The notes under the pieces are model-generated. The model ran no database searches. It was given only the letters and a program-made list of their open reading frames with translations, and was not told the origin of the DNA. This document shows, in pieces, positions 1 to 64,000 of a stretch of DNA of 64,000 nucleotides. This DNA is from Fuerstiella sp. (GTDB taxonomy: Bacteria; Planctomycetota; Planctomycetia; Planctomycetales; Planctomycetaceae), in contig JALHMY010000033.1 of the NCBI GenBank assembly GCA_022843805.1, positions 1 through 64,000 of the forward strand. The letters are read 5' to 3'. Within the stretch, counting starts at the first letter, position 1. Every line of letters begins with the position of its first letter. A program made the position numbers and the translations under genes.

Positions 1-21
1 GAGGGTGGGGGTTTTAGACCC

Positions 22-93
22 CCCGTCGCTCCGCCGACGGGATTGCCTGCACGTTCTCGCAACTGCACGCCATACTCATCCCCGAAGCCACGG
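22..93. repeat. 72-bp dispersed repeat, copy 1
   Basis: A 72-base stretch beginning CCCGTCGCTCCGCCGACGGG recurs at 1348-1419 with a single mismatch near its middle. Both copies lie near the 3' side of leftward genes (the SUFU-like gene here, the metallophosphoesterase at copy 2) and both contain the short palindrome around CCGTCGCTCCGCCGACGG. It is not coding in any convincing frame. Confidence 0.85.
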
Positions 94-127
94 ATTTATT
101 GATGGAAGGGTTCAAGGATTCCGCCAC

Positions 128-715
128 TTATCCTGGCGCAAGCGACTTTCGTGTCGGATTCATGGAAACCGAGGTCGGACAATCCTTCAGGAACGAATCA
201 ACGCTTCCGCCTGAGTTTATCCAGTCGTACTCCTCCTTGTAGAGTGGAATCAATTCGACCAGCTCCACTTTACGCACACCAAGATGCACAACGGCATTGG
301 ATGGGGTTAACTGGCGAGGATGGACAGCAAGAAATGCCGACATGCTGGTTGAACTGTTTACCGGTTCTCCAAAGTCGATCGTGTCGCCGCAAATGAATGG
401 ACAACGTTCACGGAGTTGATACGCCAGGTATCCGCAAGCGAGCGCCCAACTGTCGTCTGAATCGAACATCGAAATGACAAGTTCCTTGTGACCGCCACCG
501 GTGGGATGAAAATGGGAAAGACCAACCGTGAAGCCTGTGATTGCATTGGCAGTCGGATAACCACAATAGATGGCCGCAAAGATAGCGGGCTGACTTCCCT
601 CGTCTGACACTTTGACAAACTTCGGTTCGCATCCGGCAAGCCGGTCAAAATGGTCGAGCAGTAATTCTGCAGGATCCCGACGAGGCGAGAAGAAACGCCT
701 GATAGAATTCCACAT
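128..715 (-). CDS. Suppressor-of-fused (SUFU)-like domain protein
   Basis: Protein of 195 residues that reads through as a single SUFU-family domain. The middle part (about 60-125) carries the hallmarks of the family: a 'TVGLSHF' strand, 'KELVISM', then an acidic and aromatic helix 'SWALACGYLAYQL'. The C-terminal part has 'AFLAVHP', 'VELVELIPLYKEEYDWI' and a final helix, as in bacterial SUFU-like proteins where this segment closes the domain. Bacterial members are often immunity proteins of polymorphic toxins or stand-alone cytoplasmic proteins of unknown role. No toxin gene is visible next to it, so an immunity role is only a possibility. No signal peptide. It is followed downstream by copy 1 of the 72-bp repeat, which overlaps no coding part. 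Confidence 0.7.
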   Translation of the reverse strand: MWNSIRRFFSPRRDPAELLLDHFDRLAGCEPKFVKVSDEGSQPAIFAAIYCGYPTANAITGFTVGLSHFHPTGGGHKELVISMFDSDDSWALACGYLAYQLRERCPFICGDTIDFGEPVNSSTSMSAFLAVHPRQLTPSNAVVHLGVRKVELVELIPLYKEEYDWINSGGSVDSFLKDCPTSVSMNPTRKSLAPG

Positions 716-1321
716 TATGTACTTCGCCTTTTCCGCCTAACGAATTGCGATCGATGTGTCTGGCGATTAGCCGAGGCATAGAGCGTACGTTGAACTTTTC
801 CGCTTTGTGGATTGGGTGCAGGTGGCTGGTGGAGTTGATCAGCCCGATGCGGAGTCAATCACGAGTACTCGGCGGTGGCTGGCAGTTTACCGGTGGCGAC
901 TGGAGTTGTCACCCGGAAGCTGAGACCGATGAGAGATTCGGTCGCGACTCGGGTCGATCAGGCATCCCCCTGGACTGCGGCAGCCTGCTGCCGCTTTCGA
1001 GTCCACAGCCTGCTGTGGACAACCACTTGCCCTGAACATCACTGACACAGCGCCAGCAGGGATCTCCGGCCCCACCTGACCCTGCGTCGGCTGGGGCCGG
1101 ACAAACCAGCGTCGTGACGTCGATTGCCGTTTCCAAAACCTGTGCTCAATACGTAAACAAAAACGAAAGTCCCCTCGCCTCGTGGGCTTGCAGGGCCTCC
1201 GCGCCAGGCGCGAGCCTGCGGAACCATGACGTTCGAAGGTACTTCGCCAGGCACAAAGGACTTGTCCGTATTCAACTTCACGTTTTGCGCTGACGGAATC
1301 ACCACGGGTGAAAAAGCCCGC

Positions 1322-1362
1322 CGGCGGAGCGACGGGTGTACAGTACACCCGTCGCTCCGCCG
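1322..1362. repeat. 41-base inverted repeat, 20-bp arms around one base
   Basis: The arm at 1322-1341 (CGGCGGAGCGACGGGTGTAC) is exactly complementary to 1343-1362, with a single A between. The right arm forms the beginning of repeat copy 2. It could form a cruciform or, if transcribed, a very stable hairpin. There is no U-tract, so a classical terminator is not supported. Confidence 0.8.
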
Positions 1363-1419
1363 ACGGGATTGCCTGCACGTTCTCGCAACTGCACGCCATA
1401 CACATCCCCGAAGCCACGG
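1348..1419. repeat. 72-bp dispersed repeat, copy 2
   Basis: Matches 22-93 with one mismatch over 72 bases. Unlike copy 1 it is preceded by an inverted partner of its first bases, making the large palindrome at 1322-1362. Downstream of it the two loci diverge. Confidence 0.85.
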
Positions 1420-1581
1420 TCTTATGATGGATGGGCTCAAATGCCATGTGAAGCCACGAAGCAGGATAGAGGCCGTCTGGTCCTGCCAGCGGAAGCGTAC
1501 CGTGGATACGATCGCGTCCAAAGCACGCGCTCCCGTATTGTGATCCACGATGAAACAACCAATGGATGGAAAGTCAAAGCC

Positions 1582-2223
1582 TTATTGGTTCGGCAATTTA
1601 CGTGGCGCGCAGTCGAGGGGTTCCAACATGCCAGATACTGTGTCCAGAATTGCGCACTTCCCCTGGAAAACGCCGGCAATTACGACAAAGTACCGTTTGT
1701 CCGGATGCAGAATCAAGGGCTCGGTTCCATCCCAGTCAATCTGGCCGGCCGGCGTAGCTGCCCACCAGCGATGATAATGACCAATGAACTGGCATCGGTT
1801 GGAAGTCGCCCGAAAACCGGCTGTCGCTCGGGCGTTGAGATCACGAGAGTTGTCTTCTAATCCCCACAACTGTTCAACGTCGTGCGGATCAACACTTGCA
1901 TCCTTATGGCTAAAGTAGCAACCGTCTATTTCCGAATGCGGTTCCATCTGCCGCATGAAGTCGAACGTTGCGTTGCTGAATCGCTCCCGGCAGAAGTCCG
2001 AAACATCTCGGCAGAGGTGGAAGTCGTGGTTTCCCCAAACGCCAATCGCACCGCACGCGGAGAGCAGTGATGTCACTTCGTCTGCACTATCGGGTGGAGC
2101 AAACCCATCGCACGTGTCGCCGATCGTCACTACCAGGTCCACGGCGCGACGCCGGAACAGATCCAGTGCCAGGGCAAGCTCCGCATGTTGGTTGTGTATG
2201 TCGGTCACCAGCCCAAGACGCAT
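1582..2223 (-). CDS. Calcineurin-like metallophosphoesterase
   Basis: Predicted cytoplasmic metal-dependent phosphoesterase of 213 residues. The metal-binding motifs of the family appear in order: 'DIHN' near the N-terminus, 'GDTCDG' about residue 37, 'GNHDFH' about residue 65, and 'GHYHRW' about residue 150. Length is normal for a compact single-domain member; the substrate cannot be told from sequence. The start at 2223 is chosen because the ATG is preceded by the purine run GAAAGAAG and the first residues lead straight into the first beta strand. An upstream in-frame ATG at 2283 would add 20 residues without homology. Its 3' flank carries the repeat-rich spacer shared with the SUFU-like gene. 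Confidence 0.8.
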   Translation of the reverse strand: MRLGLVTDIHNQHAELALALDLFRRRAVDLVVTIGDTCDGFAPPDSADEVTSLLSACGAIGVWGNHDFHLCRDVSDFCRERFSNATFDFMRQMEPHSEIDGCYFSHKDASVDPHDVEQLWGLEDNSRDLNARATAGFRATSNRCQFIGHYHRWWAATPAGQIDWDGTEPLILHPDKRYFVVIAGVFQGKCAILDTVSGMLEPLDCAPRKLPNQ

Positions 2224-2885
2224 TGTTTCTTCTTTCATTGCCGAACGAACAGGTTCAGTGGGCGGCGTGAGTTGCCTCAACATCCGAGCACATCCTCTTA
2301 CGCCGTTCCATTGCTACCGTTTGTTCGCCCCTGAAACGGGCCTTTCTACCGGGAAATCAGTTGCTCGTATTCGTCGTGGTTACCGATCTAAAACCAGAAG
2401 CAGGCGTCATCTTTCTTTTCGCAGTACTCTGCACGAACTTCCTGCTCCCGGTTGCCAGCCACAATTTTCGAACCATATGCTGTCAGCGGCCGATTGACAC
2501 GTTTCGACAGAAGTGCCCGCCCGGAAAGCGGTTAATTCAACCCCGAAAATCTGACATGACGCCCATCCGGTTAAAAGTCGCTGAGAGCGATTCTGCCGGT
2601 CGTTTTGGGATAACCGATGATTCGCCATTTGACAACGCACAGGGTGGATGAGTAAAAATGAGTGAAGTTTGTTGGTTATTCATGTTCGGGTAAGTCTGAG
2701 AAAAGCTTGCTGTTTCACAAAAAAGCCTTGTCTTCCACTCCGGTCAGACAAGCCTCTGTCCGGCAGTTTGAGAGCTTTTCAAGAGTAAATTAAAGAAAGT
2801 TCGCATGTATTACAGGGCACCTGAGCAGGCTCAACCGAGTGTCTGCTCAGTGCGCTGAAAATCCTGCGGATATAAGGTTGCGGTT
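2224..2885. other. Intergenic region between divergent genes
   Basis: About 660 bases between the leftward metallophosphoesterase and the rightward secreted protein. Open frames present are short, lack ribosome-binding sites and recognisable domains. It must hold the promoters of both flanking genes, but no confident -35/-10 pair was picked out. Confidence 0.5.
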
Positions 2886-3986
2886 ATGAAATCTGGAACT
2901 CACCCGTTTTTGCGGATTGCTGTTGCGACATGTCTGTTGCTGTCGGGAATGCCGTCAGCGTCTGCCTGCTTTTTCCCATTCTGGAGTGGAGGATGGGGAT
3001 ACAGTGCCGGTTATGCACCTGCGCCGATGGCTCCGGCTTATGGGGTTTACTCGGCGGGCTATAATCCTGGCTGGGCCGCTCCCATGGCGGGCGGATTCTA
3101 TTCCGCATCTTATGCAGGAAGCTCTGCGTGCTGTGTCCCATCCTGCTGTGATCCCTGCGGAGGATGTGCAACAGGCAACTGTGTTGGCGGTTCCTGTGGC
3201 ACAGGCTCCTGCGTGGGCACCTCGGGCGAGTCGCTAAAACCTTCGGCCGATCCGATCTCGCGGGAAAAATCCGATGGGGCGGGTTCAGGGCGGGGAGACT
3301 CCGACACTGAAGGCACATCGCGAGAATTTCCGGCCCGACGGGGTGCGGATGATCTATACGAACGTGATCGAGATCCCACTGATGGCTTTGATTCTCCGTC
3401 TACACGACCGTCACGGCCCGAGGATCCTGCATGGGAACGATCGCCTCGTTCTCCAGCCGGCTCGCCAGAGCGTACTCGAAATCCACCCGCAACCGATGCT
3501 CCGGCAGATACAGCAAATCCTGCTCCCGCTGGTACTGGGACTGGAACCAATACGGAAGATGATGGGCTGTTCCCGTCGGATCCGCTGGGTGGCTTTGATC
3601 GTCGTTCCAATAAACCCCCAATGTCTGATCCGCTTGAACCGGAAAGCGGTGCAAAACCTGCGGAAGGCAGTACCGCGCCAGCAACAGCTCCGGAAACCAC
3701 AGATGAAAAGAAAGAAGAGTTACCAACCCCTGCGTCGGACGATTTCCTGCCATCCATCAGTGAACCGGCTCAGCCATTTCCGGATTCAGGCAGCGTCGAA
3801 TCAAATGCTCCCGGTCAGTTGGTCGGTCAACTGAGAGACGTGATCAGCCGGCCGCGTCTGGCTGGTCGAAATCTTGCGATCGGCGTGAAGTCTTCCGTTA
3901 ACGGTAATGAACTTGTCGATAGTCGCAGAAACAAGTCGATGCGATGGATTTCGGTACCTCGTCCCGCTGGACAGGTTCAGCTGTAG
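2886..3986 (+). CDS. Secreted Cys/Gly- and Pro/Ser-rich protein
   Basis: Protein of 366 residues with a clear N-terminal signal peptide (Lys, then a hydrophobic 'AVATCLLLSGMPSASA' core and AXA-type cleavage site). The mature N-terminus is Gly/Tyr/Ala-rich with repeated 'SAGY' segments, followed by a cysteine-rich stretch (about residues 80-112, many CC, CGGC and GSC clusters). Residues 115-310 are a low-complexity Arg/Ser/Pro/Asp linker. The last 60 residues are more ordered. Similar 'Gly/Tyr head plus Cys cluster plus disordered tail' proteins are common in planctomycetes, where they are thought to be cell-surface or periplasmic proteins; the role here is unknown. Confidence 0.7.
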   Translation: MKSGTHPFLRIAVATCLLLSGMPSASACFFPFWSGGWGYSAGYAPAPMAPAYGVYSAGYNPGWAAPMAGGFYSASYAGSSACCVPSCCDPCGGCATGNCVGGSCGTGSCVGTSGESLKPSADPISREKSDGAGSGRGDSDTEGTSREFPARRGADDLYERDRDPTDGFDSPSTRPSRPEDPAWERSPRSPAGSPERTRNPPATDAPADTANPAPAGTGTGTNTEDDGLFPSDPLGGFDRRSNKPPMSDPLEPESGAKPAEGSTAPATAPETTDEKKEELPTPASDDFLPSISEPAQPFPDSGSVESNAPGQLVGQLRDVISRPRLAGRNLAIGVKSSVNGNELVDSRRNKSMRWISVPRPAGQVQL

Positions 3987-4095
3987 AGCGCTCAGCAGTC
4001 CCTGGTATCCCAATGCCCGTTGTTTTTGTCCCCCCAAATGACCGCATTCTCCGGCGCACGTGATTCTTTTCAAAGAAGAATCTGACGCTGTCAGG

Positions 4096-4114
4096 CCGGA
4101 GCAGGATGCTCCGG
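4096..4114. terminator. Hairpin between secreted protein gene and hpt
   Basis: Inverted repeat CCGGAGCA-GGA-TGCTCCGG, perfect 8-bp stem, 20 bases upstream of the hpt ATG. No U-tract follows, so it is either a weak terminator of the upstream gene or a leader hairpin. Confidence 0.4.
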
Positions 4115-4133
4115 TCACAAAGAAGTGACTTCC

Positions 4134-4673
4134 ATGCGCGTGATGATCACCGAACAGGAGATCCGTGAACGAGTCCGTGAACTGGGCGAAAAGATCTCGA
4201 CAGAGTATTCGGATCGACCACTGACAATTCTCGGAGTACTCACTGGCAGTGTGGTTTTACTGGCAGATTTAATCAGAGCCACGAGTGTGCCATTGCGAGT
4301 GGCGCTCATCCAGGCATCAAGTTATGGCGGTACTCGCACGTCCCCAACCGCTCTTTCCGTAAACAGTTCTCTGGTACCGGACCTCACCGGCCGGGATGTC
4401 CTGATTCTTGACGACATCTTCGACACCGGAAAGACGATGGTTGGACTGCTGGAGTCTTTAAAGGCCTTTCACCCTCGCTGTGTCCGAACAGCCGTTCTGC
4501 TCTGGAAAACTGATCGAACGTGCGTGCATCTGGAACCTGACTACTTCTGTTTCAAAATTCCTGACGAGTTTGTTGTCGGATACGGCCTGGACTACAACGA
4601 TGAGTTTCGTCATTTGCCCTATATCGGTGTACCCGATGAGTCTGATCTGGTGAAGGCCGGAGGTCACGCGTGA
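4134..4673 (+). CDS. hpt: Hypoxanthine phosphoribosyltransferase
   Basis: Purine salvage enzyme that joins hypoxanthine or guanine to PRPP to give IMP or GMP, acting in the cytoplasm. Type I phosphoribosyltransferase fold: the PRPP-binding signature reads 'VLILDDIFDTGKT' at about residues 90-102, preceded by the flexible-loop region 'ASSYGGTRTS'. The C-terminal 'PDEFVVGYGLDYNDEFRHLPYIGV' segment (split over the base-binding hood) is diagnostic of bacterial HPRT. Length of 179 residues is typical. ATG at 4134 is preferred over an in-frame GTG at 4125 because AAGAAG lies 8 bases upstream. The stop is one base from the GTG start of the next gene, indicating co-translation. Confidence 0.93.
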   Translation: MRVMITEQEIRERVRELGEKISTEYSDRPLTILGVLTGSVVLLADLIRATSVPLRVALIQASSYGGTRTSPTALSVNSSLVPDLTGRDVLILDDIFDTGKTMVGLLESLKAFHPRCVRTAVLLWKTDRTCVHLEPDYFCFKIPDEFVVGYGLDYNDEFRHLPYIGVPDESDLVKAGGHA

Positions 4674-4674
4674 C

Positions 4675-5979
4675 GTGAAACCCACCCCTCGACTCGTCTG
4701 GCTCATCCTGCTGGCTGCCTTTGCTCTGCGGGCAGCAACAGCATTTGTAGTTGACTGGCACGTGAAATCGGCCGGGCGACAGTTCCTGATTGAAGGTGAT
4801 GCCAACGGTTACTGGGAACTGGCGATTCGCCTGACGGAAGGCCGTGATTACTGCCTCCACCATCCGCCCAGATACATCCTGCGAACTCCGGGATTCCCTT
4901 TGCTGCTGGCTGGCTGCATGATTGTCGTCGGTCAGTCAGAGCTGCGAGTCAGTCTGATCCTTGCAGCAATCGGCACTGCCTGCGTCTGGCTGACCTGGAA
5001 GCTGGCTCGGAAGTGTGTGCCGGAGACGACCGCCATTGTTGCTGCTGCAATGATGGCCATATCGCCGCTTCAAATTGGCAACAGTGTGCTGATCCTTTCG
5101 GAGACCTGGTTTACATTCTGGCTGCTGTTAAGTCTGCTGGCATTGCAGAGACTATTGCCACTGCGAAATCCTGATGCTGCAATTCCGGCCAGGGATTCTG
5201 CCATTTCAAATGATGCGTCGGCTTTGACTCCGACATCGGAATCAGTGTGGCCCGCTCTGCAAAGTGGTCTCGTTACCGGAATCACAGTCCTGGTACGTCC
5301 TGGCTGGATTCTCTGGCCCGTTGTCAGCGGCCTGTTGCTGCTGGTGTTTGGAAAAGCAAAGCTTCCACGGAAGTTCCTTCAGATTGCAGCGATTGGAATC
5401 GGCTGCCTTCTGGCACTGACCCCCTGGGCCTGGAGAAATTACCAGGTGAGCGGTCACTGGATTCTGACATCCCTCTGGTCGGGGCCCAGTCTGTACGATG
5501 GACTGCATCCACAGGCGACAGGCGCCAGCGACATGACCTTCGTTGATTCAGAACCTGTCTACGCGACAATGAGCGAATACGATGCAAATGCTCACTACAA
5601 GCAGAGAGCGATGGAATTCGTAAGGGAGAACCCCGGACGAACTATGGAGCTCGCGGTGATCAAAGCCGGACGTTTCCTCAGCTTAACCCCAAACGCCTCA
5701 GGCTTTTCAGGTGGCCCAGCCTCGCTGATCTGCCTTGCCTACTATTCCTGTTTCTTTTGTCTTATCTTCGCTGGTGGATGGCAATTTCGCAGGAATCCGG
5801 CAGTGCTGGCCCTATTGGCAGCTCCCTTCATGCAGTTCCTGCTGGTTCATATGGTGTTTGTTGGGTCTGTGAGGTATCGTTTGCCGGTTGAATTCCCGCT
5901 GAGTGTTCTTGCCTCCAACGGACTGGTGGCATTGTGGGGTCTCTTCCGTCAAAGTCAGCAAAAGGCTGCTGACACATGA
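4675..5979 (+). CDS. GT39/ArnT-like membrane glycosyltransferase
   Basis: Integral membrane protein of 434 residues with about nine hydrophobic segments. The first periplasmic loop has 'EGDANGYWELAIRLTEG', followed by the 'RTPGFPLLLA' motif, a layout typical of the PMT/ArnT/GT39 superfamily that transfers sugars from polyprenyl-phosphate carriers. The acidic pair in the loop after the first membrane helix is the expected catalytic region. The GTG start lies one base after the hpt stop codon, so translation is coupled although the functions seem unrelated. Acceptor and donor are unknown. Confidence 0.72.
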   Translation: MKPTPRLVWLILLAAFALRAATAFVVDWHVKSAGRQFLIEGDANGYWELAIRLTEGRDYCLHHPPRYILRTPGFPLLLAGCMIVVGQSELRVSLILAAIGTACVWLTWKLARKCVPETTAIVAAAMMAISPLQIGNSVLILSETWFTFWLLLSLLALQRLLPLRNPDAAIPARDSAISNDASALTPTSESVWPALQSGLVTGITVLVRPGWILWPVVSGLLLLVFGKAKLPRKFLQIAAIGIGCLLALTPWAWRNYQVSGHWILTSLWSGPSLYDGLHPQATGASDMTFVDSEPVYATMSEYDANAHYKQRAMEFVRENPGRTMELAVIKAGRFLSLTPNASGFSGGPASLICLAYYSCFFCLIFAGGWQFRRNPAVLALLAAPFMQFLLVHMVFVGSVRYRLPVEFPLSVLASNGLVALWGLFRQSQQKAADT

Positions 5980-5994
5980 CGGCGGCATGGATGC

Positions 5995-8900
5995 ATGAAG
6001 TTCTTTTCCGTCATCAAGTGGGCCATTTTCCTGCTGCTGCTGGCAATTGTCGCAGTTGGTATAGGAGTGTTTTGGCTGTGGAGTCGGTCCGACAAACTGC
6101 TGGATCAGCAGATCGTTGATCGATTTGCCGCTGCTGCTCCTCAGCTGACGCTGCACATTGGCCGAACGCAGCTTGTTTCCCCATCGGTCGTCAGTCTTGG
6201 ATCGGTCGAGATTCGAGATCGTGTCTCGGATCGCCCGGTGCTTAGAGCGGAACGGGTGACGGTCACCATTGACGAGAACGAGCTGTTTGAACGCCAGAGG
6301 CTGCTTGTTCGCACCATTGACATCGCGGGGATTGATGCCGTCCTGACGCGATATGCGGATGGAAAATGGAATGTTCAAAACTATGAGTTCAAGCCGGCGG
6401 GCGAGCCGCCAATCGCGCCGCCGTCAGTCACTGTGCATGACCTGCGAGCACTGGTGAGTCTGGAGCACGGAGGTGGTCTCCCGCCTGCACGCCTTCTGCT
6501 TTCAAGCAGTCAGTTTCAGGCGATCCCGTCATCGCACGACAGTTACGATTTTCTTGGCAATGTGGAACTTCCCGAAATCGGAATGATTGCCCTGTCGGGC
6601 GACTGGAATCTGCCGCAGAAATCCTGGAAGCTCGGCGGACGCCTTCGCGGTCTGAGCGTGGGACAAAAACTGATGGACCTCGCCCGTTCGGCTAATCCAT
6701 CACTCGAGTCACATTTGCAGCAACTGGACGCCACGTTTGCGAAAGTGCTTCCCACGGTCACAGTCGATGCTGATCCGTCGACTGCGGCTTTGATGATTGG
6801 AACGAGCAGAATTGCACCGCGGTTTCTGGGTGTGATCGATCTGGACTTCAGCATGTCGGGCCATCCGGACAAATCTGTTCCCGACTTTCTGCTGAAACTG
6901 GAAGTTCGGGATGGACAACTGGCATCGACGGCGATTTCCGACAAGCTGACGGATATCAGCGCAACGATCTTTCGGGACAATCAGAATCTGATCATCCGTC
7001 TGAAGGAAGCGAGGGACGGTCAGGCGAAACTTTCCGGTGAATTTACGATGGTGACATCCGCAGGTGCACCTCCTCCGGAAGGGAAACTGCGAGTCGAAAA
7101 ATTTCATATTGATCAGCGGTTGAAACCCTTCTTTCCGCCACGCGCTCAGCTGTTTTTCGAGCATTTCAAACCAAACGGTCTTGTCACGGGTGACGTGACG
7201 ATCCGCCGAACGGCGTCAGGGCAGTGGGTGCCGTTCGACCTGAGAGCAACTGTTGAATCAGGTTCAGCAGAGTTTCATAAATTCCGATACCCGATTCGAA
7301 GCGTTGGTGGAACAATCGTGCAGCGATCCTTTGATGGAGTAGAAGTCAGCAGGGAAAACGTTGTACTGGACGTGAGTCTGGACGGGATGGCTGGTAAACG
7401 GCCAGTAACAGCCCGGGGATTCGTGCGGCAACCAGGGCCCGAATCAGAAATGCAGTTTGAAGTTGCTGTGGATGACCTGCCTCTTGACAGTGATTTCCGT
7501 GATGCACTGGACGAAGCGGGCCGAAAAGTTATCGATGCTCTGAATATTTCCGGCACTGGTTCCGGCCGCGCCAGCTGCTATCGAGCGCCTGGACTCGGAA
7601 AGCCATTCGACATGCTGCTGAACGCTACGGTCCGTGATTCGGCAATGCGATTCAAAAGCTTTCCGTATGAGATTCGTCAGCTGTCCGGTCAGGTGTCGTT
7701 TGATACTCGCAACCGTCAGTGGACCTTCCAGAATTTGCAGGGTCGCCACGGCCAAACGGAACTGACTGCCGCCGGAACATTCCGCGGCCGGCCTCTTCCC
7801 GGAGTCCTTGAACTTCAGGTGAACGCCAGAAATGGTCAGCTGGATTCAGACCTCTACAACGCGCTTGGATCATCGCATCAGAAAATCTGGACGCTTCTGC
7901 AGCCGTCCGGAAAAGTGAATCTGACAACCAGTATTCACTGGACATCTCTTCCGGATCACAAAGCGATTGTCCGCCTTCCCTGGGTTGAGATATTCGATGC
8001 AGAAATACAGCCGCGACCTTTTCCCTACAACATGAAGATTCGTTCGGCGGTGATTGATTTTGACCCTAACGATCCTCGCTTTGCAGGTGTGCAGCACTGC
8101 AGTATTCGTTCATTGAAGGCCGAACATCGGGGATCACAGATCAGTGCTTCCGGTTGGGTGGAGCTGACTCCGGAGCAGTTCTGGCAGCTGCATTTGAATG
8201 ATCTGACAGCCAGCGATCTGCCGCCCGATGATGAGCTGCGTGCGGCGCTCCCCGGGTCGTGGCGTGAAACACTCGGCCGCCTGTCACCTCAGGGAAAAAT
8301 TTCGGTCGAGTCATCACAACTGGACTTCCGAGGGAGAACCACTGGAGATGTGCAGACAACGGCGGCGTGGGATCTGAACCTCAGACTGAAGGACTGTGGT
8401 GTCAATGCAGGGCTGCAACTTCAGAATGTCTCCGGAATCGTGACAGCGCAGGGTTCGTGGAGCGGCAGTCAGCTGCGAAACACCGGCGAAATTCGTCTGG
8501 ATAACCTCGAAGTACTGGGTATGCCGCTGACGCGAGTCATTGGACCATACTCCGTTGACGATGATAACCTGCTGTTTGGCAGTCGAAGAATCTTTTCCGA
8601 ACCGGATCCGATCCGAGTACCCTCGTCCGAACAAATCCGCGCCGAAGGATATGATGGCTCACTGTTGCTGGATGGGCTGATCGACTTGCGGCGGTCTAAG
8701 GGATACCAGCTGTTTGGCACAATTAACAACGCTCGACTCGAAACCTATGCCGCACGACACATTCCCGATCAGCCAAATCTCAAGGGAATCGTGAACTCAT
8801 GGATTTATCTGTGGGGAGAGGGCGACTCCGCGCAGGGAGTGAAGGGTGACGGACAACTGCGGATCAGTCCCGCCGCGCTTTTTGAACTTCCGCTGATGGT

Positions 8901-9354
8901 CAAACTGCTGGGCGCACTGGGTCAGTTCAATCCTTCCATCCAGAATCGTACGGCCTTCGACTATGCACTTTTAACATTTAAAATTCGTGATCAGGCCTTC
9001 TTTTTTGAGCCCGTCGATCTGGTTGGTGATTCACTGGCGCTGCGTGGTAAAGGAAGCGTTGGGTTCGGCGGCGATGTTGTGCTCGACTTCTACTCCAGAC
9101 CGGCAAAGCCGCGTTCACCGTCGATCCCGCTCGTCAACAGTTTGTTTTACGCCAGTACGACACAATGGGTGGCCGTTCAGGTTCGCGGGACAATTAACCG
9201 CCCGCAAACCGAGGTTAAGACCATTCAGATGGACGAGTATATGAAACAATTCCTGTCCGCGTTTCAGCCCGCTCAGGGTGGCCCCATCCCTGCTCTCAAT
9301 ATTCCCCGTCTCTTTCGAATTACCGGCGCACCGCAGGGATTTCCTGGTCCCTAA
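5995..9354 (+). CDS. AsmA-like inner-membrane anchored protein
   Basis: Protein of 1119 residues with one N-terminal membrane helix (about 7-29, 'IFLLLLAIVAVGIGVFWLW') and a long periplasmic beta-rich body. Repeating strands, the early 'VSLGSVEIRDR' region, and a C-terminal block with 'FEPVDLVGDSLALRGKG' plus 'GGDVVLDF' match AsmA-like C-terminal regions. Family members (AsmA, TamB, YhdP) form bridge-like grooves that move lipid between inner and outer membranes; that role is inferred for this protein. It begins 16 bases after the glycosyltransferase stop, so the two are probably co-transcribed, consistent with an envelope function for both. Confidence 0.8.
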   Translation: MKFFSVIKWAIFLLLLAIVAVGIGVFWLWSRSDKLLDQQIVDRFAAAAPQLTLHIGRTQLVSPSVVSLGSVEIRDRVSDRPVLRAERVTVTIDENELFERQRLLVRTIDIAGIDAVLTRYADGKWNVQNYEFKPAGEPPIAPPSVTVHDLRALVSLEHGGGLPPARLLLSSSQFQAIPSSHDSYDFLGNVELPEIGMIALSGDWNLPQKSWKLGGRLRGLSVGQKLMDLARSANPSLESHLQQLDATFAKVLPTVTVDADPSTAALMIGTSRIAPRFLGVIDLDFSMSGHPDKSVPDFLLKLEVRDGQLASTAISDKLTDISATIFRDNQNLIIRLKEARDGQAKLSGEFTMVTSAGAPPPEGKLRVEKFHIDQRLKPFFPPRAQLFFEHFKPNGLVTGDVTIRRTASGQWVPFDLRATVESGSAEFHKFRYPIRSVGGTIVQRSFDGVEVSRENVVLDVSLDGMAGKRPVTARGFVRQPGPESEMQFEVAVDDLPLDSDFRDALDEAGRKVIDALNISGTGSGRASCYRAPGLGKPFDMLLNATVRDSAMRFKSFPYEIRQLSGQVSFDTRNRQWTFQNLQGRHGQTELTAAGTFRGRPLPGVLELQVNARNGQLDSDLYNALGSSHQKIWTLLQPSGKVNLTTSIHWTSLPDHKAIVRLPWVEIFDAEIQPRPFPYNMKIRSAVIDFDPNDPRFAGVQHCSIRSLKAEHRGSQISASGWVELTPEQFWQLHLNDLTASDLPPDDELRAALPGSWRETLGRLSPQGKISVESSQLDFRGRTTGDVQTTAAWDLNLRLKDCGVNAGLQLQNVSGIVTAQGSWSGSQLRNTGEIRLDNLEVLGMPLTRVIGPYSVDDDNLLFGSRRIFSEPDPIRVPSSEQIRAEGYDGSLLLDGLIDLRRSKGYQLFGTINNARLETYAARHIPDQPNLKGIVNSWIYLWGEGDSAQGVKGDGQLRISPAALFELPLMVKLLGALGQFNPSIQNRTAFDYALLTFKIRDQAFFFEPVDLVGDSLALRGKGSVGFGGDVVLDFYSRPAKPRSPSIPLVNSLFYASTTQWVAVQVRGTINRPQTEVKTIQMDEYMKQFLSAFQPAQGGPIPALNIPRLFRITGAPQGFPGP

Positions 9355-9386
9355 CACACATTTCAGCCAGTCCCGGATTTCAGCTC

Positions 9387-10142
9387 ATGTCAGACAGTGT
9401 TCATGGCAAACGCATGCGGATACCGCGCTCGCGGCGATTAACATGGGATTTGCTGCACTTTAATCGACAGATACCTCTGTGCGCGCATGATCGAAAGATG
9501 GATCTCTCCGTTGTCGCATCGTCGCGACAACGGTGTACCGTTCGGATTTCCTGGCCTGCCCTGTTCGTTAAAGCCTATGCACAGGTCGCTGCTGAAATCC
9601 CCGAGCTCCGACAAACCTGGTACCGCTGGCCCTGGAGTCACCTCTATCAGCATCATTCAAGCACGTCAGCCATGACCGTCCACCGCGTTGTTCGGGATCA
9701 GCCATGGCTGTTCTGGGGACTCATCGCTGAGCCCGAACATCTGTCGCTTAAACAATTGCAGCAACAAATCGACAATTTTCGCGACGGACCTGCGAAAACA
9801 GTCTTCCGTCAGCAGTGGCAGTTGTCCGGTCTGCCCACGATGCTTCGACGTCTGGTCTGGTGGTGGAACCTCAATATGGCAACGGCAGGCCGTGCCCGTC
9901 GTATCGGCACGTTCTTCCTGTCAACACTCTCCGGTCGCGGGGTGGAAATTCAGCTGCCCCCGTCTGTGCATACCGGATGCCTGACATACGGACCGCTCGA
10001 TGCAGCCAACTGTTGCCGGGTGACGCTGGCTTACGATCACCGCATCATGGATGGAGTGCTCATTGCAGACGCCCTGCAGAAGCTGGAACATCGTCTCAAT
10101 CACGAGTGTGCTGCCGAACTGGATCAGATGGCCGACCAGTAA
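9387..10142 (+). CDS. Stand-alone 2-oxoacid dehydrogenase-type acyltransferase domain
   Basis: Protein of 251 residues resembling the catalytic (E2) domain of dihydrolipoamide acyltransferases. The C-terminal motif 'DHRIMDG' (about residues 212-218) is the HxxxDG active-site signature of the chloramphenicol acetyltransferase/E2 superfamily. The start has the family's 'MRIPRSRRLTWDLLHF' entry into the fold. It lacks a lipoyl domain and an E1/E3-binding domain, so it is not a normal E2. Similar single-domain proteins are found in several phyla, with unknown acyl acceptors. It follows the AsmA-like gene by 32 bases and may be part of that operon. Confidence 0.75.
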   Translation: MSDSVHGKRMRIPRSRRLTWDLLHFNRQIPLCAHDRKMDLSVVASSRQRCTVRISWPALFVKAYAQVAAEIPELRQTWYRWPWSHLYQHHSSTSAMTVHRVVRDQPWLFWGLIAEPEHLSLKQLQQQIDNFRDGPAKTVFRQQWQLSGLPTMLRRLVWWWNLNMATAGRARRIGTFFLSTLSGRGVEIQLPPSVHTGCLTYGPLDAANCCRVTLAYDHRIMDGVLIADALQKLEHRLNHECAAELDQMADQ

Positions 10143-10176
10143 TCAGGCTTCGTCATTCGTCGTTCTGTTTGATTTA

Positions 10177-10252
10177 AACAGGAGGTAACGGAGGAATCAT
10201 TGGGAATGTGCTGAGTGATGATTGAACTCCGTTTCCTCTGTTTCCTCCTGTT
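10177..10252. terminator. Long inverted repeat between convergent genes
   Basis: Arm 10177-10196 (AACAGGAGGTAACGGAGGAA) pairs with 10233-10252 at 18 of 20 positions, enclosing 36 bases. It sits between the ends of the convergent acyltransferase and ggt genes, where a bidirectional terminator is expected. Its purine/pyrimidine strand bias and lack of a T-run make it atypical. Confidence 0.55.
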
Positions 10253-10348
10253 CAATTCCGAGTCACCATTCTTCGTCAGCTTTGCAATCTGCTCCGATTG
10301 CATCGCCACCAGGAACGTCACGGGCTCAAACAGCTCTTGTCAGGGGTT

Positions 10349-12082
10349 CTAATTCCCGGCCGGGATACCATGTTTTCGCGGGTCACTTCCACCCATCAGC
10401 CCTCCGGCCGTTTTCCCTGCTGCCTGAGCGGCCGCCAGTGACGAAGAACCTCTGACTGTATGCCCCTTCGATTGCAATGTCTGCACTGTGTTCTGATCAA
10501 CAGAACGCTCGATCAGCAACTCATTGGGAAACCACTGATGATGAAAACGGGAAGCGGAAACGGCCTGCTGCGGCGACATTCCAAAAACTTCAAAGTTCAG
10601 AAGTGACTGAAGTGTGGCAGAAATAATTCTCGGCCCGCCTGATGCGCCGCATGCATACACGGCTTTGCCATCTCTGATGATGATTGTCGGAGTCATGCTG
10701 GAAAGAGGTTTCTTCCCCGGTTCCACGGCATTAGCAGCGCTCTGCATCAATCCGAATGCATTTGGTTCACCTGGTTTGGCGCTAAAGTCATCCATCTGAT
10801 TGTTCAGGATGATTCCATAACCGGGTACGACAGCAAAGCTGCCAAACGTCAGGTTAATCGTTTCTGTACACGCGACGGCATTCCCTGCTGCATCGATCAC
10901 GGAAAAATGGCTTGTACCCCCATCAGACGCTGCAAAGAATCGACCGTAGGCTTCAGCAGGCAGCGTGCTTTCCGGCTGGATTTTCCTCGCAATACTGTCC
11001 GCATAGGGATCGCTCAGCAGCCTGTCGACTGGCACGCTGACGAAATCCGTATCGCCGAGATACTCGGCGCGATCCGCGAAGGCGTGTTTCATCGCCTCGG
11101 TCACCGTATGTACGTAATCTGCTGAGTTGTGCCCAAGCTGCCGCAGCGTCCTTCCATTTTGCTGCTCCCAGTGTTCCAGTGCTCCCAGTGTCTGAAGCAG
11201 CGCGATTCCTCCGCTCGACGGAGGTGGCATTGTGATAACCGTATCCTGGTGGAAACTGCCCTGTAAAACCGCACGTTCTGCCGGGATCTGGCTCTTCAGA
11301 TCCTGAGCAGTAATAAATCCGCCGTCCTGCTGCATCAGGCGAATCAGTGACTCAGCAACCGGCCCAGCATAGAACCCACTTGCTCCGTGTTCGGCAATCA
11401 GTTCCAGCACGGGTCGCTGCGGCGAAAAGAAACGATCTCCCTTTTTCCAGGGCGTACCGTCATTCAGGTATTGTTTCAGCAGCAATTCGAAACGGATTTT
11501 GTAATCCGGATTTTCGTGCAGTTTTTCCAGAACGGATGCCTGGACTTCCATGTCGTGTTCATCCACAGGAACACCATCGCGACAAAGCTGCAGCGCCGGC
11601 TCGATCAGAGTTTTGATCGGCAGTGTTCCCCATTTCGTCGCTGCGTGGCACAGACCGGCCACATTGCCGGGGATTCCTGCCGCAGAGGCACCGCGAACGC
11701 TGGCCGATTCCGCAGCGCCCTGCTGATCGAGTTTCACGTACATTGATCGGTCGGCCGCTGCCGGCGCTCGTTCACGGTAGTCCAGTGCGACGGCTTTCCG
11801 GCTTTCGGCATCCCAGATGACCATAAATCCGCCGCCACCGAGTCCACAGCTGGCCGGTCTTACCACAGAGAGCGCGAACGAAGTCGCCACCGCGGCGTCG
11901 ACCGCATTTCCGCCCTGCTTCAGAATGCTGGCTCCGGCAGCACTCGCCGCCCAGTGATCGGCAGCAACCACGGAGCTCTGAAACTCGGAATTCCGGGAGA
12001 CGGCGTTTTCCTGTGCCCTGGTATCAGCCGAAACAGCAATTGTGGCGGATATCAGAAACGCAGTCAGCATCCGAGTCTGCAT
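10349..12082 (-). CDS. ggt: Gamma-glutamyltransferase precursor
   Basis: Periplasmic enzyme that cleaves and transfers the gamma-glutamyl group of glutathione and related peptides. 577 residues, the normal length. A signal peptide is visible (residues 1-23, ending ADTRAQ). The nucleophile Thr follows Gly-Gly in 'DGGTSHFSVID' (about residues 386-396), the site where the precursor self-cleaves into large and small subunits. The substrate-binding Ser-Ser appears in 'KPLSSMTP' and the 'GASGGPRI' oxyanion region follows. The start codon overlaps the folC stop (TAATG), so the two genes are translationally coupled. Confidence 0.94.
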   Translation of the reverse strand: MQTRMLTAFLISATIAVSADTRAQENAVSRNSEFQSSVVAADHWAASAAGASILKQGGNAVDAAVATSFALSVVRPASCGLGGGGFMVIWDAESRKAVALDYRERAPAAADRSMYVKLDQQGAAESASVRGASAAGIPGNVAGLCHAATKWGTLPIKTLIEPALQLCRDGVPVDEHDMEVQASVLEKLHENPDYKIRFELLLKQYLNDGTPWKKGDRFFSPQRPVLELIAEHGASGFYAGPVAESLIRLMQQDGGFITAQDLKSQIPAERAVLQGSFHQDTVITMPPPSSGGIALLQTLGALEHWEQQNGRTLRQLGHNSADYVHTVTEAMKHAFADRAEYLGDTDFVSVPVDRLLSDPYADSIARKIQPESTLPAEAYGRFFAASDGGTSHFSVIDAAGNAVACTETINLTFGSFAVVPGYGIILNNQMDDFSAKPGEPNAFGLMQSAANAVEPGKKPLSSMTPTIIIRDGKAVYACGASGGPRIISATLQSLLNFEVFGMSPQQAVSASRFHHQWFPNELLIERSVDQNTVQTLQSKGHTVRGSSSLAAAQAAGKTAGGLMGGSDPRKHGIPAGN

Positions 12083-13536
12083 TAAAGCACCTTCTTTTCA
12101 AACGGGGATTCAGATCCGCACAGGATCATCCTCGCTTCGGAGGCAAGAAAAATCGAGCCGGTCACACAGATAAGCCCATCCTCGCCAGCATTCTCACAGG
12201 ATCTCTTCAGGGCTGTGGCGGGATCCGGGGCTGTTGAAACTGACTCCATACGGTCCGGACAGATTTCTTCACACACGGATCGTAATATTTCCGGATCCGT
12301 ACTTCGAGGATTTCCAAGGAACCGAGTTAGTACAACTGTATCAAAACAGGGAACCAGGCATTGCAGCATCGCACTCGCGTCTTTGTCAGCCGAAGACGCA
12401 AAGACAAGTACTCGCCGACGATTTTGCCACTGATCCTCCTGCAGTGTTGTTGACACGGCTAGCACCGAATCCGGATTGTGGGCGGCATCCAGAATGATCG
12501 TGGGCGCTTTCGACACGCACTCAAATCTCAGAGGCCACCATGTGTTTCTGAGCCCCTCACGGATCGCCTGCTCTGTGACGTTCGGCAAGGTTGTGCAACC
12601 AGCGATTGAGGCAGCCATAACTGCCAGCGCGGCATTTCGTTTCTGATGCTCACCTGCCAGCGGAATTTCCAGCGAGCGATATCGAAAATGAGGCGTTTCG
12701 ACATCAAACTGATGCATAATATCAACAACCGAACCGCCGCCTGACGGTCCCTGTGATTCTGACGATCCGCTGAAGGTGGGGTCGCAGTCTGCTACATCAA
12801 AATCTCGCCCAAACAGAAACAGCGGACTGTCCAGGTCCCTGGCTTTTGCGGCCACCACGGCGGCTGCTTCCGGCGGAAGTCGGCCCTGAATGACAGGTAT
12901 ACCCCGCTTAATAATTCCGGCCTTCTCCCCGGCGATCAGCTCCAGTGTATTACCCAGAATATGGGTATGATCAAATCCAATACTGGTGATGATCGTCATC
13001 AGGGGATGACAAACATTGGTGCAGTCCAGACGACCGCCCAGACCAGTTTCCAGCACAACAATTTGTGCGCCTTCCTGAACAAAATACATCCAGGCCAGCA
13101 GGGTGGTCACCTCAAAGAATGTAGGCTCTCTGTTCTGCAAAACAGCCCTGTTCTGATCCAGCACATTGACCAGCTTTTGAACCAGAGCCGTCAGCTGTTC
13201 CTGAGATGGCATTCGCCCGTTGACTCGCATTCGCTCTTCGAAGCAAACGATATGCGGGGACGTAAACAGAGCCGACCGCACTCCCGATGCTCGAAGAATG
13301 GAATCGAGCATCGCTGCCGTGGAACCCTTACCTTTGGTTCCGGCAATGTGTATCGCGGGGATTTTCTCCTGAGGCGATCCCAGAAGCGACAACATCTGAC
13401 GGATGCGATCGAGCCGAAAAGGATTGGCCTGAGCACCCGGACGCACGCGTTCGTAGTCAATCCGATCGTAGAGCCATTGGTGTGCCTGCTGAAAGGTTGT
13501 AATGTCGGCTGCAGACTGACTTCGACTTGAGGACAT
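12082..13536 (-). CDS. folC: Bifunctional folylpolyglutamate/dihydrofolate synthase
   Basis: ATP-dependent ligase adding glutamate to dihydropteroate or folates. 484 residues, slightly long because of a glycine-rich insert (about 245-270). The P-loop 'GTKGKGSTA' is at about residues 66-74, followed by 'TSPHIVCFEERMRVNG', the folate-site signature. 'VLETGLGGRLDCTN' and 'SIGFDHTHILGNTLELIAGEKAGIIK' are the Mur-ligase-type central motifs, and 'LDAAHNPDS' marks the C-terminal domain. It overlaps ggt at its 3' end. Cytoplasmic. Confidence 0.95.
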   Translation of the reverse strand: MSSSRSQSAADITTFQQAHQWLYDRIDYERVRPGAQANPFRLDRIRQMLSLLGSPQEKIPAIHIAGTKGKGSTAAMLDSILRASGVRSALFTSPHIVCFEERMRVNGRMPSQEQLTALVQKLVNVLDQNRAVLQNREPTFFEVTTLLAWMYFVQEGAQIVVLETGLGGRLDCTNVCHPLMTIITSIGFDHTHILGNTLELIAGEKAGIIKRGIPVIQGRLPPEAAAVVAAKARDLDSPLFLFGRDFDVADCDPTFSGSSESQGPSGGGSVVDIMHQFDVETPHFRYRSLEIPLAGEHQKRNAALAVMAASIAGCTTLPNVTEQAIREGLRNTWWPLRFECVSKAPTIILDAAHNPDSVLAVSTTLQEDQWQNRRRVLVFASSADKDASAMLQCLVPCFDTVVLTRFLGNPRSTDPEILRSVCEEICPDRMESVSTAPDPATALKRSCENAGEDGLICVTGSIFLASEARMILCGSESPFEKKVL

Positions 13537-13692
13537 TCGGTTTTTGAATCAGTATCCTGAAGAAAATTGTACTCATCACGCTCCGCGTGATGCTCCATTG
13601 CATTCTAAAATTCGCGTCACGCATCACGTGATGCCGTCTCTGTCACATTCTTCCCCACCCGCACCAGATCTTCTCTCGTACCGAAGTCCGCT

Positions 13693-15192
13693 CTAAAAGG
13701 CTGAACCCAGCCAGTCGGGAATTCCGGTGCTCTCCAGCTGTCGGCGATATTGTTCGTGCCATGGCCTGGTTTGCGACATCGGTGCCGACTCATTAACCAT
13801 CAGTGGTCGTGTTTCTTTCCACCACTGATCATAATATTCTCGCATTGCACGAACGATATCCGGATGATCCTGGATGACATTCGTTGTCTGTCCAGGATCC
13901 TTCTGCATGTCAAACAGCTCTTTGTTATTGACGAAACGGAATTGCTGGCTGCGAACCGCGAATCCCTGCCACTGAAAATCATCTGGATTCGCGCCGGTCT
14001 TCCACCGTCCCACATGAGTGACAAGATAGCGATCGTCCCATGCAGCAGCAGAATTCTCGATGAGTGGCAGCAGGCTGCGTCCCTCAACCTGATGTTCAGG
14101 GAGTTTCGCGCCGGCCATGTCAGCCAGTGTTGGCAAAATGTCGATATGAGCAGCGATGTGATCGATCTGCCGCCCGGCCGGAATTTTCTGATCCCAGCGA
14201 ATAAAAAACGGAACTCGCACCCCGCCTTCGTCTGGTCCGCCCTTCAGGCCCTTCATGCCAGCGTTCCATGGCAGCATAGGCGTTCCATCGGGTTGTTTGC
14301 CCATCGGTACGCCGGGCCTGCCCGAGCCACCACCTGTCATGCCATTATCTGACATAAAGATAATCACAGTATTCGACAGCAGATTCCATTCATCCGCCTT
14401 TCGCAGTAATTTTCCAATGTTGAAATCGATGTTTTCAATCATCCCGTAGAATCCGGCCTGTTCCTCCGTAAACCCGCGATCCAGGAATCGCTGTCGGTAT
14501 TCCACTGGAGCAAGAAATGGTGAATGGGGAGCGTTTGTCGTGATATACGCAAAGAACGGATGCCGTTCTTCTCTGACAGAATGAATCCAGCTCATTGCAG
14601 CCGAAAAGAACACATCGGTACAAAACCCTTTGGTCCTGACAAACACGCCATTATGGCGAATGACTGGATTGAAGTACGAGTTCTCCGGGACATCAGCGCA
14701 ACTGCAGTCATACGCCTGACCAATTCCTCCTGCTCCATGAATAAAGACCTCGTCAAATCCCCGGCGAGCCGGTTGCCGATCGTCTTCATCACCCAAATGC
14801 CATTTCCCAAAAATGCCCGACACATAGCCCGCGGACTTTAGAATCTGAGGCAGAGTGGTGGCGTCCAGCGTCATGCGCTCACGCTCGAGAATCGTATGCG
14901 TAATGCCGTTTCGCATATCGTGCCGACCCGTCATAATCGCAGATCGCGTGGGCGAACACGTTGGACTCACGAGAAACCGGTCAAAACGAGTGCTTCGATC
15001 GTACAGCTCGTCCATATGAGGTGTCTGCAGCCATGGATGTCCATGACGGCCGATCGGACCATATCCCTGATCGTCGGTGATAATCAGGATTATGTTGGGA
15101 CGAGTTCCTGCCAGCTCAGCTGCGTCTGCAAAGCAGCAGCCAAACACCAGCACATTGAGCAGCAGCCATCCAGACAAGTGAGTTCTCATCAT
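13693..15192 (-). CDS. Arylsulfatase, formylglycine type
   Basis: Secreted sulfatase of 499 residues with a signal peptide (about 1-24). Metal ligands 'IIITDDQGYG' near residue 36 and the active-site signature 'SPTCSPTRSAIMTGRH' near residue 77 with Cys as the residue oxidised to formylglycine. 'FGKWHLGD' and the 'MSDNGM' metal site follow, all as expected of the type I family. Such enzymes abound in planctomycetes and desulfate algal polysaccharides; the substrate here is unknown. Maturation needs a formylglycine-generating enzyme; a SUMF1-domain gene lies far away at the window's right edge, but no functional link is shown. Preceded by PhzF-like gene with an 18-base gap. Confidence 0.93.
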   Translation of the reverse strand: MMRTHLSGWLLLNVLVFGCCFADAAELAGTRPNIILIITDDQGYGPIGRHGHPWLQTPHMDELYDRSTRFDRFLVSPTCSPTRSAIMTGRHDMRNGITHTILERERMTLDATTLPQILKSAGYVSGIFGKWHLGDEDDRQPARRGFDEVFIHGAGGIGQAYDCSCADVPENSYFNPVIRHNGVFVRTKGFCTDVFFSAAMSWIHSVREERHPFFAYITTNAPHSPFLAPVEYRQRFLDRGFTEEQAGFYGMIENIDFNIGKLLRKADEWNLLSNTVIIFMSDNGMTGGGSGRPGVPMGKQPDGTPMLPWNAGMKGLKGGPDEGGVRVPFFIRWDQKIPAGRQIDHIAAHIDILPTLADMAGAKLPEHQVEGRSLLPLIENSAAAWDDRYLVTHVGRWKTGANPDDFQWQGFAVRSQQFRFVNNKELFDMQKDPGQTTNVIQDHPDIVRAMREYYDQWWKETRPLMVNESAPMSQTRPWHEQYRRQLESTGIPDWLGSAF

Positions 15193-15210
15193 GATTTTCC
15201 GTTCAGGCTG

Positions 15211-16065
15211 TCAGGTTGCCTGTCGAGGTTCATGGTTGACGAGTTTTCCTTTCAGAATCGTAACCGCCTGGCCGCAAAGACGCACGCGATCACCTCGTAA
15301 ATCCATCCTAACGTGTCCGCCCCTGTGCGATGCCTGATAGCCAAAGAGAGTTTGTCTGCCAAACTGTCTGGCCCAGTACGGTGCGAGTGCACAATGAGCC
15401 GAGCCTGTCACAGGGTCCTCATTCACACCACTCGCCGGAGCGAAGAACCTCGAAATAAAGTCATGGTCGGCAGAATCCCCCGCAGCGGTGACTATAATGC
15501 CACGCACCGGATAACGGCAGACTGCTGTCATGTTCGGTGACAGCTGCCTCACATCCTTCGCTGTCGACAGCTGCACAAGGTAATCGAAAGATGTCTCTCC
15601 AAAGTAGCGAATCTTGTTCGCACTGACACCGAGTGCTTCCGCGAGATCGCCAGGCAGATCCTTTTCGCGGGTAGCACTTGCCGGAAAGTCCAGCGTGATC
15701 CCGGACGATGTCACCTCCGCAGTCAGCATTCCGCTGCGACTGTCAAAGCGAATTGTTCCAGACTGCCAGTATGGAGCCAGCCATGCGGGTAACGTTTGCT
15801 CTCGAACGAGCTCATGGATCACGTGCGCTGTTGCGAGAGTCGCATGACCACACAAATCAACTTCCACCGTCGGAGTCATCCAGCGAAGCCGCAATCGATC
15901 TGCCTCCGGATAAACAAAGGCGGTTTCAGACAGATTCATTTCGCCAGCGACGCTCTGCATCCAGCTGTCGCTTCGCGCATTCTCCAGCAGGCAAACAGCA
16001 GCCGGGTTGCCGGTGAAAGGCCGGTCGGCAAAAGCATCCACATGAAACAGTGGAATCTCGTTCAT
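15211..16065 (-). CDS. PhzF family epimerase/isomerase-like protein
   Basis: 284 residues. Opens with 'FHVDAFADRPFTGNPAAVCLL', split over the conserved N-terminal strand and the 'F-G-N-P-A-A-V' motif. 'MNLSETAFV' with the family's catalytic Glu is at about residue 45. 'MTPTVEVDLCGHATLATAHV' follows and 'NEDPVTGSAHCALAPYW' completes the second half of the two-fold symmetrical diaminopimelate-epimerase-like fold. Family members include PhzF of phenazine synthesis, but most bacterial paralogues have no known substrate. Lies upstream of the sulfatase on the same strand. Confidence 0.9.
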   Translation of the reverse strand: MNEIPLFHVDAFADRPFTGNPAAVCLLENARSDSWMQSVAGEMNLSETAFVYPEADRLRLRWMTPTVEVDLCGHATLATAHVIHELVREQTLPAWLAPYWQSGTIRFDSRSGMLTAEVTSSGITLDFPASATREKDLPGDLAEALGVSANKIRYFGETSFDYLVQLSTAKDVRQLSPNMTAVCRYPVRGIIVTAAGDSADHDFISRFFAPASGVNEDPVTGSAHCALAPYWARQFGRQTLFGYQASHRGGHVRMDLRGDRVRLCGQAVTILKGKLVNHEPRQAT

Positions 16066-16207
16066 GGATCAAAGTGTCTCCGAATCTGCGCGTCGCAGAG
16101 CTGTTAAATCACTCAGGCTGTTAAGTCGCAGAGCACGCGGGCTGTCGCATCGGAAGATTTCCCGTGCCCCGCCGTTCCTTTGCCACTGCCCTGAAAGTCC
16201 CATGGCA

Positions 16208-17167
16208 TTACATCGAAAGTCGACGAATTCCACGGCAGAAGTAGTCGATGATCGCCGTTTCATCCAGGTGTGTAACGACATCAGCATTCGTCTGTCGGGA
16301 AAGGACCGGTCGAATGTCCGTGACCGTCATTCCGGAAGTGAGTTCTCCTTCCGTCTCGATATCAACGGAATGCGGAACAAATGTAAATCTCTCGGTTCGG
16401 GCTGCAACCGAAAGGGCAGCAATCGAAGGCAGAGAAACACCTTCCTTTGGCAGATATTGACGGATCGACCGAGCCGCAAAATGCATCATATTATTGACAA
16501 GCTCTCCTATGGGTGTTGAGGGGATGAGTCCACCGAGCCGGTCGATGTCTTCAAACGTCAGAATTGGAGCCTGACTGACATCGAGCGGAACCAGAGTTTT
16601 GCCAGCCGGTGACCGCAGCACAGTTCGTGCTGCCAGAGGATCGGCCCAGATATTGAATTCGGCTGCCGCTGTCACGTCCCCTCCGGCACGAATCGAACCG
16701 CCCAGACACACAATTCCATTCACCATCATCGGGAGCTCAGGATCGAGCTCAATCGCCATCGCAATATTTGTGAGTGGCCCAAGAGTCAGAATCCTGACTT
16801 CCTGAGGAAATTCACGAACGATATCGACAATTAGTTTTGCGGAATCCCGCCGTTTATGAAGATCGGGCACCTGAGGTTCCACATCTCCCAGACCAAACCG
16901 ACCATTCAGCAATGAATGTGCCGGCAGGCCAGCCGGAATCTGTTCAGACGGAACCACTGACAAATCTGACTGCCCCACACGCGGATGCCGCAACGGATCC
17001 GCAAGGCAAATCAGATAGTGGAGATTGCGAGTTGCCTGAATCCCGGAAACAGTCCCGGCCGTCGCCGTGATTGCCACAACATCGACGGACGGGTCTGCCA
17101 GCGCAACCAAAATTGCCAGCGCATCACAGATTCCGGGATCCGCATCAATAATCAGTTTTTGAGCCAA
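16208..17167 (-). CDS. Inosine-uridine-type nucleoside hydrolase
   Basis: 319-residue cytoplasmic enzyme of the nucleoside N-ribohydrolase family. The N-terminal calcium/ribose motif reads 'DADPGICDALAI'; the family consensus has two consecutive Asp where this protein has Cys-Asp, so one ribose-contacting Asp appears replaced. 'LGPLTNIAMAI', 'MVNGIVCLGGSI' and 'AAEFNIWADPLAAR' are all well conserved. 'SGMTVTD' near the C-terminus matches the last metal-site region. Because of the Cys, activity and substrate should be regarded as uncertain. Confidence 0.88.
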   Translation of the reverse strand: MAQKLIIDADPGICDALAILVALADPSVDVVAITATAGTVSGIQATRNLHYLICLADPLRHPRVGQSDLSVVPSEQIPAGLPAHSLLNGRFGLGDVEPQVPDLHKRRDSAKLIVDIVREFPQEVRILTLGPLTNIAMAIELDPELPMMVNGIVCLGGSIRAGGDVTAAAEFNIWADPLAARTVLRSPAGKTLVPLDVSQAPILTFEDIDRLGGLIPSTPIGELVNNMMHFAARSIRQYLPKEGVSLPSIAALSVAARTERFTFVPHSVDIETEGELTSGMTVTDIRPVLSRQTNADVVTHLDETAIIDYFCRGIRRLSM

Positions 17168-17241
17168 TGCTCGTCCTCGCCCCAGTCTTTACTCGCTGGT
17201 TCCAGTCTTCACTCGCTGCAAAATTTCCTTTCAGGGTGTGG

Positions 17242-17745
17242 CTATCCCCTGACACCCGCAGCAAACGGGAATGACCCCATCGGAACGAGTTCCAGAGGCG
17301 CCGCAGCTCCACGACCCCGAGGCATCTGGAATGTGTAGGCGAAGACCATGCCTGACGACAATTCGCCCACATAGATCACACCGTTTGCTGGCTGCAAACC
17401 ACTGCCGCTGCGAAGATTCGCCTGTGACGAAACAATCGCATACTTTGGATCGGGCACTGCCAAAACGGTCTGAAAATCGGCAGCAACCTTACGAAAATAG
17501 TAATGGGTAAACGTCCCGGCAGAATTAGTCAGCACAGCTCCGGTGAGGTCACCGGTGAGATGATTCAATACGAAGACGGCATCACCTTCGCCTGGCGCAA
17601 TGGGAACCGTTACCATAGAAAACTTGTCATTACCATGGGCAACAGAAGCGTTAAGCGTCTGCTGCGGTAACAATTGCATCGCTCCGGCACTGACCAGAGC
17701 ACCAGCGAAAAACAGGATTGCTGAACGCCATGCTGACAATCGCAT
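17242..17745 (-). CDS. Signal-anchored hypothetical protein
   Basis: 167 residues. N-terminal hydrophobic segment (about 8-26, 'ILFFAGALVSAGAMQLLP') is a signal peptide or anchor. The remainder is a beta-rich domain with 'DAVFVLNHLTGDLTGAVL', 'YYFRKVAADFQ', 'VIYVGELSSGMVFAYTFQMP', a pattern shared by planctomycete proteins of unknown function. The start at 17745 is chosen because GAGGGAA lies just upstream of the ATG; a longer frame to 17913 lacks a site. No role is suggested. Confidence 0.65.
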   Translation of the reverse strand: MRLSAWRSAILFFAGALVSAGAMQLLPQQTLNASVAHGNDKFSMVTVPIAPGEGDAVFVLNHLTGDLTGAVLTNSAGTFTHYYFRKVAADFQTVLAVPDPKYAIVSSQANLRSGSGLQPANGVIYVGELSSGMVFAYTFQMPRGRGAAAPLELVPMGSFPFAAGVRG

Positions 17746-17957
17746 TGTATTTCCCTCTACAGTTATGTTCCCAACAGACTGGAATTGAACCAGGATACAT
17801 CCTGACAGTGGCGACAAAACATCTCGATTCATAAGCTGCGGTCCCTGAACGGGAACGTGAAAAGCATGTTTCCGTCCGCCTTCCTGTCTCTGATTTTCCA
17901 CTTCCACCGTCAAATAGTCAAATCCACTGAATTTGCCACCCCAGAAGGTCGTGCCGA

Positions 17958-18767
17958 ATGTCTGCTCACGGAAGTTCGCCAGAAATCAAGGAAACCTGCA
18001 TTTGGTCTTCCATCAGGGCGGCTGCACAAAAAAATGTGGCGGAAGAACCCATGCTGGCCAGTTTTCTGCATGCCACCGTGCTGAATCACGATCGTTTTGA
18101 AGAAGCCGTCAGCTACCATCTGGCTGGAAAACTGGCCTCCAGCACCTTGTCGGCCATGCAGATTCGGGAAATGATTCAGGAAGCGATGGACGGGGACGAA
18201 CGGATTGCCGATGCCGTTTGCCACGATATTCGAGCCGTTCAGGAGCGAGATCCGGCAGTAAGCTGCTGCCTCGTCCCGCTGCTTTATCTCAAAGGCGTAC
18301 ACGCCCTTGCCAGCTACCGAGTCGCTCACTGGCTCTGGAATCAGAAGCGGCGACTCCTTGCACTTCACCTCCAGAATCGTATTTCAGAAGCCTTTGCTGT
18401 CGATATTCATCCGGCCGCAAGAATCGGAAAAGGCATTCTGATGGACCACGCCACCTCAATTGTTGTGGGAGAAACGGCTGTCATCGAAGACGATGTCAGT
18501 CTCCTGCACGAAGTCACTCTGGGGGGCACAGGAAAGGAATCCGGGGATCGTCACCCGAAAGTTCGTCGCGGAGTGCTGATTGGTGCCGGTGCAAAGATTC
18601 TGGGAAATGTCGAAATCGGAGAAGGTGCAAAAATCGGTGCCGGCAGCGTTGTGCTGAAAAACGTCGCACCGCATTGTACTGTCGCCGGTGTTCCCGCTGT
18701 TGTTGTGGGCCGCCCCTGCTCCGAATCACCCGCTCTCGATATGGACCAGCGAATCAGCGCTGAATAG
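17958..18767 (+). CDS. cysE: Serine O-acetyltransferase
   Basis: First committed step of cysteine synthesis: acetyl-CoA plus L-serine to O-acetylserine. 269 residues. N-terminal helical domain to about 145, then the left-handed beta-helix of hexapeptide repeats ('IHPAARIGKGILMDHATSI', 'VIEDDVSLLHEVTLGGTG', 'VLIGAGAKILGNVEIGEG'). The active-site His lies in 'DHATSIVVGE' and the CoA-binding 'GGTGKESGDRHPK' follows. 'VPAVVVGRP' closes the helix. Lies 48 bases upstream of a cystathionine-gamma-synthase-like gene, forming a sulphur amino acid pair. Confidence 0.93.
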   Translation: MSAHGSSPEIKETCIWSSIRAAAQKNVAEEPMLASFLHATVLNHDRFEEAVSYHLAGKLASSTLSAMQIREMIQEAMDGDERIADAVCHDIRAVQERDPAVSCCLVPLLYLKGVHALASYRVAHWLWNQKRRLLALHLQNRISEAFAVDIHPAARIGKGILMDHATSIVVGETAVIEDDVSLLHEVTLGGTGKESGDRHPKVRRGVLIGAGAKILGNVEIGEGAKIGAGSVVLKNVAPHCTVAGVPAVVVGRPCSESPALDMDQRISAE

Positions 18768-18814
18768 CACAGATATTTTGTTGTCATTCTTTTTGTGTTT
18801 GGAATTGGCTCACG

Positions 18815-20293
18815 ATGCCCTCTGACCTGTTAATTTCGCCTCGCTGCCGAGCCGAACATCTCGGCCTGCCGATGCCCGACTCAACTCATGCTGTGTCCGC
18901 CTGCCTTCCATTATGGGCGCACAATATTGGCTATGAAGAAGGCGATCTGGCCGTTATCGATCAGCTACAGGCCGCCTATCCTCGCTTTTGTCTGCACCCT
19001 TTTGTTCGAACATTAATCAGCCGCACCTGCAACGAAACCGGATGCTCGGGATTCGTCTTTCCATCAGCGAATGCTGCCCGGCGAGCACTCGACTATTTAA
19101 TTTGGCGAGGTGGAAAGTCCGGAATACTGGTGCCGGTGCCGCAACAGACAGCTGTTGCCGTGCAGGTTCAGTCGGATGAGCTGCCCATGCTGAAAGAGTA
19201 CTGGCAGCATGCAGGCGAAGTGCTTTCATCCCGCAGTGCGGAACGAATGCTCGCCGACCAGTATGTTGCATATTCCGACACAGATGCCAGAAAGACTGTT
19301 CGGCAGCGAGTGGCAAATCTTCAGAATGTACAACCTTTGGATGTCTGGCTCTATCCATCCGGCATGGCCGCAATGGCGGCTGCGTGGCGAGCCGTTCGAG
19401 CAGGCGACGCACAGAATGCTTCCGTTCAGTTTGGTTTTCCATACGTCGATACTTTGAAAATTCAGCAGCGGTTTCCGCCAGCCAGATATCACTTTTTCCC
19501 GACCGGGGGCGAAGAAGACATTCGACAACTGGAAACCATACTGGCTTCACAGTCGATCAGTTCTGTCTTCTGTGAGACACCAGCGAATCCGTTGCTCACC
19601 TGCCCGGATCTTAGGCGATTGCGAGCCCTTGCAGATCAGCACAACTTTCTGCTGATCGTGGACGATACGCTCGCCGCCTGTACGAATCTTGATGTGTTAT
19701 CGTATGCCGATCTGGTTGTGACCAGTCTCACCAAGTACTTCAGCGGCTATGGCGATGTGCTGGCCGGCAGCGTAACGATTAATCCTGCCAGCGCTCGTTG
19801 TCAGGAACTGCGTGATGCGTTGAATTGCAGTCACGAAGAGTTGCTTGCTGATGTGGATGTGGAAGTCCTGGAACGCAACTCACGAGACGTTCAACAGCGA
19901 GTCGCCACCATCAACTCCAATGCGGCAGCTGTTGCGACGATGCTGCATTCTCATCCCGCTGTCGCACAGGTCTGGCATCCTTCTCTCGGAAGTAACCCTG
20001 CCTACGATTCTCTGAAACGGCCTGGTGGAGGATACGGGGGATTACTGTCCGTGGTCCTTAAGAATCCCGAAACAACAACACAGCCGATGTTTGATGCACT
20101 TCAGCTGTGCAAAGGCCCCAATCTGGGCACATGGTTCACGCTGTGCTGTCCCTACACAATTCTGGCACATTATGGAGAACTTGATTTTGCGGAGTCCTGC
20201 GGTGTCTCTCGCTGGCTGCTGAGAATCAGCATTGGAATTGAGCCCGAACAGGAGCTGATCAGCCGTTTTCGCCAGGCCCTGGAATGCATTTAG
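18815..20293 (+). CDS. Cystathionine gamma-synthase-like PLP enzyme
   Basis: 492 residues. The C-terminal 380 are a Cys/Met-metabolism PLP enzyme: 'YPSGMAAMAAAW' (cofactor phosphate site), 'FCETPANPLLTCPDL', 'LLIVDDTLAACTNLDVL', and the PLP lysine in 'VVTSLTKYFSGYGDVLAGS'. 'KRPGGGYGGLLSVVL' is the second conserved block. The first ~110 residues form an extension not seen in ordinary MetB, similar in layout to fungal-type cystathionine gamma-synthases. Likely joins cysteine to an activated homoserine in methionine synthesis, in line with cysE next door; gamma-lyase activity is the alternative. Confidence 0.8.
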   Translation: MPSDLLISPRCRAEHLGLPMPDSTHAVSACLPLWAHNIGYEEGDLAVIDQLQAAYPRFCLHPFVRTLISRTCNETGCSGFVFPSANAARRALDYLIWRGGKSGILVPVPQQTAVAVQVQSDELPMLKEYWQHAGEVLSSRSAERMLADQYVAYSDTDARKTVRQRVANLQNVQPLDVWLYPSGMAAMAAAWRAVRAGDAQNASVQFGFPYVDTLKIQQRFPPARYHFFPTGGEEDIRQLETILASQSISSVFCETPANPLLTCPDLRRLRALADQHNFLLIVDDTLAACTNLDVLSYADLVVTSLTKYFSGYGDVLAGSVTINPASARCQELRDALNCSHEELLADVDVEVLERNSRDVQQRVATINSNAAAVATMLHSHPAVAQVWHPSLGSNPAYDSLKRPGGGYGGLLSVVLKNPETTTQPMFDALQLCKGPNLGTWFTLCCPYTILAHYGELDFAESCGVSRWLLRISIGIEPEQELISRFRQALECI

Positions 20294-20464
20294 GCAGGCA
20301 TCGAGCTGTTTCCATCAGTCGCGAGTGGTTCTGTCAAAACCAGAGTCCTAGGCAGGATGGGCATTCCCGCCCGTCGGAGCAGCGGTCGGACAGGAATGTC
20401 CAACCGACAGGCAAAAGCCAGACGTTCGACGGCCCCGCCGAAACTGAGATAAAAACAATCGCAA

Positions 20465-20538
20465 TGCGCCCGAGTGGATTCGAACCACTGACCTACCGCT
20501 TAGAAGGCGGTCGCTCTATCCGACTGAGCTACGGGCGC
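20465..20538 (-). tRNA. tRNA-Arg, anticodon UCU
   Basis: A 74-base cloverleaf on the minus strand: acceptor GCGCCCG/CGGGCGC, D-arm with AGTCGGATA loop, anticodon stem ACCGC/GCGGT around loop CTTCTAA, variable AGGTC, T-arm AGTGG-TTCGAAT-CCACT, discriminator A. No encoded CCA. It is intact, but only its 3' half is original chromosomal sequence if the 36-kb element to its right crossed over in the anticodon region. Its first 40 bases recur at 56747-56786. Confidence 0.97.
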
Positions 20539-20574
20539 TTGTTTCAAAAAACCAGCTTTTTATGCTGTCAAATC
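20499..20574. repeat. attL, 76-bp attachment repeat
   Basis: Perfect 76-base match to 56747-56822. It comprises tRNA-Arg bases 1-40 (5' end to just past the anticodon loop) plus 36 bases upstream. Identity stops at one base past the anticodon loop on one side, pointing to a crossover in or beside the anticodon stem-loop, a known target class for tyrosine integrases. Confidence 0.93.
20539..20574 (-). promoter_or_regulatory. Candidate tRNA-Arg promoter carried inside attL
   Basis: Reading leftward, TTGACA (20571-20566) is followed after 17 bases by a weak -10-like TTTGAA, 4-5 bases from the tRNA 5' end. The 76-bp attachment repeat ends only three bases beyond the TTGACA, so the element seems to carry just enough DNA to restore a tRNA promoter. 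Confidence 0.5.
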
Positions 20575-20612
20575 ATCATTCTGTCTTCGCTTGCCTGAGT
20601 CACCTGGTTTTC

Positions 20613-20634
20613 CTACAACCGTTTCCTACAACCG
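20613..20634. promoter_or_regulatory. Candidate integrase arm-type sites, left end
   Basis: Two direct copies of CTACAACCG (20613-20621, 20626-20634) with 4 bases between, about 40 bases inside attL and 50 bases ahead of the int gene. The same word occurs twice just inside attR and as an inverted pair inside int (20884-20903). This fits integrase arm-binding sites or an int operator. Confidence 0.5.
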
Positions 20635-20682
20635 CACTGCGAGTTTGTGTTGTACGGTATCGGCCGAAACTGGGGGTGAATT

Positions 20683-21891
20683 ATGGCAAGACCGCGTGGA
20701 AATCCAAAACAAAAACCTGAAAAACCGTATCGGACTTTTCCTCTGACCGCACACCCCGAAGGTCAATGGTGCAAGAAAATCAAAGGAAAAATCTACTACT
20801 TTGGTTCCTGGAAGGATCCGGACGCGGCATTGGAGGAGTATCGGAGGCAGGCGGACTATTTGCAAGCCGGCAAGGAGGTTCCGCTACAACCGGGCGGTTG
20901 TAGCGTTATGGAGGCGGCAAACATGTTCCTGGAGTCAAAGCATCAGCGTATGCTGCTCGGAGAATTGTCGCCCCGCAGTCACAGAAATTACCAGGACGCA
21001 CTTCAGTCGTTCTGCGACGCAGTCGGCAAACATCGCCAACTCAAGGAATTGGGACCAATCGACTTCCAGCAATTTTTGCGTAAACGACTCACCGGTGTAA
21101 GCCCACACAGCCTGACCCGTGGTGTGACGGCCGTGCGAATGATGCTGAAGTGGCTTCAGGATTCTGGGATCATCGATCAACCAATTCGGACGGGACCCGA
21201 CTTTCGGCGATCCTCAAACACAGCACTGCGACGGCATCGGCAGATTCAGCAGCAGACTTACGGACTGAAGATGTTCACGGCAGCCGAACTCCAAGTCCTG
21301 TTGCGGGCAGCCGAGCAGCCGCTCAAAGCGATGATCCTGCTCGGCATAAACGGCGGGCTGGGGAATACGGACATCTCAGACATGCCGCTCTCTGTCATGC
21401 AGAACGGATGGCTCGACTACCCAAGGCCAAAAACCGCAATCGAACGACGCATACCGTTGTGGCCCGAGACACGGCAGGCACTTTCAGAAGTTGCGGCGGT
21501 TCGGAAAGAACCGACGAACGACGCTGACAAAGGCCTGGTGTTCATTACACAGCGGGGGCAACGCTTCACGCGGCTGAGTGCGAACAACAAGAACATCGAC
21601 GGCATAGCGCTCGCTTTTCGCAGACTGTTAAAAAAAACTGATCTGAAACGCCCGGGGCTTTCGTTCTATGCTCTGCGACACACGTTCGAGACGGTGGCCG
21701 GCGCAGCAAAAGACCAAGTCGCGACGAGTGCCATCATGGGGCATGCGGATTCAACCATGGCCGGACTGTATCGCGAAAGAATTGAAGATGAGCGGCTGCG
21801 AGACGTAACCGAATATGTTCGCCGCTGGCTCTTTCCTGACACGACTGCAACGGAAGCAAGCAATGAAAACGAAAAGGCGAACGCAGAATGA
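20683..21891 (+). CDS. Tyrosine recombinase/integrase, atypical catalytic motif
   Basis: 402 residues. N-terminal ~60 residues are basic with an AP2-like arm-binding look, then a SAM-like core-binding domain (about 70-165), then the catalytic domain. Catalytic C-terminal motifs: 'SFYALRHTFETVAG' (box II Arg present, but Tyr at the usual first His), 'IMGHAD', and 'MAGLYRERI' with the nucleophilic Tyr. Where canonical enzymes have 'TGLRxxE', this one reads 'NGGLGNTDISDM', so the first catalytic Arg is missing at its usual place. I recall similar variants among planctomycete integrases, but no comparison was run. Lies just inside attL, and a broken copy lies right of attR. Its stop overlaps the next start (ATGA). 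Confidence 0.88.
   Translation: MARPRGNPKQKPEKPYRTFPLTAHPEGQWCKKIKGKIYYFGSWKDPDAALEEYRRQADYLQAGKEVPLQPGGCSVMEAANMFLESKHQRMLLGELSPRSHRNYQDALQSFCDAVGKHRQLKELGPIDFQQFLRKRLTGVSPHSLTRGVTAVRMMLKWLQDSGIIDQPIRTGPDFRRSSNTALRRHRQIQQQTYGLKMFTAAELQVLLRAAEQPLKAMILLGINGGLGNTDISDMPLSVMQNGWLDYPRPKTAIERRIPLWPETRQALSEVAAVRKEPTNDADKGLVFITQRGQRFTRLSANNKNIDGIALAFRRLLKKTDLKRPGLSFYALRHTFETVAGAAKDQVATSAIMGHADSTMAGLYRERIEDERLRDVTEYVRRWLFPDTTATEASNENEKANAE
20884..20903. repeat. Inverted CTACAACCG pair inside int
   Basis: CTACAACCG (20884-20892) followed after two bases by its inverse CGGTTGTAG (20895-20903), within the integrase coding region. The same word forms the direct pairs near both attachment sites, so this may be an internal integrase-binding or autoregulatory site. 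Confidence 0.45.
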
Positions 21892-22550
21892 GAACCCGAG
21901 ATTTGATAAAGAAGGCCGATGCCGCACTCGATGCGGCTGACGACGTGATCGAATCAGAAGCACTGGCATCGTTTGGCAGGGCAATGGGGAACGAGATTGG
22001 CGCGGGACTGCTGTGGGTGTTGCGAATCGACCGGCAGACCTCTGACGAATGCAGGAACGCGACCGGCTTTGCGGCAGCATCCGAAAGAGTGCAGGAAATC
22101 GCGACACAGCTGCAGGCAGCGTGTGACAGGCAAGGACTGACGTCCATTGAACTGAAGGATTGGTTCGGGCTTGCGGCATCGCTGCGGGGTTATCTCGTCG
22201 ATTATGAGGCCATGCAGCTCGTATCGGCCAATGGAGAGGTCTGGCTTGCGAGATCGGTTCTGAAGCGATTGGGCGCAGTCCTGGAGGACACCAGAGACGG
22301 TCGGGACGATATGCTTACTGTTGCAGAAGTGGCGAAACGCCTGCGGGTAAAAGTGACGGCGGTCGAGTCGCTGATCCGGACGGGCCAGCTTCATGCGATC
22401 GACGTGGGATCCGGGACAGCAAGACGACGGCTGCGGATATCGCCGGCTGCGATCGAGCGGTTTGTTCTGGGTGCGACACATGATCCTTCGCCGGTTCGCA
22501 GGAGCAAACCGAGGAAGTCAGAGAGCAAGCCACATCGGTGGATTCAGTGA
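21888..22550 (+). CDS. Excisionase-family HTH protein (candidate directionality factor)
   Basis: 220 residues. The N-terminal ~140 residues are a helical region of unknown family. Residues ~143-195 form an excisionase/MerR-like winged HTH: 'MLTVAEVAKRLRVKVTAVESLIRTG', split over the helices, then 'LHAIDVGSG...RRRLRISPAAIERFV'. A basic tail follows. ATGA overlap with the integrase stop shows co-translation, so a role in controlling excision is likely. Length is unusual because typical Xis proteins are below 100 residues; the extra N-terminal domain could bind the integrase. Confidence 0.75.
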   Translation: MRTRDLIKKADAALDAADDVIESEALASFGRAMGNEIGAGLLWVLRIDRQTSDECRNATGFAAASERVQEIATQLQAACDRQGLTSIELKDWFGLAASLRGYLVDYEAMQLVSANGEVWLARSVLKRLGAVLEDTRDGRDDMLTVAEVAKRLRVKVTAVESLIRTGQLHAIDVGSGTARRRLRISPAAIERFVLGATHDPSPVRRSKPRKSESKPHRWIQ

Positions 22551-22551
22551 C

Positions 22552-22566
22552 GCGCAACGTTGCGCG
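22552..22566. promoter_or_regulatory. GCGCAACGTTGCGCG palindrome, copy 1
   Basis: A 14-bp perfect palindrome (GCGCAACGTTGCGC) plus one shared base, directly after the excisionase-like stop codon. An identical 15-base word lies at 30332-30346 just upstream of the ParB-like gene. No third copy was seen in the window. A candidate operator or partition-type site. Confidence 0.5.
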
Positions 22567-22637
22567 TCGCGGCAAAAAAATTGCGACGATGGAGAGTCCA
22601 GATTCGATTTGACCCGATAAAACACGGGAGACAGAGC

Positions 22638-22667
22638 GCCATGCAGCGCTGCATGGCCTTTTGTTTT
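22638..22667 (+). terminator. Terminator-like hairpin downstream of xis-like gene
   Basis: A 20-bp perfect palindrome, GCCATGCAGCGCTGCATGGC (22638-22657), followed by CTTTTGTTTT. Probably ends the int-xis transcript. Confidence 0.65.
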
Positions 22668-23077
22668 CGCGCAGATGCAGAACAGATCGCGGCAACTTTT
22701 GTCGGTCAGTTTCAGCCATCATCAAACAGAAAACCAAAATCTCACAGCGCTGTGGGATGCTTGCTTTGGATCAGAATCGAATGTTGATTTCTATGATTGT
22801 TGCCGTCGAAAAATTGGCAGTCGGTATTACCGAGTAATGCCAATATTCATTTTTCGCCGGAACGGGTTTAAGCTTACAGCGTGGATAAAAGAATTTCTTA
22901 GTAATCCGGTAATAAACGCGGGGGATGATATTGACGCTGCGGTAGGCCTCGCTAACTTACCCACGTCGACGCTGGATCCGTCGGCGACAATCACCCGAGA
23001 GCGACAACACATGCTGTTTGCCACACAATACAATTTGAGCTGCGTCATCATCTCTCGGGTGCTGTACGCGATCCAAG

Positions 23078-23115
23078 AACACTCTCTGTCGCTGGTCGGC
23101 AGAGAGTGTTTTTTT
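23078..23115 (+). terminator. Rho-independent terminator
   Basis: Stem AACACTCTCTG/CAGAGAGTGTT with an 11-base loop, followed by a T7 tract. No coding gene ends just upstream, so it may close a small RNA. An upstream long-range stem (22992-23001 with 23052-23061, CACCCGAGAG/CTCTCGGGTG) adds to that impression. Confidence 0.75.
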
Positions 23116-23355
23116 ATCGCACGATCCTGACCGCCGATCGCCGGAAATGGCCCCGATAGCTGAGATCGATAGAGCGCTGCGGCGCTCGGAGGCGTACCCG
23201 TCCAGCCCCGAGAGAGACGGAATACCGAATGCCCACAAAAACTTTATGGTTCCGTTTGTGGATCACAGTCGGCACGGAAAGGAATCAGAACAGCTATCCG
23301 TGAAAGAATATTGCTGTAACAGTCACGAAGCGAGACTCAGGTGCGTTGCTGTTTG

Positions 23356-23387
23356 CGGTTCCCTTATGGTGCTGCCATAGGGAACCG
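23356..23387. repeat. Stable hairpin in non-coding region
   Basis: CGGTTCCCTTATGG pairs with CCATAGGGAACCG with one bulged T and a 5-base loop. No T-run follows. Part of the palindrome cluster between the excisionase-like gene and the ADP-ribosyltransferase-like gene. Confidence 0.55.
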
Positions 23388-23696
23388 TGCCATGCTCGAT
23401 CTTGATGTTTGCTGAGTTCGGTGCGCATGTTGCTTCGCAGTCTGTGCTCGGACAATACGGACGACAGGCGCGCATAGATGAATCCATACAGATGTCCATA
23501 CAGATGAGAGGCGCAGCTGTAACAGGAGTCTGAGTGACCGCGAAATAATCCCTTACAGCAAGTTTGACGGAAAACAACTCGACGAGCTGTCAGAAATCGA
23601 ATTGCGGTAAATGCAGGGTGGGAGAAATGCTCGCCAGATCCTGTCGAGTTCGAGCGAGTTTGATCGATTGCAGCCCGGAAAATACAGGAAATAAAA

Positions 23697-23726
23697 TACT
23701 CTGCAGCACTGCAGAGTACATTTTTT
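23697..23726 (+). terminator. Terminator-like hairpin with T6
   Basis: TACTCTGCAG-CA-CTGCAGAGTA followed by CATTTTTT. Preceded by AAAATACAGGAAA, the word shared with two other dyads in this region. Confidence 0.6.
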
Positions 23727-23877
23727 CGGGCGAAACTCGTCGATTGAGCTGCCGATGAAACAGCACCGTAAACATTTCCGGTGCACGGGTGCACGTCCGT
23801 GGCAACGTCAGTGAGAATTTTCACCCGAAAACCCGGGTAGCAGCGTGTTTTGCCTGTAAAATACGGGAGAACAAAAA

Positions 23878-23893
23878 CCCATAGTGCTATGGG
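23878..23893. repeat. CCCATAGTGCTATGGG palindrome
   Basis: 16-base imperfect-centre palindrome preceded by AAAATACGGGAGAACAAAAA and followed by ATGTTCTTTACG. Its right flank resembles the flank of the dyad at 22743 (GGGATG...CTT...AGAAT in both), about 170 bases upstream of the cargo genes. Confidence 0.5.
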
Positions 23894-24063
23894 ATGTTCT
23901 TTACGCTTAGAATTCGCCGAGCAAATTGTCTTGAAACACACCGAACAACGAATCCAGTCTTGTTTCGTGTTCGACTTTCTACACTACGGCTTTCTCGGTA
24001 TGCGCGCCGGACAGAGAACGCGAATTATTCGCCCACTCCATTCTACAAACGGTCTCCCCTTTC

Positions 24064-24705
24064 ATGCAGAATGTTAGTAAAGCTGCCCAGGACGTTATTG
24101 CTAGTGCCGAGTCACATTTTGGCCTGCAAATCATTACGTATTCAAAATATGACACCTCATGGTTCCTGTGGGAGAACATGACTGCGCATGACTTCCGAGA
24201 AGCCGAGTACAAAAAAATCACTGAAGAACGGTTCTGCGCTATTCGTGACTGGTTTCAGCAACGCGGTTGGATCCTCAGTCGACGGAATTGGCAAAAACCC
24301 CAAAAGGTGCATTTTTACCTTGCGCCCCTTAAAGTGAATTCCCTCCCTGAGGTTTTTCATGCCACTCGTGTGGTCAACGTCGAGTCAATCATGTCTCAAG
24401 GTTTGCTTCCCGCCACTAAGGACACTTGCAATTTTAAACGTCTCGATTCCATTGGAAATATCTATGCAGCCCCCAGTCTCGGGAGCGCCGGAGATCACGC
24501 GAACGAAAATTTCGGAACGGCACACTGGTGGGCAGAGAAGTTAGCAGCGAAGAACCGCCACAATGATACTGAATGGTGCATCCTTCGACTCGACCTCGTG
24601 GGCATCACGAATTTGATCTGCTTTAATGATCTTTTCAGCAGAACAGGAGTTGTCTTGCGCCCCGTGGATGCGATTGAGCCATCTCGCATTAAAGCCTTGG
24701 GGTAG
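24064..24705 (+). CDS. ADP-ribosyltransferase-like (KptA/DarT-type fold) protein
   Basis: 213 residues with no signal peptide. Residues 1-85 are a charged helical region. From about residue 98 the sequence follows the pattern of the H-Y-E clade of ADP-ribosyltransferases: 'VFHATRVVNVESIMSQGLLP' (the HAT/HGT strand and following helix as in RNA 2'-phosphotransferase and DarT), then 'GNIYAAPSLGSAG' supplying the Tyr strand, and 'EWCILRLDLVGI'. A C-terminal 'AIEPSRIKAL' could supply the Glu. First gene of a three-gene A+T-richer cargo block in the prophage. A toxin or anti-phage effector is inferred; a tRNA or RNA repair role is the alternative. The ribosome site is weak. Confidence 0.55.
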   Translation: MQNVSKAAQDVIASAESHFGLQIITYSKYDTSWFLWENMTAHDFREAEYKKITEERFCAIRDWFQQRGWILSRRNWQKPQKVHFYLAPLKVNSLPEVFHATRVVNVESIMSQGLLPATKDTCNFKRLDSIGNIYAAPSLGSAGDHANENFGTAHWWAEKLAAKNRHNDTEWCILRLDLVGITNLICFNDLFSRTGVVLRPVDAIEPSRIKALG

Positions 24706-24854
24706 CAGTTGAACTACATTGAAGTGGCTTTAGATCTTCGCTACCGTTTTGATGTGACAGGTTTGGCTTTCGAAAGGTGAGTTTGCGAAATATGCAGTAC
24801 GGAACGAGGATACAAGAATCCCACTCACCCCTATCTTTGAGCAAGAGGTAAATC

Positions 24855-26348
24855 GTGGTTCGGAAAGTGAAAGGGTCGAGAAAGAATGTCGCGGTGGATC
24901 TGGATGCTTCCTCACGAGATGAAAGGGCCCCGGCATCAGTGAATGAGAAAGTGAAACTTCAACCAGATTCATCCGAACCTGACATTGGACAAGTCGCGAA
25001 TGACGAAATGTTCTTTGGCTTTCCACGACCTCCATTTGGGATAGAACCACCGATCGATTTGGCCGAGGAAATGTCCGAGTTTCAGTTATGGTGCGGAGAT
25101 GCAGAGGCACAGGTTGGAACGCATCGCATTACCGGAACTCTTAAAGTGGTGCTTCACTTTCAGCCGCGGCTGGTAGTCCGTTGGAGCCTGACGTTTGAAG
25201 AAGATTTATTCAAATCCATCGGTAGAAACTTCGGAGAACCTCAAGCTGAGGTTTCTTTTGTAACATCTGGACCAATCCGCGAAGTCGTAGGATTGGCGAC
25301 AAGTTCTTCCACCGGATTTATCTCTGGATTCTTTGAGTCCCAGATACCAAAGAGCCTTGTTCACCATGCCACTCGGGCGGTCTATTTGATCATCAACGGG
25401 CCATTAGAGGCTGATGAGAGTATTGCGCGAGGAAACACTATGTTCATGGGCCGTATGACGGCCGAGCGAGGCTCCGCGGAAGTCTTTGTGGATCGGTTAA
25501 ACTCTGACGACAAACGTGCAAATCGTGCGACCTATACTATGACGCATGTTGCCGAGTTCCGGTTCAATAAGAAGCCGAACTCGAAACTCTTGGAGGGAAT
25601 GGGACACGATCTGTTCCGCAGTCTTTCACTGATGCGCAATGGATGGGCTGGAGTGGCAGGACCATGGCTATTTCAAGATGAAAAACTACTCGCCATCGTT
25701 CCGCAAGTCACGAAGTGTACCAGATTTCAAACGACAGGTTGGTATGGAGGTTTTGACCGCGGTGTCTTTAAACAACTTTTTGCCCTTCTCGAAGAACAGG
25801 CGACATCAGGCGATGACGACAGGATCTCAGTTTGGCAAACGGCCTTCCACTGGTTGATCGAATCGGAACTCTGCGCGGGCGGTCTTGAAGGGGCAATGAT
25901 CTTGCAACAAGCAGCGCTAGAAGCGGTTGCCTGGTACGAGATCGTAACGAAGCGAAGACTATGCAGTGAGGCAGGTTTTGAGAAATTGCCGGCAGAAGAC
26001 AAGCTTCGATGGTTGTGTTCGTTATTTCGCATCCCTGCCACTATTCCGGATCAAGCCAAGGAGTTGAAAGTGGTGGCCAAGACATTGAATCAGATTGATG
26101 TTATTGGAGCGTTAAGTGCTGTTCGAAATGCACTTGTTCACAACACCCCAAAGAAGATGAGACGCCTTCGATCGATTGAAGGAGAAGGTGGATTCATTGA
26201 ACTGTGGCGGCAAGTGGGTGGAGTTTTGGAACTCGTAGTCCTTGCGATGCTTGGGTTTCAGGGTACTTCACAGCGACGGGATACTGAAGGTGCTCATTTC
26301 AATGAGACTCGCAAACCTGTTCCGTGGTTGAACTTGAAAGATAACTGA
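24855..26348 (+). CDS. HEPN-like protein, ApeA-like architecture (candidate RNase effector)
   Basis: 497 residues, cytoplasmic. About residues 1-300 form a beta-rich region with acidic linker; residues ~320-475 are helical. The helical part contains 'SAVRNALVHNT' with Arg424-x4-His429, the catalytic RxxxxH motif of HEPN ribonucleases, preceded by 'LEGAMILQQAALEAVAWYEIV', a typical first HEPN helix. The 'beta sensor plus C-terminal HEPN' layout resembles the anti-phage protein ApeA, though identity to it cannot be judged here. Start is a GTG with AAGAGGT six bases upstream. Sits between the ART-like gene and a small membrane protein gene, all same strand. Abortive-infection RNase is the favoured inference. 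Confidence 0.6.
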   Translation: MVRKVKGSRKNVAVDLDASSRDERAPASVNEKVKLQPDSSEPDIGQVANDEMFFGFPRPPFGIEPPIDLAEEMSEFQLWCGDAEAQVGTHRITGTLKVVLHFQPRLVVRWSLTFEEDLFKSIGRNFGEPQAEVSFVTSGPIREVVGLATSSSTGFISGFFESQIPKSLVHHATRAVYLIINGPLEADESIARGNTMFMGRMTAERGSAEVFVDRLNSDDKRANRATYTMTHVAEFRFNKKPNSKLLEGMGHDLFRSLSLMRNGWAGVAGPWLFQDEKLLAIVPQVTKCTRFQTTGWYGGFDRGVFKQLFALLEEQATSGDDDRISVWQTAFHWLIESELCAGGLEGAMILQQAALEAVAWYEIVTKRRLCSEAGFEKLPAEDKLRWLCSLFRIPATIPDQAKELKVVAKTLNQIDVIGALSAVRNALVHNTPKKMRRLRSIEGEGGFIELWRQVGGVLELVVLAMLGFQGTSQRRDTEGAHFNETRKPVPWLNLKDN

Positions 26349-26399
26349 GTCCGAATTCTCCCCCTCGAAAATTGTCAATGACTGTTGGAGCAGTGATTA

Positions 26400-27062
26400 A
26401 TGGAAAAGCTTTTTTCTTCATTCTCGATTGAGTTGCTTTTGCGTAGCTTCTTTGCCGGACTGTTCTTCTTGTTGTCCTTTGACATTGCATCAAGAGGAAT
26501 CGAGCGTTTCGAAAAAATTGCCACTTCCACAATACTGCCATCTACTGATGCAAAGATTGGACTTCTATTTAAAGCGACTGTAATTGGATTTTTTCTCTAT
26601 GGCATCCATCGTTCCGTGATTTACCCATTCATTGAGTTACTTTTTTCCAGCAAATGTGGGTCAAAGTTCTGCGGTTCCAGCCAAATAGAACAGAAACCAG
26701 ACTCCGATGGTCTCGCCGATCGTGTCTTTGAATCTATACGCGAATTGTGGGATATGCAGGTTTCGTGCGACGACTGCCCGAATCCGAATAGAAGTCTACA
26801 CATTAGGAGCTGGGCGAATTGGATTCATCAGCAGTATGTAAGCGCGTGGGCAATCGTAGCGGGAGCAGTCGCCCATGCGTGGATCAAGTTCAAAATCGCA
26901 AGCGTATGCTATCCATTGTTGTCAATGTGTGCCGTACTCCTTTTTGCCGCGATCTATTCCGATGTCCGGCTGCGTCGAATGAGAAACCACCTGAAGAAGA
27001 AGCAAAAAAATGCTTGGGCGGAACAGCATGGAACACACCAAAGGCAGAAGTCTGATAGGTAA
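26400..27062 (+). CDS. Membrane protein of cargo block
   Basis: 220 residues with three or four hydrophobic segments: about 9-29 ('LLRSFFAGLFFLLSF'), 53-82 ('LFKATVIGFFLYGI'), and 146-186 ('AWAIVAGAVAHAW', 'CYPLLSMCAVLLFAAIY'), and a Lys/Arg-rich C-terminal tail in the cytoplasm. The central loop has Cys pairs ('CGSKFCGSS', 'CDDCPNP'). Starts 52 bases after the HEPN-like gene. No family recognised. In defence modules such proteins are often membrane effectors, but there is no direct evidence here. Confidence 0.6.
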   Translation: MEKLFSSFSIELLLRSFFAGLFFLLSFDIASRGIERFEKIATSTILPSTDAKIGLLFKATVIGFFLYGIHRSVIYPFIELLFSSKCGSKFCGSSQIEQKPDSDGLADRVFESIRELWDMQVSCDDCPNPNRSLHIRSWANWIHQQYVSAWAIVAGAVAHAWIKFKIASVCYPLLSMCAVLLFAAIYSDVRLRRMRNHLKKKQKNAWAEQHGTHQRQKSDR

Positions 27063-27185
27063 AGGAGAAAATACTCGACAAAGAAGTGATCGTAGAATCA
27101 TACATATGACTAAATAGACGAACAGCGAGCCATCCGAGAACGACAATTGACTGATGGGCTGGGATTGAGTGAAAGGGCCGGTGAA

Positions 27186-28388
27186 ATGTTTCGAGTCCGA
27201 ATGCCGAACGGGAAAATGTCGAAACCGACTCGACGCGAGGCGATTGTCGCAGCGTATCGAGAAAACCGGATTCCCGCCGGCTCGATCGTTCTGGGACTCG
27301 GGAGCGACGCCGATCTGCCGATTGATGTGTTCTGCTGCGACGATCCGTCGGAGTATCTTCCGGATCGTGGTGTGAGCCTTCCGTTTCCAGTTCCAACCGG
27401 TGATGTAGCAATATCGGACAATGCACAGCCGATTCGAACCCCTCAAGAGACAGAGACGGTCTCTCCGGCAGAAACCCGAACCCGGCAACGTTGGCCACAG
27501 ATTGCAATGATCTTCGCAGCGGGAATTTTGTTTGGATGGATCATTGCACGGGGTGCCACAGAAACGCCATTGCTGGCAGCGCGTGCCGAATCGAATGAAG
27601 CGGTCGATAACGTCGACGCACTGGCCTCTGTCCTGGCAGGGCGGGAAATACGGCTACCGAAAGTCGAAGGCCCTGCCGCATTGCACGTCCACACGACAAT
27701 TGCACATGAGATCGTCGCACAGCACGTGGAGGACTTTCGACAAAAGCCGGCGGAGCACTTCCAGACGCCGAACTATTTGGCAGAGCAACAGCTGCAGACG
27801 ATGATGCTCTATGCTGCATTCCTGAACCGGTATAAGCCAGTCGCGTTGTGGAAAGCGGAAGAAACCGTTCCGTGTGTCATTTCAGCAGCGTACGGCTTAG
27901 CAGCACATCGTGAATCTGATTCGTCAATCAAATACGTGCATCCTGAGACCGGTGAGGATCTTTCGAATACACCCTCGAAAATCGTGGTGCTGTTTTGCGA
28001 AATCGCCATCGAAGGTTGCACAGGAAAGCGATTCGATCTTTCAACGCCAGCCGGGTGGAAAGGCGCACGGGACGCGACAGGCAACGACAATGAAGCTGCT
28101 GCCATTGATGCTATCCAGATGCAGGTCAACTGGCTCGCAATACCGAACACGACGTACGGGGACTGTTTCTCACGGGCGATTTACTTCCAGGAGGCAACAT
28201 CGATTTACCATGGTCTCCGGACACTGGAATCCATGGCCGGTAACGAAGAAGGACTCAACCGAGAGTCTCGGCGAATCGCGCAGCAACTCCAGACAAATGT
28301 CGCTGTTCGGGAAATTCCGGAAGGCGGATCGATTGCCGAACGGATCAGAGCATTGGCGAAACAGCATCATTTGTATTTGCCGGAATAG
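27186..28388 (+). CDS. Single-pass membrane protein with GYF-like N-terminal domain
   Basis: 400 residues. The first ~45 residues ('FRVRMPNGKMSKPTRREAI', 'NRIPAGSIVLGLGSD') resemble the GYF_2-like domains common in planctomycete and other membrane proteins. A linker leads to one transmembrane helix (about 108-128, 'IAMIFAAGILFGWIIARG'). The C-terminal ~250 residues are helical and soluble, no known family. The start at 27186 is supported by GGTGA upstream; an in-frame TTG at 27147 would extend it. Role in the prophage unknown, possibly surface modification or exclusion. Confidence 0.6.
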   Translation: MFRVRMPNGKMSKPTRREAIVAAYRENRIPAGSIVLGLGSDADLPIDVFCCDDPSEYLPDRGVSLPFPVPTGDVAISDNAQPIRTPQETETVSPAETRTRQRWPQIAMIFAAGILFGWIIARGATETPLLAARAESNEAVDNVDALASVLAGREIRLPKVEGPAALHVHTTIAHEIVAQHVEDFRQKPAEHFQTPNYLAEQQLQTMMLYAAFLNRYKPVALWKAEETVPCVISAAYGLAAHRESDSSIKYVHPETGEDLSNTPSKIVVLFCEIAIEGCTGKRFDLSTPAGWKGARDATGNDNEAAAIDAIQMQVNWLAIPNTTYGDCFSRAIYFQEATSIYHGLRTLESMAGNEEGLNRESRRIAQQLQTNVAVREIPEGGSIAERIRALAKQHHLYLPE

Positions 28389-28661
28389 TTCCGGACCAGC
28401 ATTCTCTTAGAGAAAGCGGCCCTGCTTCCGAGTGATAGAATCCATTTTAGCCCTGAAAACACTGAAAAAATAAATCGCAGGAAGCGCTTCCTACGATATT
28501 TGCTGCGTTCCGAAGTCGGTTCAACATTTAAAGGGCACGACGCAGCTTGCATTCCCATATTGAACCGGCCAAAATGTTCCCATGGGTGGCGGGCTCTGGG
28601 TCCGTCAGGAGTATGCAGCACAGTACGAAGCCACTTGATGGGATGTTCGGGGAGATCGATA

Positions 28662-29093
28662 ATGAAGAAGCTTCTTTTCGTGCTCGCAATTGTCGTGGCG
28701 ATAATGTTCCTGGCACGCGTTGCACAACACGCAGAGGCGAAAAGAATAAATACCCAGAACGAATTGATCATCGCGAATTTCAAGGCAGGTAAGCAGATCC
28801 CAGCCGACACTCACCAACAAAGGCGGCAGGCACTAGCAGCCCTTCATCAGGAAAGAATGAATCGGATGGCGGAGTTTCGTGCTCGCGCTGCGGCAACAAG
28901 AAGCATAGAGCCCCGACAGGCGCGGCTGGTGGCACGTCGCGCGGTCAGTGAGGAAATTCAATTGTGGATCGCGACCGAAGGCAGAAAAATTCAGGACACC
29001 ATGGAGGCACTGATCGGACCAAATCCCGCTACTCGCGAAATGTTAGAACGTATCGATCGGATTCGTCAGCAATCTGTGCCCCCTGAGATGTAG
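28662..29093 (+). CDS. Small signal-peptide or anchored helical protein
   Basis: 143 residues. N-terminal hydrophobic stretch (3-20, 'KLLFVLAIVVAIMFLARVA') is a signal peptide or membrane anchor. The rest is charged, Arg/Ala/Glu-rich and likely helical or coiled coil. GGGGAG lies 8 bases upstream of the ATG. No family recognised. A palindrome AGGAAGCGCTTCCT (28481-28494) lies in its 5' leader. Confidence 0.55.
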   Translation: MKKLLFVLAIVVAIMFLARVAQHAEAKRINTQNELIIANFKAGKQIPADTHQQRRQALAALHQERMNRMAEFRARAAATRSIEPRQARLVARRAVSEEIQLWIATEGRKIQDTMEALIGPNPATREMLERIDRIRQQSVPPEM

Positions 29094-29105
29094 GGGATAT
29101 GTTTC

Positions 29106-29300
29106 TTGTCGCCGCCGAAGCTTGCTACGCAGCTTCCGTCGGAATATCAAACAGAATTATGTGGCATTTTTGGTCTTGCGGGCTGCGCAGCAATCCTGAT
29201 GATACGCAGGGGGGTATGGGCTCGCGCAAAGATTATGCGGGCATACAGACGGCTACGGATGCCACTGACTGGGGAGTGTGATACGGGAGTCGTGACATGA
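29106..29300 (+). CDS. Small TM protein, TTG start
   Basis: 64 residues with one hydrophobic helix ('LCGIFGLAGCAAILMI') and a basic tail. The TTG start follows a GGGGA run, and the stop overlaps the next gene's start as ATGA. The overlap is the main support. No family recognised. Confidence 0.4.
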   Translation: MSPPKLATQLPSEYQTELCGIFGLAGCAAILMIRRGVWARAKIMRAYRRLRMPLTGECDTGVVT

Positions 29301-29899
29301 TGACATGTCGTGATGAGCAGACGACGGATGGGAGAGTGTGGTTCGACAGGTTGCTGTTTGGCGCGGGTAAGAGCGAAGCTCCCAAAATCAGCAACGGCAT
29401 CGATTTCGGGGCAATGACGAACGCTGATCTGCGGAAATGGTATGAGGCACACAGCATGCACATGTCTGTGGTGGACCATGAACGGTGGGGAGCTGAGGTG
29501 GACTCGCGGTTGGAGGCCCGCCAGGCCGCTAAGCAGAGCAATAGTCACAAACCGGTCGGGGAACACGCAGATTCGATAGACACAGCAAAAAAACTGTTAT
29601 CGAAGGCCGGGCCGGTCGAGCAAAAAGTGCAGATCGTGGCGTGGTTTGTCCGAACAACGCGAATCCATCATCTGCCGCAGATTTCGGATGTTTTGGGGAT
29701 TTCGTATAAATCCCTAAACCGGTGGCGCAACAGTAAAACGACGCCGCAATTGACCGCGGCAATCGACGCTGTTCAGTGTCCCCGGGACTCGGCACCCCGC
29801 GTACTCCGGGGCCGTGTCGACATCATAGACGGATACAGCGCACATCGACACGCGACTGTGGATGCGGTCGATCCCAGTCTCCCGGATGAGATCGACTGA
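29297..29899 (+). CDS. HTH-containing phage protein (possible regulator)
   Basis: 200 residues, soluble. Residues ~125-155 ('LPQISDVLGISYKSLNRWRN') form a clear helix-turn-helix, reminiscent of transposase/repressor HTHs. The N-terminal half has no recognised family. The gene is placed between the cargo/early genes and the ParB-like gene, and ends about 70 bases before a strong terminator. It is the only repressor-like protein seen, but it shows no CI-type peptidase domain. Confidence 0.55.
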   Translation: MMTCRDEQTTDGRVWFDRLLFGAGKSEAPKISNGIDFGAMTNADLRKWYEAHSMHMSVVDHERWGAEVDSRLEARQAAKQSNSHKPVGEHADSIDTAKKLLSKAGPVEQKVQIVAWFVRTTRIHHLPQISDVLGISYKSLNRWRNSKTTPQLTAAIDAVQCPRDSAPRVLRGRVDIIDGYSAHRHATVDAVDPSLPDEID

Positions 29900-29966
29900 G
29901 ATACTTTGAGATATTCTGAAAAATCTCACGCGGGAAAACGCTGAGTTTCTGCGTATCGCGACGCAA

Positions 29967-30009
29967 AACCTCCTCACGGGACTCGGATCCAGTGAGGAGG
30001 TTTTTTTTT
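29967..30009 (+). terminator. Terminator whose stem contains the next gene's ribosome-binding site
   Basis: Stem AACCTCCTCAC (29967-29977) pairs with GTGAGGAGGTT (29992-30002), followed by a T9 run (30001-30009). GAGGAGG in the right arm is also the only Shine-Dalgarno for the ATG at 30010. Transcript ending and ribosome access are thus mutually tied. Confidence 0.75.
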
Positions 30010-30300
30010 ATGATCCAGAAAACAAAAGACGAGCGATTTGATGCAGACGAACTCCGGAGCATGGCTCTGGCGCTTACCGATGTGTTGCGTCGGATCGACA
30101 GCAGCGGATGGTGCAGAGACACTCTGAAGTACATGGCCATGGAGGCAGACGACGCAATGCTGTCGATGCCGCACATGTACGGTCGCTGGGTCGGACAGAT
30201 CGAGCAGGCCCTGCAGGAGGTTGTGCAAAAACTCGCCGTCGTGCCAGTCGCAATTACTATCAGGCCGGCGGTTCCGGAACACGCTGAAACCATCGAATAA
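30010..30300 (+). CDS. Small phage protein, early region
   Basis: 96 residues, acidic, mostly helical ('DADELRSMALALTDVLRRID', 'WVGQIEQALQEVVQKLAV' in pieces). No family recognised. Its ATG directly follows the T9 tract of a terminator hairpin, with the SD in the hairpin stem. Confidence 0.55.
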   Translation: MIQKTKDERFDADELRSMALALTDVLRRIDSSGWCRDTLKYMAMEADDAMLSMPHMYGRWVGQIEQALQEVVQKLAVVPVAITIRPAVPEHAETIE

Positions 30301-30331
30301 CACGCGTGGGAGACTTAGGCGACGTTGGAGG

Positions 30332-30346
30332 GCGCAACGTTGCGCG
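30332..30346. promoter_or_regulatory. GCGCAACGTTGCGCG palindrome, copy 2
   Basis: Identical to 22552-22566. Lies 33 bases upstream of the ParB-like gene's likely ATG and just before a TATAGC hexamer (30357-30362), so it could be an operator over that gene's promoter, possibly bound by the ParB-like protein itself. Confidence 0.5.
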
Positions 30347-30378
30347 ATGTGGTTTTGTATAGCATGAGAGGCATGCCA

Positions 30379-32133
30379 ATGTACCAGGATATAGTGCGGA
30401 TAGAGCAGTACGAAGACGGCGGAAAAAAGGTCGAAATCGGCGACTACGATGTGCATGAGTTTGCATCGGCCTTCGATATTCTCCCCGAGGGGGAGATGAA
30501 TGAACTCGCTGATTCGATCGAAAAGAACGGATTGCGAGAGACAATAAAGGTCGATATCGCCGGACAAATCCTGGACGGGCAGAACAGGCTGATAGCGTGT
30601 TTGTTGCGCGGTGTGACACCATCATTTAAGACGATTACCGACGATCCGAAAGAATACGCAGTCGATGCCAATATGCGACGGCGACATTTAACGCCGTCGC
30701 AACGCGCGACAATTTACGCGGAGCTGTTTCCGGAAAAAACGCGAGAGCAGCAAGCAGAGGGTGCGAAAGTTTCGGTGCGAGCCATAACGCAGGCGGCGAA
30801 AGTCATAAACACCGGAACGCCTCAGCTGGTTGACGCTGTGAAAAGCGGAGAGGTGACGCTTCAGGACGCGGTTGAAGTCAGCGATTTGCCGAAGGAGAAG
30901 CAAACCGAGTTGCTTGCGGGGCTCGGAAAAGACGACCGAACCGAGCGACAGCCGAAGAAGAAAAAAGGCCGAGCAAAGGCTGGCGACGGACAGTCAGACG
31001 AAACCGTTTCCGATTCGGTCGCGTCCGACACGAAGCCAGTCGATCCGCTGAAAGCGGCGGCGAAAGAGATTCGCGCAAAAAAGCAAATCGCGTTGCTTGA
31101 CAAGGACAAATGGAAGGCGAAGGCGAGCACATCGCTGTCGCTGCTATTCGGTTTTCTTGAGCCAGAATTACAAGACTGGGGGAAGAAGGAAATCGCGCAT
31201 ATTGTTGACGCGACCGTGAGAGTGCAGATCGAAGAGGCAGAAAAGCGGGAATCGTTTGAGGATTCGGTTCTCGACGCAGTGGGAGTCGTGGCAAAGATCG
31301 GCAAAATCGTCAATAGTCTGCCGAAGTCGGAGAGAGTAGATGCCGAAAAGGCAATTGCTGAAAAATACCAGACGAAACGGGAACCGATCAAAAAGCACGA
31401 ACAGGTCCTGGCACTGATCGAAGGGCTTTCAGAGGCCGAGAAAAAGAAACTGCTGAAAGCTTTGGGGGTTTCTGCCGCGCCGGCAGAGGAATCACCGTCG
31501 AAGGAATTCCCCACCGAACCGAAAAAGATTGCAGAGCATGTGCGACGGGAAGCGACCGCTGCGTGCAGGAAGGCAAGCCAGATTCGGTTCACTGAGGACG
31601 AGCACAAAAAGGCGCTGGTGTCCGCGGTCGATTCGATTGCAAAAGCCTGTTCTGATATGCTGGTAAAAACTGGGTCATTTTCCGATGCGCCGGCGGTTGT
31701 CTTTCCTGCACACCTGGATAACGAATCGTTTCGGGAATTGTGGCTGGAGTGGATTGCAGTTCGCAGGAAAACAAAAGGTCACAGCACAAACAAAACGCAG
31801 AACCGACAGTTAGAACAGCTGGCACATTTCGACATGGCGCAGGCGAAGGAAATCGTCGGCAAGGCGATCGATAACGAGTGGCAGGGAATTCCAGCAGCGG
31901 CACAGCTGCGCGATACGAAATGGGACGGTCGACCACCGGCAGGCCCTGGAGAACAAAAGAACGGGGTTCACTCACCGGCGACACAGGGAGTGCAGCAGCG
32001 CACGAGAAACGGACAGCCGTTAACCGAGCGAGATACGGACCGGAGCAAGTACGGAGCGTTCACGCCCATCGCGAATGGGGATGCAGATTCGGACGCTGAC
32101 TACGATGAATTGCTTCGTCAAGCGCTACTGTAG
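30379..32133 (+). CDS. ParB/Srx-fold DNA-binding protein
   Basis: 584 residues. The N-terminal ~90 residues are a ParB-type domain: 'LPEGEMNELADSIEKNGLRE', 'ILDGQNRLIACLLRGVTP', with the 'DGxNR' signature. An HTH region follows ('RRRHLTPSQRATIYAELF', 'GAKVSVRAITQAAKV'). From residue ~195 on it is a long Lys/Glu/Ser-rich helical tail. Phage members of this family act in DNA modification, nuclease or partition-like roles. The ATG at 30379 is chosen for GAGAGG seven bases upstream; earlier in-frame starts exist. It is the last gene before the packaging region. Confidence 0.75.
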   Translation: MYQDIVRIEQYEDGGKKVEIGDYDVHEFASAFDILPEGEMNELADSIEKNGLRETIKVDIAGQILDGQNRLIACLLRGVTPSFKTITDDPKEYAVDANMRRRHLTPSQRATIYAELFPEKTREQQAEGAKVSVRAITQAAKVINTGTPQLVDAVKSGEVTLQDAVEVSDLPKEKQTELLAGLGKDDRTERQPKKKKGRAKAGDGQSDETVSDSVASDTKPVDPLKAAAKEIRAKKQIALLDKDKWKAKASTSLSLLFGFLEPELQDWGKKEIAHIVDATVRVQIEEAEKRESFEDSVLDAVGVVAKIGKIVNSLPKSERVDAEKAIAEKYQTKREPIKKHEQVLALIEGLSEAEKKKLLKALGVSAAPAEESPSKEFPTEPKKIAEHVRREATAACRKASQIRFTEDEHKKALVSAVDSIAKACSDMLVKTGSFSDAPAVVFPAHLDNESFRELWLEWIAVRRKTKGHSTNKTQNRQLEQLAHFDMAQAKEIVGKAIDNEWQGIPAAAQLRDTKWDGRPPAGPGEQKNGVHSPATQGVQQRTRNGQPLTERDTDRSKYGAFTPIANGDADSDADYDELLRQALL

Positions 32134-32191
32134 CAGTAGGAATACGGCCAGTCCGGAGGCATCGTATCCGGGACGAGGTGCACTGCGTGTC

Positions 32192-32614
32192 ATGATCATG
32201 CGACACGGCAGTGAACCGAACGACATGAGGACTGACAACGAACCACCGAAGAAAGGAACAGCACGGGCGATGCGATATTTCCCGCAGGATGAACTGGATG
32301 AGATACGCGATGAGGTTCGCTTTGGTGCATCCATCACAGACATCGCAGTCAGGCTGTGGATACCGACGGATGAACTGGCGCGACTGCTACAGTTGCGCAT
32401 CCGGACAGCACAGAGGAATGCGATCGAACAGAGTGAACCCTTTGTCGAATTGATTCAACAGGTACGACTTCGGGAAAAACCGAAGTACCTGCTGACGGAC
32501 GAAGGGTTAGATCTGATCGACGATGGACTGGAAGCATCAGATCGGAAGATGATTGCTGAATGTGAAGAGCACATTCGATACATCCACGCAAAGGCGATGG
32601 CTGGCATGCAATAG
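32192..32614 (+). CDS. Small phage protein with HTH-like segment
   Basis: 140 residues. 'DELDEIRDEVRFGASITDIAVRLW' and 'TDELARLLQLRIRTAQRNA' (in parts) suggest an HTH of the kind found in small terminase or regulator proteins. C-terminal charged helix. No firm family. Start by GAGGTG upstream; alternatives at 32198 and 32225. Directly upstream of the terminase genes. Confidence 0.5.
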   Translation: MIMRHGSEPNDMRTDNEPPKKGTARAMRYFPQDELDEIRDEVRFGASITDIAVRLWIPTDELARLLQLRIRTAQRNAIEQSEPFVELIQQVRLREKPKYLLTDEGLDLIDDGLEASDRKMIAECEEHIRYIHAKAMAGMQ

Positions 32615-32890
32615 ACGAAAGCTGTCAGCCGGGGAATGGACTGACAGCTGAAGAGAACGGACGAGACACCCCGGAGAATGCAACATGCAATGTCAAAGGA
32701 ACGGTTCATACATCAGGCAATCGGACAGGCAGGCCGACGGTCACAGAGACGGGCGGAAAACCCGCCAAATCGGCATACATGGGTGGGTTGTGGTATGTCA
32801 CCCTGGGGTCCTCCCGAGAGGGCTCGAAAACGCCGAGCGGTTGGGTCATGCTTCGACTTTTTTCGTTACAAAAAAAATCGGTGAGTGCTG
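32615..32890. other. Spacer ahead of terminase, candidate packaging region
   Basis: 276 bases. Contains a perfect 9-bp hairpin AGCTGTCAG/CTGACAGCT at 32620-32649, a small GGCGG/CCGCC dyad near 32756 and an A/T run at 32860-32880. A cos or pac site is commonly beside the small terminase gene, but nothing here proves one. Confidence 0.35.
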
Positions 32891-33397
32891 ATGGACCGAA
32901 CCAAGGTCAGCCGGAACGAGCTGGCACGGTTCATCGGTTGTTCTGGTCAGACCATTTCGAAATACGCCAGGCAACCCGGGTTCCCGCAGCCGGACGGTGC
33001 AGACAAGCTCGATGCTGTGGAGTGCATCGCATGGTGGCTGACACAGAAGGCACCGAGAGCGAAGCAGCGCGAATTGTACGGGAAGCTGTCGGGTGTGCTG
33101 GGAATCGAAACAAATGGTGAGGCCGAAGCAGAGAAGCCGGCATCGATTGCCGAAGAGCACGAGAGGCTGGACCTGCAGCTGAAAGCACACAAAGTTTCTA
33201 AAGCAATCGGAGATTGTGTGGCGTTCGCGGACATTCGCAGCATCGTGGGGAAGCTTGCTTCCGGCATACGAGAGGCCTGCGGCCAGGTGAACGATATATC
33301 TGGGCGTGACGTTCTTCCGTTGTTCGAGGCTGCGTTTAGTCGGTTCGAGGCGGAATTGGACGAAGCGCAGGAGCACGCCGGGGAGCCCGGACTATGA
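32891..33397 (+). CDS. Terminase small subunit (Nu1-like)
   Basis: 168 residues. The N-terminal 60 residues are a winged HTH ('VSRNELARFIGCSGQTISKY', 'PGFPQPDG') as in Nu1-type terminase small subunits, which recognise the phage DNA end. The rest is helical and would mediate oligomerisation and large-subunit contact. ATG overlaps by ATGA with the large terminase, and an upstream GTG at 32885 is possible. Confidence 0.8.
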   Translation: MDRTKVSRNELARFIGCSGQTISKYARQPGFPQPDGADKLDAVECIAWWLTQKAPRAKQRELYGKLSGVLGIETNGEAEAEKPASIAEEHERLDLQLKAHKVSKAIGDCVAFADIRSIVGKLASGIREACGQVNDISGRDVLPLFEAAFSRFEAELDEAQEHAGEPGL

Positions 33398-35373
33398 CGA
33401 CGCTGCTGTCGAACTTCGAACTGTATCGCCGGAACGCACGACGCGGAATGGCCGAAATCCTGCGGCATGCGAGACCGCGGCGGGTGCGACCGTTGCTGCA
33501 ATTTGCCGAAGCGGAGCTACGCATGCCCACCGGGCGATTCCGGGGGCAGCCGTTCCGGCGAGAATATCAGCCTGCGACGGCAGTGCTGATGGAGATGTTG
33601 AGCGATGACCACTGGTTAGAATCGTGGATCGTCGGTCCGCATCAGGCGGGGAAGAGCTTTGCGATTGTGGCATTCGGGCTGTGGACGCTGTTCGAACGGC
33701 GGGAGGACGTGATTCTCGGATTGCCCGATATCGGAATGCGGACCGTCAAATGGAAGAAGGACTTTCTTCCGCTGATCGAATCCAGCAGGTATCGCAGCCA
33801 ATTACCCAAAACCGGGCGGGGAAGCAAAGGCGGCATCTCGGAAATCGTGCAGTTCCAGAACGGGACAAGTTTGATTTGCATGGGGGCCGGGGGCGGCGAT
33901 ACACAGCGAGCGGGAGCCACAGCCCGAACTCTGATCATCACGGAGGCGGAAAAGTTCGGAGTGCGTTCCGCGGGATCGGACGAAGGCAACAAGTTCGAGC
34001 AGATCCGCGGGCGAGTCGCGCACTTCGCGGGAACGGAACGCGTTGTCGCGGAAAGTACGATCACGATCCAGGAAGCCCTGATGTGGTCCAGTTATGTCGG
34101 GGGCACAGCTTCCGTGGTTCGCGTCCAGTGTCACAGCTGCGGCGCCTATGTCGCGCCGGAACGGGAACACCTCATCGGATGGCAGGCAGCGAGAACAGAG
34201 CAAGAGGCGCGCGAGACCGGAGCATTCAGCTGCCCGAGCTGCGGCATCGTATGGAGCGAATCGCAGCGATTGCGAAACCTGCAGACGGCTATCGTCACTC
34301 ATTCCGGCCAGACCGTGACATCGGATGGACAGGTGATCGGCGATAATCCGCCGACGCGAAAACTCGGATTTCGGTTCTCTGCGGCAACGAATGCGTTCGC
34401 AGATGCCGGCAGCATTGCAGTGGAAGAATGGACGCGAGAACGATCGACGAACCCATCGCTGCGAGATTCGGCGGATCGGGCGTTGAATCAGTTCCGTTTC
34501 GCAGTGCCGGCGAAACCGCAGCGATATGAAGTCGATCCGCTCGACGGCAGGCTTCTGATGTCGAGAACCACGGCGCCCGGATTTATGACGGTTTTCGAAA
34601 CGACTGCGATTCTAACGGGGGGAATCGACGTCCGCAAAACTCAGCTGCATTGGTGCGTTGTGGAATGGCCCGAAGCGGCAGGACCTCGCATTGTCGCGTG
34701 GGGCGTGGAGGCGATTGACCAGACAATGCTCTGGGAGACCGCATTCGCCGAAGCGGCGGGCCGAATTCAACAGCGGTTTCGAGACGGGTTCCCCACCGCA
34801 GATGGAACGTCCTGGATTCCGGTTTCTTTTTCGCTGATGGATGCGGGCTGGCAAACATGGAGTGTGCAGGAGGTAACCGATTCCGATGACTTCATGATGC
34901 CTTGCAAGGGATTCGGTGCGGGCATTCTCCGCAGTCAGCAGTACCGATCCCCTCGCAGCGTGGGCACAAACTGCAAACTGATCGGGCAGGATTTCCATGT
35001 GGCGTATCTCGCGGACCGATGGCTCGTTGAGCTGGACGCATCAAAATGGAAAAGCCGACTGCATCAGATGTTGCGCATGAACGTTTCCGATCCGCATGCA
35101 CTGACATTCTGCCAGGCTGATCCGTCGATGCTGCGAAATCTCGTGATGCATCTGACATCGGAAAAACAAATTGAGAAGTATGAGGGCGGAGAACTGCTGG
35201 TGACCTGGAGTGATCCGGTCGGCGAGAACCATTTTCTCGACGCCACATCGCTTGCGGTTGCGGCGCGTCACATCGAAGACGCCTTGCGGCAATCACTTAT
35301 CGAGCAGCAGCCGGATACCGAAGTCTGGCAGCCGACGGTTTACGGGGCGTCCGGTGGGATCTTTGGGAATTGA
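33394..35373 (+). CDS. Terminase large subunit (GpA family)
   Basis: Motor and nuclease that pumps DNA into the capsid. 659 residues. Walker A is the variant 'GPHQAGKS' (about residues 79-86), Walker B 'LIITEAEKF'. A zinc-ribbon insert carries two CxxC pairs ('QCHSCGAY', 'SCPSCGIV'), usual for GpA-type enzymes. The nuclease domain starts with 'GGIDVRKTQLHW' holding the acidic metal ligand. Normal length. Overlaps the small terminase by four bases. Confidence 0.93.
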   Translation: MTTLLSNFELYRRNARRGMAEILRHARPRRVRPLLQFAEAELRMPTGRFRGQPFRREYQPATAVLMEMLSDDHWLESWIVGPHQAGKSFAIVAFGLWTLFERREDVILGLPDIGMRTVKWKKDFLPLIESSRYRSQLPKTGRGSKGGISEIVQFQNGTSLICMGAGGGDTQRAGATARTLIITEAEKFGVRSAGSDEGNKFEQIRGRVAHFAGTERVVAESTITIQEALMWSSYVGGTASVVRVQCHSCGAYVAPEREHLIGWQAARTEQEARETGAFSCPSCGIVWSESQRLRNLQTAIVTHSGQTVTSDGQVIGDNPPTRKLGFRFSAATNAFADAGSIAVEEWTRERSTNPSLRDSADRALNQFRFAVPAKPQRYEVDPLDGRLLMSRTTAPGFMTVFETTAILTGGIDVRKTQLHWCVVEWPEAAGPRIVAWGVEAIDQTMLWETAFAEAAGRIQQRFRDGFPTADGTSWIPVSFSLMDAGWQTWSVQEVTDSDDFMMPCKGFGAGILRSQQYRSPRSVGTNCKLIGQDFHVAYLADRWLVELDASKWKSRLHQMLRMNVSDPHALTFCQADPSMLRNLVMHLTSEKQIEKYEGGELLVTWSDPVGENHFLDATSLAVAARHIEDALRQSLIEQQPDTEVWQPTVYGASGGIFGN

Positions 35374-35393
35374 TGGTGGGCGAATAAACAACA

Positions 35394-35777
35394 ATGAAAA
35401 ACAACGAACACCCAGAATGCCCGAAATGCGGATCCGAGTATCTGATTCGAATCGGAGAAACGCTGTTGCCATCCGACGACTGCGATCCGGAGAAGAGCGG
35501 TCAGTACCGTTGCCGGCACTGTGGAACCGAAAGCCAGTACATTGTGCGCAAAGAGGCGGACGAAATTCCGGGGTATTCTCCATCCGCGCAATGCCCGAAA
35601 TGCAAGAGTTACGAAACAAAGATAGTCGGCTCTCCCCCGCACAGAGACTGTCGATATCACCTCTGCCTGGATTGCAACAAGGGATTCAAAACCCGCCGAC
35701 TCGACCGACAAATAAATCGACCAGAAGCGCTTCCGGTGCGTACGCTGCTGAAACAGATCCGACCAAAAAAGGAGTGA
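35394..35777 (+). CDS. Double zinc-ribbon protein
   Basis: 127 residues with two zinc ribbons: 'CPKCGSEY' with 'CRHCGTES', and 'CPKCKSYE' with 'CLDCNKGF'. Each has four Cys in CxxC pairs. Basic C-terminal tail. Lies between terminase and portal, where head-tail connector or packaging accessory genes sit. DNA or RNA binding is likely. No family beyond zinc ribbon recognised. Confidence 0.65.
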   Translation: MKNNEHPECPKCGSEYLIRIGETLLPSDDCDPEKSGQYRCRHCGTESQYIVRKEADEIPGYSPSAQCPKCKSYETKIVGSPPHRDCRYHLCLDCNKGFKTRRLDRQINRPEALPVRTLLKQIRPKKE

Positions 35778-35849
35778 GTTCGTCCACCGTATGGAAACAC
35801 AGTGGATGAGATCTGTTCGTAATTCGTGACATCGCGCATCATCGGGTGT

Positions 35850-36194
35850 ATGTCAACACCTTCGCCCAACTATCAGCCGCACCTGCCCGTCGAACAAAGC
35901 TTCGACGGCAATGTGAACATCGTGGTGATGCTCGATGCGGCGCGAACGAACGCAATTCGGGCGATCACCGCCAATGACTTTGCGACGGCTCGGAAAGTGG
36001 CGACTCAGGCCATGTTCCTCCTGGCGACGATCCCGGATGGCCAAATGGCCGGCCTGGCATCCCAAACGTGGGACCGTCCCGCAATCCAGAATTTCCTGCT
36101 GCAACTCGACCGCCTGGAAGCCGCAACAGAACAGGCCGCTTCCGGCGTTTTGGCGATGCAGCCGTATCAGTATTCCGCACGGAGGGTGTGCTGA
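35850..36194 (+). CDS. Small head protein upstream of portal
   Basis: 114 residues, helical, Ala/Gln-rich ('AARTNAIRAITANDFATARKVATQAMF' in parts). The stop overlaps the portal start (TGATG). Position and size are those of gpW-like head-completion or small scaffold proteins, but no family was recognised. GTG at 35826 is an alternative start. Confidence 0.5.
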   Translation: MSTPSPNYQPHLPVEQSFDGNVNIVVMLDAARTNAIRAITANDFATARKVATQAMFLLATIPDGQMAGLASQTWDRPAIQNFLLQLDRLEAATEQAASGVLAMQPYQYSARRVC

Positions 36195-37771
36195 TGGCCG
36201 GCTTGCTTTCGAGGCTTGCACAACTCCTGAAACGACGTGGATCCAGTGAAGAGGAATTCCTGCAGCCCCAGGGGCGAAATCCGTGGGATCGGAGGCAGCC
36301 TCCCGCGGGTCCGCTGGAACTGCGGCGGTGGGACGCAGCCACGACGACAGAATTCAATTCGTTGCAATGGGCGGGGGCTACTGGACGAACTCTGAATGAA
36401 GATCTGGTTTCGTCGTTGCCGACGCTGATCGACCGGTGCACATATGAAATCAGTATCAATGCAACGGTTGCTGGAATGGTCCACACCCACGCAACGGATA
36501 TCTGCGGACCGGGCGGACCAGCGTGGCAAGTATTGCCGCGAAAAGCCACGACGATCAACGACAAAACACAGCAGGAATTCACCGAGTATTGTGCGGAGTC
36601 TGAGGATTTGTTGACCGAATGGTCGGCCGCTTGTGACTACAACGGCGAACTCAGCGGTGCGGAAATTCTGCATCTTGCCATTCAGCAGCAATGGGCGACG
36701 GGCAATGCATTCTGCCAGATTGTCCCGGGCCAGCCGGATAGCAGGACGCCCGTCGGGATCCGGCTGCACCCGGTGCATGCGGAACGAATTCTGAAAAACG
36801 TCATGGTGGTTTCGAAGGATAAGAAGGCCATCCGGTTGGGAATCGAGCGGGATGCCTACGGAAAAAAGACTCGGTATTACGTGTCGGAACCAAACGAGTC
36901 CGGAAGTTACTGGATGTCGCTGAAGTCCACACCGGTTCCGGCAGCCGAAATGATTCACCATTTTCGGACAGAGGAACCCGGGCAGATTGCCGGCGTTCCC
37001 TGGTTGGCGCCAGGTCTCAGTGACGTGGGGGACATTCGACAATTTGACCAGTCGACCATGAAGGCCGCGCAGCTTGCGGCAAGCCTGGCCCTGACAATCG
37101 AGGACAAGTTCGAGAATGCTCCCTCGATCATCACGACAGGAATGTCCGCGATTAAAATGGGACTCAGCCAGATTCTTCCGCTGCCGAAGAACAAGACAGC
37201 CCGGCAGATCGATCCGAAGCACCCGGCGAGCAACTATGTGGAGTTTCGCGGGGAGAGATGGCGCGACGTAGGTCGCTCTGTCAACATGCCGCTCATGATC
37301 GCCAGATTAGACAGCAAGGACCACAGCTACGCTTCAGCAAGAATGGATCGTCAACTCTACTGGCGTTCGCTGGAACGGGAACAGTTCGCAATCGAAAAAC
37401 GCATGCGGCCTGTCCTGATGGATGTTTTGCGGGAAGCGGAACTGCGACGGGTGATTCGCCCCCGACCGGTTCCGGTCGATGTCTGTGGCATCTTCACGCA
37501 GCTGCCGCACGCGGATCCGAACAAAGAAGCATCAGCCCGGCAGCTGGACCTGGCCACGATGAGCAAAACGCTCATCGACGTATGGGCCGAGCAAGGCATT
37601 CGCCCCGCCGAAATGGCGGACAAAATCAAGCGTCAGATCGACGTGCTGGAGAGCATTCAGCCCGGTCTGGGTCAGGCGTATATCAACAACTTTTTCAAGA
37701 ACGCCAACTTGCCGACGCCTTCCGGCGACGACGTGACAGAACTTCTTGAGAGTCTGAAGGGAGCGAAGTGA
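36194..37771 (+). CDS. Portal protein (lambda GpB-like)
   Basis: 525 residues forming the dodecameric portal at the capsid vertex. Features of the lambda-type portal family: 'LVSSLPTLIDRCTYEISINAT', 'VGIRLHPVHAERI', 'MIHHFRTEEPGQIAGVPWLAPGL', then 'VEFRGERWRDVG' (all in parts) and 'SYASARMDRQLYWRSLER' near the C-terminus. ATG is preceded by GGAGGG and overlaps the upstream stop. An earlier in-frame start would add 42 residues encoded inside the preceding gene and is rejected. Confidence 0.9.
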   Translation: MAGLLSRLAQLLKRRGSSEEEFLQPQGRNPWDRRQPPAGPLELRRWDAATTTEFNSLQWAGATGRTLNEDLVSSLPTLIDRCTYEISINATVAGMVHTHATDICGPGGPAWQVLPRKATTINDKTQQEFTEYCAESEDLLTEWSAACDYNGELSGAEILHLAIQQQWATGNAFCQIVPGQPDSRTPVGIRLHPVHAERILKNVMVVSKDKKAIRLGIERDAYGKKTRYYVSEPNESGSYWMSLKSTPVPAAEMIHHFRTEEPGQIAGVPWLAPGLSDVGDIRQFDQSTMKAAQLAASLALTIEDKFENAPSIITTGMSAIKMGLSQILPLPKNKTARQIDPKHPASNYVEFRGERWRDVGRSVNMPLMIARLDSKDHSYASARMDRQLYWRSLEREQFAIEKRMRPVLMDVLREAELRRVIRPRPVPVDVCGIFTQLPHADPNKEASARQLDLATMSKTLIDVWAEQGIRPAEMADKIKRQIDVLESIQPGLGQAYINNFFKNANLPTPSGDDVTELLESLKGAK

Positions 37772-37772
37772 T

Positions 37773-40010
37773 ATGCAGTTGCTGCGACACACCGCAAATC
37801 GTGCCATTGTGAACTGCCGATCCGCGAACGTGCGATCGGCGTCCGCAGACGAAAAGGCCATGACGATCGAGGCAGTTCTGAGCACCGAGCAAGCGGTCCG
37901 CATGTTCGATTATCGCCGCTGGGAACCATTCGACGAGATTCTTTTGGCGTCCGGTCGCGTCGAGTCCTCACACATCCCATTGCTCGACAGCCACTGCACG
38001 GAAACGATCAACCGGGTTCTCGGACATCTCGAAGAGATTCGCACCGAATCGAGTGGCGACGTCTCCGATACGGTCGGCAAGCTGATGTTCGACCAGGATG
38101 ACGAGGCCGCTGTTCGCGCATTCCGAAAGTACCGCGGCGGTCATGCTCGCGACGTCTCTGTGGGCTATGAGGTACTGAGCCACACGATCGTCGAGCCAGG
38201 GGAATCCGTCACGATCGGCGAGCGGACATTCACGGCGGGTCCCAAAATCCGTTTACGAGTAGCCAGTAAGTGGCGCCTAGACGAATTATCGCTCGTTCCG
38301 CGCGGTGCGGACAGCGGAGCAAAAACCCGGTCTGACGGCGTGGCGTCCATTCAGATTTCTCTGGATGAACTCGATACGCTGCTCGCCAAACGAAGCAACG
38401 AAACTTCCGCCGGAATGGTTCCGGAGGACGATACGACGACTGGCCCGGCGGCTTCTGGTACCGAACCCGGTATGGAACTGCAGGGCGACAATCAGAGGAG
38501 CGCTGCCATGAGTGGCACAAAATTGACCGATGCCGTGACTGGCGGCAACACGGAAACCGAGACCCGCGCCAATCAGGACGAACTGTTGCGACGCGGTGCC
38601 GAATTTGAAGCAAAACGCCGGAAGGACATTCGGGCGATTGCGGAAGGAATTACCGAATCCGTTGTGACGGCATGTTTGGATGACATCACGATCACCGTGG
38701 ATCAGGCCCGGGCGAAATTCCTGGAAGATATCCAAACACAGCGCAAGACTCCGGTCATCGGGGCGGATGCACCGAACGTGATTCCGAGCGGCAATCGCCG
38801 GGAACGCGACGTGAACACCCAGAGCCTGGCGTGTGCACTGGCCTCAAGGCTGGGTGCCGACATGGAGAAGGTCGGACATCGGATTCTTTTGGATCCGATC
38901 ACCGGCGAAATGCGATTCGAGAAGCCTGGATATAAAGGCCGCGAGGAAGTTCGGAAGGAACTCGAACGCAATATGGAGCGTGCCGACAAGTTCCGGGATA
39001 TTCACTCCGTGGATCTGTGCCGGGAAGCACTGCAGATCGCACAAGTCGAAGTGCCGATGGGACGGCGAGAGCTGGTGACCCGAGCATTTTCGACCCCGAC
39101 TGTGAGCACGATTTACAGCACTGCCAGCGGGGCGCTGTTGGTGAGTCAGCTGGGCGACATGCTGGATTCGACGCAGGGCTGGACCGCCGAAGTGGAAGCG
39201 AAGTCGTTCAAGCCGCAGGAACTGCACCGCATCGAGGGCGGCGGTCTCAAGCGCCGTGCACGCGGCAAAGAAGCCGACCACGCGAATTTCGCCGATACGA
39301 TGGAAGTTTACCGGGTTTACGACTTCGCCCGGCAGTTGATCATCGATCGTCAGGACGCAATCGATGATGAGCTGGGTGCATGGCGAACCGCAATGGATCA
39401 CTTCGCCTTGGCAATTCTGAGTCTGCGACCGGATGTCGTGTATGCGTTGCTGCTGTCGAACCCGACACTGGCGACGGATAACGTGGCATTGTTCCACGCG
39501 GCAACCCACTTGAATCTGTACCCGTCGGCAACACCGCTGAACGCAGCAAATCTGCAGACAGCACTGTCTGCCCTGGCGAGTCAAAAAGGTGAAGGCGGGT
39601 TGAATCTCAACCTGCGTGATGCCGCCGTAATTGTTCCGGAGCCGTATAGCTTCACCGCGGATCAGCTGGCGAACTCGGCAGAAGTTCGGGAAGCCGCAGC
39701 AGCCAATGGTACGAACAACCCGCTGAAGAGACGCGGTTTGCTGGTGCAGTCGGACAGCCGCATCAACACCGGGTTCACGGATCCGGTTACCGATACGGCC
39801 GTCGCAGCTGCTGCCACCACATGGTTTGTTGCCGCGAAGAATGGCCGATATGGCGTTCACGTGGGAACGCTGCAGGGCACGAACGGCATGCCCACACTGT
39901 CGAGCACTGTGCTGAACAGCCAAGGCAAATACGGTATTGCGATCGATGTGCAACACACCATCGGTGCCGGCGTCGCCGGGTTCCAGGGACTTGTGAAGGC
40001 TGTCGGATAA
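37773..40010 (+). CDS. Prohead protease fused to gpT-like major capsid protein
   Basis: 745 residues in one frame. Residues ~15-190 are an HK97-type prohead protease: 'LLDSHCTETINRVLGHLEEI' contains the catalytic His region and 'HARDVSVGYEV' the catalytic Ser. Residues ~190-330 are a charged delta/scaffold-like linker. Residues ~400-745 resemble the Mu-gpT-type major head subunit ('RVYDFARQLIIDRQDAIDDELGAW' in parts, 'VALFHAATHLNL', 'LTDPV'-like end and 'GKYGIAIDVQHT'). Expected to self-cleave after assembly. Follows the portal by one base. Confidence 0.87.
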   Translation: MQLLRHTANRAIVNCRSANVRSASADEKAMTIEAVLSTEQAVRMFDYRRWEPFDEILLASGRVESSHIPLLDSHCTETINRVLGHLEEIRTESSGDVSDTVGKLMFDQDDEAAVRAFRKYRGGHARDVSVGYEVLSHTIVEPGESVTIGERTFTAGPKIRLRVASKWRLDELSLVPRGADSGAKTRSDGVASIQISLDELDTLLAKRSNETSAGMVPEDDTTTGPAASGTEPGMELQGDNQRSAAMSGTKLTDAVTGGNTETETRANQDELLRRGAEFEAKRRKDIRAIAEGITESVVTACLDDITITVDQARAKFLEDIQTQRKTPVIGADAPNVIPSGNRRERDVNTQSLACALASRLGADMEKVGHRILLDPITGEMRFEKPGYKGREEVRKELERNMERADKFRDIHSVDLCREALQIAQVEVPMGRRELVTRAFSTPTVSTIYSTASGALLVSQLGDMLDSTQGWTAEVEAKSFKPQELHRIEGGGLKRRARGKEADHANFADTMEVYRVYDFARQLIIDRQDAIDDELGAWRTAMDHFALAILSLRPDVVYALLLSNPTLATDNVALFHAATHLNLYPSATPLNAANLQTALSALASQKGEGGLNLNLRDAAVIVPEPYSFTADQLANSAEVREAAAANGTNNPLKRRGLLVQSDSRINTGFTDPVTDTAVAAAATTWFVAAKNGRYGVHVGTLQGTNGMPTLSSTVLNSQGKYGIAIDVQHTIGAGVAGFQGLVKAVG

Positions 40011-40123
40011 TCGACAGCGTGTTTTGAATAAACGGGATCCACACCCCCAGTGTGAGGGGCGAAGAGAGCCAGGATGCAAGCCGTCTGAAGTTGTCTCGCC
40101 CCTGCTTTTGAGGAATCGGAAAT
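40011..40123. other. Post-capsid spacer with long-range stem
   Basis: 113 bases between capsid and next gene. AGGGGCGA near 40057 pairs with TCGCCCCT near 40100, followed by GCTTTT. Possibly a partial terminator that sets capsid-to-tail expression ratio. Confidence 0.35.
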
Positions 40124-40381
40124 ATGAAAACCCATGTACTCACCCAGGACGTCACCATTCCGGATATCGGTCGGTGTCAGGCTGGAGATGCAATCGACGA
40201 GCAGGACACGCACGCGTCGACGTGGCAGTGGCTGCAGCAGAACCGCATGCTGAAAAGCATGGAGGAAATCGAACAGGAAGCGGATGCCGCAACATCGGAA
40301 AGTATGACAGACGGTGAATCTGTCGAAAACGCGGCGGTGAAGCCGACTGCAAAAACAAAAAAGAACGCGGCGCCAGAGTAG
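40124..40381 (+). CDS. Small head protein
   Basis: 85 residues with compact N-terminal part ('VLTQDVTIPDIGRCQAGDAI') and a disordered acidic/Lys tail. The N-terminus recalls short head-associated proteins that sit between capsid and decoration genes. GAGGA lies upstream of the ATG. No firm family. Confidence 0.6.
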   Translation: MKTHVLTQDVTIPDIGRCQAGDAIDEQDTHASTWQWLQQNRMLKSMEEIEQEADAATSESMTDGESVENAAVKPTAKTKKNAAPE

Positions 40382-40454
40382 GCGACGGCAAAACTGACTG
40401 ACAATCCTCCTGTTGAGACCATCGTCCTGCAGGAATCTGAAATGGAGAAAGATC

Positions 40455-40802
40455 ATGGCACGATTACTCAACACCGATGACACGGTATTGAAAACAGTCC
40501 CCGGCGCCGAAACGTGGAATGCTGGTGATCTGCGACTCACCGACTGTGGCCGTGTCGGCATCAAAGTCGGCGGTGTTCCTGCGGTGGCCGGAGAGAAGGC
40601 GTCGTTACGAATCCGCGGATTTATTGAGGCGCCTGCCGGTGCAAACCTTTCGGCAGGTGCCGTCGTTGCGGCTCACATCGCGAATCAGAATATCGTCGCA
40701 CAGGGTGCCGGCGGATCGACTGTTGCCGGAATTCTGCTGCACACGGTCACAAGCGGTCAGATGGCAATCGTGGATTTGAACGCGCAAGACCTTATTGTCT
40801 GA
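40455..40802 (+). CDS. Capsid decoration (DUF2190-like) protein
   Basis: 115 residues, beta-rich, Gly/Ala-rich: 'AGDLRLTDCGRVGIKVGG', 'RGFIEAPAGANLSAGAVVAAH' (in parts), 'GILLHTVTSGQMAIVDL'. This pattern matches DUF2190-type capsid cement proteins, and the position right after the capsid gene fits. GGAGAAAG is upstream of the ATG. Confidence 0.6.
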   Translation: MARLLNTDDTVLKTVPGAETWNAGDLRLTDCGRVGIKVGGVPAVAGEKASLRIRGFIEAPAGANLSAGAVVAAHIANQNIVAQGAGGSTVAGILLHTVTSGQMAIVDLNAQDLIV

Positions 40803-40833
40803 TTCTGCGTGAAGTGTCAGAGGGATTACCGTC

Positions 40834-41277
40834 ATGCAACAGCCGTCCGATTACCCATCCTACATGGATTCGAATCGCAGTTACGGCTGGATGCATGATG
40901 TGGCCCGCACGACGATCGTGCCGACCTGTATGCAGGCCATGGGTGAGCCGGTCGCACTGCATGTGCAGTGGCCACCGGCGAGCACATCGGAAAGTCCGGT
41001 TGTCGTTCCCGGACTGATCCGAGTGCAAGAAGAAGACAGCCGAACGTACGGTCAGAGTGTCGTGCTGCGGGCGGACGTGTTTCTGGAAAAGTCTGCTCGT
41101 GAGATGCCGCCGGACATTGAACGATTCCTGGCAGCCGTATTGAGACTCTCGTTTCGCGGGCATCACTTCACCCTGGTGACGGTGAGCCCGCCGACCCCTG
41201 ACGGACTGATCAAGATCACAGCCGAAAACGTTCTCCGAACCGTGACGAATTCACCCAAACTGAACTCCCGCAGGTAA
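40834..41277 (+). CDS. Head-tail connector candidate
   Basis: 147 residues with beta strands and no membrane segment. Located where siphoviruses encode the head-closure or head-tail adaptor protein. Ends four bases before the next start. Family not recognised. Confidence 0.55.
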   Translation: MQQPSDYPSYMDSNRSYGWMHDVARTTIVPTCMQAMGEPVALHVQWPPASTSESPVVVPGLIRVQEEDSRTYGQSVVLRADVFLEKSAREMPPDIERFLAAVLRLSFRGHHFTLVTVSPPTPDGLIKITAENVLRTVTNSPKLNSRR

Positions 41278-41280
41278 ACC

Positions 41281-41814
41281 ATGCCGTTGCAGCAACACAT
41301 CGCGAAACCGTTAGAGCATCTGCGAATGATGCTCTCGGAAAGCGTTACGTTTCAGCAGCTGATGGGAGCGGCGAATTCAGACGAAGCTTTGGAGAAGATC
41401 TTCTACGGGTACGCAGAAGGTCAGAACTATTCGCACGAAACCGGAGCAAAGGCGCCAAAGAAGTACCCGCGGGCGATCGTGGCAACGGAAGACGTGGATT
41501 CGGGAAGGTCTGGGACATCGAGCTGGAACACCAGTTTTCAGATGAGCCTGCTGCTGGAAGTCACAACCCTGGAAGCCGATGCGGATGAATCGGCATCGGG
41601 ACGATACTTCGCCTTTCTGAATCGCGTCGAAGGCGTGGTGGACGATCTGCGAGAAGCGGCGTCCGATCTCATGAAACTGAATCTCACACGAATCAGCACC
41701 GTGGTTCCACCGATGCTGATCGATCCGACCGAAAGTGAGAACGCCGCAGACTTTGTTGAACTCGGCATTAACGAACTCTGGCTTGTTCACCTTCTGATCG
41801 AAGCGGGGGGCTGA
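41281..41814 (+). CDS. Tail-completion or terminator candidate
   Basis: 177 residues. An N-terminal helix ('IAKPLEHLRMMLSESVTFQQLMG' in parts) then mixed alpha/beta with 'FLNRVEGVVDDLREAA' and an 'INELWLVHLLIEAG' end, resembling tail-terminator proteins that cap the tail tube. Assigned mostly from order between connector and tail tube genes. Confidence 0.5.
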   Translation: MPLQQHIAKPLEHLRMMLSESVTFQQLMGAANSDEALEKIFYGYAEGQNYSHETGAKAPKKYPRAIVATEDVDSGRSGTSSWNTSFQMSLLLEVTTLEADADESASGRYFAFLNRVEGVVDDLREAASDLMKLNLTRISTVVPPMLIDPTESENAADFVELGINELWLVHLLIEAGG

Positions 41815-41816
41815 CG

Positions 41817-42308
41817 ATGCTGGAGTTTCAATCGGTGGTGCAAAGCACACTGCTGACAAAACGCTCGATCGAGCAGATCAGCAGAATCGCGGGTCGGCTC
41901 ACAATGCTGGAGCATCGGAACCGGTTTCCCGGCCACTTTGTCCCGACAGCCGTGACAAAGTACGGGTACGCGAAGAGATCGAAGAAATACATGATCCGAA
42001 AAGCCCGGAGACAGGGACATCAAAATCCGCTGGTGTTCACGGGCGGATTGCGAACCGCAATCATGGCGAACGCCAAAGTGACTGCCACGAAGGATCGAGC
42101 AACACTGCGAACCAAAGGAAACACGGGGCATCAACTGCAGCCGCAGTACCGGAAAGAACTCGAAGCCATCACGACGGATGAGCATCGTCAAATGGTTGAT
42201 CTGTACGAACGGACGTTCGTCGTTTTGGCCAGCAGCGGCAAATTCAAAAAACGAGCATCGCGCGATTCGTCTGGACGATTCGTGCGAAGTTCGGAACCAC
42301 AAGGATAA
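41817..42308 (+). CDS. HK97 gp10-like tail-completion candidate
   Basis: 163 residues, strongly basic. 'NPLVFTGGLRTAIM' resembles the 'tGxLr..i' core of gp10-like and other tail-completion proteins, which end with short disordered tails. Two bases separate it from the upstream gene. Confidence 0.5.
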   Translation: MLEFQSVVQSTLLTKRSIEQISRIAGRLTMLEHRNRFPGHFVPTAVTKYGYAKRSKKYMIRKARRQGHQNPLVFTGGLRTAIMANAKVTATKDRATLRTKGNTGHQLQPQYRKELEAITTDEHRQMVDLYERTFVVLASSGKFKKRASRDSSGRFVRSSEPQG

Positions 42309-42320
42309 GGATCCACGCAA

Positions 42321-43211
42321 ATGGCGTTTTCACCGTTCGATATTAGTCTTCCAGGTCCGATCACGGTCGGGCAAATCAAGAGCCTGACGCATTCGACAAA
42401 CGCCCAGGTACAACCGGGATTCGGCTCGGGCGAAGTCAGCCCGGCAGCAATGTTTCAGGGCGACAGCCCGCACAGCAGTCAGTTCCAGACGACGCAGCTT
42501 GCCACGTTGCTGGGAATCGGGACAAACACATTTCTGAATAACGGCGTGTGGTACGGTGCGGCAAATTGCCTTGTGCCGTTCCGAAAGCGGATGAGCGGTG
42601 GCCGATACGAAAGTGGCGCCAATCATGTTGCCATGCAGTCGGGACGAACACTACTGACTCCGGGTTCGCTATCAGCCCAGGGTTCTGCGGCCGCAACGCT
42701 GGATGTCACGATTCAGTATGCGAGCAGCGACGGCTTCCTTTCGCCGATCACGGGGTTGACGGCGCAGTCGCTCAGCGCGGCAGTCTTCACCGGCGAATAC
42801 CAGCTCGCCCGGGCAAAGATCAACGGTGTCGCCGTTCCGGAATTGACAGGCATTGCGGTCAATCCGGGCATCACGGTCGTGGAACAGCGGGTTGACGGCG
42901 GGCCGTTCGCAAAGAACTTTTTCATTACGCAGGTTTTGCCCACGATCGATCTCACGACGGAGGACATCGAGGCAGCCATTTCGGTGATCAATGCCGCGGG
43001 AATCGGGACCGGCGTCGAAATCTTTTTGGCGAAGAAATTGAATGGTGCCATAACGGAAGATTTCGCGAATACCGTGCACATCAAGATTTCCGGGGCGAAC
43101 GGACTGCGTCAGGCCACACAGTTCGGCGGTCAGGGGGAAGCGATCTCGTCCGGGACGATTCGCGTGAATCCATTTTCGCTCGTAACAGCGGTCGGTGTCG
43201 AGATTACGTAA
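42321..43211 (+). CDS. Major tail (tube) protein candidate
   Basis: 296 residues, beta-rich, acidic/Gly-rich, with no signal peptide. Placed between tail-completion genes and the tape-measure gene, the standard position of the tail tube protein. Sequence shows tandem beta motifs ('LDVTIQYASSDGFLSPITG', 'GVAVPELTGIAVNPGITVVE' in parts). No sheath gene is present, in line with a non-contractile tail. Confidence 0.6.
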   Translation: MAFSPFDISLPGPITVGQIKSLTHSTNAQVQPGFGSGEVSPAAMFQGDSPHSSQFQTTQLATLLGIGTNTFLNNGVWYGAANCLVPFRKRMSGGRYESGANHVAMQSGRTLLTPGSLSAQGSAAATLDVTIQYASSDGFLSPITGLTAQSLSAAVFTGEYQLARAKINGVAVPELTGIAVNPGITVVEQRVDGGPFAKNFFITQVLPTIDLTTEDIEAAISVINAAGIGTGVEIFLAKKLNGAITEDFANTVHIKISGANGLRQATQFGGQGEAISSGTIRVNPFSLVTAVGVEIT

Positions 43212-43244
43212 GCAGCAAAATGCAGGGGTGACTGGGGACTTCTG

Positions 43245-43928
43245 ATGCGACCATTGTTCTTTGTTCCAATCTCCGGACAGCCGACCGATTCCCCGGAAAC
43301 GCTGTTCCGGAAAGTGGGTTTACCATTTCCCGCAGTCGGCATCGACAGTATCCGAACGCAGGGCCCGGACGGTCAGACCGGAATTCTGTTTGCGTGGCTG
43401 GACCCGAAGAACAATCAGCTGCGATACAGCAGCAAGGAGCAGTTCTGGATTCCGGCGGTCGCACAGGACGGAATGACGGCGGGACGTTACTGGGTTGGGA
43501 TGTGGTCAGACAGTCCGCCGACGGAACGAGATCTTCGGAGGCCGGACCATCGTCGTGGCAATCTGGTGCGACTCGGCAACAACGAACGATGGCTGATCAC
43601 CACACCCGAAACCCTCGAACGATACGCAGTGCCACAACCAGACGGCACTTTGCAATGGGTGGTGGATGAGCAGTTCAACTGGCTGGTGACCGAACTCGAA
43701 CACCGGAAGGCAGCGGGGATTGTCCGAAAGGACACAGACGGCAAAGAAGTGCTTTCGGTTCTGTGGGATGACGAAAACGATTTCTGGTTCCTCTGTCGCC
43801 TGCTGGCGGTCAATTACCGCATTACGCCGGAACTGGTCGGACATCTGCGCCTGTTTTCGAATTCGGCGATTCGGGAAATCACGGCGGCACTGATGGGGCT
43901 GGTGTTGCTCAGCAATGAGGAGGCATAG
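43245..43928 (+). CDS. Protein upstream of tape measure (chaperone position)
   Basis: 227 residues. The C-terminal part is helical and ends 'LLSNEEA'. Siphovirus tail-assembly chaperones are encoded here, often with a frameshift; no slippery heptamer was found near the 3' end. The N-terminal 'DSIRTQGPDGQTGILFAWLD' part is unfamiliar, so the role is only positional. Confidence 0.5.
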   Translation: MRPLFFVPISGQPTDSPETLFRKVGLPFPAVGIDSIRTQGPDGQTGILFAWLDPKNNQLRYSSKEQFWIPAVAQDGMTAGRYWVGMWSDSPPTERDLRRPDHRRGNLVRLGNNERWLITTPETLERYAVPQPDGTLQWVVDEQFNWLVTELEHRKAAGIVRKDTDGKEVLSVLWDDENDFWFLCRLLAVNYRITPELVGHLRLFSNSAIREITAALMGLVLLSNEEA

Positions 43929-43930
43929 CC

Positions 43931-45694
43931 ATGTCGGAAGTGCGCGTGGACCTGGTGACCAATCCGGGGCAGTCTGTGCAGGCGATCGGTTCGCTGGAGA
44001 GCAAGGTGGACGAGCTGGCGAAGAGCCATGCGCAGATGAATCGCGAATCACAACGGGCGGTTAAGCTGACGGCGGGAAGTTATGCAGCGCTTGAAAAGGA
44101 ACTGAAGGAAAATCAGAAGGCCCTGCGAAACCTGCAAATCGGCAGTAAGGAATTTACTGACCAAAAGGCCAAGGTTGATGCCCTGGCAGAATCGCTTGGA
44201 AAAGCAAAGAAGCAGGTGGAAGGGACTGCAGGCGCTGGAAGGGGGATTGCGAGCCAGCTCGGAAGTAAGCTGGAGGACTTTGGCGAGGCCATGGGAGGTG
44301 TGGGGGCAATCATCGACGGTGTGACTGGACTGTTGAAGCTTGTTCATTCCGAACTGATGGAAGCGAACCGGCGGGACAGCGAGAGTAACCAGGTCGTGAA
44401 GACCCGAGAAGAAGCCATTGCCTCAATGGTCACCAACGCCGGCGGTGAATTGACGGATCAGGTTGTGGCACGTGCCGAAGAGGTCGGATCCATTACCGGT
44501 GCGGACGTCGATAAACTGATTGGCGTGGCGTCGTCAGTCGCGTCGGCCGGCGTCACCGATGTGAATGAGATTGTGGACATTTCGGCGAATGCCCTGCGAT
44601 CACAGGGCGGGAATCAGGCGAACGCTCAGGCGATTGCGGGAGCGGCGATTGACCTGGGAAACACGCTCAAGATCTCGGTGAAGGACGCATTCGGCGTGCT
44701 CTTTCAAACGTCGGGCGTCGGTCGTCCGGAAGACATTGCACAGCTGGGAACGGCTGCTGTGCGTGCAACGGCTGCGTTGACGAATGCGGGCGTGGGTGCC
44801 GAAAAGGCAACCGAAATGTTTGCGGCTACCACCTTGCTGACCGGGGATACTACGGGCAGTATGTCGGTGTCGGTGGCAAACGATCTGACCAGTGCATTCC
44901 GGAAGCTGCAACAGGAAGGTGTACCGAAGTCGATCGAAGTCGCCGGCAAACAAATCCCGGTGAATCTCTCGCAGGAAATCAAGAAATCACTAACAGCACC
45001 GGGACAGACATTGTCCGGTGTTCTGGAAATGGCGTCGCAATCCGACGAAGTCCGGAAGATGTTCACTGGGATGTTGCCGAATACCGACAACGTCGCCTTC
45101 ACACGCCAGATTGTGGCCGGAGACGAGACATTCACGGACAAGCTGAAGCAGGCTGCCGACATGATCGACTTGGCCACCGCGGGCGCCCGAGGTGTGCAGC
45201 AGGTCGGTGACGTCGAAGGGCGACGGGTTGTGAGTGTCGCCAGTGAGATGGTTGATGCGCAGCTGAAAAAGAGCGCGAACAATCAGGCGGCGGCATTGCG
45301 GGCCGAAGCACGTGACGCGTTTGATGCCGTGCTGGACCGAACAAATATCTATGGCCTCGATGCGTCGAGAGACTTTCTGTTGCGACGTGAAGCCGAAGTC
45401 CGTGAACAAATTGGCGGCGGTACAGCATCGGGGCGTGCGTCCCTTTTGCGGAGGTCGATCGAGCAAGGCGATTTTACGGGGCAAGATGCCATCACGGCGG
45501 CACAGATCTCTCAGCTTTTGGAGTCGATGCAACGGCTGATCGACAAAGCGGAAGCCGGTCAGTTGTCGCCGAGAGAAGCCGCTGCTGAGCAGGAGAAGAT
45601 GCGAGAGCAAATGAAGCAATGGGAAATCACCGTGAAACCGGAGATGCGACCGGTCGAAGCGCAGGTTCCCGCAGCGAAACTGAACGAGGGTTAA
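43931..45694 (+). CDS. Tape measure protein
   Basis: 587 residues. Long coiled-coil N-terminus ('KVDELAKSHAQMNRESQ', 'LEKELKENQKALRNLQIG' and heptad patterns), then an Ala/Gly-rich middle ('LASSVASAGVTDVNEIVDIS' in parts) and a further coiled coil at 560-580. It sets tail length and is ejected with DNA. By the usual rule of about 0.15 nm per residue this would imply a fairly short tail. Follows the previous gene by two bases. Confidence 0.8.
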   Translation: MSEVRVDLVTNPGQSVQAIGSLESKVDELAKSHAQMNRESQRAVKLTAGSYAALEKELKENQKALRNLQIGSKEFTDQKAKVDALAESLGKAKKQVEGTAGAGRGIASQLGSKLEDFGEAMGGVGAIIDGVTGLLKLVHSELMEANRRDSESNQVVKTREEAIASMVTNAGGELTDQVVARAEEVGSITGADVDKLIGVASSVASAGVTDVNEIVDISANALRSQGGNQANAQAIAGAAIDLGNTLKISVKDAFGVLFQTSGVGRPEDIAQLGTAAVRATAALTNAGVGAEKATEMFAATTLLTGDTTGSMSVSVANDLTSAFRKLQQEGVPKSIEVAGKQIPVNLSQEIKKSLTAPGQTLSGVLEMASQSDEVRKMFTGMLPNTDNVAFTRQIVAGDETFTDKLKQAADMIDLATAGARGVQQVGDVEGRRVVSVASEMVDAQLKKSANNQAAALRAEARDAFDAVLDRTNIYGLDASRDFLLRREAEVREQIGGGTASGRASLLRRSIEQGDFTGQDAITAAQISQLLESMQRLIDKAEAGQLSPREAAAEQEKMREQMKQWEITVKPEMRPVEAQVPAAKLNEG

Positions 45695-45698
45695 GGAC

Positions 45699-46094
45699 AT
45701 GGGTATCTCGCTCGCCAGTTATGCGTACGGCAATCCGTTGCACGGAGCGATCCGCGATGTGCCGTACGAGCAGACGATTTCACCGCAGACGTTCTTCGGG
45801 CTTGCCGGCGCCTATGTGCTGATCGGACAGCCCACCACTCGGATGCTCACGCTGGATGCAACGTATGCCGGCTATTCGACCGAAGCCCTGTTGCGTGAGG
45901 CAGTGGCCGATTTGACGGAACATCAGGGAGACGCGGGCGATCTGACGGTGAATGCAATCGTATGGCCGAACTCGGTGTTTGTGGCGTTCGAACCGTCTGA
46001 AGCACCATTTCGGGATTTGATCAGTGGGACGTGGGTTCAACGGGGGCAGCTGCGGTGGCTGCAATCGAAGGTTGTTTTGCCGGATCCGCCGTAA
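45699..46094 (+). CDS. Tail protein, distal region
   Basis: 131 residues, beta-rich, ending 'RGQLRWLQSKVVLPDPP'. Located right after the tape measure, the expected place of distal tail or tail-tip proteins. No firm family. Confidence 0.55.
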   Translation: MGISLASYAYGNPLHGAIRDVPYEQTISPQTFFGLAGAYVLIGQPTTRMLTLDATYAGYSTEALLREAVADLTEHQGDAGDLTVNAIVWPNSVFVAFEPSEAPFRDLISGTWVQRGQLRWLQSKVVLPDPP

Positions 46095-46111
46095 ACAGAA
46101 AGGTGGGGAAG

Positions 46112-46306
46112 ATGAGTGAAAAGCTGACGTACGAACAATTCCGGGAGCATCAGCAGGCGATGCGGCGGATTCCGCAGGACGTTCGGGGAAAGATTCTCGA
46201 CACGCTCGATCAATTCCCTGAAGCCGCGTATCGGAATCTCTATCCGCAGGACGTCGTCGAGACAGTGCCGGAAATTACACCGGAATCGCCACCGTCAGGG
46301 GAATGA
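46112..46306 (+). CDS. Small tail-region protein
   Basis: 64 residues, helical N-terminus ('YEQFREHQQAMRRIPQDVRG' in parts), acidic C-terminus. ATG preceded by GGGGAAG. No family recognised. Confidence 0.5.
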   Translation: MSEKLTYEQFREHQQAMRRIPQDVRGKILDTLDQFPEAAYRNLYPQDVVETVPEITPESPPSGE

Positions 46307-46332
46307 TCTGTACGGAGTGAGAGAGAAAACCG

Positions 46333-48198
46333 ATGACCGATGCACTGAATACGGAAGGCGACTTCGCCTACAAATACCCGCCGTTCGAGACCTTTTTGAG
46401 CACCGATGCAGACCCCCCGACCGACGACGATCGGAACTGGGATCTCGTGTGCGTGAAGGTGACTCGATCGGCGGGCAGTGCGCTGGACTTTGCACAGTAT
46501 CAGTGGGGACTGACAGCACCCCTGGAGAACAGGACGCAGCCCGCGGAGTTCACCCGCATGATCGAAACCCGGCTTCAAGACGGATCACCGGTCCTGTTTC
46601 GCGGGGATTACGTTTTTGAAGAGCACGAAATCAATCCCCGAAGTGAGAGTCTGACCGCTCAGGGCCAGCTGCGAAGCTATCATTTCGGGAGCACGTTTGA
46701 CGGGATGCCGCACTGGAACCCGGAAACCGAAGTCAATGTGAAGGTGCACGAGGGACCGATCTTCAATCCGACGGTCGACGAACGTGTATTGCCGAATCGA
46801 TCGTTGAAAGAAGTCTCGGACGTAATCGACGCATTGATCTGGGTGGATGCGGAATCCGTCCAGACGACAGCCGGCCAGACGTACCACGACACCACACCGC
46901 TGAAGTGGGATCTGAAGCAGGCCGTGTACACAATGTGCTGGCTGTGCAATCCGGATGAAGAGCACATCAGGAATCCGACACTGACGGAGCTGGAAGTTCT
47001 GGAGGATGCGCCGGAAATCCGGAATCTGCGGCTGCCGCTCGGGCAATACCTGCCGGCGTATCTCGACGCGTTGCTGCAGCCCCTGGGATATAACTGGTTC
47101 ATCAAACTCGAAACCGAGACAGTCGAAGAGGTGGAAGTCACGACTCTCGTGATTCGCTGTTTCAAGCGGGGGGCGGGTCCGGAGAAGGAACTGAAACTTC
47201 AGCCTGTCGGCGAAATGTTCGATCCTGCGGAAAGCAATTGCAATCAGCTGATGATTGCAAACCGGATCGGTGACAGCGTCAATGAGGTGGAGGTTTTAGG
47301 GGACTTCGCGACTTACGAGATCACAATTCCCCTGTTCCGCGGATGGCTGGCGACACACGACAGTCTGAACAATTCAGATTTGGATAAGAACGAAGGCACG
47401 GACTACCCAGCACACAAAGGCGTTTGGCGTGACTGGGTGGCGAACGAGGGCGGGGATTACACCGACACACGAACCGAGATCACCGGGCCCCCGGATTTCA
47501 GTGATGTGTTTGGAACACACTTCCCACGTCGTCGGCAGGCGGCAGAACCGCTGACGTATCTGAGCGCAGCGACGTTTGAGCGACATCAGGTCCTCGTCGA
47601 ATACAGCACGGACAGCGGAACAAGCTGGGCAAAAATGAGCGATGAAGAGGCGTCCAGTGTGTCGCTGCTGCCCGGGCAGATCGGTATCCGATTCACCGGC
47701 GACAAACCGCCGACCGTCCTGCAGGACGCGGGAGAAAGTGCCAGGGTTCGGATCACCTGCACGGTTCGGGCCGATCATCGAATCCGCGGGTTTGCACCAC
47801 GACGGACGTCTGCGGTGAACGGTCGTGTGGTACGTCAGACCATCATGGCGGAACAACGCTTCAAGCTGCGGGAGCGGCAATCCACGGGAGCGTTTGCGTC
47901 CGTGTTGAGCGGAGCTGCGGACGAACGTGACGACACCGATGACATCCAGACCTATGCAGAGAAGCTGCGGAACCAGTACGAGACGGCTGAGATTGCGGCA
48001 AACTTCTCGCTGCCGGGCATTCACCTGGATTATGAAATCGGGGACCTGATCACAAAGGTTGCGGGGCGCGAGCTGTCGCTCAACATGGCGTCGCCGACGG
48101 GAGATGCCCGATATCCGCAAATCACTTCCGTGACATGGGAGATGACCGAAGACGGACCGTTCACCCGGATTGCGGTCGATCGGGGGCAGAGTTCATGA
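46333..48198 (+). CDS. Tail hub or tip protein
   Basis: 621 residues, beta-rich; a middle region ('ESNCNQLMIANRIGDSVNEVEVLGD' in parts) resembles the hub-like domain of phage tail-tip proteins, and the last ~70 residues form a 'YEIGDLITKVAGRELSLNM' strand set. Position after tape measure and distal genes fits the tail hub. Overlaps the next gene by four bases (ATGA). Confidence 0.6.
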   Translation: MTDALNTEGDFAYKYPPFETFLSTDADPPTDDDRNWDLVCVKVTRSAGSALDFAQYQWGLTAPLENRTQPAEFTRMIETRLQDGSPVLFRGDYVFEEHEINPRSESLTAQGQLRSYHFGSTFDGMPHWNPETEVNVKVHEGPIFNPTVDERVLPNRSLKEVSDVIDALIWVDAESVQTTAGQTYHDTTPLKWDLKQAVYTMCWLCNPDEEHIRNPTLTELEVLEDAPEIRNLRLPLGQYLPAYLDALLQPLGYNWFIKLETETVEEVEVTTLVIRCFKRGAGPEKELKLQPVGEMFDPAESNCNQLMIANRIGDSVNEVEVLGDFATYEITIPLFRGWLATHDSLNNSDLDKNEGTDYPAHKGVWRDWVANEGGDYTDTRTEITGPPDFSDVFGTHFPRRRQAAEPLTYLSAATFERHQVLVEYSTDSGTSWAKMSDEEASSVSLLPGQIGIRFTGDKPPTVLQDAGESARVRITCTVRADHRIRGFAPRRTSAVNGRVVRQTIMAEQRFKLRERQSTGAFASVLSGAADERDDTDDIQTYAEKLRNQYETAEIAANFSLPGIHLDYEIGDLITKVAGRELSLNMASPTGDARYPQITSVTWEMTEDGPFTRIAVDRGQSS

Positions 48199-50633
48199 GG
48201 ATCGGACGATTCATCCAGTCGCATCATGGAAGCGTTTCGTTCGAGAATGCCGGAACCGTTCAGCGAGTCAAGCCGTACCGACGGGCGAAACTCCTGCAGG
48301 CCGGCAAATCGACGGAGAAGAAACGGATTCGGTGGGTGACCATCAAGGGGTTGGATATCGATGATGGGCACACCATCTGGGAGTTTGGCCCGGGAGCGTT
48401 TTGGGCACAGCACTATGATCGGGACGAGATCACCGGAATCGAACCGATCGTTACGGATCCATGGGTGCCTGACCGGTATCTGGTCGCTTCACCTGCGAAC
48501 ACGGTGGGAGCATTTGCAGAGATTGGTAACCGGAACGTCGCCACACTGCAGGCGAACGCCGAACAGGCGCTGAAAATCACGAAGCTCGATTCGATCGATG
48601 GTTCGGTGATTTCGTCCGTATTGCTGGATTCGGGTTTCATTAACGAAGTGAAATTCGTGAACGAGTTCTCTTCGGTGCATCGGCTCTCGGTAAACTCCAG
48701 TGCGGGGCTGTCGGACGGCATGTGGGCGATCACAGGGCCCATCACACCGTCGATCGAGCTGATTGATTTTGCGAGCAACGGAACAACGAAAGAGTATGTG
48801 CTGCATGCACACAACAATTCCGCCGGCACTGTGACGCTCACGACACGAAACGGCGGGTATCCGGTTGTGTTGGATTTCGATGCGACCGCATCCGAAGTGG
48901 AAACCGCGATTGAAGCGGTGACGGGTGTCACATCGGCAACGTGTTCCGGTGGCCCGTGGCCGTGGCGCAAGATCGAAATCGAGGTGGTGTGGACAGCCGC
49001 GTCAAACGATTTCGCCACCATTGCCCATTCCGGCGCGACGTCGAATTCGGTGTTCACGTTCGGGTATTCGTTCACGGGGGGTGGGCAAAGAAGACTGACA
49101 GTCACGCCGACAACGGTGGTGGTGGGATCCCGGTTCCAGTTCTTCTTCACGTTGGGGGGCGTGCTGTTCGAATACACGGCGACAACCAGTCATATCCCGA
49201 CGTTCCTGTCGCTGCTGGCCGGTGCATTGAACACGTTCATTGCGGCACAGGGTGCGGACGGATTCTGGTTCGGCAGCACCGCCAGCGCCACCGGAACAGA
49301 ATTACGCGTCGACTATTCGCCAGGCGTTCATCCCCTGAATGTCACCGCATCCGGCGGAACCGGTGGTCGACCGGTGGAAGGATCCGTGACGGTTTTCGAC
49401 CCGGATACCGGACTCATCGAAAACAGCATCGGATACGACTTCGGGTTTCCGGATGGGTCGGCAACGTGGTTGATCAGCCGGACGGCGGCTCCCACCGTCT
49501 ATCTCGGGCAAAACCAGAAGGCGGCACAAAAGATCGTGGCGGCGGCGGGCAATCGCATTGTTGCGACAGGGCAGGAGCTGGGACCCGGCTGGATTCAATG
49601 CTGGACAACCGGTACGACATGGACACGGGAATGGACGTATGACGGACCGGGGGCTTTAAGGACACTGGCAGATTCCGACACGGTGATTGTCGACTTTGGG
49701 CGAGCAACGTTCATCACCGGCGCTGGTCCGAAAACGCGTTGCGGTGCGTTGATTGTGACGGCAACCGGAGCAGTGACGGAATTTGATTCGGACCTTGTGT
49801 CGTTATCGACGGCAGACCTCGACCATCGCAAGTTCGGTCTCACGATGCAGGACGGGGCACCCTCGACGATCATGGTGAGCGGACTACACCGCAGACTGAT
49901 CCCGCAGAGCCTGTTTCAGTACCATTTCCAGGGCATGGCAGCTGCGTGGGGCGACGGTTCCAGTAAAGTGCTCAGAGGGCACACAATCGGCTGGAATGCC
50001 GATACGGTCTTTTCCCGGGCGTTCGGATTCACACCGATCGTGAAGCAGAACATCTACATTCGTCGCACGATTCGGGCGAGTTCAATCTCTGGAAGCGCGG
50101 CGAAAGGCTACACGTATGCCTTCAACACGGAAGCGTACATGGGGTTCAATGCTGAAGCGCAGTTCCGCTTTCGGTTTCAATCCAGCAGCGGCGGACTCCT
50201 CCCCAGAGAAACGGCATGGATTGATATCGACGCCACAGCCGCAGAAATCAAAGCGGCGTTGATTGCGATCTTTCCAGAGAACACTGAGGGGGTCGTTTCG
50301 AACATCATTGTGAACCCGTTCGGTGATCCTCCAGCCCTGCTGCATCCGACATCGCTAATGGAACGGGGGCTCGAAATTCAGTTCGCGACCGGGCCGGGAT
50401 TCGTGCCGGTGCAATACGTGAACGAAGCGAACACGAATGTGATCATGCATGTCCAGAATACGGCACCGCGATTCGCAGGCGGCATTGTGGCTTACAACAC
50501 AAGCGACGGGGAAGAACTCTGGTCCCGGGACTTCGGAATTGCGTTGAACGGTAACCCCGTGGTGCATGCTGCGGGGTGGCTGAAAGGCGATCAGCTTTAT
50601 CTGTACGGTCCACAGGTTGAGTCGGAACTGTAG
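48195..50633 (+). CDS. Large tail (fibre or host-contact) protein
   Basis: 812 residues, beta-rich with many Ser/Thr/Gly strands. The C-terminal part contains a PQQ-propeller-like repeat ('GGIVAYNTSDGEELWSRDFG' in parts). Last big gene of the tail module, so a host-contact protein is inferred. Start at 48195 overlaps the hub stop. Confidence 0.6.
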   Translation: MRIGRFIQSHHGSVSFENAGTVQRVKPYRRAKLLQAGKSTEKKRIRWVTIKGLDIDDGHTIWEFGPGAFWAQHYDRDEITGIEPIVTDPWVPDRYLVASPANTVGAFAEIGNRNVATLQANAEQALKITKLDSIDGSVISSVLLDSGFINEVKFVNEFSSVHRLSVNSSAGLSDGMWAITGPITPSIELIDFASNGTTKEYVLHAHNNSAGTVTLTTRNGGYPVVLDFDATASEVETAIEAVTGVTSATCSGGPWPWRKIEIEVVWTAASNDFATIAHSGATSNSVFTFGYSFTGGGQRRLTVTPTTVVVGSRFQFFFTLGGVLFEYTATTSHIPTFLSLLAGALNTFIAAQGADGFWFGSTASATGTELRVDYSPGVHPLNVTASGGTGGRPVEGSVTVFDPDTGLIENSIGYDFGFPDGSATWLISRTAAPTVYLGQNQKAAQKIVAAAGNRIVATGQELGPGWIQCWTTGTTWTREWTYDGPGALRTLADSDTVIVDFGRATFITGAGPKTRCGALIVTATGAVTEFDSDLVSLSTADLDHRKFGLTMQDGAPSTIMVSGLHRRLIPQSLFQYHFQGMAAAWGDGSSKVLRGHTIGWNADTVFSRAFGFTPIVKQNIYIRRTIRASSISGSAAKGYTYAFNTEAYMGFNAEAQFRFRFQSSSGGLLPRETAWIDIDATAAEIKAALIAIFPENTEGVVSNIIVNPFGDPPALLHPTSLMERGLEIQFATGPGFVPVQYVNEANTNVIMHVQNTAPRFAGGIVAYNTSDGEELWSRDFGIALNGNPVVHAAGWLKGDQLYLYGPQVESEL

Positions 50634-50669
50634 TTACAGTCACTCCCGGAATCGTGAAGGATGCAGGTC

Positions 50670-52202
50670 ATGTCAGAAATGCCGACGGACGAATTGCCGA
50701 CTTATCATCGGTACAACTACCCACAGACATACAAACGATGGGTGCATCTGCGGGCTTTGGTTCACCGGGGGAAGGTGACAGTCATCCCGGAGTGGTTGGA
50801 CTGCCAGGAGGCGTTTTTGCAGCACAATCACCCGTATGAAAACTTCGGGCTCAAAATGCTCAGGATTGACGAATCTCTGCCGTATGGTCCAGGGAACGTT
50901 TGCTGGCGACCGTCGGTCCTGACGCCGTCCATCATCGAAACAGCTGTGCAGCAAGAGTATCCGCGCACGTGTGCCCGATGGTATTTTCTCGATCTCAATC
51001 ATCGGCGCGGTGTCTGGCAGGTCTGTGCTGAGTGGCGGGATTGCTTCGAAGCCTTCTTCTGCGACTGCTGCGACCATGAAAACGATGGCGCCGAAATGGT
51101 GCGAACCGACGAGTCGCAGCCGTGGCACCCGAAAAACGTCCGATGGCAAACTCCGACGATGCAGCAGCAAAGCGGAACCACAATCGATCAATACCGTCGG
51201 CTGTATGTGCGGTGGTGGAAAATTATGAGGGAATGGAAGGCGGGACGTTCAGTTGTTGTTCCCCGATGGAGTGAATCGTTTCTGAATTTCGTCGAGGATT
51301 GTCGCGAGTTCAATCGGCCAGGGTTTCGACTGTTCCGAAAAGATTGGGCAAAGCCATGGGGTCCGGAGAATATCATCTGGCGTGATGAGCGTCCCCAGGC
51401 CGGCCGAAACAACGAACAGGGAGAAGAACGTCTGAGACTTCGCAGAGAAGCAAGCGAACAGAAGCGGTTAGAAAGGCAGCGGATCAGAGATGAGCGGCAA
51501 TTTGCAGCACAGGCAGAAAAGGAAGAACGCAGGCGACAGTCGCTCAGTCCGTTTCAACGGCAGTACCCGAAAACCTTTCACCGCTGGACAAAAATTATGG
51601 AGGGAGAAGCGATCGGGTCTTGGGGAGTCACACCGAGTTGGAAGGATTTTGAAGCGTTCATGGCGGACTGTGGTATTGATGAGCGACCAGGAAGCAGACT
51701 GGAAAGGATCGACACTACAATCCCGTGGAAACAATCCAACGTGTCCTGGAGGAATCCGTTGTCGGAGGATTTATCGGAAGAGCCACTGGGAGTCGTATTG
51801 CCGTACAATCTCGACAGTCTGTCACGCATTCCGCTGGAGGATTCGATTCCGCGGCTCCCGGAGCAGTTGATCAGGATCCTGGGAGATCGGGGTCTATTGT
51901 TCGAGGTCTCGCACGCGCTGGCCATTCTGGCGTGTCTCGATGCACGCGAGATCGAGCTGATCCGGGATGTTCAGGAATTCCCGGAAGGTGGAGACGCAGA
52001 AGCCTTCACCGCGCACGTGAAACAGATTGCTGAGCGATATGAGCGAGTCCCACTCGGAGAGCAGAATCCGACAGAGATCTGGAGAATGGCTGCAGCGGTA
52101 CGAGTACAGCGAGATGCTTACTCATCTGAGGAACCCACCTCAGATGAATATTGTACAGAATTGAACTTACCGTCTCAGAATCGTTATTTGTCACTACCTT
52201 GA
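50670..52202 (+). CDS. Four-module W/Y-rich protein (AP2/HNH-associated type repeat)
   Basis: 510 residues made of four copies of a ~65-residue module at about 17-81, 97-162, 175-240 and 299-363. Each starts with an aromatic plus 'RW' (for example 'YPQTYKRW'), has a central 'W..C/F..F' and ends with 'L/M-x-R-x-D' plus 'P(Y/W)-x-P-x-N-V-x-W' ('PYGPGNVCWRP', 'PWHPKNVRWQTP'). That end motif resembles one recalled from phage proteins near AP2 or HNH domains ('LDRID...P.NCRW'). Between copies 3 and 4 lies an Arg/Glu coiled coil (244-292). No catalytic His/Asn motif was seen. DNA binding is inferred. An ATG nine bases upstream is possible. Confidence 0.6.
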   Translation: MSEMPTDELPTYHRYNYPQTYKRWVHLRALVHRGKVTVIPEWLDCQEAFLQHNHPYENFGLKMLRIDESLPYGPGNVCWRPSVLTPSIIETAVQQEYPRTCARWYFLDLNHRRGVWQVCAEWRDCFEAFFCDCCDHENDGAEMVRTDESQPWHPKNVRWQTPTMQQQSGTTIDQYRRLYVRWWKIMREWKAGRSVVVPRWSESFLNFVEDCREFNRPGFRLFRKDWAKPWGPENIIWRDERPQAGRNNEQGEERLRLRREASEQKRLERQRIRDERQFAAQAEKEERRRQSLSPFQRQYPKTFHRWTKIMEGEAIGSWGVTPSWKDFEAFMADCGIDERPGSRLERIDTTIPWKQSNVSWRNPLSEDLSEEPLGVVLPYNLDSLSRIPLEDSIPRLPEQLIRILGDRGLLFEVSHALAILACLDAREIELIRDVQEFPEGGDAEAFTAHVKQIAERYERVPLGEQNPTEIWRMAAAVRVQRDAYSSEEPTSDEYCTELNLPSQNRYLSLP

Positions 52203-52270
52203 TTCAGTCCGTAGAAATTTCGGTGAACATCACCAAAACCTAGTTTCACCGACGTTACCCGGTTTATCCG

Positions 52271-52276
52271 TATAAT
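52271..52276 (+). promoter_or_regulatory. Possible -10 element
   Basis: TATAAT upstream of the zinc-ribbon membrane protein gene; the best -35 candidate is poor (TTTCAC-like with long spacing). Suggests separate transcription from the tail operon. Confidence 0.35.
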
Positions 52277-52445
52277 CGCGGTTTTTTACAGTGGCGTCAG
52301 CGTCAGATTCACCATGGAAGAAACAGAATCAGAAAATTTAAACATCGTCTGGAAGCGACCAATACGCTTATTGACAGCTCATAAATCGATCGATATGGTC
52401 GACTGACCAGAAGGCGACACTTGAGTAAGTAAGGGGAGGGGGTAC

Positions 52446-53975
52446 ATGAGTGGACGTGTAATTGTTGAATGTCCTGAATGTCTGGCAAAATTATCGCTTT
52501 CCGACGAAATCGATCCGGGGAAAAGGGTTCGGTGTCCAAAATGCAAAGAAGCTTTTGTGGCAATAGCAACTGAATCAGAACATGCCGATACAAGGGAACC
52601 CCCAGCGAGTTCGACGGTGCGTAAAGGGGAGGCAAAGAAATCGCATAGGGAGCCTGAATCAAGAAATCGGTCGAGGGAAGACCGGTCCCAGCCAGCATAT
52701 GAAACAGCGGGCGCCAGAACACTTCCACCAAGAACGGGGTCGCGTCGAAGACTGAACTCCGAGTCCGCGCAGAATCGAAGTAGTCTGTCCGCCGGTGATT
52801 CCACATTCATGATTGCCGGCGTAACCATGGCAATTGTGATCTTAGTGGGTGCCGGTATCTATTTTTTCGGGTTTCGGAACCGGTCGGAAACCCCGAGTAT
52901 CGCGAGTGCACCTGCTGAAACGGTCGCTTCTCAATCGGTGGTTCCTGCAACGAATGCCGCACTCAATACAAACCAGAACACTGATCCAAACCCGACATCG
53001 GTATCGCTGTCTCCTCAGCAACCGCCTCCACAGTTGCCTGCGTTGCCGCAGCCGGCACCTCAGCAAGAATCGACATTTCCACAGCCGGTTGTTCCTCAAG
53101 GCACAGCCACAGCAGGTCTAGCTCCGCCACCCATCCAGACCAGCCAGGACAATGGCGTTGCCGCTTCGAATTCAGCTGAATGGCCAGAGGGTGTCGAATT
53201 GTTAACTGGTTCGACCCGCTGGTATTGGATGAAAGGTCTTCGGCCGGACGGGCAACGTGTGGAAGTCATGGAACTCATTATCAACATGAAGGGTGACATG
53301 CTTTCCAGGGCAGTTGCCTATGGGCATGTGAATCTCAAGACTCTGAGTCTGGGACCAAATCAAAATGTCGTACTCTACCAAGATTTTTTTAAGACGGCAG
53401 GTTCCCCCAACCCAATGTTGCAGTTCGAGCCTTATCGACCGCAGGGGTCAGAAGGAACCATTGATTACACACCGGGAAATCTGAGGATCTTCGTTCCGTT
53501 CGTGGCGCCGGCCAGTTCAGCTTCGACCCTGGCGCTGGTCGAGGGACAATTCCGGATTAGGGTTGGAAAAGTGCACGACATTGTGATTCCCGATCTTCGT
53601 GCGGCTATCAGAAACCGGCGCACGGACCCGGCACTTGCCGCGGTCAACGCAAAAGTTGCGATGTGGAAGGCGGATTACCAGGGCCGAAAGGTGGATATTT
53701 TCGAGTTCCGGATTGATCCGAAAACATCCGTAGGACCGCTGATCATCAAAGCCGAGGGACAAGTTTCGCCATATTTCGACCAAGGCATTGAAATGCGTCC
53801 GAACCTGGAATCCGATCCATCGGGAAATACGTTCTCAACTCGCCACACCCCTCACGTGCCAGACAGTCAATTGAGCTTGGCTTTCCAGCTATATAGCGAC
53901 CTGCAGGAAATTACGGTGCCGTTTCGGTTTGAGAATATTCCATTACCGGACATTTCATTGAAACCGAAAAAGTAA
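52446..53975 (+). CDS. MJ0042-type zinc-ribbon, single-pass membrane protein
   Basis: 509 residues. N-terminal MJ0042-like zinc ribbon ('VECPECLAKLSLS', 'RCPKCKEAF'), acidic/Arg-rich linker, one membrane helix (about 119-140, 'FMIAGVTMAIVILVGAGIYFF'), a Pro/Gln/Ser-rich linker, then a beta-rich extracytoplasmic domain. This architecture is typical of planctomycete chromosomal proteins rather than phages, so it may be an acquired host gene expressed from the prophage, perhaps altering the host surface. Strong GGGGAGGGGG site upstream. Confidence 0.65.
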   Translation: MSGRVIVECPECLAKLSLSDEIDPGKRVRCPKCKEAFVAIATESEHADTREPPASSTVRKGEAKKSHREPESRNRSREDRSQPAYETAGARTLPPRTGSRRRLNSESAQNRSSLSAGDSTFMIAGVTMAIVILVGAGIYFFGFRNRSETPSIASAPAETVASQSVVPATNAALNTNQNTDPNPTSVSLSPQQPPPQLPALPQPAPQQESTFPQPVVPQGTATAGLAPPPIQTSQDNGVAASNSAEWPEGVELLTGSTRWYWMKGLRPDGQRVEVMELIINMKGDMLSRAVAYGHVNLKTLSLGPNQNVVLYQDFFKTAGSPNPMLQFEPYRPQGSEGTIDYTPGNLRIFVPFVAPASSASTLALVEGQFRIRVGKVHDIVIPDLRAAIRNRRTDPALAAVNAKVAMWKADYQGRKVDIFEFRIDPKTSVGPLIIKAEGQVSPYFDQGIEMRPNLESDPSGNTFSTRHTPHVPDSQLSLAFQLYSDLQEITVPFRFENIPLPDISLKPKK

Positions 53976-54317
53976 TTCCTCTGCCGTGACGATAGCCGTA
54001 TCTTTCACGATTTTTCCGCAGGGCGGCAAAATGTCGACGGTGAACCGCAGAAAAACAGGGTACCTGAAATTCTGCCAGATTGTTTGATCCGATCCAGCTG
54101 GCGTGCGTATTGTACAGAACCAAAGCCGGAAACGGCGAACAAGTTCCAAACCCATCAAGAGCCGAGAACCCCGTCCTGGGGCAATGGCAGCGCCGAGGAA
54201 ACGAAGCGCAGGGCGCCTCTTGTCGTCCTGGAACGCCTACAGTACCAGGGCGGGGTTTTCCGTTATCGAACGGAAGACCCCGCAGGACGGTGTTCACACA
54301 CAGAAAGAGCAAAAGAG
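53976..54317. other. Leader region with strong hairpin
   Basis: About 340 bases with no convincing gene. A GCGGGGT-TTTCCGTT/AACGGAA-ACCCCGC hairpin lies at 54250-54283, ending 34 bases ahead of the next ATG. It may be a structured leader or a small RNA. Confidence 0.5.
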
Positions 54318-54617
54318 ATGACACAAGCAATGACGATGGACAATGCGGCCGGATGGCGGATCGATCTGAGTGACCTGCCGGAAGAGCATGACGACAGCAT
54401 GGTCACGATGGCGCACTTAGGTTTGCCGTCGAATATTGTCGCGACATTTTCGACGGAGGATTGTCCAGAGTTCTTCGAGGATTTGCTGGATTGTGTGCCA
54501 CCGGGGGAATCAGCGGAGTTGTTTGTTATCGTGCCTCACAGCATGCGGATGAAACATACGCCGCGAAGTTGGTGGACGAAAACAGAGATTCAGGATGCGA
54601 CGATTTACATGATCTGA
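54318..54617 (+). CDS. Small acidic protein
   Basis: 99 residues, acidic, with no known family ('DLSDLPEEHDDSMVTMAHLG'). ATG preceded by AAAAGAG. The longer frame upstream is not supported. Followed by a terminator at 54648-54675. Confidence 0.5.
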   Translation: MTQAMTMDNAAGWRIDLSDLPEEHDDSMVTMAHLGLPSNIVATFSTEDCPEFFEDLLDCVPPGESAELFVIVPHSMRMKHTPRSWWTKTEIQDATIYMI

Positions 54618-54647
54618 CAAACGTTCATCGTAACGTGAAGTGAATGG

Positions 54648-54675
54648 ACCTCGTGCGAGAATTTGCACGAGGTTC
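54648..54675 (+). terminator. Terminator before second integrase
   Basis: ACCTCGTGC/GCACGAGGT stem followed by TCTTTTCGTTTT. Separates the small acidic gene from the second integrase. Confidence 0.7.
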
Positions 54676-54777
54676 TTTTCGTTTTGGTCTGTCGATTGAG
54701 TGATCCGTCTACTACAGATCGACGTTCGGAGGGACTCGGCTCGGAGAATTCGAACACAGTTGCGGAAAGGTGGATTA

Positions 54778-55995
54778 ATGTCGCGAAGAACATCCGGGGA
54801 AGGCACGATCTGTAAACATCCTGGCGGACTATGGCAGGGCAAGGTTTCGCTCGGTTACAGCGTATCGGGTAAGCGTGTTCGACGTAGTGTGTACGGAAAA
54901 ACGCAGGAAGAAGTGCGAAAGAAGATGGATACTCTTCGACGAAAGTATCGTCCGGGAGTGACGTCGTTCGGGCAGACGGTGGATGCGTATCTCACGGGCT
55001 GGATGCGGGACGAAGTGACGGTGAACACCGCCCCGAAAACAGCACTGACGTATCAGAACGCGGTCGACCTGCATATTCGTCCGTATCTCGGTAGCAAAAA
55101 ACTGGAGAAGCTGACCTCTGAGGAGCTGCGACAGTGGCAGCGACTCCTAAAAGAGCTGGGGAAAAGCGATTCGGTCCGACATCGGGCAATGTCCGTTTTG
55201 TGCACAGCGCTGAATGCAGCAGTGCGGATGGAGATCATTCCGGAGAATCCGTTAAGCCGGCTGAAGAAACCGAAGATTGAAAGAAGAACGCCAGTTGTTC
55301 TGGAGAAAGTGCAAAGTGAGAAGCTGATCGAAGTGTGTTCAGCACATCGGATTGGTGACATTGTGATCGTCGCACTGTTCACAGGGATGCGAATGGGCGA
55401 ACTGATCGGACTGCACTGGACAGACATCGATTTCGAAAAGCGACTGCTGCACGTCCAGCGAGCTGTGTCGTCTGTGCGTGGCAAGAGTGTCGTCAAAGTA
55501 CCAAAGACAAAGAACAGCAGGAGAACCATAGTGCTGGATCCGATCGCAATGCGTGCCCTGCAGGAGCGTCAGAGAAAGGCGAATGCAGACGGCACGAATT
55601 CGCCGATCGTGTTTTGTAACTTCCGTCGTGGATACCTGTCGCAATCGAATCTGTATTCGCATGTCTGGAAGCCGTTGCGGAAAGCGGCCGGATTGCCGGA
55701 CACGTTCCGGTTCCATGATTTGCGACACACGCACGCCAGCATGCTGTATTCGGTCGGGGCGGGCATCCGGCACATACAGGAAAGACTGGGGCACGCAGAC
55801 GTCGGCTTGACGATGGCGCTCTACACCCATTTGTTCCAGGACGCACAACGCGAATCCGTTGACAGGCTGGCTTCGCTGGGAATCTCGTACGACGTCGAGA
55901 GGAAAACTCAGGACGTCGGAACAGAACCAAATGCGAACGGAAATGCAGATCTTGGGAATCGCGGTGATCAATCGCCGATCGATGACGGTCGGTAA
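54778..55995 (+). CDS. Tyrosine recombinase/integrase, canonical
   Basis: 405 residues with all catalytic residues: 'TGMRMGEL' (Arg), a Lys strand, 'FHDLRHTHAS' (His-x-x-Arg), 'LGHADV' and 'MALYTHL' (Tyr). N-terminal AP2-like 'GTICKHPGGLWQGKVSLGY' (in parts), central SAM-like domain, as in phage/ICE integrases. Only about 10% of the element away from attR. It differs from the atypical integrase at the left end, so the element carries two unrelated recombinases. AGGTGG upstream of the ATG. Confidence 0.93.
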   Translation: MSRRTSGEGTICKHPGGLWQGKVSLGYSVSGKRVRRSVYGKTQEEVRKKMDTLRRKYRPGVTSFGQTVDAYLTGWMRDEVTVNTAPKTALTYQNAVDLHIRPYLGSKKLEKLTSEELRQWQRLLKELGKSDSVRHRAMSVLCTALNAAVRMEIIPENPLSRLKKPKIERRTPVVLEKVQSEKLIEVCSAHRIGDIVIVALFTGMRMGELIGLHWTDIDFEKRLLHVQRAVSSVRGKSVVKVPKTKNSRRTIVLDPIAMRALQERQRKANADGTNSPIVFCNFRRGYLSQSNLYSHVWKPLRKAAGLPDTFRFHDLRHTHASMLYSVGAGIRHIQERLGHADVGLTMALYTHLFQDAQRESVDRLASLGISYDVERKTQDVGTEPNANGNADLGNRGDQSPIDDGR

Positions 55996-56128
55996 GAGTT
56001 TCCCAAAATCATCGCACCAGAGGCAGAAAGTTTGAGCCGATCACACTGGTTGTACGTTTGGGGGTGCCGCAATCAGAGGACTGGGGGATTCTGAGTTTAT
56101 TCACTGAGTGTGATGAGAAAAGGGGTAA

Positions 56129-56557
56129 ATGGAAATGATGGAGTGGTTTAGAAAGCAAGATCGGAGTGGACCGGCAGTTGGCTATGTGCAGTACAGATTT
56201 GAGCCTTTGCAAGGTGGATCATCGTTAGTCGACGGTTTCGAGGTGTGGTCTCGACAGATTCGCCCAGAAGACATATCGATTGGTGGTGTCGACATCGTAG
56301 CGATTGCCGACAGCGTGGCTGCACGCCTGCCGATCGACACCGTAGCGCATGTCGCGATTCGGATTCATCCAGACGCTTTTGTTTCTTTCCGGACCGGACG
56401 GAACGCTGAAGGGGCCATCATGAACCCGTTTCGATTTCAGTTTTCGAAGGGTATGGAATCTTTTGTGGACAGACGTTTCAGGCAGGCCATCAAAGATGCA
56501 GAAGAATTCGATAATGAATGGGAACGTCAAACCGACGATGCTGACTGGGACTGGTAG
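56129..56557 (+). CDS. Small protein at right end of the element
   Basis: 142 residues, alpha/beta with acidic C-terminus ('NEWERQTDDADWDW'). AGGGG lies upstream of the ATG. No family recognised. Last gene before attR. Confidence 0.5.
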   Translation: MEMMEWFRKQDRSGPAVGYVQYRFEPLQGGSSLVDGFEVWSRQIRPEDISIGGVDIVAIADSVAARLPIDTVAHVAIRIHPDAFVSFRTGRNAEGAIMNPFRFQFSKGMESFVDRRFRQAIKDAEEFDNEWERQTDDADWDW

Positions 56558-56578
56558 GATCACGAACGGTGGTCGATT

Positions 56579-56610
56579 GTGGCAAGTGAACGCATTTGCC
56601 ACTTTTTTTT
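56579..56610 (+). terminator. Terminator at right end of element
   Basis: GTGGCAA/TTGCCAC stem with a 10-base loop, followed by T8. Ends the rightmost prophage gene. Confidence 0.8.
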
Positions 56611-56624
56611 CCGTCGGGAAATAC

Positions 56625-56641
56625 CTACAACCCTACAACCG
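56625..56641. promoter_or_regulatory. Candidate integrase arm-type sites, right end
   Basis: CTACAACC repeated back to back (56625-56632, 56633-56640) followed by G. Same word as the pair at 20613-20634, now about 105 bases inside attR. Confidence 0.5.
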
Positions 56642-56746
56642 CAACGGTTGAAAATGCGGTGATTTAGCCGCTATTTGGAAACAGGTTCGACAGCGGAAAA
56701 GCGGTAAAACGCTGGTGAATCTTGCAGAAGGCGTTGCAGGACGATT

Positions 56747-56822
56747 CTTAGAAGGCGGTCGCTCTATCCGACTGAGCTACGGGCGCTTGTTTCAAAAAAC
56801 CAGCTTTTTATGCTGTCAAATC
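56747..56822. repeat. attR, 76-bp attachment repeat with tRNA 5' half
   Basis: Perfect match to 20499-20574, holding tRNA-Arg bases 1-40 plus the promoter-like TTGACA element, but no 3' half. A leftward transcript from this copy would begin as a 5' tRNA half and run into the prophage. Confidence 0.93.
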
Positions 56823-57200
56823 GCAGAATGTACGACGGCTGCCGGTCTCATCTGAGTTTCGTACAACCATCTCCTGCAACCGACACTGCAGGTTTGTATC
56901 GCACGGTATTGGCCAAAACTGCGGATGAATTATGGCAGGACCGCGTAAAAATCCAAATCAAAAACGGGAAAACCGTTTCGAACATTCCCTCGGACGACAC
57001 GCTCAACGGGTCTGCGGTGCAGGAAAATAAAAGGAATATTTATCAAATTGGTCGCTGAACGGGTCCCGAACCGGACTCTCTCGGAGTATCGGAGCCCGGC
57101 GAACTTTTTGCAAGTCGGCAACGCGGTTTACCGGAGAACGCCTACGCAGCCTGAACCAAGTGTTGACTGCCGTGCGTCTCGACGGTGTGCAGTAAATCCT
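56823..57200 (+). pseudogene. Decayed left end of a second element with broken integrase
   Basis: Clearly homologous to 20575-20885 of the intact element: the spacer ('tttcgtacaacc', 'ctgcaaccg'), then 'ATGGCAGGACCGCGTAAAAA' matching the int start ATGGCAAGACCGCGTGGAAA. Homology follows for about 180 bases with indels, and resumes at about 57140-57180 ('cagcctgaacc', 'gactgccgtgcg') against int positions near 21110-21140, so the middle of int is deleted. Multiple stops make it nonfunctional. Confidence 0.85.
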
Positions 57201-57370
57201 AAAGGCAGAAAGTCAGCGAATAGTGCCGAACTCAATCGTCATCGTGACTTCCGACTGATGTCCGGCCATGTTGCATGAGGATGAAATTGCTCCGGGAGTT
57301 TGGCCCCGACAGGACCAATTGAATTTTCAGACCAAACTCTCCAAAAATAGCCAAAATGAGAACCGTATTG

Positions 57371-57385
57371 TCTCAAAATGATAAG
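57371..57385. repeat. GTCTCAAAATGATAA word, copy 1
   Basis: Fifteen-base exact match to 60180-60194. Lies 133 bases upstream of the first PEP-CTERM gene. Confidence 0.5.
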
Positions 57386-57517
57386 AATGCTAATTCTTAA
57401 AAAACGGTTCCGAAACGCTTTCATTCCCCAGGGGGTGGATACTCAAATGCGTGCCGGGCGCCGATCGCGTGCCCACAAATGGGTGGAAGAAGACAAATTC
57501 TGAGACGGAGAAGTGGT

Positions 57518-58174
57518 ATGAAGTTGAACGTACTTTGGATGGCTGGACTCGCAATCATCACGACGGTAGGGCAGGCACAGGCTGGCTACATCAATGGCAA
57601 CGTGGCATCGGGCAACCTGACCACGGTGATTTCCGGTGGAACCGTTGTGGATTTCGAATCGACCGCATTGGGACTGTACCCGGGTTTTGCTGCATCTGGA
57701 GTGCAGTTCAACGGTCTAGGCGGTGGTCTCAGAGTATCATCGCAGGGAACCGGAGGAATTTACAATACTCGCGATCGTGCTCACCTGCAGAACGACTTCG
57801 GCGTAACACCAAGCTTCGAATTCATTTTTCTGGGAGGCCCAGTCAGCCAATTCGCGTTTCTGTTTGGCGCGCTAAATGTCGACTGGACGATGGATGCATT
57901 CGATTCAGCAAACAATCTGCTTGAATCCTATACCTTCCAGAGCACGCCATTTGCGAACAACAATGGCGAATACTTCGGTATCGTCCGCGGCACCGCCGAT
58001 ATTAGTCGGGTACTGCTGTCCCAGGATAGCGGTGACTGGGTGCAGTTCGATAATCTCACTTATTCCGGGACTGCAGCTGCCGTACCAGAGCCAGCCTCAA
58101 TTGCAATGTGGGGATTGGGAGCACTGGGGCTGACAGTTGCAGCTCGTCGACGCAGAGCAATTCAGATCGCTTGA
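57518..58174 (+). CDS. PEP-CTERM sorting-signal protein 1
   Basis: 218 residues. N-terminal signal peptide (1-22, ending 'AQAG'). Body is a beta-sandwich-like domain. C-terminus has the sorting signal 'VPEPASIAMWGLGALGL', hydrophobic helix, then Arg-rich tail, as expected for exosortase-dependent export. GGAGAAG upstream of the ATG. Followed by a terminator. Confidence 0.85.
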   Translation: MKLNVLWMAGLAIITTVGQAQAGYINGNVASGNLTTVISGGTVVDFESTALGLYPGFAASGVQFNGLGGGLRVSSQGTGGIYNTRDRAHLQNDFGVTPSFEFIFLGGPVSQFAFLFGALNVDWTMDAFDSANNLLESYTFQSTPFANNNGEYFGIVRGTADISRVLLSQDSGDWVQFDNLTYSGTAAAVPEPASIAMWGLGALGLTVAARRRRAIQIA

Positions 58175-58201
58175 TTGCCTTGACACGACTTGGAAATCAT
58201 C

Positions 58202-58235
58202 AGACGGGCCACCAGGATTTGGTGGCCCGTTTTCG
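58202..58235 (+). terminator. Terminator after PEP-CTERM gene 1
   Basis: CGGGCCACCA/TGGTGGCCCG stem followed by TTTTCGTTT. Confidence 0.75.
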
Positions 58236-58279
58236 TTTAACAATCGATTCGACATTTTTTCTCTGTTTGTGCAAAACGA

Positions 58280-58500
58280 ATTCGTGTCATTCGTGCCAGA
58301 AGTGCGGGAACCACGAGGCGATCCATGGGCAGACGGGTCGGAGATTGCACCCGATGAACCGGCAACCGAGCGGGAGTCGTTCGGTGATGCTCTGCTCATG
58401 GAGCGGCTGCGTAATGCGCTCGTGCGGATCGATCAGAGGGTTTCCGCCGAAGCTCTGGGCGATGTCCTTCGTTGGATGTTCCCCTCTGTATGCAAGGAAA
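58280..58500 (+). pseudogene. hsdR: Remnant of type I restriction HsdR N-terminus
   Basis: A fragment of about 50-60 residues ('DGSEIAPDEPATERESFGD', 'ALLMERLRNALVRIDQ', 'AEALGDVL') matches the start of HsdR: the 'IAPGEPAAER' strand and the 'RLRAALARLNP' helix. The >900 following residues are absent. No hsdM or hsdS is nearby, so this is a relic. Confidence 0.65.
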
Positions 58501-58660
58501 CAAATAGGCAGCGAGCGGCGCAGCGAACTCAGCAGGTCAAACAGTGGGAACATTTTTTCCGAACGCAAAACTCAACCGTATTTTTTGGATGAACTTCGAG
58601 AATCCGTATGACATCTTACGTATAGAACAACGAAAATTCGTCCCAATCCGGAAATCTGTC

Positions 58661-58969
58661 ATGTCGGCGGGAAATGATGAACAGAAAATTGGCGATCAGT
58701 CATTCCCTGAGCTTCCTCACGTCACGATTTACACCGACGGAGCGGCGGAACCAAATCCTGGCCCCGGTGGATATGGCGTTGTTCTGCTTCATCCGAAGAA
58801 GCGACGGGAGCTTTCCTGTGGTTTTCAGCGAACGACAAATAACCGCATGGAACTGATGGGGGTAATTGCCGGGCTGGAAGCTCTGACGAAGGCCTGTCGT
58901 GTTTCCATCCATATGGCTATCGTCAGAATACCCCGACAGCAGCATCGGAGAATCCAGGAAGTCGAATGA
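58661..58969 (+). pseudogene. rnhA: RNase HI, truncated
   Basis: 102 residues from the ATG at 58661 (the frame is open from 58544). '[19 protein letters not shown]' carries the first catalytic Asp; '[16 protein letters not shown]' carries the Glu. The third Asp ('SDSxY') and the rest of the fold are missing after 'CRVSIH', where the frame runs into unrelated '[13 protein letters not shown]'. The gene looks broken by a deletion or frameshift. Confidence 0.75.
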
Positions 58970-59277
58970 CCGACATTGGGCCAGCGGTTTGCACCAATCC
59001 TCCTGGCACCGGCATTCCATCAAAAAAGCCGCACGTCACGCACAGAACAGAAGGAGAATCGTGTCGCAAGTGCGGGACTGCAATTGAAAAACGTATGCCA
59101 GGAAGAAAGGCACGAAAGGCAACTCAGTCCTTTTATTACGCGTGGTACTTGTACTGCCCTGGCTGCAGGTCAATGAATATGGTTGAAGAAGCAAAGGTCT
59201 CGCTGCCGGCTAATCACAATCAGAAGTCGATTTTCGATGATCAAGATGGGGCAGAAGACTCACAACCGACACAATAA
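58966..59277 (+). CDS. Zinc-ribbon protein (likely C-terminal part of broken RNase H)
   Basis: 103 residues. '[11 protein letters not shown]' and '[16 protein letters not shown]' form a zinc ribbon. I recall such ribbons following RNase HI domains in longer proteins, so this is likely the separated C-terminal part of the truncated RNase H just upstream, in another frame. It may not be expressed on its own. Confidence 0.5.
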
Positions 59278-59306
59278 AAACGGGCCACTCTTTGTTGAGT
59301 GGCCCG
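59276..59306 (-). terminator. Hairpin terminator for PEP-CTERM gene 2
   Basis: CGGGCCACTC/GAGTGGCCCG stem (59281-59306 region). Read leftward it is followed by TTTTTATTG; lies between convergent genes. Confidence 0.75.
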
Positions 59307-59410
59307 CTAACTAAATCCGACAACATTTCTGACAGGTTTGGAGAAATCCGCGATACGTCAGCTTTGTCTGTGATTCCATGTTTGGAGATGTCCGGATCGC
59401 TTTGTCAGGA

Positions 59411-59989
59411 TTATCGCTGACGGCGAGCACGCTGAACAGCAAATCCGACAATGCCCATGCCAAGGAGAGCCAGCGTTGATGGTTCTGGGACAGGAACTGG
59501 TGGCACATCGGTAAGGACAGCCCAAATGTTCATATCCTCAAAAACCGTGCCAATATTGGGTACGGTGTCTAAATCAGTCGCTGTATTTGCCTCGAAATTC
59601 CACTGAGTATCTGAATCATACGCATAAGCCCAGCTGACCTGATTCGGGTTTTGTGGAGCATAGGCGCCCCAAATCAGACCTCGATTAGGAGCGCCGCCCA
59701 TGATGCCTTCATAAGTTGGCCATTCACCGCCGGTAAGGGGCAGTGAGTTGAGCAGTTGCTGTACCTGCGACAACGTGGCCACAGTAAAACCATTTGCTAC
59801 GGCATCGGACTTCATTTCGTTGTAGGTCTTCCCGAAATAGTTGTCCAAACGGAGCCATACGTTGCCAGTATTTGTGTCCTGAAAGGTACCCAGTGAATTC
59901 ACCGGACCATGCACGACAACGGCAGCTTCAGTCACGCTTGCATTCAAAGCAAGCATCATGCTGGCAATACAAAAAATGTTAAGTTTCAT
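59411..59989 (-). CDS. PEP-CTERM sorting-signal protein 2
   Basis: 192 residues. Signal peptide (1-22), then a domain with 'TFQDTNTGNVWLRLDNYFGK' and 'IWAVLTDV', and C-terminal 'VPEPSTLALLGMGIVGF' plus 'RARRQR'. No exosortase gene is in the window. Confidence 0.88.
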   Translation of the reverse strand: MKLNIFCIASMMLALNASVTEAAVVVHGPVNSLGTFQDTNTGNVWLRLDNYFGKTYNEMKSDAVANGFTVATLSQVQQLLNSLPLTGGEWPTYEGIMGGAPNRGLIWGAYAPQNPNQVSWAYAYDSDTQWNFEANTATDLDTVPNIGTVFEDMNIWAVLTDVPPVPVPEPSTLALLGMGIVGFAVQRARRQR

Positions 59990-60179
59990 CAGAGTTTTCG
60001 CTTTCTAACCCGAAAAATCGTTTTCCAAAAGTCCTGCAGCCGCCACATCGCGACTACATGCGTAGTATAAGAGCGTTGGAATACCTTAAGAAACGGTCAA
60101 TTCAGTGATTCCGCACTTTTTCTAACCTTAAGTACATTGCATCGGCCCCCGCTCATTTTGAGAGGACTGCTGACACAGC

Positions 60180-60194
60180 GTCTCAAAATGATAA
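60180..60194. repeat. GTCTCAAAATGATAA word, copy 2
   Basis: Exact match to 57371-57385, here with an inverted partner TCATTTTGAGA at 60153-60163. Lies about 190 bases upstream of PEP-CTERM gene 2, in opposite orientation relative to the gene. Confidence 0.5.
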
Positions 60195-60259
60195 TCCCAG
60201 CCTCAAGGAGCACACCTTGATTGTCGACGAGTCAAAGTACGCTTCGAACTTCCTGGCTG

Positions 60260-61084
60260 TCAGTTACTGGTACTGGCCGTCGACTTTCTCAAACCCCGAA
60301 CCACGAATGTCAGAAAACCAAGTCCAAAGATGGCGAATGCTGATGGCTCGGGAATCTCAATAATCAGGTCGGGTCCACCGTAGGCCAGAATATCCTGAGC
60401 TTCAACTCCCCCTATCCTGCGAAGATTCAGTATGTCAACTCCACCATAGAGAGACGCATCAGTGGCGGTCAACTGATATGCCAGCAGGCCGGCCGACCAT
60501 CCGCGTGCTGTAGCGAGTGCTTCCACTGCCGTCACGAATTTATTTCCGGCAACGCTGGAGGCTGCAAGCTGCCCCTGGTAAAACCAGATTGCGTTTTGCA
60601 TTGCCAGACCATCGTCAGGAAGTGGTGCTCCTCCCTGATCAGGGCCGTTGTGCTTGTAGGTTGTTGAACCATACAACGGCAGAAAACTCTGGTTCGAATT
60701 TGCGGTATTTCCCGCCAGACTCTGGCCTCGCAGAAATTCCCGATATAGAGCGGATGCTCGAGCTGTCAGAAATTGCGTTCCGCCCGTGCCGGAGTTGCCT
60801 TCCGACTTCTGACTGAGTGCGGCGACTGTTAAGAGTTCGCCATAGATCAATGTCTGATGAAGCTGCACGCAGAACGTACGGAAATCTTCGCCTGCACCGT
60901 TGCTTAGAACGTCGATCCGATACTCGCCGCCGATCCCGCCGCCCGGGCCATCACTCACAATCAATGTATCAAACTGGTTGACCTGAAAACCGGCAAATGC
61001 CCGGCTCTCGGTAAAAACAGTAATCGACAGAAGTGAGATCGCCAGGGCAAGCCGTTTTCCCATCAGCATTCTCATCATAATCAT
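60260..61084 (-). CDS. PEP-CTERM sorting-signal protein 3
   Basis: 274 residues. Signal peptide (about 10-31). A domain with 'YRIDVLSNGAGEDFRTFCVQL' (in parts). C-terminal 'IPEPSAFAIFGLGFLTF' and Arg/Lys tail. Not an operon with gene 2: they are separated by about 270 bases. Confidence 0.85.
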   Translation of the reverse strand: MIMMRMLMGKRLALAISLLSITVFTESRAFAGFQVNQFDTLIVSDGPGGGIGGEYRIDVLSNGAGEDFRTFCVQLHQTLIYGELLTVAALSQKSEGNSGTGGTQFLTARASALYREFLRGQSLAGNTANSNQSFLPLYGSTTYKHNGPDQGGAPLPDDGLAMQNAIWFYQGQLAASSVAGNKFVTAVEALATARGWSAGLLAYQLTATDASLYGGVDILNLRRIGGVEAQDILAYGGPDLIIEIPEPSAFAIFGLGFLTFVVRGLRKSTASTSN

Positions 61085-61500
61085 CCTTCGTTTCAGCAGG
61101 ATTGGTCACCCGACACGAGGTGACTTCTGCAAAAACGCGTAAAAAGAGACTGTCAGCAGTCTCCGAGGCGGGGTTGAATCGGGGGGGGGGGGGGCAAAAT
61201 CTGTGGACTGCAATAGCCGCGGTTGAGGCAGAGTCCATCATTTTGGGAGGTCAATATCCTGTTTGGCGGGTTCCGAATAAATCGAATCTGCCGGGAAATA
61301 CACCACGGCTTCGTCGAATGTTCTTCGACAAAAAAACAAATCCTGCAGTTTTATGTCAGAATTTTGTTCGGAATGTTTAGGAAACCTTACGCCGAGCGGG
61401 AACCTGGATACTGATCTATACATCTGAGCTGTATCAAAGGGGCGGATTCAGGAATTTTTGGACTGTTGAAACGTGTTTTGGCAGGGCAATTCGCAGCCAA
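61085..61500. other. Intergenic region before repeat array
   Basis: No convincing gene. Holds the G14 run. Sequence from about 61,510 on becomes recognisable repeat material. Confidence 0.5.
61181..61194. repeat. Poly-G run (14 G)
   Basis: Fourteen consecutive G residues just upstream of the repeat array. Could be phase-variable or an assembly artefact. Confidence 0.6.
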
Positions 61501-61509
61501 TTTGGCAGA

Positions 61510-63312
61510 AAGATTTCAGGGCAGAAAAATGAACCGCAGGCGATGACGGGATGGTCGGTGAGTTAACTGGCAGGCACTCCCACAAGGGAGGTCAGACCGA
61601 TCTTCCGTTCCAATTTTTCTGCCCAATCATTTTTCTGCCAACTTCCGTCCGACTGCTCAAACAGCGGAACGTAGCAATTCTTCCGGTGCCACGAAACCGA
61701 AGGGTTCGCGCCCTGCCGCTAATTTCGAATCCCTCGGTTATCTTTTTGCGAATCCTAATCCGTGGTTCATTCAACGTTCGTTTTTAACCACAGATAGCAC
61801 AGAGAACACAGATGAATCGCAGGATTTCTGATGTGTGACTCAGGGCATTTCAATTGGTGTTGAGCGGGTGATACCGAGTTCCGGAAGAAGGATTCGGCAG
61901 AAAGATTTCAGGGCAGAAAAATGAATCGCAGGCGATGATGGGATGGTCGGTGAATTAACAGGCAGGCACTCCCACAAGGTGGCCAGACCGATCTTCCGTT
62001 CGAATTTTTCTGCCCAATCATTTTTCTGCCAACTTCCGTCCGACTGCTCAAACAGCGGAACGGTGCAAGCCGTTCGGTGCCACGAAACCGGAGGGCTCGC
62101 GCGCTGCCGCTAATTTGGAATCGCTTGGTTATTCTTTTGCGAATCCTATTCCGCGGTTCATTCAGAGTTCGTTTTTAACCACAGATCGCACAGAGAACAC
62201 AGATGAATCGCACGATTTCTGATGTCTGACGCTGGGCATTTCAATTGGTGTTGAGCGGGTGATACCGAGTTCCGGAAGAAGGATTCGGCAGAAAGATTTC
62301 AGGGCAGAAAAATGAATCCCAGGCAATGACGGGATGGTCGGTGAGTTAACTGGCACGAACTCCCACAAGGGAGGGCCAGACCGATCGTCCGTTCCAATTT
62401 TTCTGCCCAATAATTTTTCTGCTAACGTCCGTATGACTGCTCGAACATCTGAACAGTAGCTCGCCATGCCTGTGAAATTCGCTTTGACAGTTCGTCAGCG
62501 AATGAGGTGGTCGCAGGCAAACCGACAGAGCCATCGTGCGATTCATCTGCGTCATCCGAGGTTCATTCAACGTTTGTTTTTAACCACAGATTACACAGAG
62601 AACACAGATGAATCGCAGGATTTCTGATGTGTGACGCAGGGCATTTCGATTGGTGTTGAGCGGGTGATAATGAGTTCCGGAAAAAGGATTTGGCAGAAAG
62701 ATTTCAGGGCAGAAAAATGAATCGCAGGCAATGATGGGATGGTCGGTGAGTTAACTGGCACGAACTCCCACAAGGGAGGCCAGACCGATCGTTCATTCTA
62801 ATTTTTCTGCCCAGTAATTTTTCTGCCAACTTCCATCCGACTGCTCAAACAGCGGAACAGTAGCTCGCCATGCCTGTGAAATTCGCTGGGACAGTTCATC
62901 AGCGAATGATGTGGTCGCAGGCAAACCGACAGAACGTTGGTGTGATTGATCCGCGATATAAGCGGTTCATTCAACGTTCGTTTTTAACCACAGATAGCAC
63001 AGAGAACACAGATGAATCGCAGGATTTCTGATGTGTGACGCAGGGCATTTCGATTGGTGTTGAGCGGGTGATAATGAGTTCCGGAAGAAGGATTTGGCAG
63101 AAAGATTTCAGGGCAGAAAAATGACTCGCAGGCGATGATGGGATGGTCGGTGAGTTAACTGGCAGGCACTCCCACAAGGGAGGCCAGACCGATCTTCCGT
63201 TCCAATTTTTCTGCCCAATAATTTTTCTGCCAACTTCCGTCCGACTGCTCATACAGCGGAACAGTAGCTCGCCATGCCTGTGAAATTCGCTGGGACAGTT
63301 CATCAGCGAATG
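61510..63312. repeat. Tandem array of ~400-bp units
   Basis: Full units begin at 61764, 62155, 62560 and 62964 with GGTTCATTCA (spacings 391, 405, 404), after a partial first unit from about 61510. Each unit contains ACCACAGAT(A/C/T)xCACAGAGAACACAGATG, GGCAGAAAGATTTCAGGGCAG, GGGATGGTCGGTGA and AATTTTTCTGCCCAATCATTTTTCTGCC-like parts. Short leftward frames in the units are by-products. Copies differ by substitutions and one unit end is replaced (unit 1 tail differs from units 2-4). Confidence 0.85.
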
Positions 63313-63330
63313 AACAGAATTTCTGGCCAG

Positions 63331-64000
63331 CTACTGCTTATCGTGAGTGCGGAGCGTTCTGGCGAGTCTCAGCCCATAGTGGCCGTCTGATATAAGAGGC
63401 CGAAAGGTCCAAAGGTCCGTCGCCCGGATGTTGGGTTCATCGGCGTAGAGGTGACCGCCGCGCATGACTCGCCACGCTTCAGCATCTGCAGTCAGTCCAC
63501 GCTCCATATCCGGCACAATGCCGTCCTGCTTACCTGGGCGGTCAGCATACGGATCAATACACCATTCGATCACATTCCCGAATACATCAAACAGACCAAA
63601 GTCGTTGGGCTTCAGCGTTCCAGGAATGATCAGGGATTTTTCCATAGAGTTTTCCGCATACCAGACATATTGCGGAAACAACTCCTGACAGACACCAAAA
63701 AATCTTGGAGTGACAGTACCGGCTCGGCATGCATATTCCCACTCGGCCTCGGTAGGCATTCTGTAACCTCGTCGATGCAGGTAGTTTTCCGCAAGGGTGA
63801 GACCTTCGCCGTATCTTCCCATACTGTCTGGAATAAAACACCATTCGGATGCATCAAGCCCTTCTTTTTCACTCAGCCAGTTGCAATATCTGGCGGCCAG
63901 ATACCAGTTGATTTTGTTCGCCGGGTATTCCAGGGTGGGAGACATGAATTGATTGATTTTTTGATGAAAGTCCGGCTCGAAAAGGAGAATTTCGGCGAGA
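63331..64000 (-). CDS. FGE-sulfatase (SUMF1) domain protein, 5' end outside window
   Basis: The frame stays open to the window's right edge, so the start is beyond 64000. Visible part matches the formylglycine-generating-enzyme fold: 'INWYLAARYCNWLSEKEGL' (in parts), 'RMPTEAEWEYACRAGT', 'LKPNDFGLFDVFGNVIEWC', 'VMRGGHLYADEPNIRATDL'. Many planctomycete members are not true sulfatase activators but general SUMF1-like proteins; two catalytic Cys of FGE are not evident here. Directly downstream of the repeat array. Confidence 0.85.
   Translation of the reverse strand, partial: LAEILLFEPDFHQKINQFMSPTLEYPANKINWYLAARYCNWLSEKEGLDASEWCFIPDSMGRYGEGLTLAENYLHRRGYRMPTEAEWEYACRAGTVTPRFFGVCQELFPQYVWYAENSMEKSLIIPGTLKPNDFGLFDVFGNVIEWCIDPYADRPGKQDGIVPDMERGLTADAEAWRVMRGGHLYADEPNIRATDLWTFRPLISDGHYGLRLARTLRTHDKQ

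What the first reader, a model, noticed from the sequence alone, without database searches (positions are those of the whole stretch)
56823..57200. Decayed copy of the element's own left end beyond attR: tandem integration
Bases right of attR match the leader and start of the left integrase gene, with deletion and stops. This shows a related element previously used the same tRNA, so the locus is an accretion hotspot and the tRNA's original upstream DNA was displaced twice.
Basis: seen in the sequence. Interest (0 to 1): 0.72.

Follow-up and report, generated by a model that had tools for sequence, protein, structure and literature searches.

The report
Fossil phage end behind a prophage
A bacterial tRNA gene appears to have been used twice by related phages: the newer prophage sits next to the tRNA, and just beyond it lies the rotted left end of an older one, so the front half of this tRNA gene and the DNA in front of it seem to have come from phages.

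Summary
Bases 56840-57128 match 20592-20880 at 218 of 287 aligned positions; after a net loss of ~209 bp, 57126-57177 matches the integrase gene at 36/52 (0 of 2000 shuffles). The remnant integrase has frameshifts and stops.

The tandem-integration reading is well supported, with corrections. The left integrase (int1) belongs to a clade that sits beside tRNA 5' ends: 67 of 80 genome loci have a full tRNA upstream, all 67 on the opposite strand; 13 have none found. In the seven relatives where a right att copy was found, the repeat is the tRNA 5' half and ends within 2 nt of the tRNA's first base. Here it runs 36 bp further, then fades to ~76% similarity, as expected if the target was the left end of an older relative. 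Two similar junctions occur in genome G018.

Not found: a third att copy (to contig base 84000) and an empty site. Phage DNA presumably supplies the tRNA's promoter, and the unchanged 36 bp beside decayed DNA hints at selection, but promoter consensus tests were negative.

The parts
20465..20538 (-). tRNA-Arg(TCT), intact, target of both insertions
   Evidence: ARAGORN
20499..20538 (-). left att core: tRNA positions 1-40, carried by the prophage
   Evidence: exact repeat; same extent (39-47 bp) in seven relatives
20539..20574 (-). 36 bp upstream of the tRNA, identical to 56787-56822; candidate phage-borne tRNA promoter (holds TTGACA; no sigma-70 site scored)
20575..20682 (+). leader of int1 with two TACAACC repeats at 20614 and 20627, putative integrase arm sites
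   Evidence: role inferred
20683..21891 (+). int1, 402-aa tyrosine integrase of the clade found at tRNA 5' ends
   Evidence: Pfam Phage_integrase and SAM-like domain, clade context
20499..56822 (+). newer prophage B between the repeats (gpA-type terminase, lambda-type portal, capsid)
56626..56640 (+). two TACAACC copies near the right end, putative arm sites
   Evidence: role inferred
56747..56786 (-). right att core: displaced tRNA 5' half (positions 1-40)
56787..56822 (-). older element's 36-bp block, unchanged
56823..56931 (+). decayed leader of the older element A (79 of 110 alignment columns identical)
56932..57128 (+). decayed start of A's int1-type gene, with frameshifts and stops
57126..57177 (+). 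further piece of A's integrase gene after a net loss of ~209 bp (matches 21087-21138)
   Evidence: 36/52, 0 of 2000 shuffles

Best explanation
An older phage-like element (A) integrated by its int1-type integrase into the 5' half of the tRNA-Arg(TCT) gene, putting A's left end (36 bp, leader, int) directly upstream of the tRNA. A then decayed and lost most of its length. A related prophage (B, about 36 kb) later recombined at the same tRNA, using A's left junction as its target. B rebuilt the tRNA with its own 5' half and pushed A's stump, together with the displaced tRNA half, to B's right end. Crossover probably lies in the anticodon loop, because the repeats end near tRNA position 40. Each insertion replaces all DNA upstream of the tRNA's first base, so the tRNA is presumably transcribed from element sequence; the 36-bp block is the candidate, and its survival beside decayed flanks suggests it was kept by selection until B displaced it. 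Shown: the homology, the order of parts, the clade's association with tRNA 5' ends, and similar junctions elsewhere. Inferred: integrase activity, crossover point, promoter role and timing.
For: Significant homology with matching spacing. Int1 relatives have a full tRNA upstream on the opposite strand in 67 of 80 genome loci, 0 on the same strand. In seven relatives the att repeat is tRNA position 1 (within 2 nt) to 39-46, without a longer extension, so the 36 + ~300 bp extension here needs an explanation and a related left end supplies it. Lone tRNA 5' halves followed by int1-type genes or remnants occur at two places in G018, the halves identical over 39 bp to intact tRNAs on other contigs of that genome. 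A search of the own genome with the left end scored all 19 candidates and found only these two places. The stump's codon-position mismatches (14/66, 16/67, 22/66) fit decay mostly without selection.
Against: No third tRNA half in 57200-84000 (best score 22; shuffled cores reach 19-27); the last ~1.6 kb of the contig was not read. No empty site: in congeners G001 and G003 the left-flank gene and the tRNA lie on different contigs. No source for A in 98 other genomes, though at most 6 candidates per genome were scored. Of 80 loci, 9 have no tRNA upstream and 4 end too soon; of 26 viral loci one has a same-strand tRNA. Promoter tests were negative.
Confidence: 0.85

Rival explanations
1. The remnant is a local duplication of B's own left end (aberrant recombination or replication) that decayed afterwards; there was never a second element.
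For: Only B-like sequence is seen and no other piece of A was recognised. A's right end was not found.
Against: A duplicate lying beyond B would not be expected to keep 36 bp unchanged beside flanks at 76% identity (chance ~5e-5). Junctions of the same kind occur in G018 where the two elements differ.
Confidence: 0.08
2. The 36-bp identity reflects an extended integrase site (arm or core binding) or gene conversion, not a promoter kept by selection; the tandem event still stands.
For: Left ends of the clade have a fixed-position A/T-rich pattern at -24 to -8 (68 sequences) that 50 other tRNA upstreams lack (that set included the window's own tRNA and a G004 tRNA-Met beside an int1 remnant, so it is not a clean control). 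No sigma-70 site was found, and TATAAT-like boxes are not enriched (16 of 67, shuffle mean 12.3, max 20).
Against: Seven right ends and the two G018 junctions show no need for identity upstream of the tRNA. The putative arm repeats further out are mutated in the stump (one TACAACC copy left of two).
Confidence: 0.4
3. The 56747-57177 segment is an assembly artefact joining two left ends.
For: The genome is a 172-contig assembly.
Against: The stump is a diverged, broken copy, not a second copy of the live gene, and no intact version of it was found in the genome.
Confidence: 0.03

Closest known systems
tRNA-gene islands with a 5' tDNA fragment, and tandem arrays (Islander, PMC4383910; passages seen)
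   Same: 5' half of a tRNA restored at one end and displaced at the other; integrase next to the tRNA; tandem arrays are recorded. 159 of 3919 islands have a 5' fragment, 125 tandems of two or more are listed.
   Different: There 5' fragments are a 4% minority; here the integrase clade sits at tRNA 5' ends as a rule, and the inner member is a decayed stump without a fragment of its own.
pTN3-like archaeal integrases (PMC8371274; passages seen)
   Same: The rebuilt tRNA is said to be expressed from the element side, described as seldom met in bacteria.
   Different: Archaeal suicidal integrases, split on integration; int1 stays whole beside the tRNA.
IntDOT-type integrases (PMC8138268; passage seen)
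   Same: Catalytic arginine at an alternative place in part of the group; int1 also lacks an arginine at the Box I position.
   Different: Relationship not tested by a tree; target sites not compared.

Membership tests
Prophage or island integrated in a tRNA gene by a tyrosine integrase | direct repeat of tRNA sequence at both ends with an intact tRNA at one end | tested here: met
Prophage or island integrated in a tRNA gene by a tyrosine integrase | integrase gene next to an end | tested here: met
   int1 145 bp from the tRNA
Prophage or island integrated in a tRNA gene by a tyrosine integrase | excision and transfer | not testable with these tools
   no experiment
5'-fragment class of tRNA islands | displaced fragment is the 5' part of the tRNA | tested here: met
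   positions 1-40 displaced at 56747-56786
Tandem array in the sense of Islander | each member has its own integrase gene and its own tDNA fragment | tested here: not met
   A's integrase is broken and no fragment of its own was found to contig base 84000
Active tyrosine recombinase | catalytic residues R-K-H-R-H-Y (pentad named in PMC8138268) | tested here: inconclusive
   K250, R332, H354, Y363 are invariant in 80 sequences; the Box I position has no Arg in any of the 80 and Tyr stands at 329 in 77. One search pattern required that Box I motif, but 0 of the 10 found by profile search has Arg there either

The most novel reading that the evidence does not exclude
Planctomycetota host a clade of tyrosine integrases, without the usual Box I arginine, specialised for the 5' halves of tRNA genes. 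Every insertion swaps the tRNA's promoter for a phage-borne one, so tRNA expression has been rewired by phages again and again. The 36-bp block here is a fossil of selection on such a phage-borne promoter, preserved because a second phage displaced it.
Probability: 0.42. Interest if true: 0.68.

Novelty: new variant of a known kind. Interest (0 to 1): 0.48.

Why it matters
By the reviews seen, phage and island integrases mostly leave a tRNA's promoter alone because they target the 3' half. A clade that replaces the 5' half must supply a working promoter each time. This locus seems to record two such replacements at one tRNA gene, which makes promoter replacement testable by transcript mapping and by comparing sister strains.

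Tried and rejected
Third att copy: none in C33:57200-84000. Synteny: 39 other genomes gave no empty site; those searches scored only 7-8 candidates per genome. A closer source of the older element: none in 98 other genomes, at most 6 candidates scored in each. Promoter tests: sigma-70 scan negative; TATAAT-like boxes not enriched; the fixed pattern of left ends cannot tell a promoter from an integrase site, and the control set was not clean. Single copy of the tRNA: rests mainly on one exact pattern with one match; the DNA search scored 8 of 65 candidates in this genome and so cannot exclude another copy. Int2 as a partner of int1: only partial matches in 4 of the 96 other sequences searched, so dropped. 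Right of the seven clean att copies no int1 start was seen, except a weak opposite-strand match at L111 (E 3e-4), and only 508 bp could be read at L107.

Counts and rows dropped: one search took 50 sequences chosen from the matches (weak and C-terminal-only matches left out) and gave 46 N-terminal instances: 34 full tRNA, 3 lone half, 7 none, 2 contig end. One locus of G033 was entered twice (L010 and G033), so 45 distinct instances, 33 with a full tRNA, the window's own live copy among them. share source genomes and are not independent. One search kept the best 80 of 186 relatives.

Full report
What was claimed and what is there. The window is bases 1-64000 of contig C33 (85,654 bases) of a 9.2-Mb genome in 172 contigs. 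An exact 76-bp repeat lies at 20499-20574 and 56747-56822. To the right of the second copy, 56840-57128 aligns to 20592-20880 at 218 of 287 aligned positions. The score outside the repeat is 279 against at most 57 in 300 shuffles, and from codon 21 onward 105 against at most 47. After a net loss of ~209 bp, 57126-57177 matches 21087-21138 at 36/52, reached by 0 of 2000 shuffles. The reading frame is broken by indels and stops; mismatches by codon position are 14/66, 16/67 and 22/66, as expected of a gene that decayed mostly without selection.

What the element is. Between the repeats lies a prophage: a tyrosine integrase (int1) at the left end, a gpA-type terminase, a lambda-type portal and a capsid protein, and a second integrase (int2) near the right end. 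The target is tRNA-Arg(TCT), 20465-20538, minus strand. A pattern for its anticodon and T loops matches once in the genome. A DNA search listed no other copy but scored only 8 of 65 candidates, so 'single copy' is likely, not proven.

The int1 clade sits at tRNA 5' ends. A profile of ten relatives found 186 relatives in one-genome-per-species contigs, of which 80 were kept; 78 of the 80 bear planctomycete names, the other two read Nealsonbacteria and Verrucomicrobia. In 67 of 80 a full tRNA lies just upstream of the integrase on the opposite strand, in 0 on the same strand; 9 have none and 4 end at the contig edge. The tRNAs are of seven kinds (Arg, Thr, Met, Ser, Lys, Leu, Asn). Of 26 viral loci, 5 have a full opposite-strand tRNA, 1 a same-strand tRNA (L154), and 4 (L152, L157, L159, L170) a lone tRNA 5' half upstream of the integrase, as a phage attachment site would (or another tandem junction); the other 16 have neither, several because the contig starts there. 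By eye, L013, L144, L158 and L172 show a tRNA 3' half beside int1 without its 5' half, and L074 a lone half of what looks like tRNA-Leu.

Why the 76-bp repeat is itself evidence. In the seven relatives where a right copy was found (two; 5 of 67, where at most 10 kb beyond int1 could be read) the repeat is 39-47 bp, from tRNA position 1 (within 2 nt) to 39-46. Here it continues 36 bp upstream of the tRNA without a mismatch and then for ~300 bp at 76%. That is expected if B's target was already the left end of a relative. Right of the seven copies no int1 start was seen; L111 has a weak opposite-strand match and L107 only 508 bp to read.

Other junctions of the same kind. In genome G018, L213 holds positions 1-39 of tRNA-Arg(CCT), identical to the intact tRNA on contig C165, with an int1-type gene behind it whose match covers about the first 210 residues. 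L060 holds positions 1-39 of tRNA-Met, identical to that on contig C266, with a decayed int1 behind it. On the far side of each half lie GACACC-type repeats, by eye like those of the left ends on C165 and C266. There identity does not extend past the tRNA, so integration does not need it. Among 45 distinct N-terminal int1 instances examined, 33 lie beside a full tRNA, 3 beside a lone half (this window and the two above), 7 beside neither and 2 at contig ends (after removing one duplicate).

The 36 bp. If the stump had decayed evenly at the rate of its flanks, 36 identical positions would have a chance of about 5e-5. The simplest reading is that selection kept the block while it stood next to the tRNA, and that B displaced it recently. 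One of the two TACAACC repeats further out is lost in the stump, which speaks against selection for integrase binding. But no sigma-70 site was found, the block holds TTGACA with only a 3/6 second box, and TATAAT-like boxes are not enriched in left ends (16 of 67; shuffle mean 12.3, maximum 20). Left ends have a fixed A/T-rich pattern (68 sequences, up to 0.51 bits) that a set of 50 tRNA upstreams lacks (up to 0.17 bits); that set included the window's own tRNA and a G004 tRNA-Met with an int1 remnant, so the control is not clean. Promoter replacement follows from geometry; the promoter itself is unproven.

Against known systems. Islander lists 159 of 3919 islands with a 5' fragment and 125 tandems (PMC4383910, passages). 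A review says the rebuilt bacterial tRNA keeps its original promoter with very few exceptions, and that expression from the element side, as in archaeal pTN3-like elements, is seldom met in bacteria (PMC8371274, passages). So neither tandem nor 5'-side integration is new. I saw no description of a planctomycete clade that does it as a rule in the listings of six paper searches of an open-licence library; the key survey, Williams 2002, was not held.

Noticed in passing
20683-21891: Int1 and its relatives lack an arginine at the Box I position (Gly at 227; Arg in 0 of 80, where XerD has Arg), yet R248, K250, R255, R332, H354 and Y363 are invariant. That XerD's residue is the catalytic Arg is recalled.
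   Followed up: partly
54700-55995: A second integrase with a stronger match to phage integrases lies near the right end of the prophage; only partial relatives in 4 of 96 other sequences searched.
   Followed up: partly
L207 (G000:C2:85500-90500), 1629: Another int1 N-terminal remnant lies 336 bp upstream of tRNA-Thr(CGT) in the window's own genome.
   Followed up: no
L013, L144, L158, L172: By eye, a tRNA 3' half next to int1 without a restored 5' half: perhaps insertions that broke the tRNA.
   Followed up: no
L115, 247-1539: Two int1 starts one behind the other upstream of tRNA-Asp, perhaps another tandem remnant.
   Followed up: no
61500-63262: Long tandem-like repeats with spacing 391-405 bp; related copies on other contigs of the genome.
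   Followed up: no
57479-58174: 231-aa ORF just past the stump whose end looks like a PEP-CTERM sorting signal (motif recalled, not searched).
   Followed up: no
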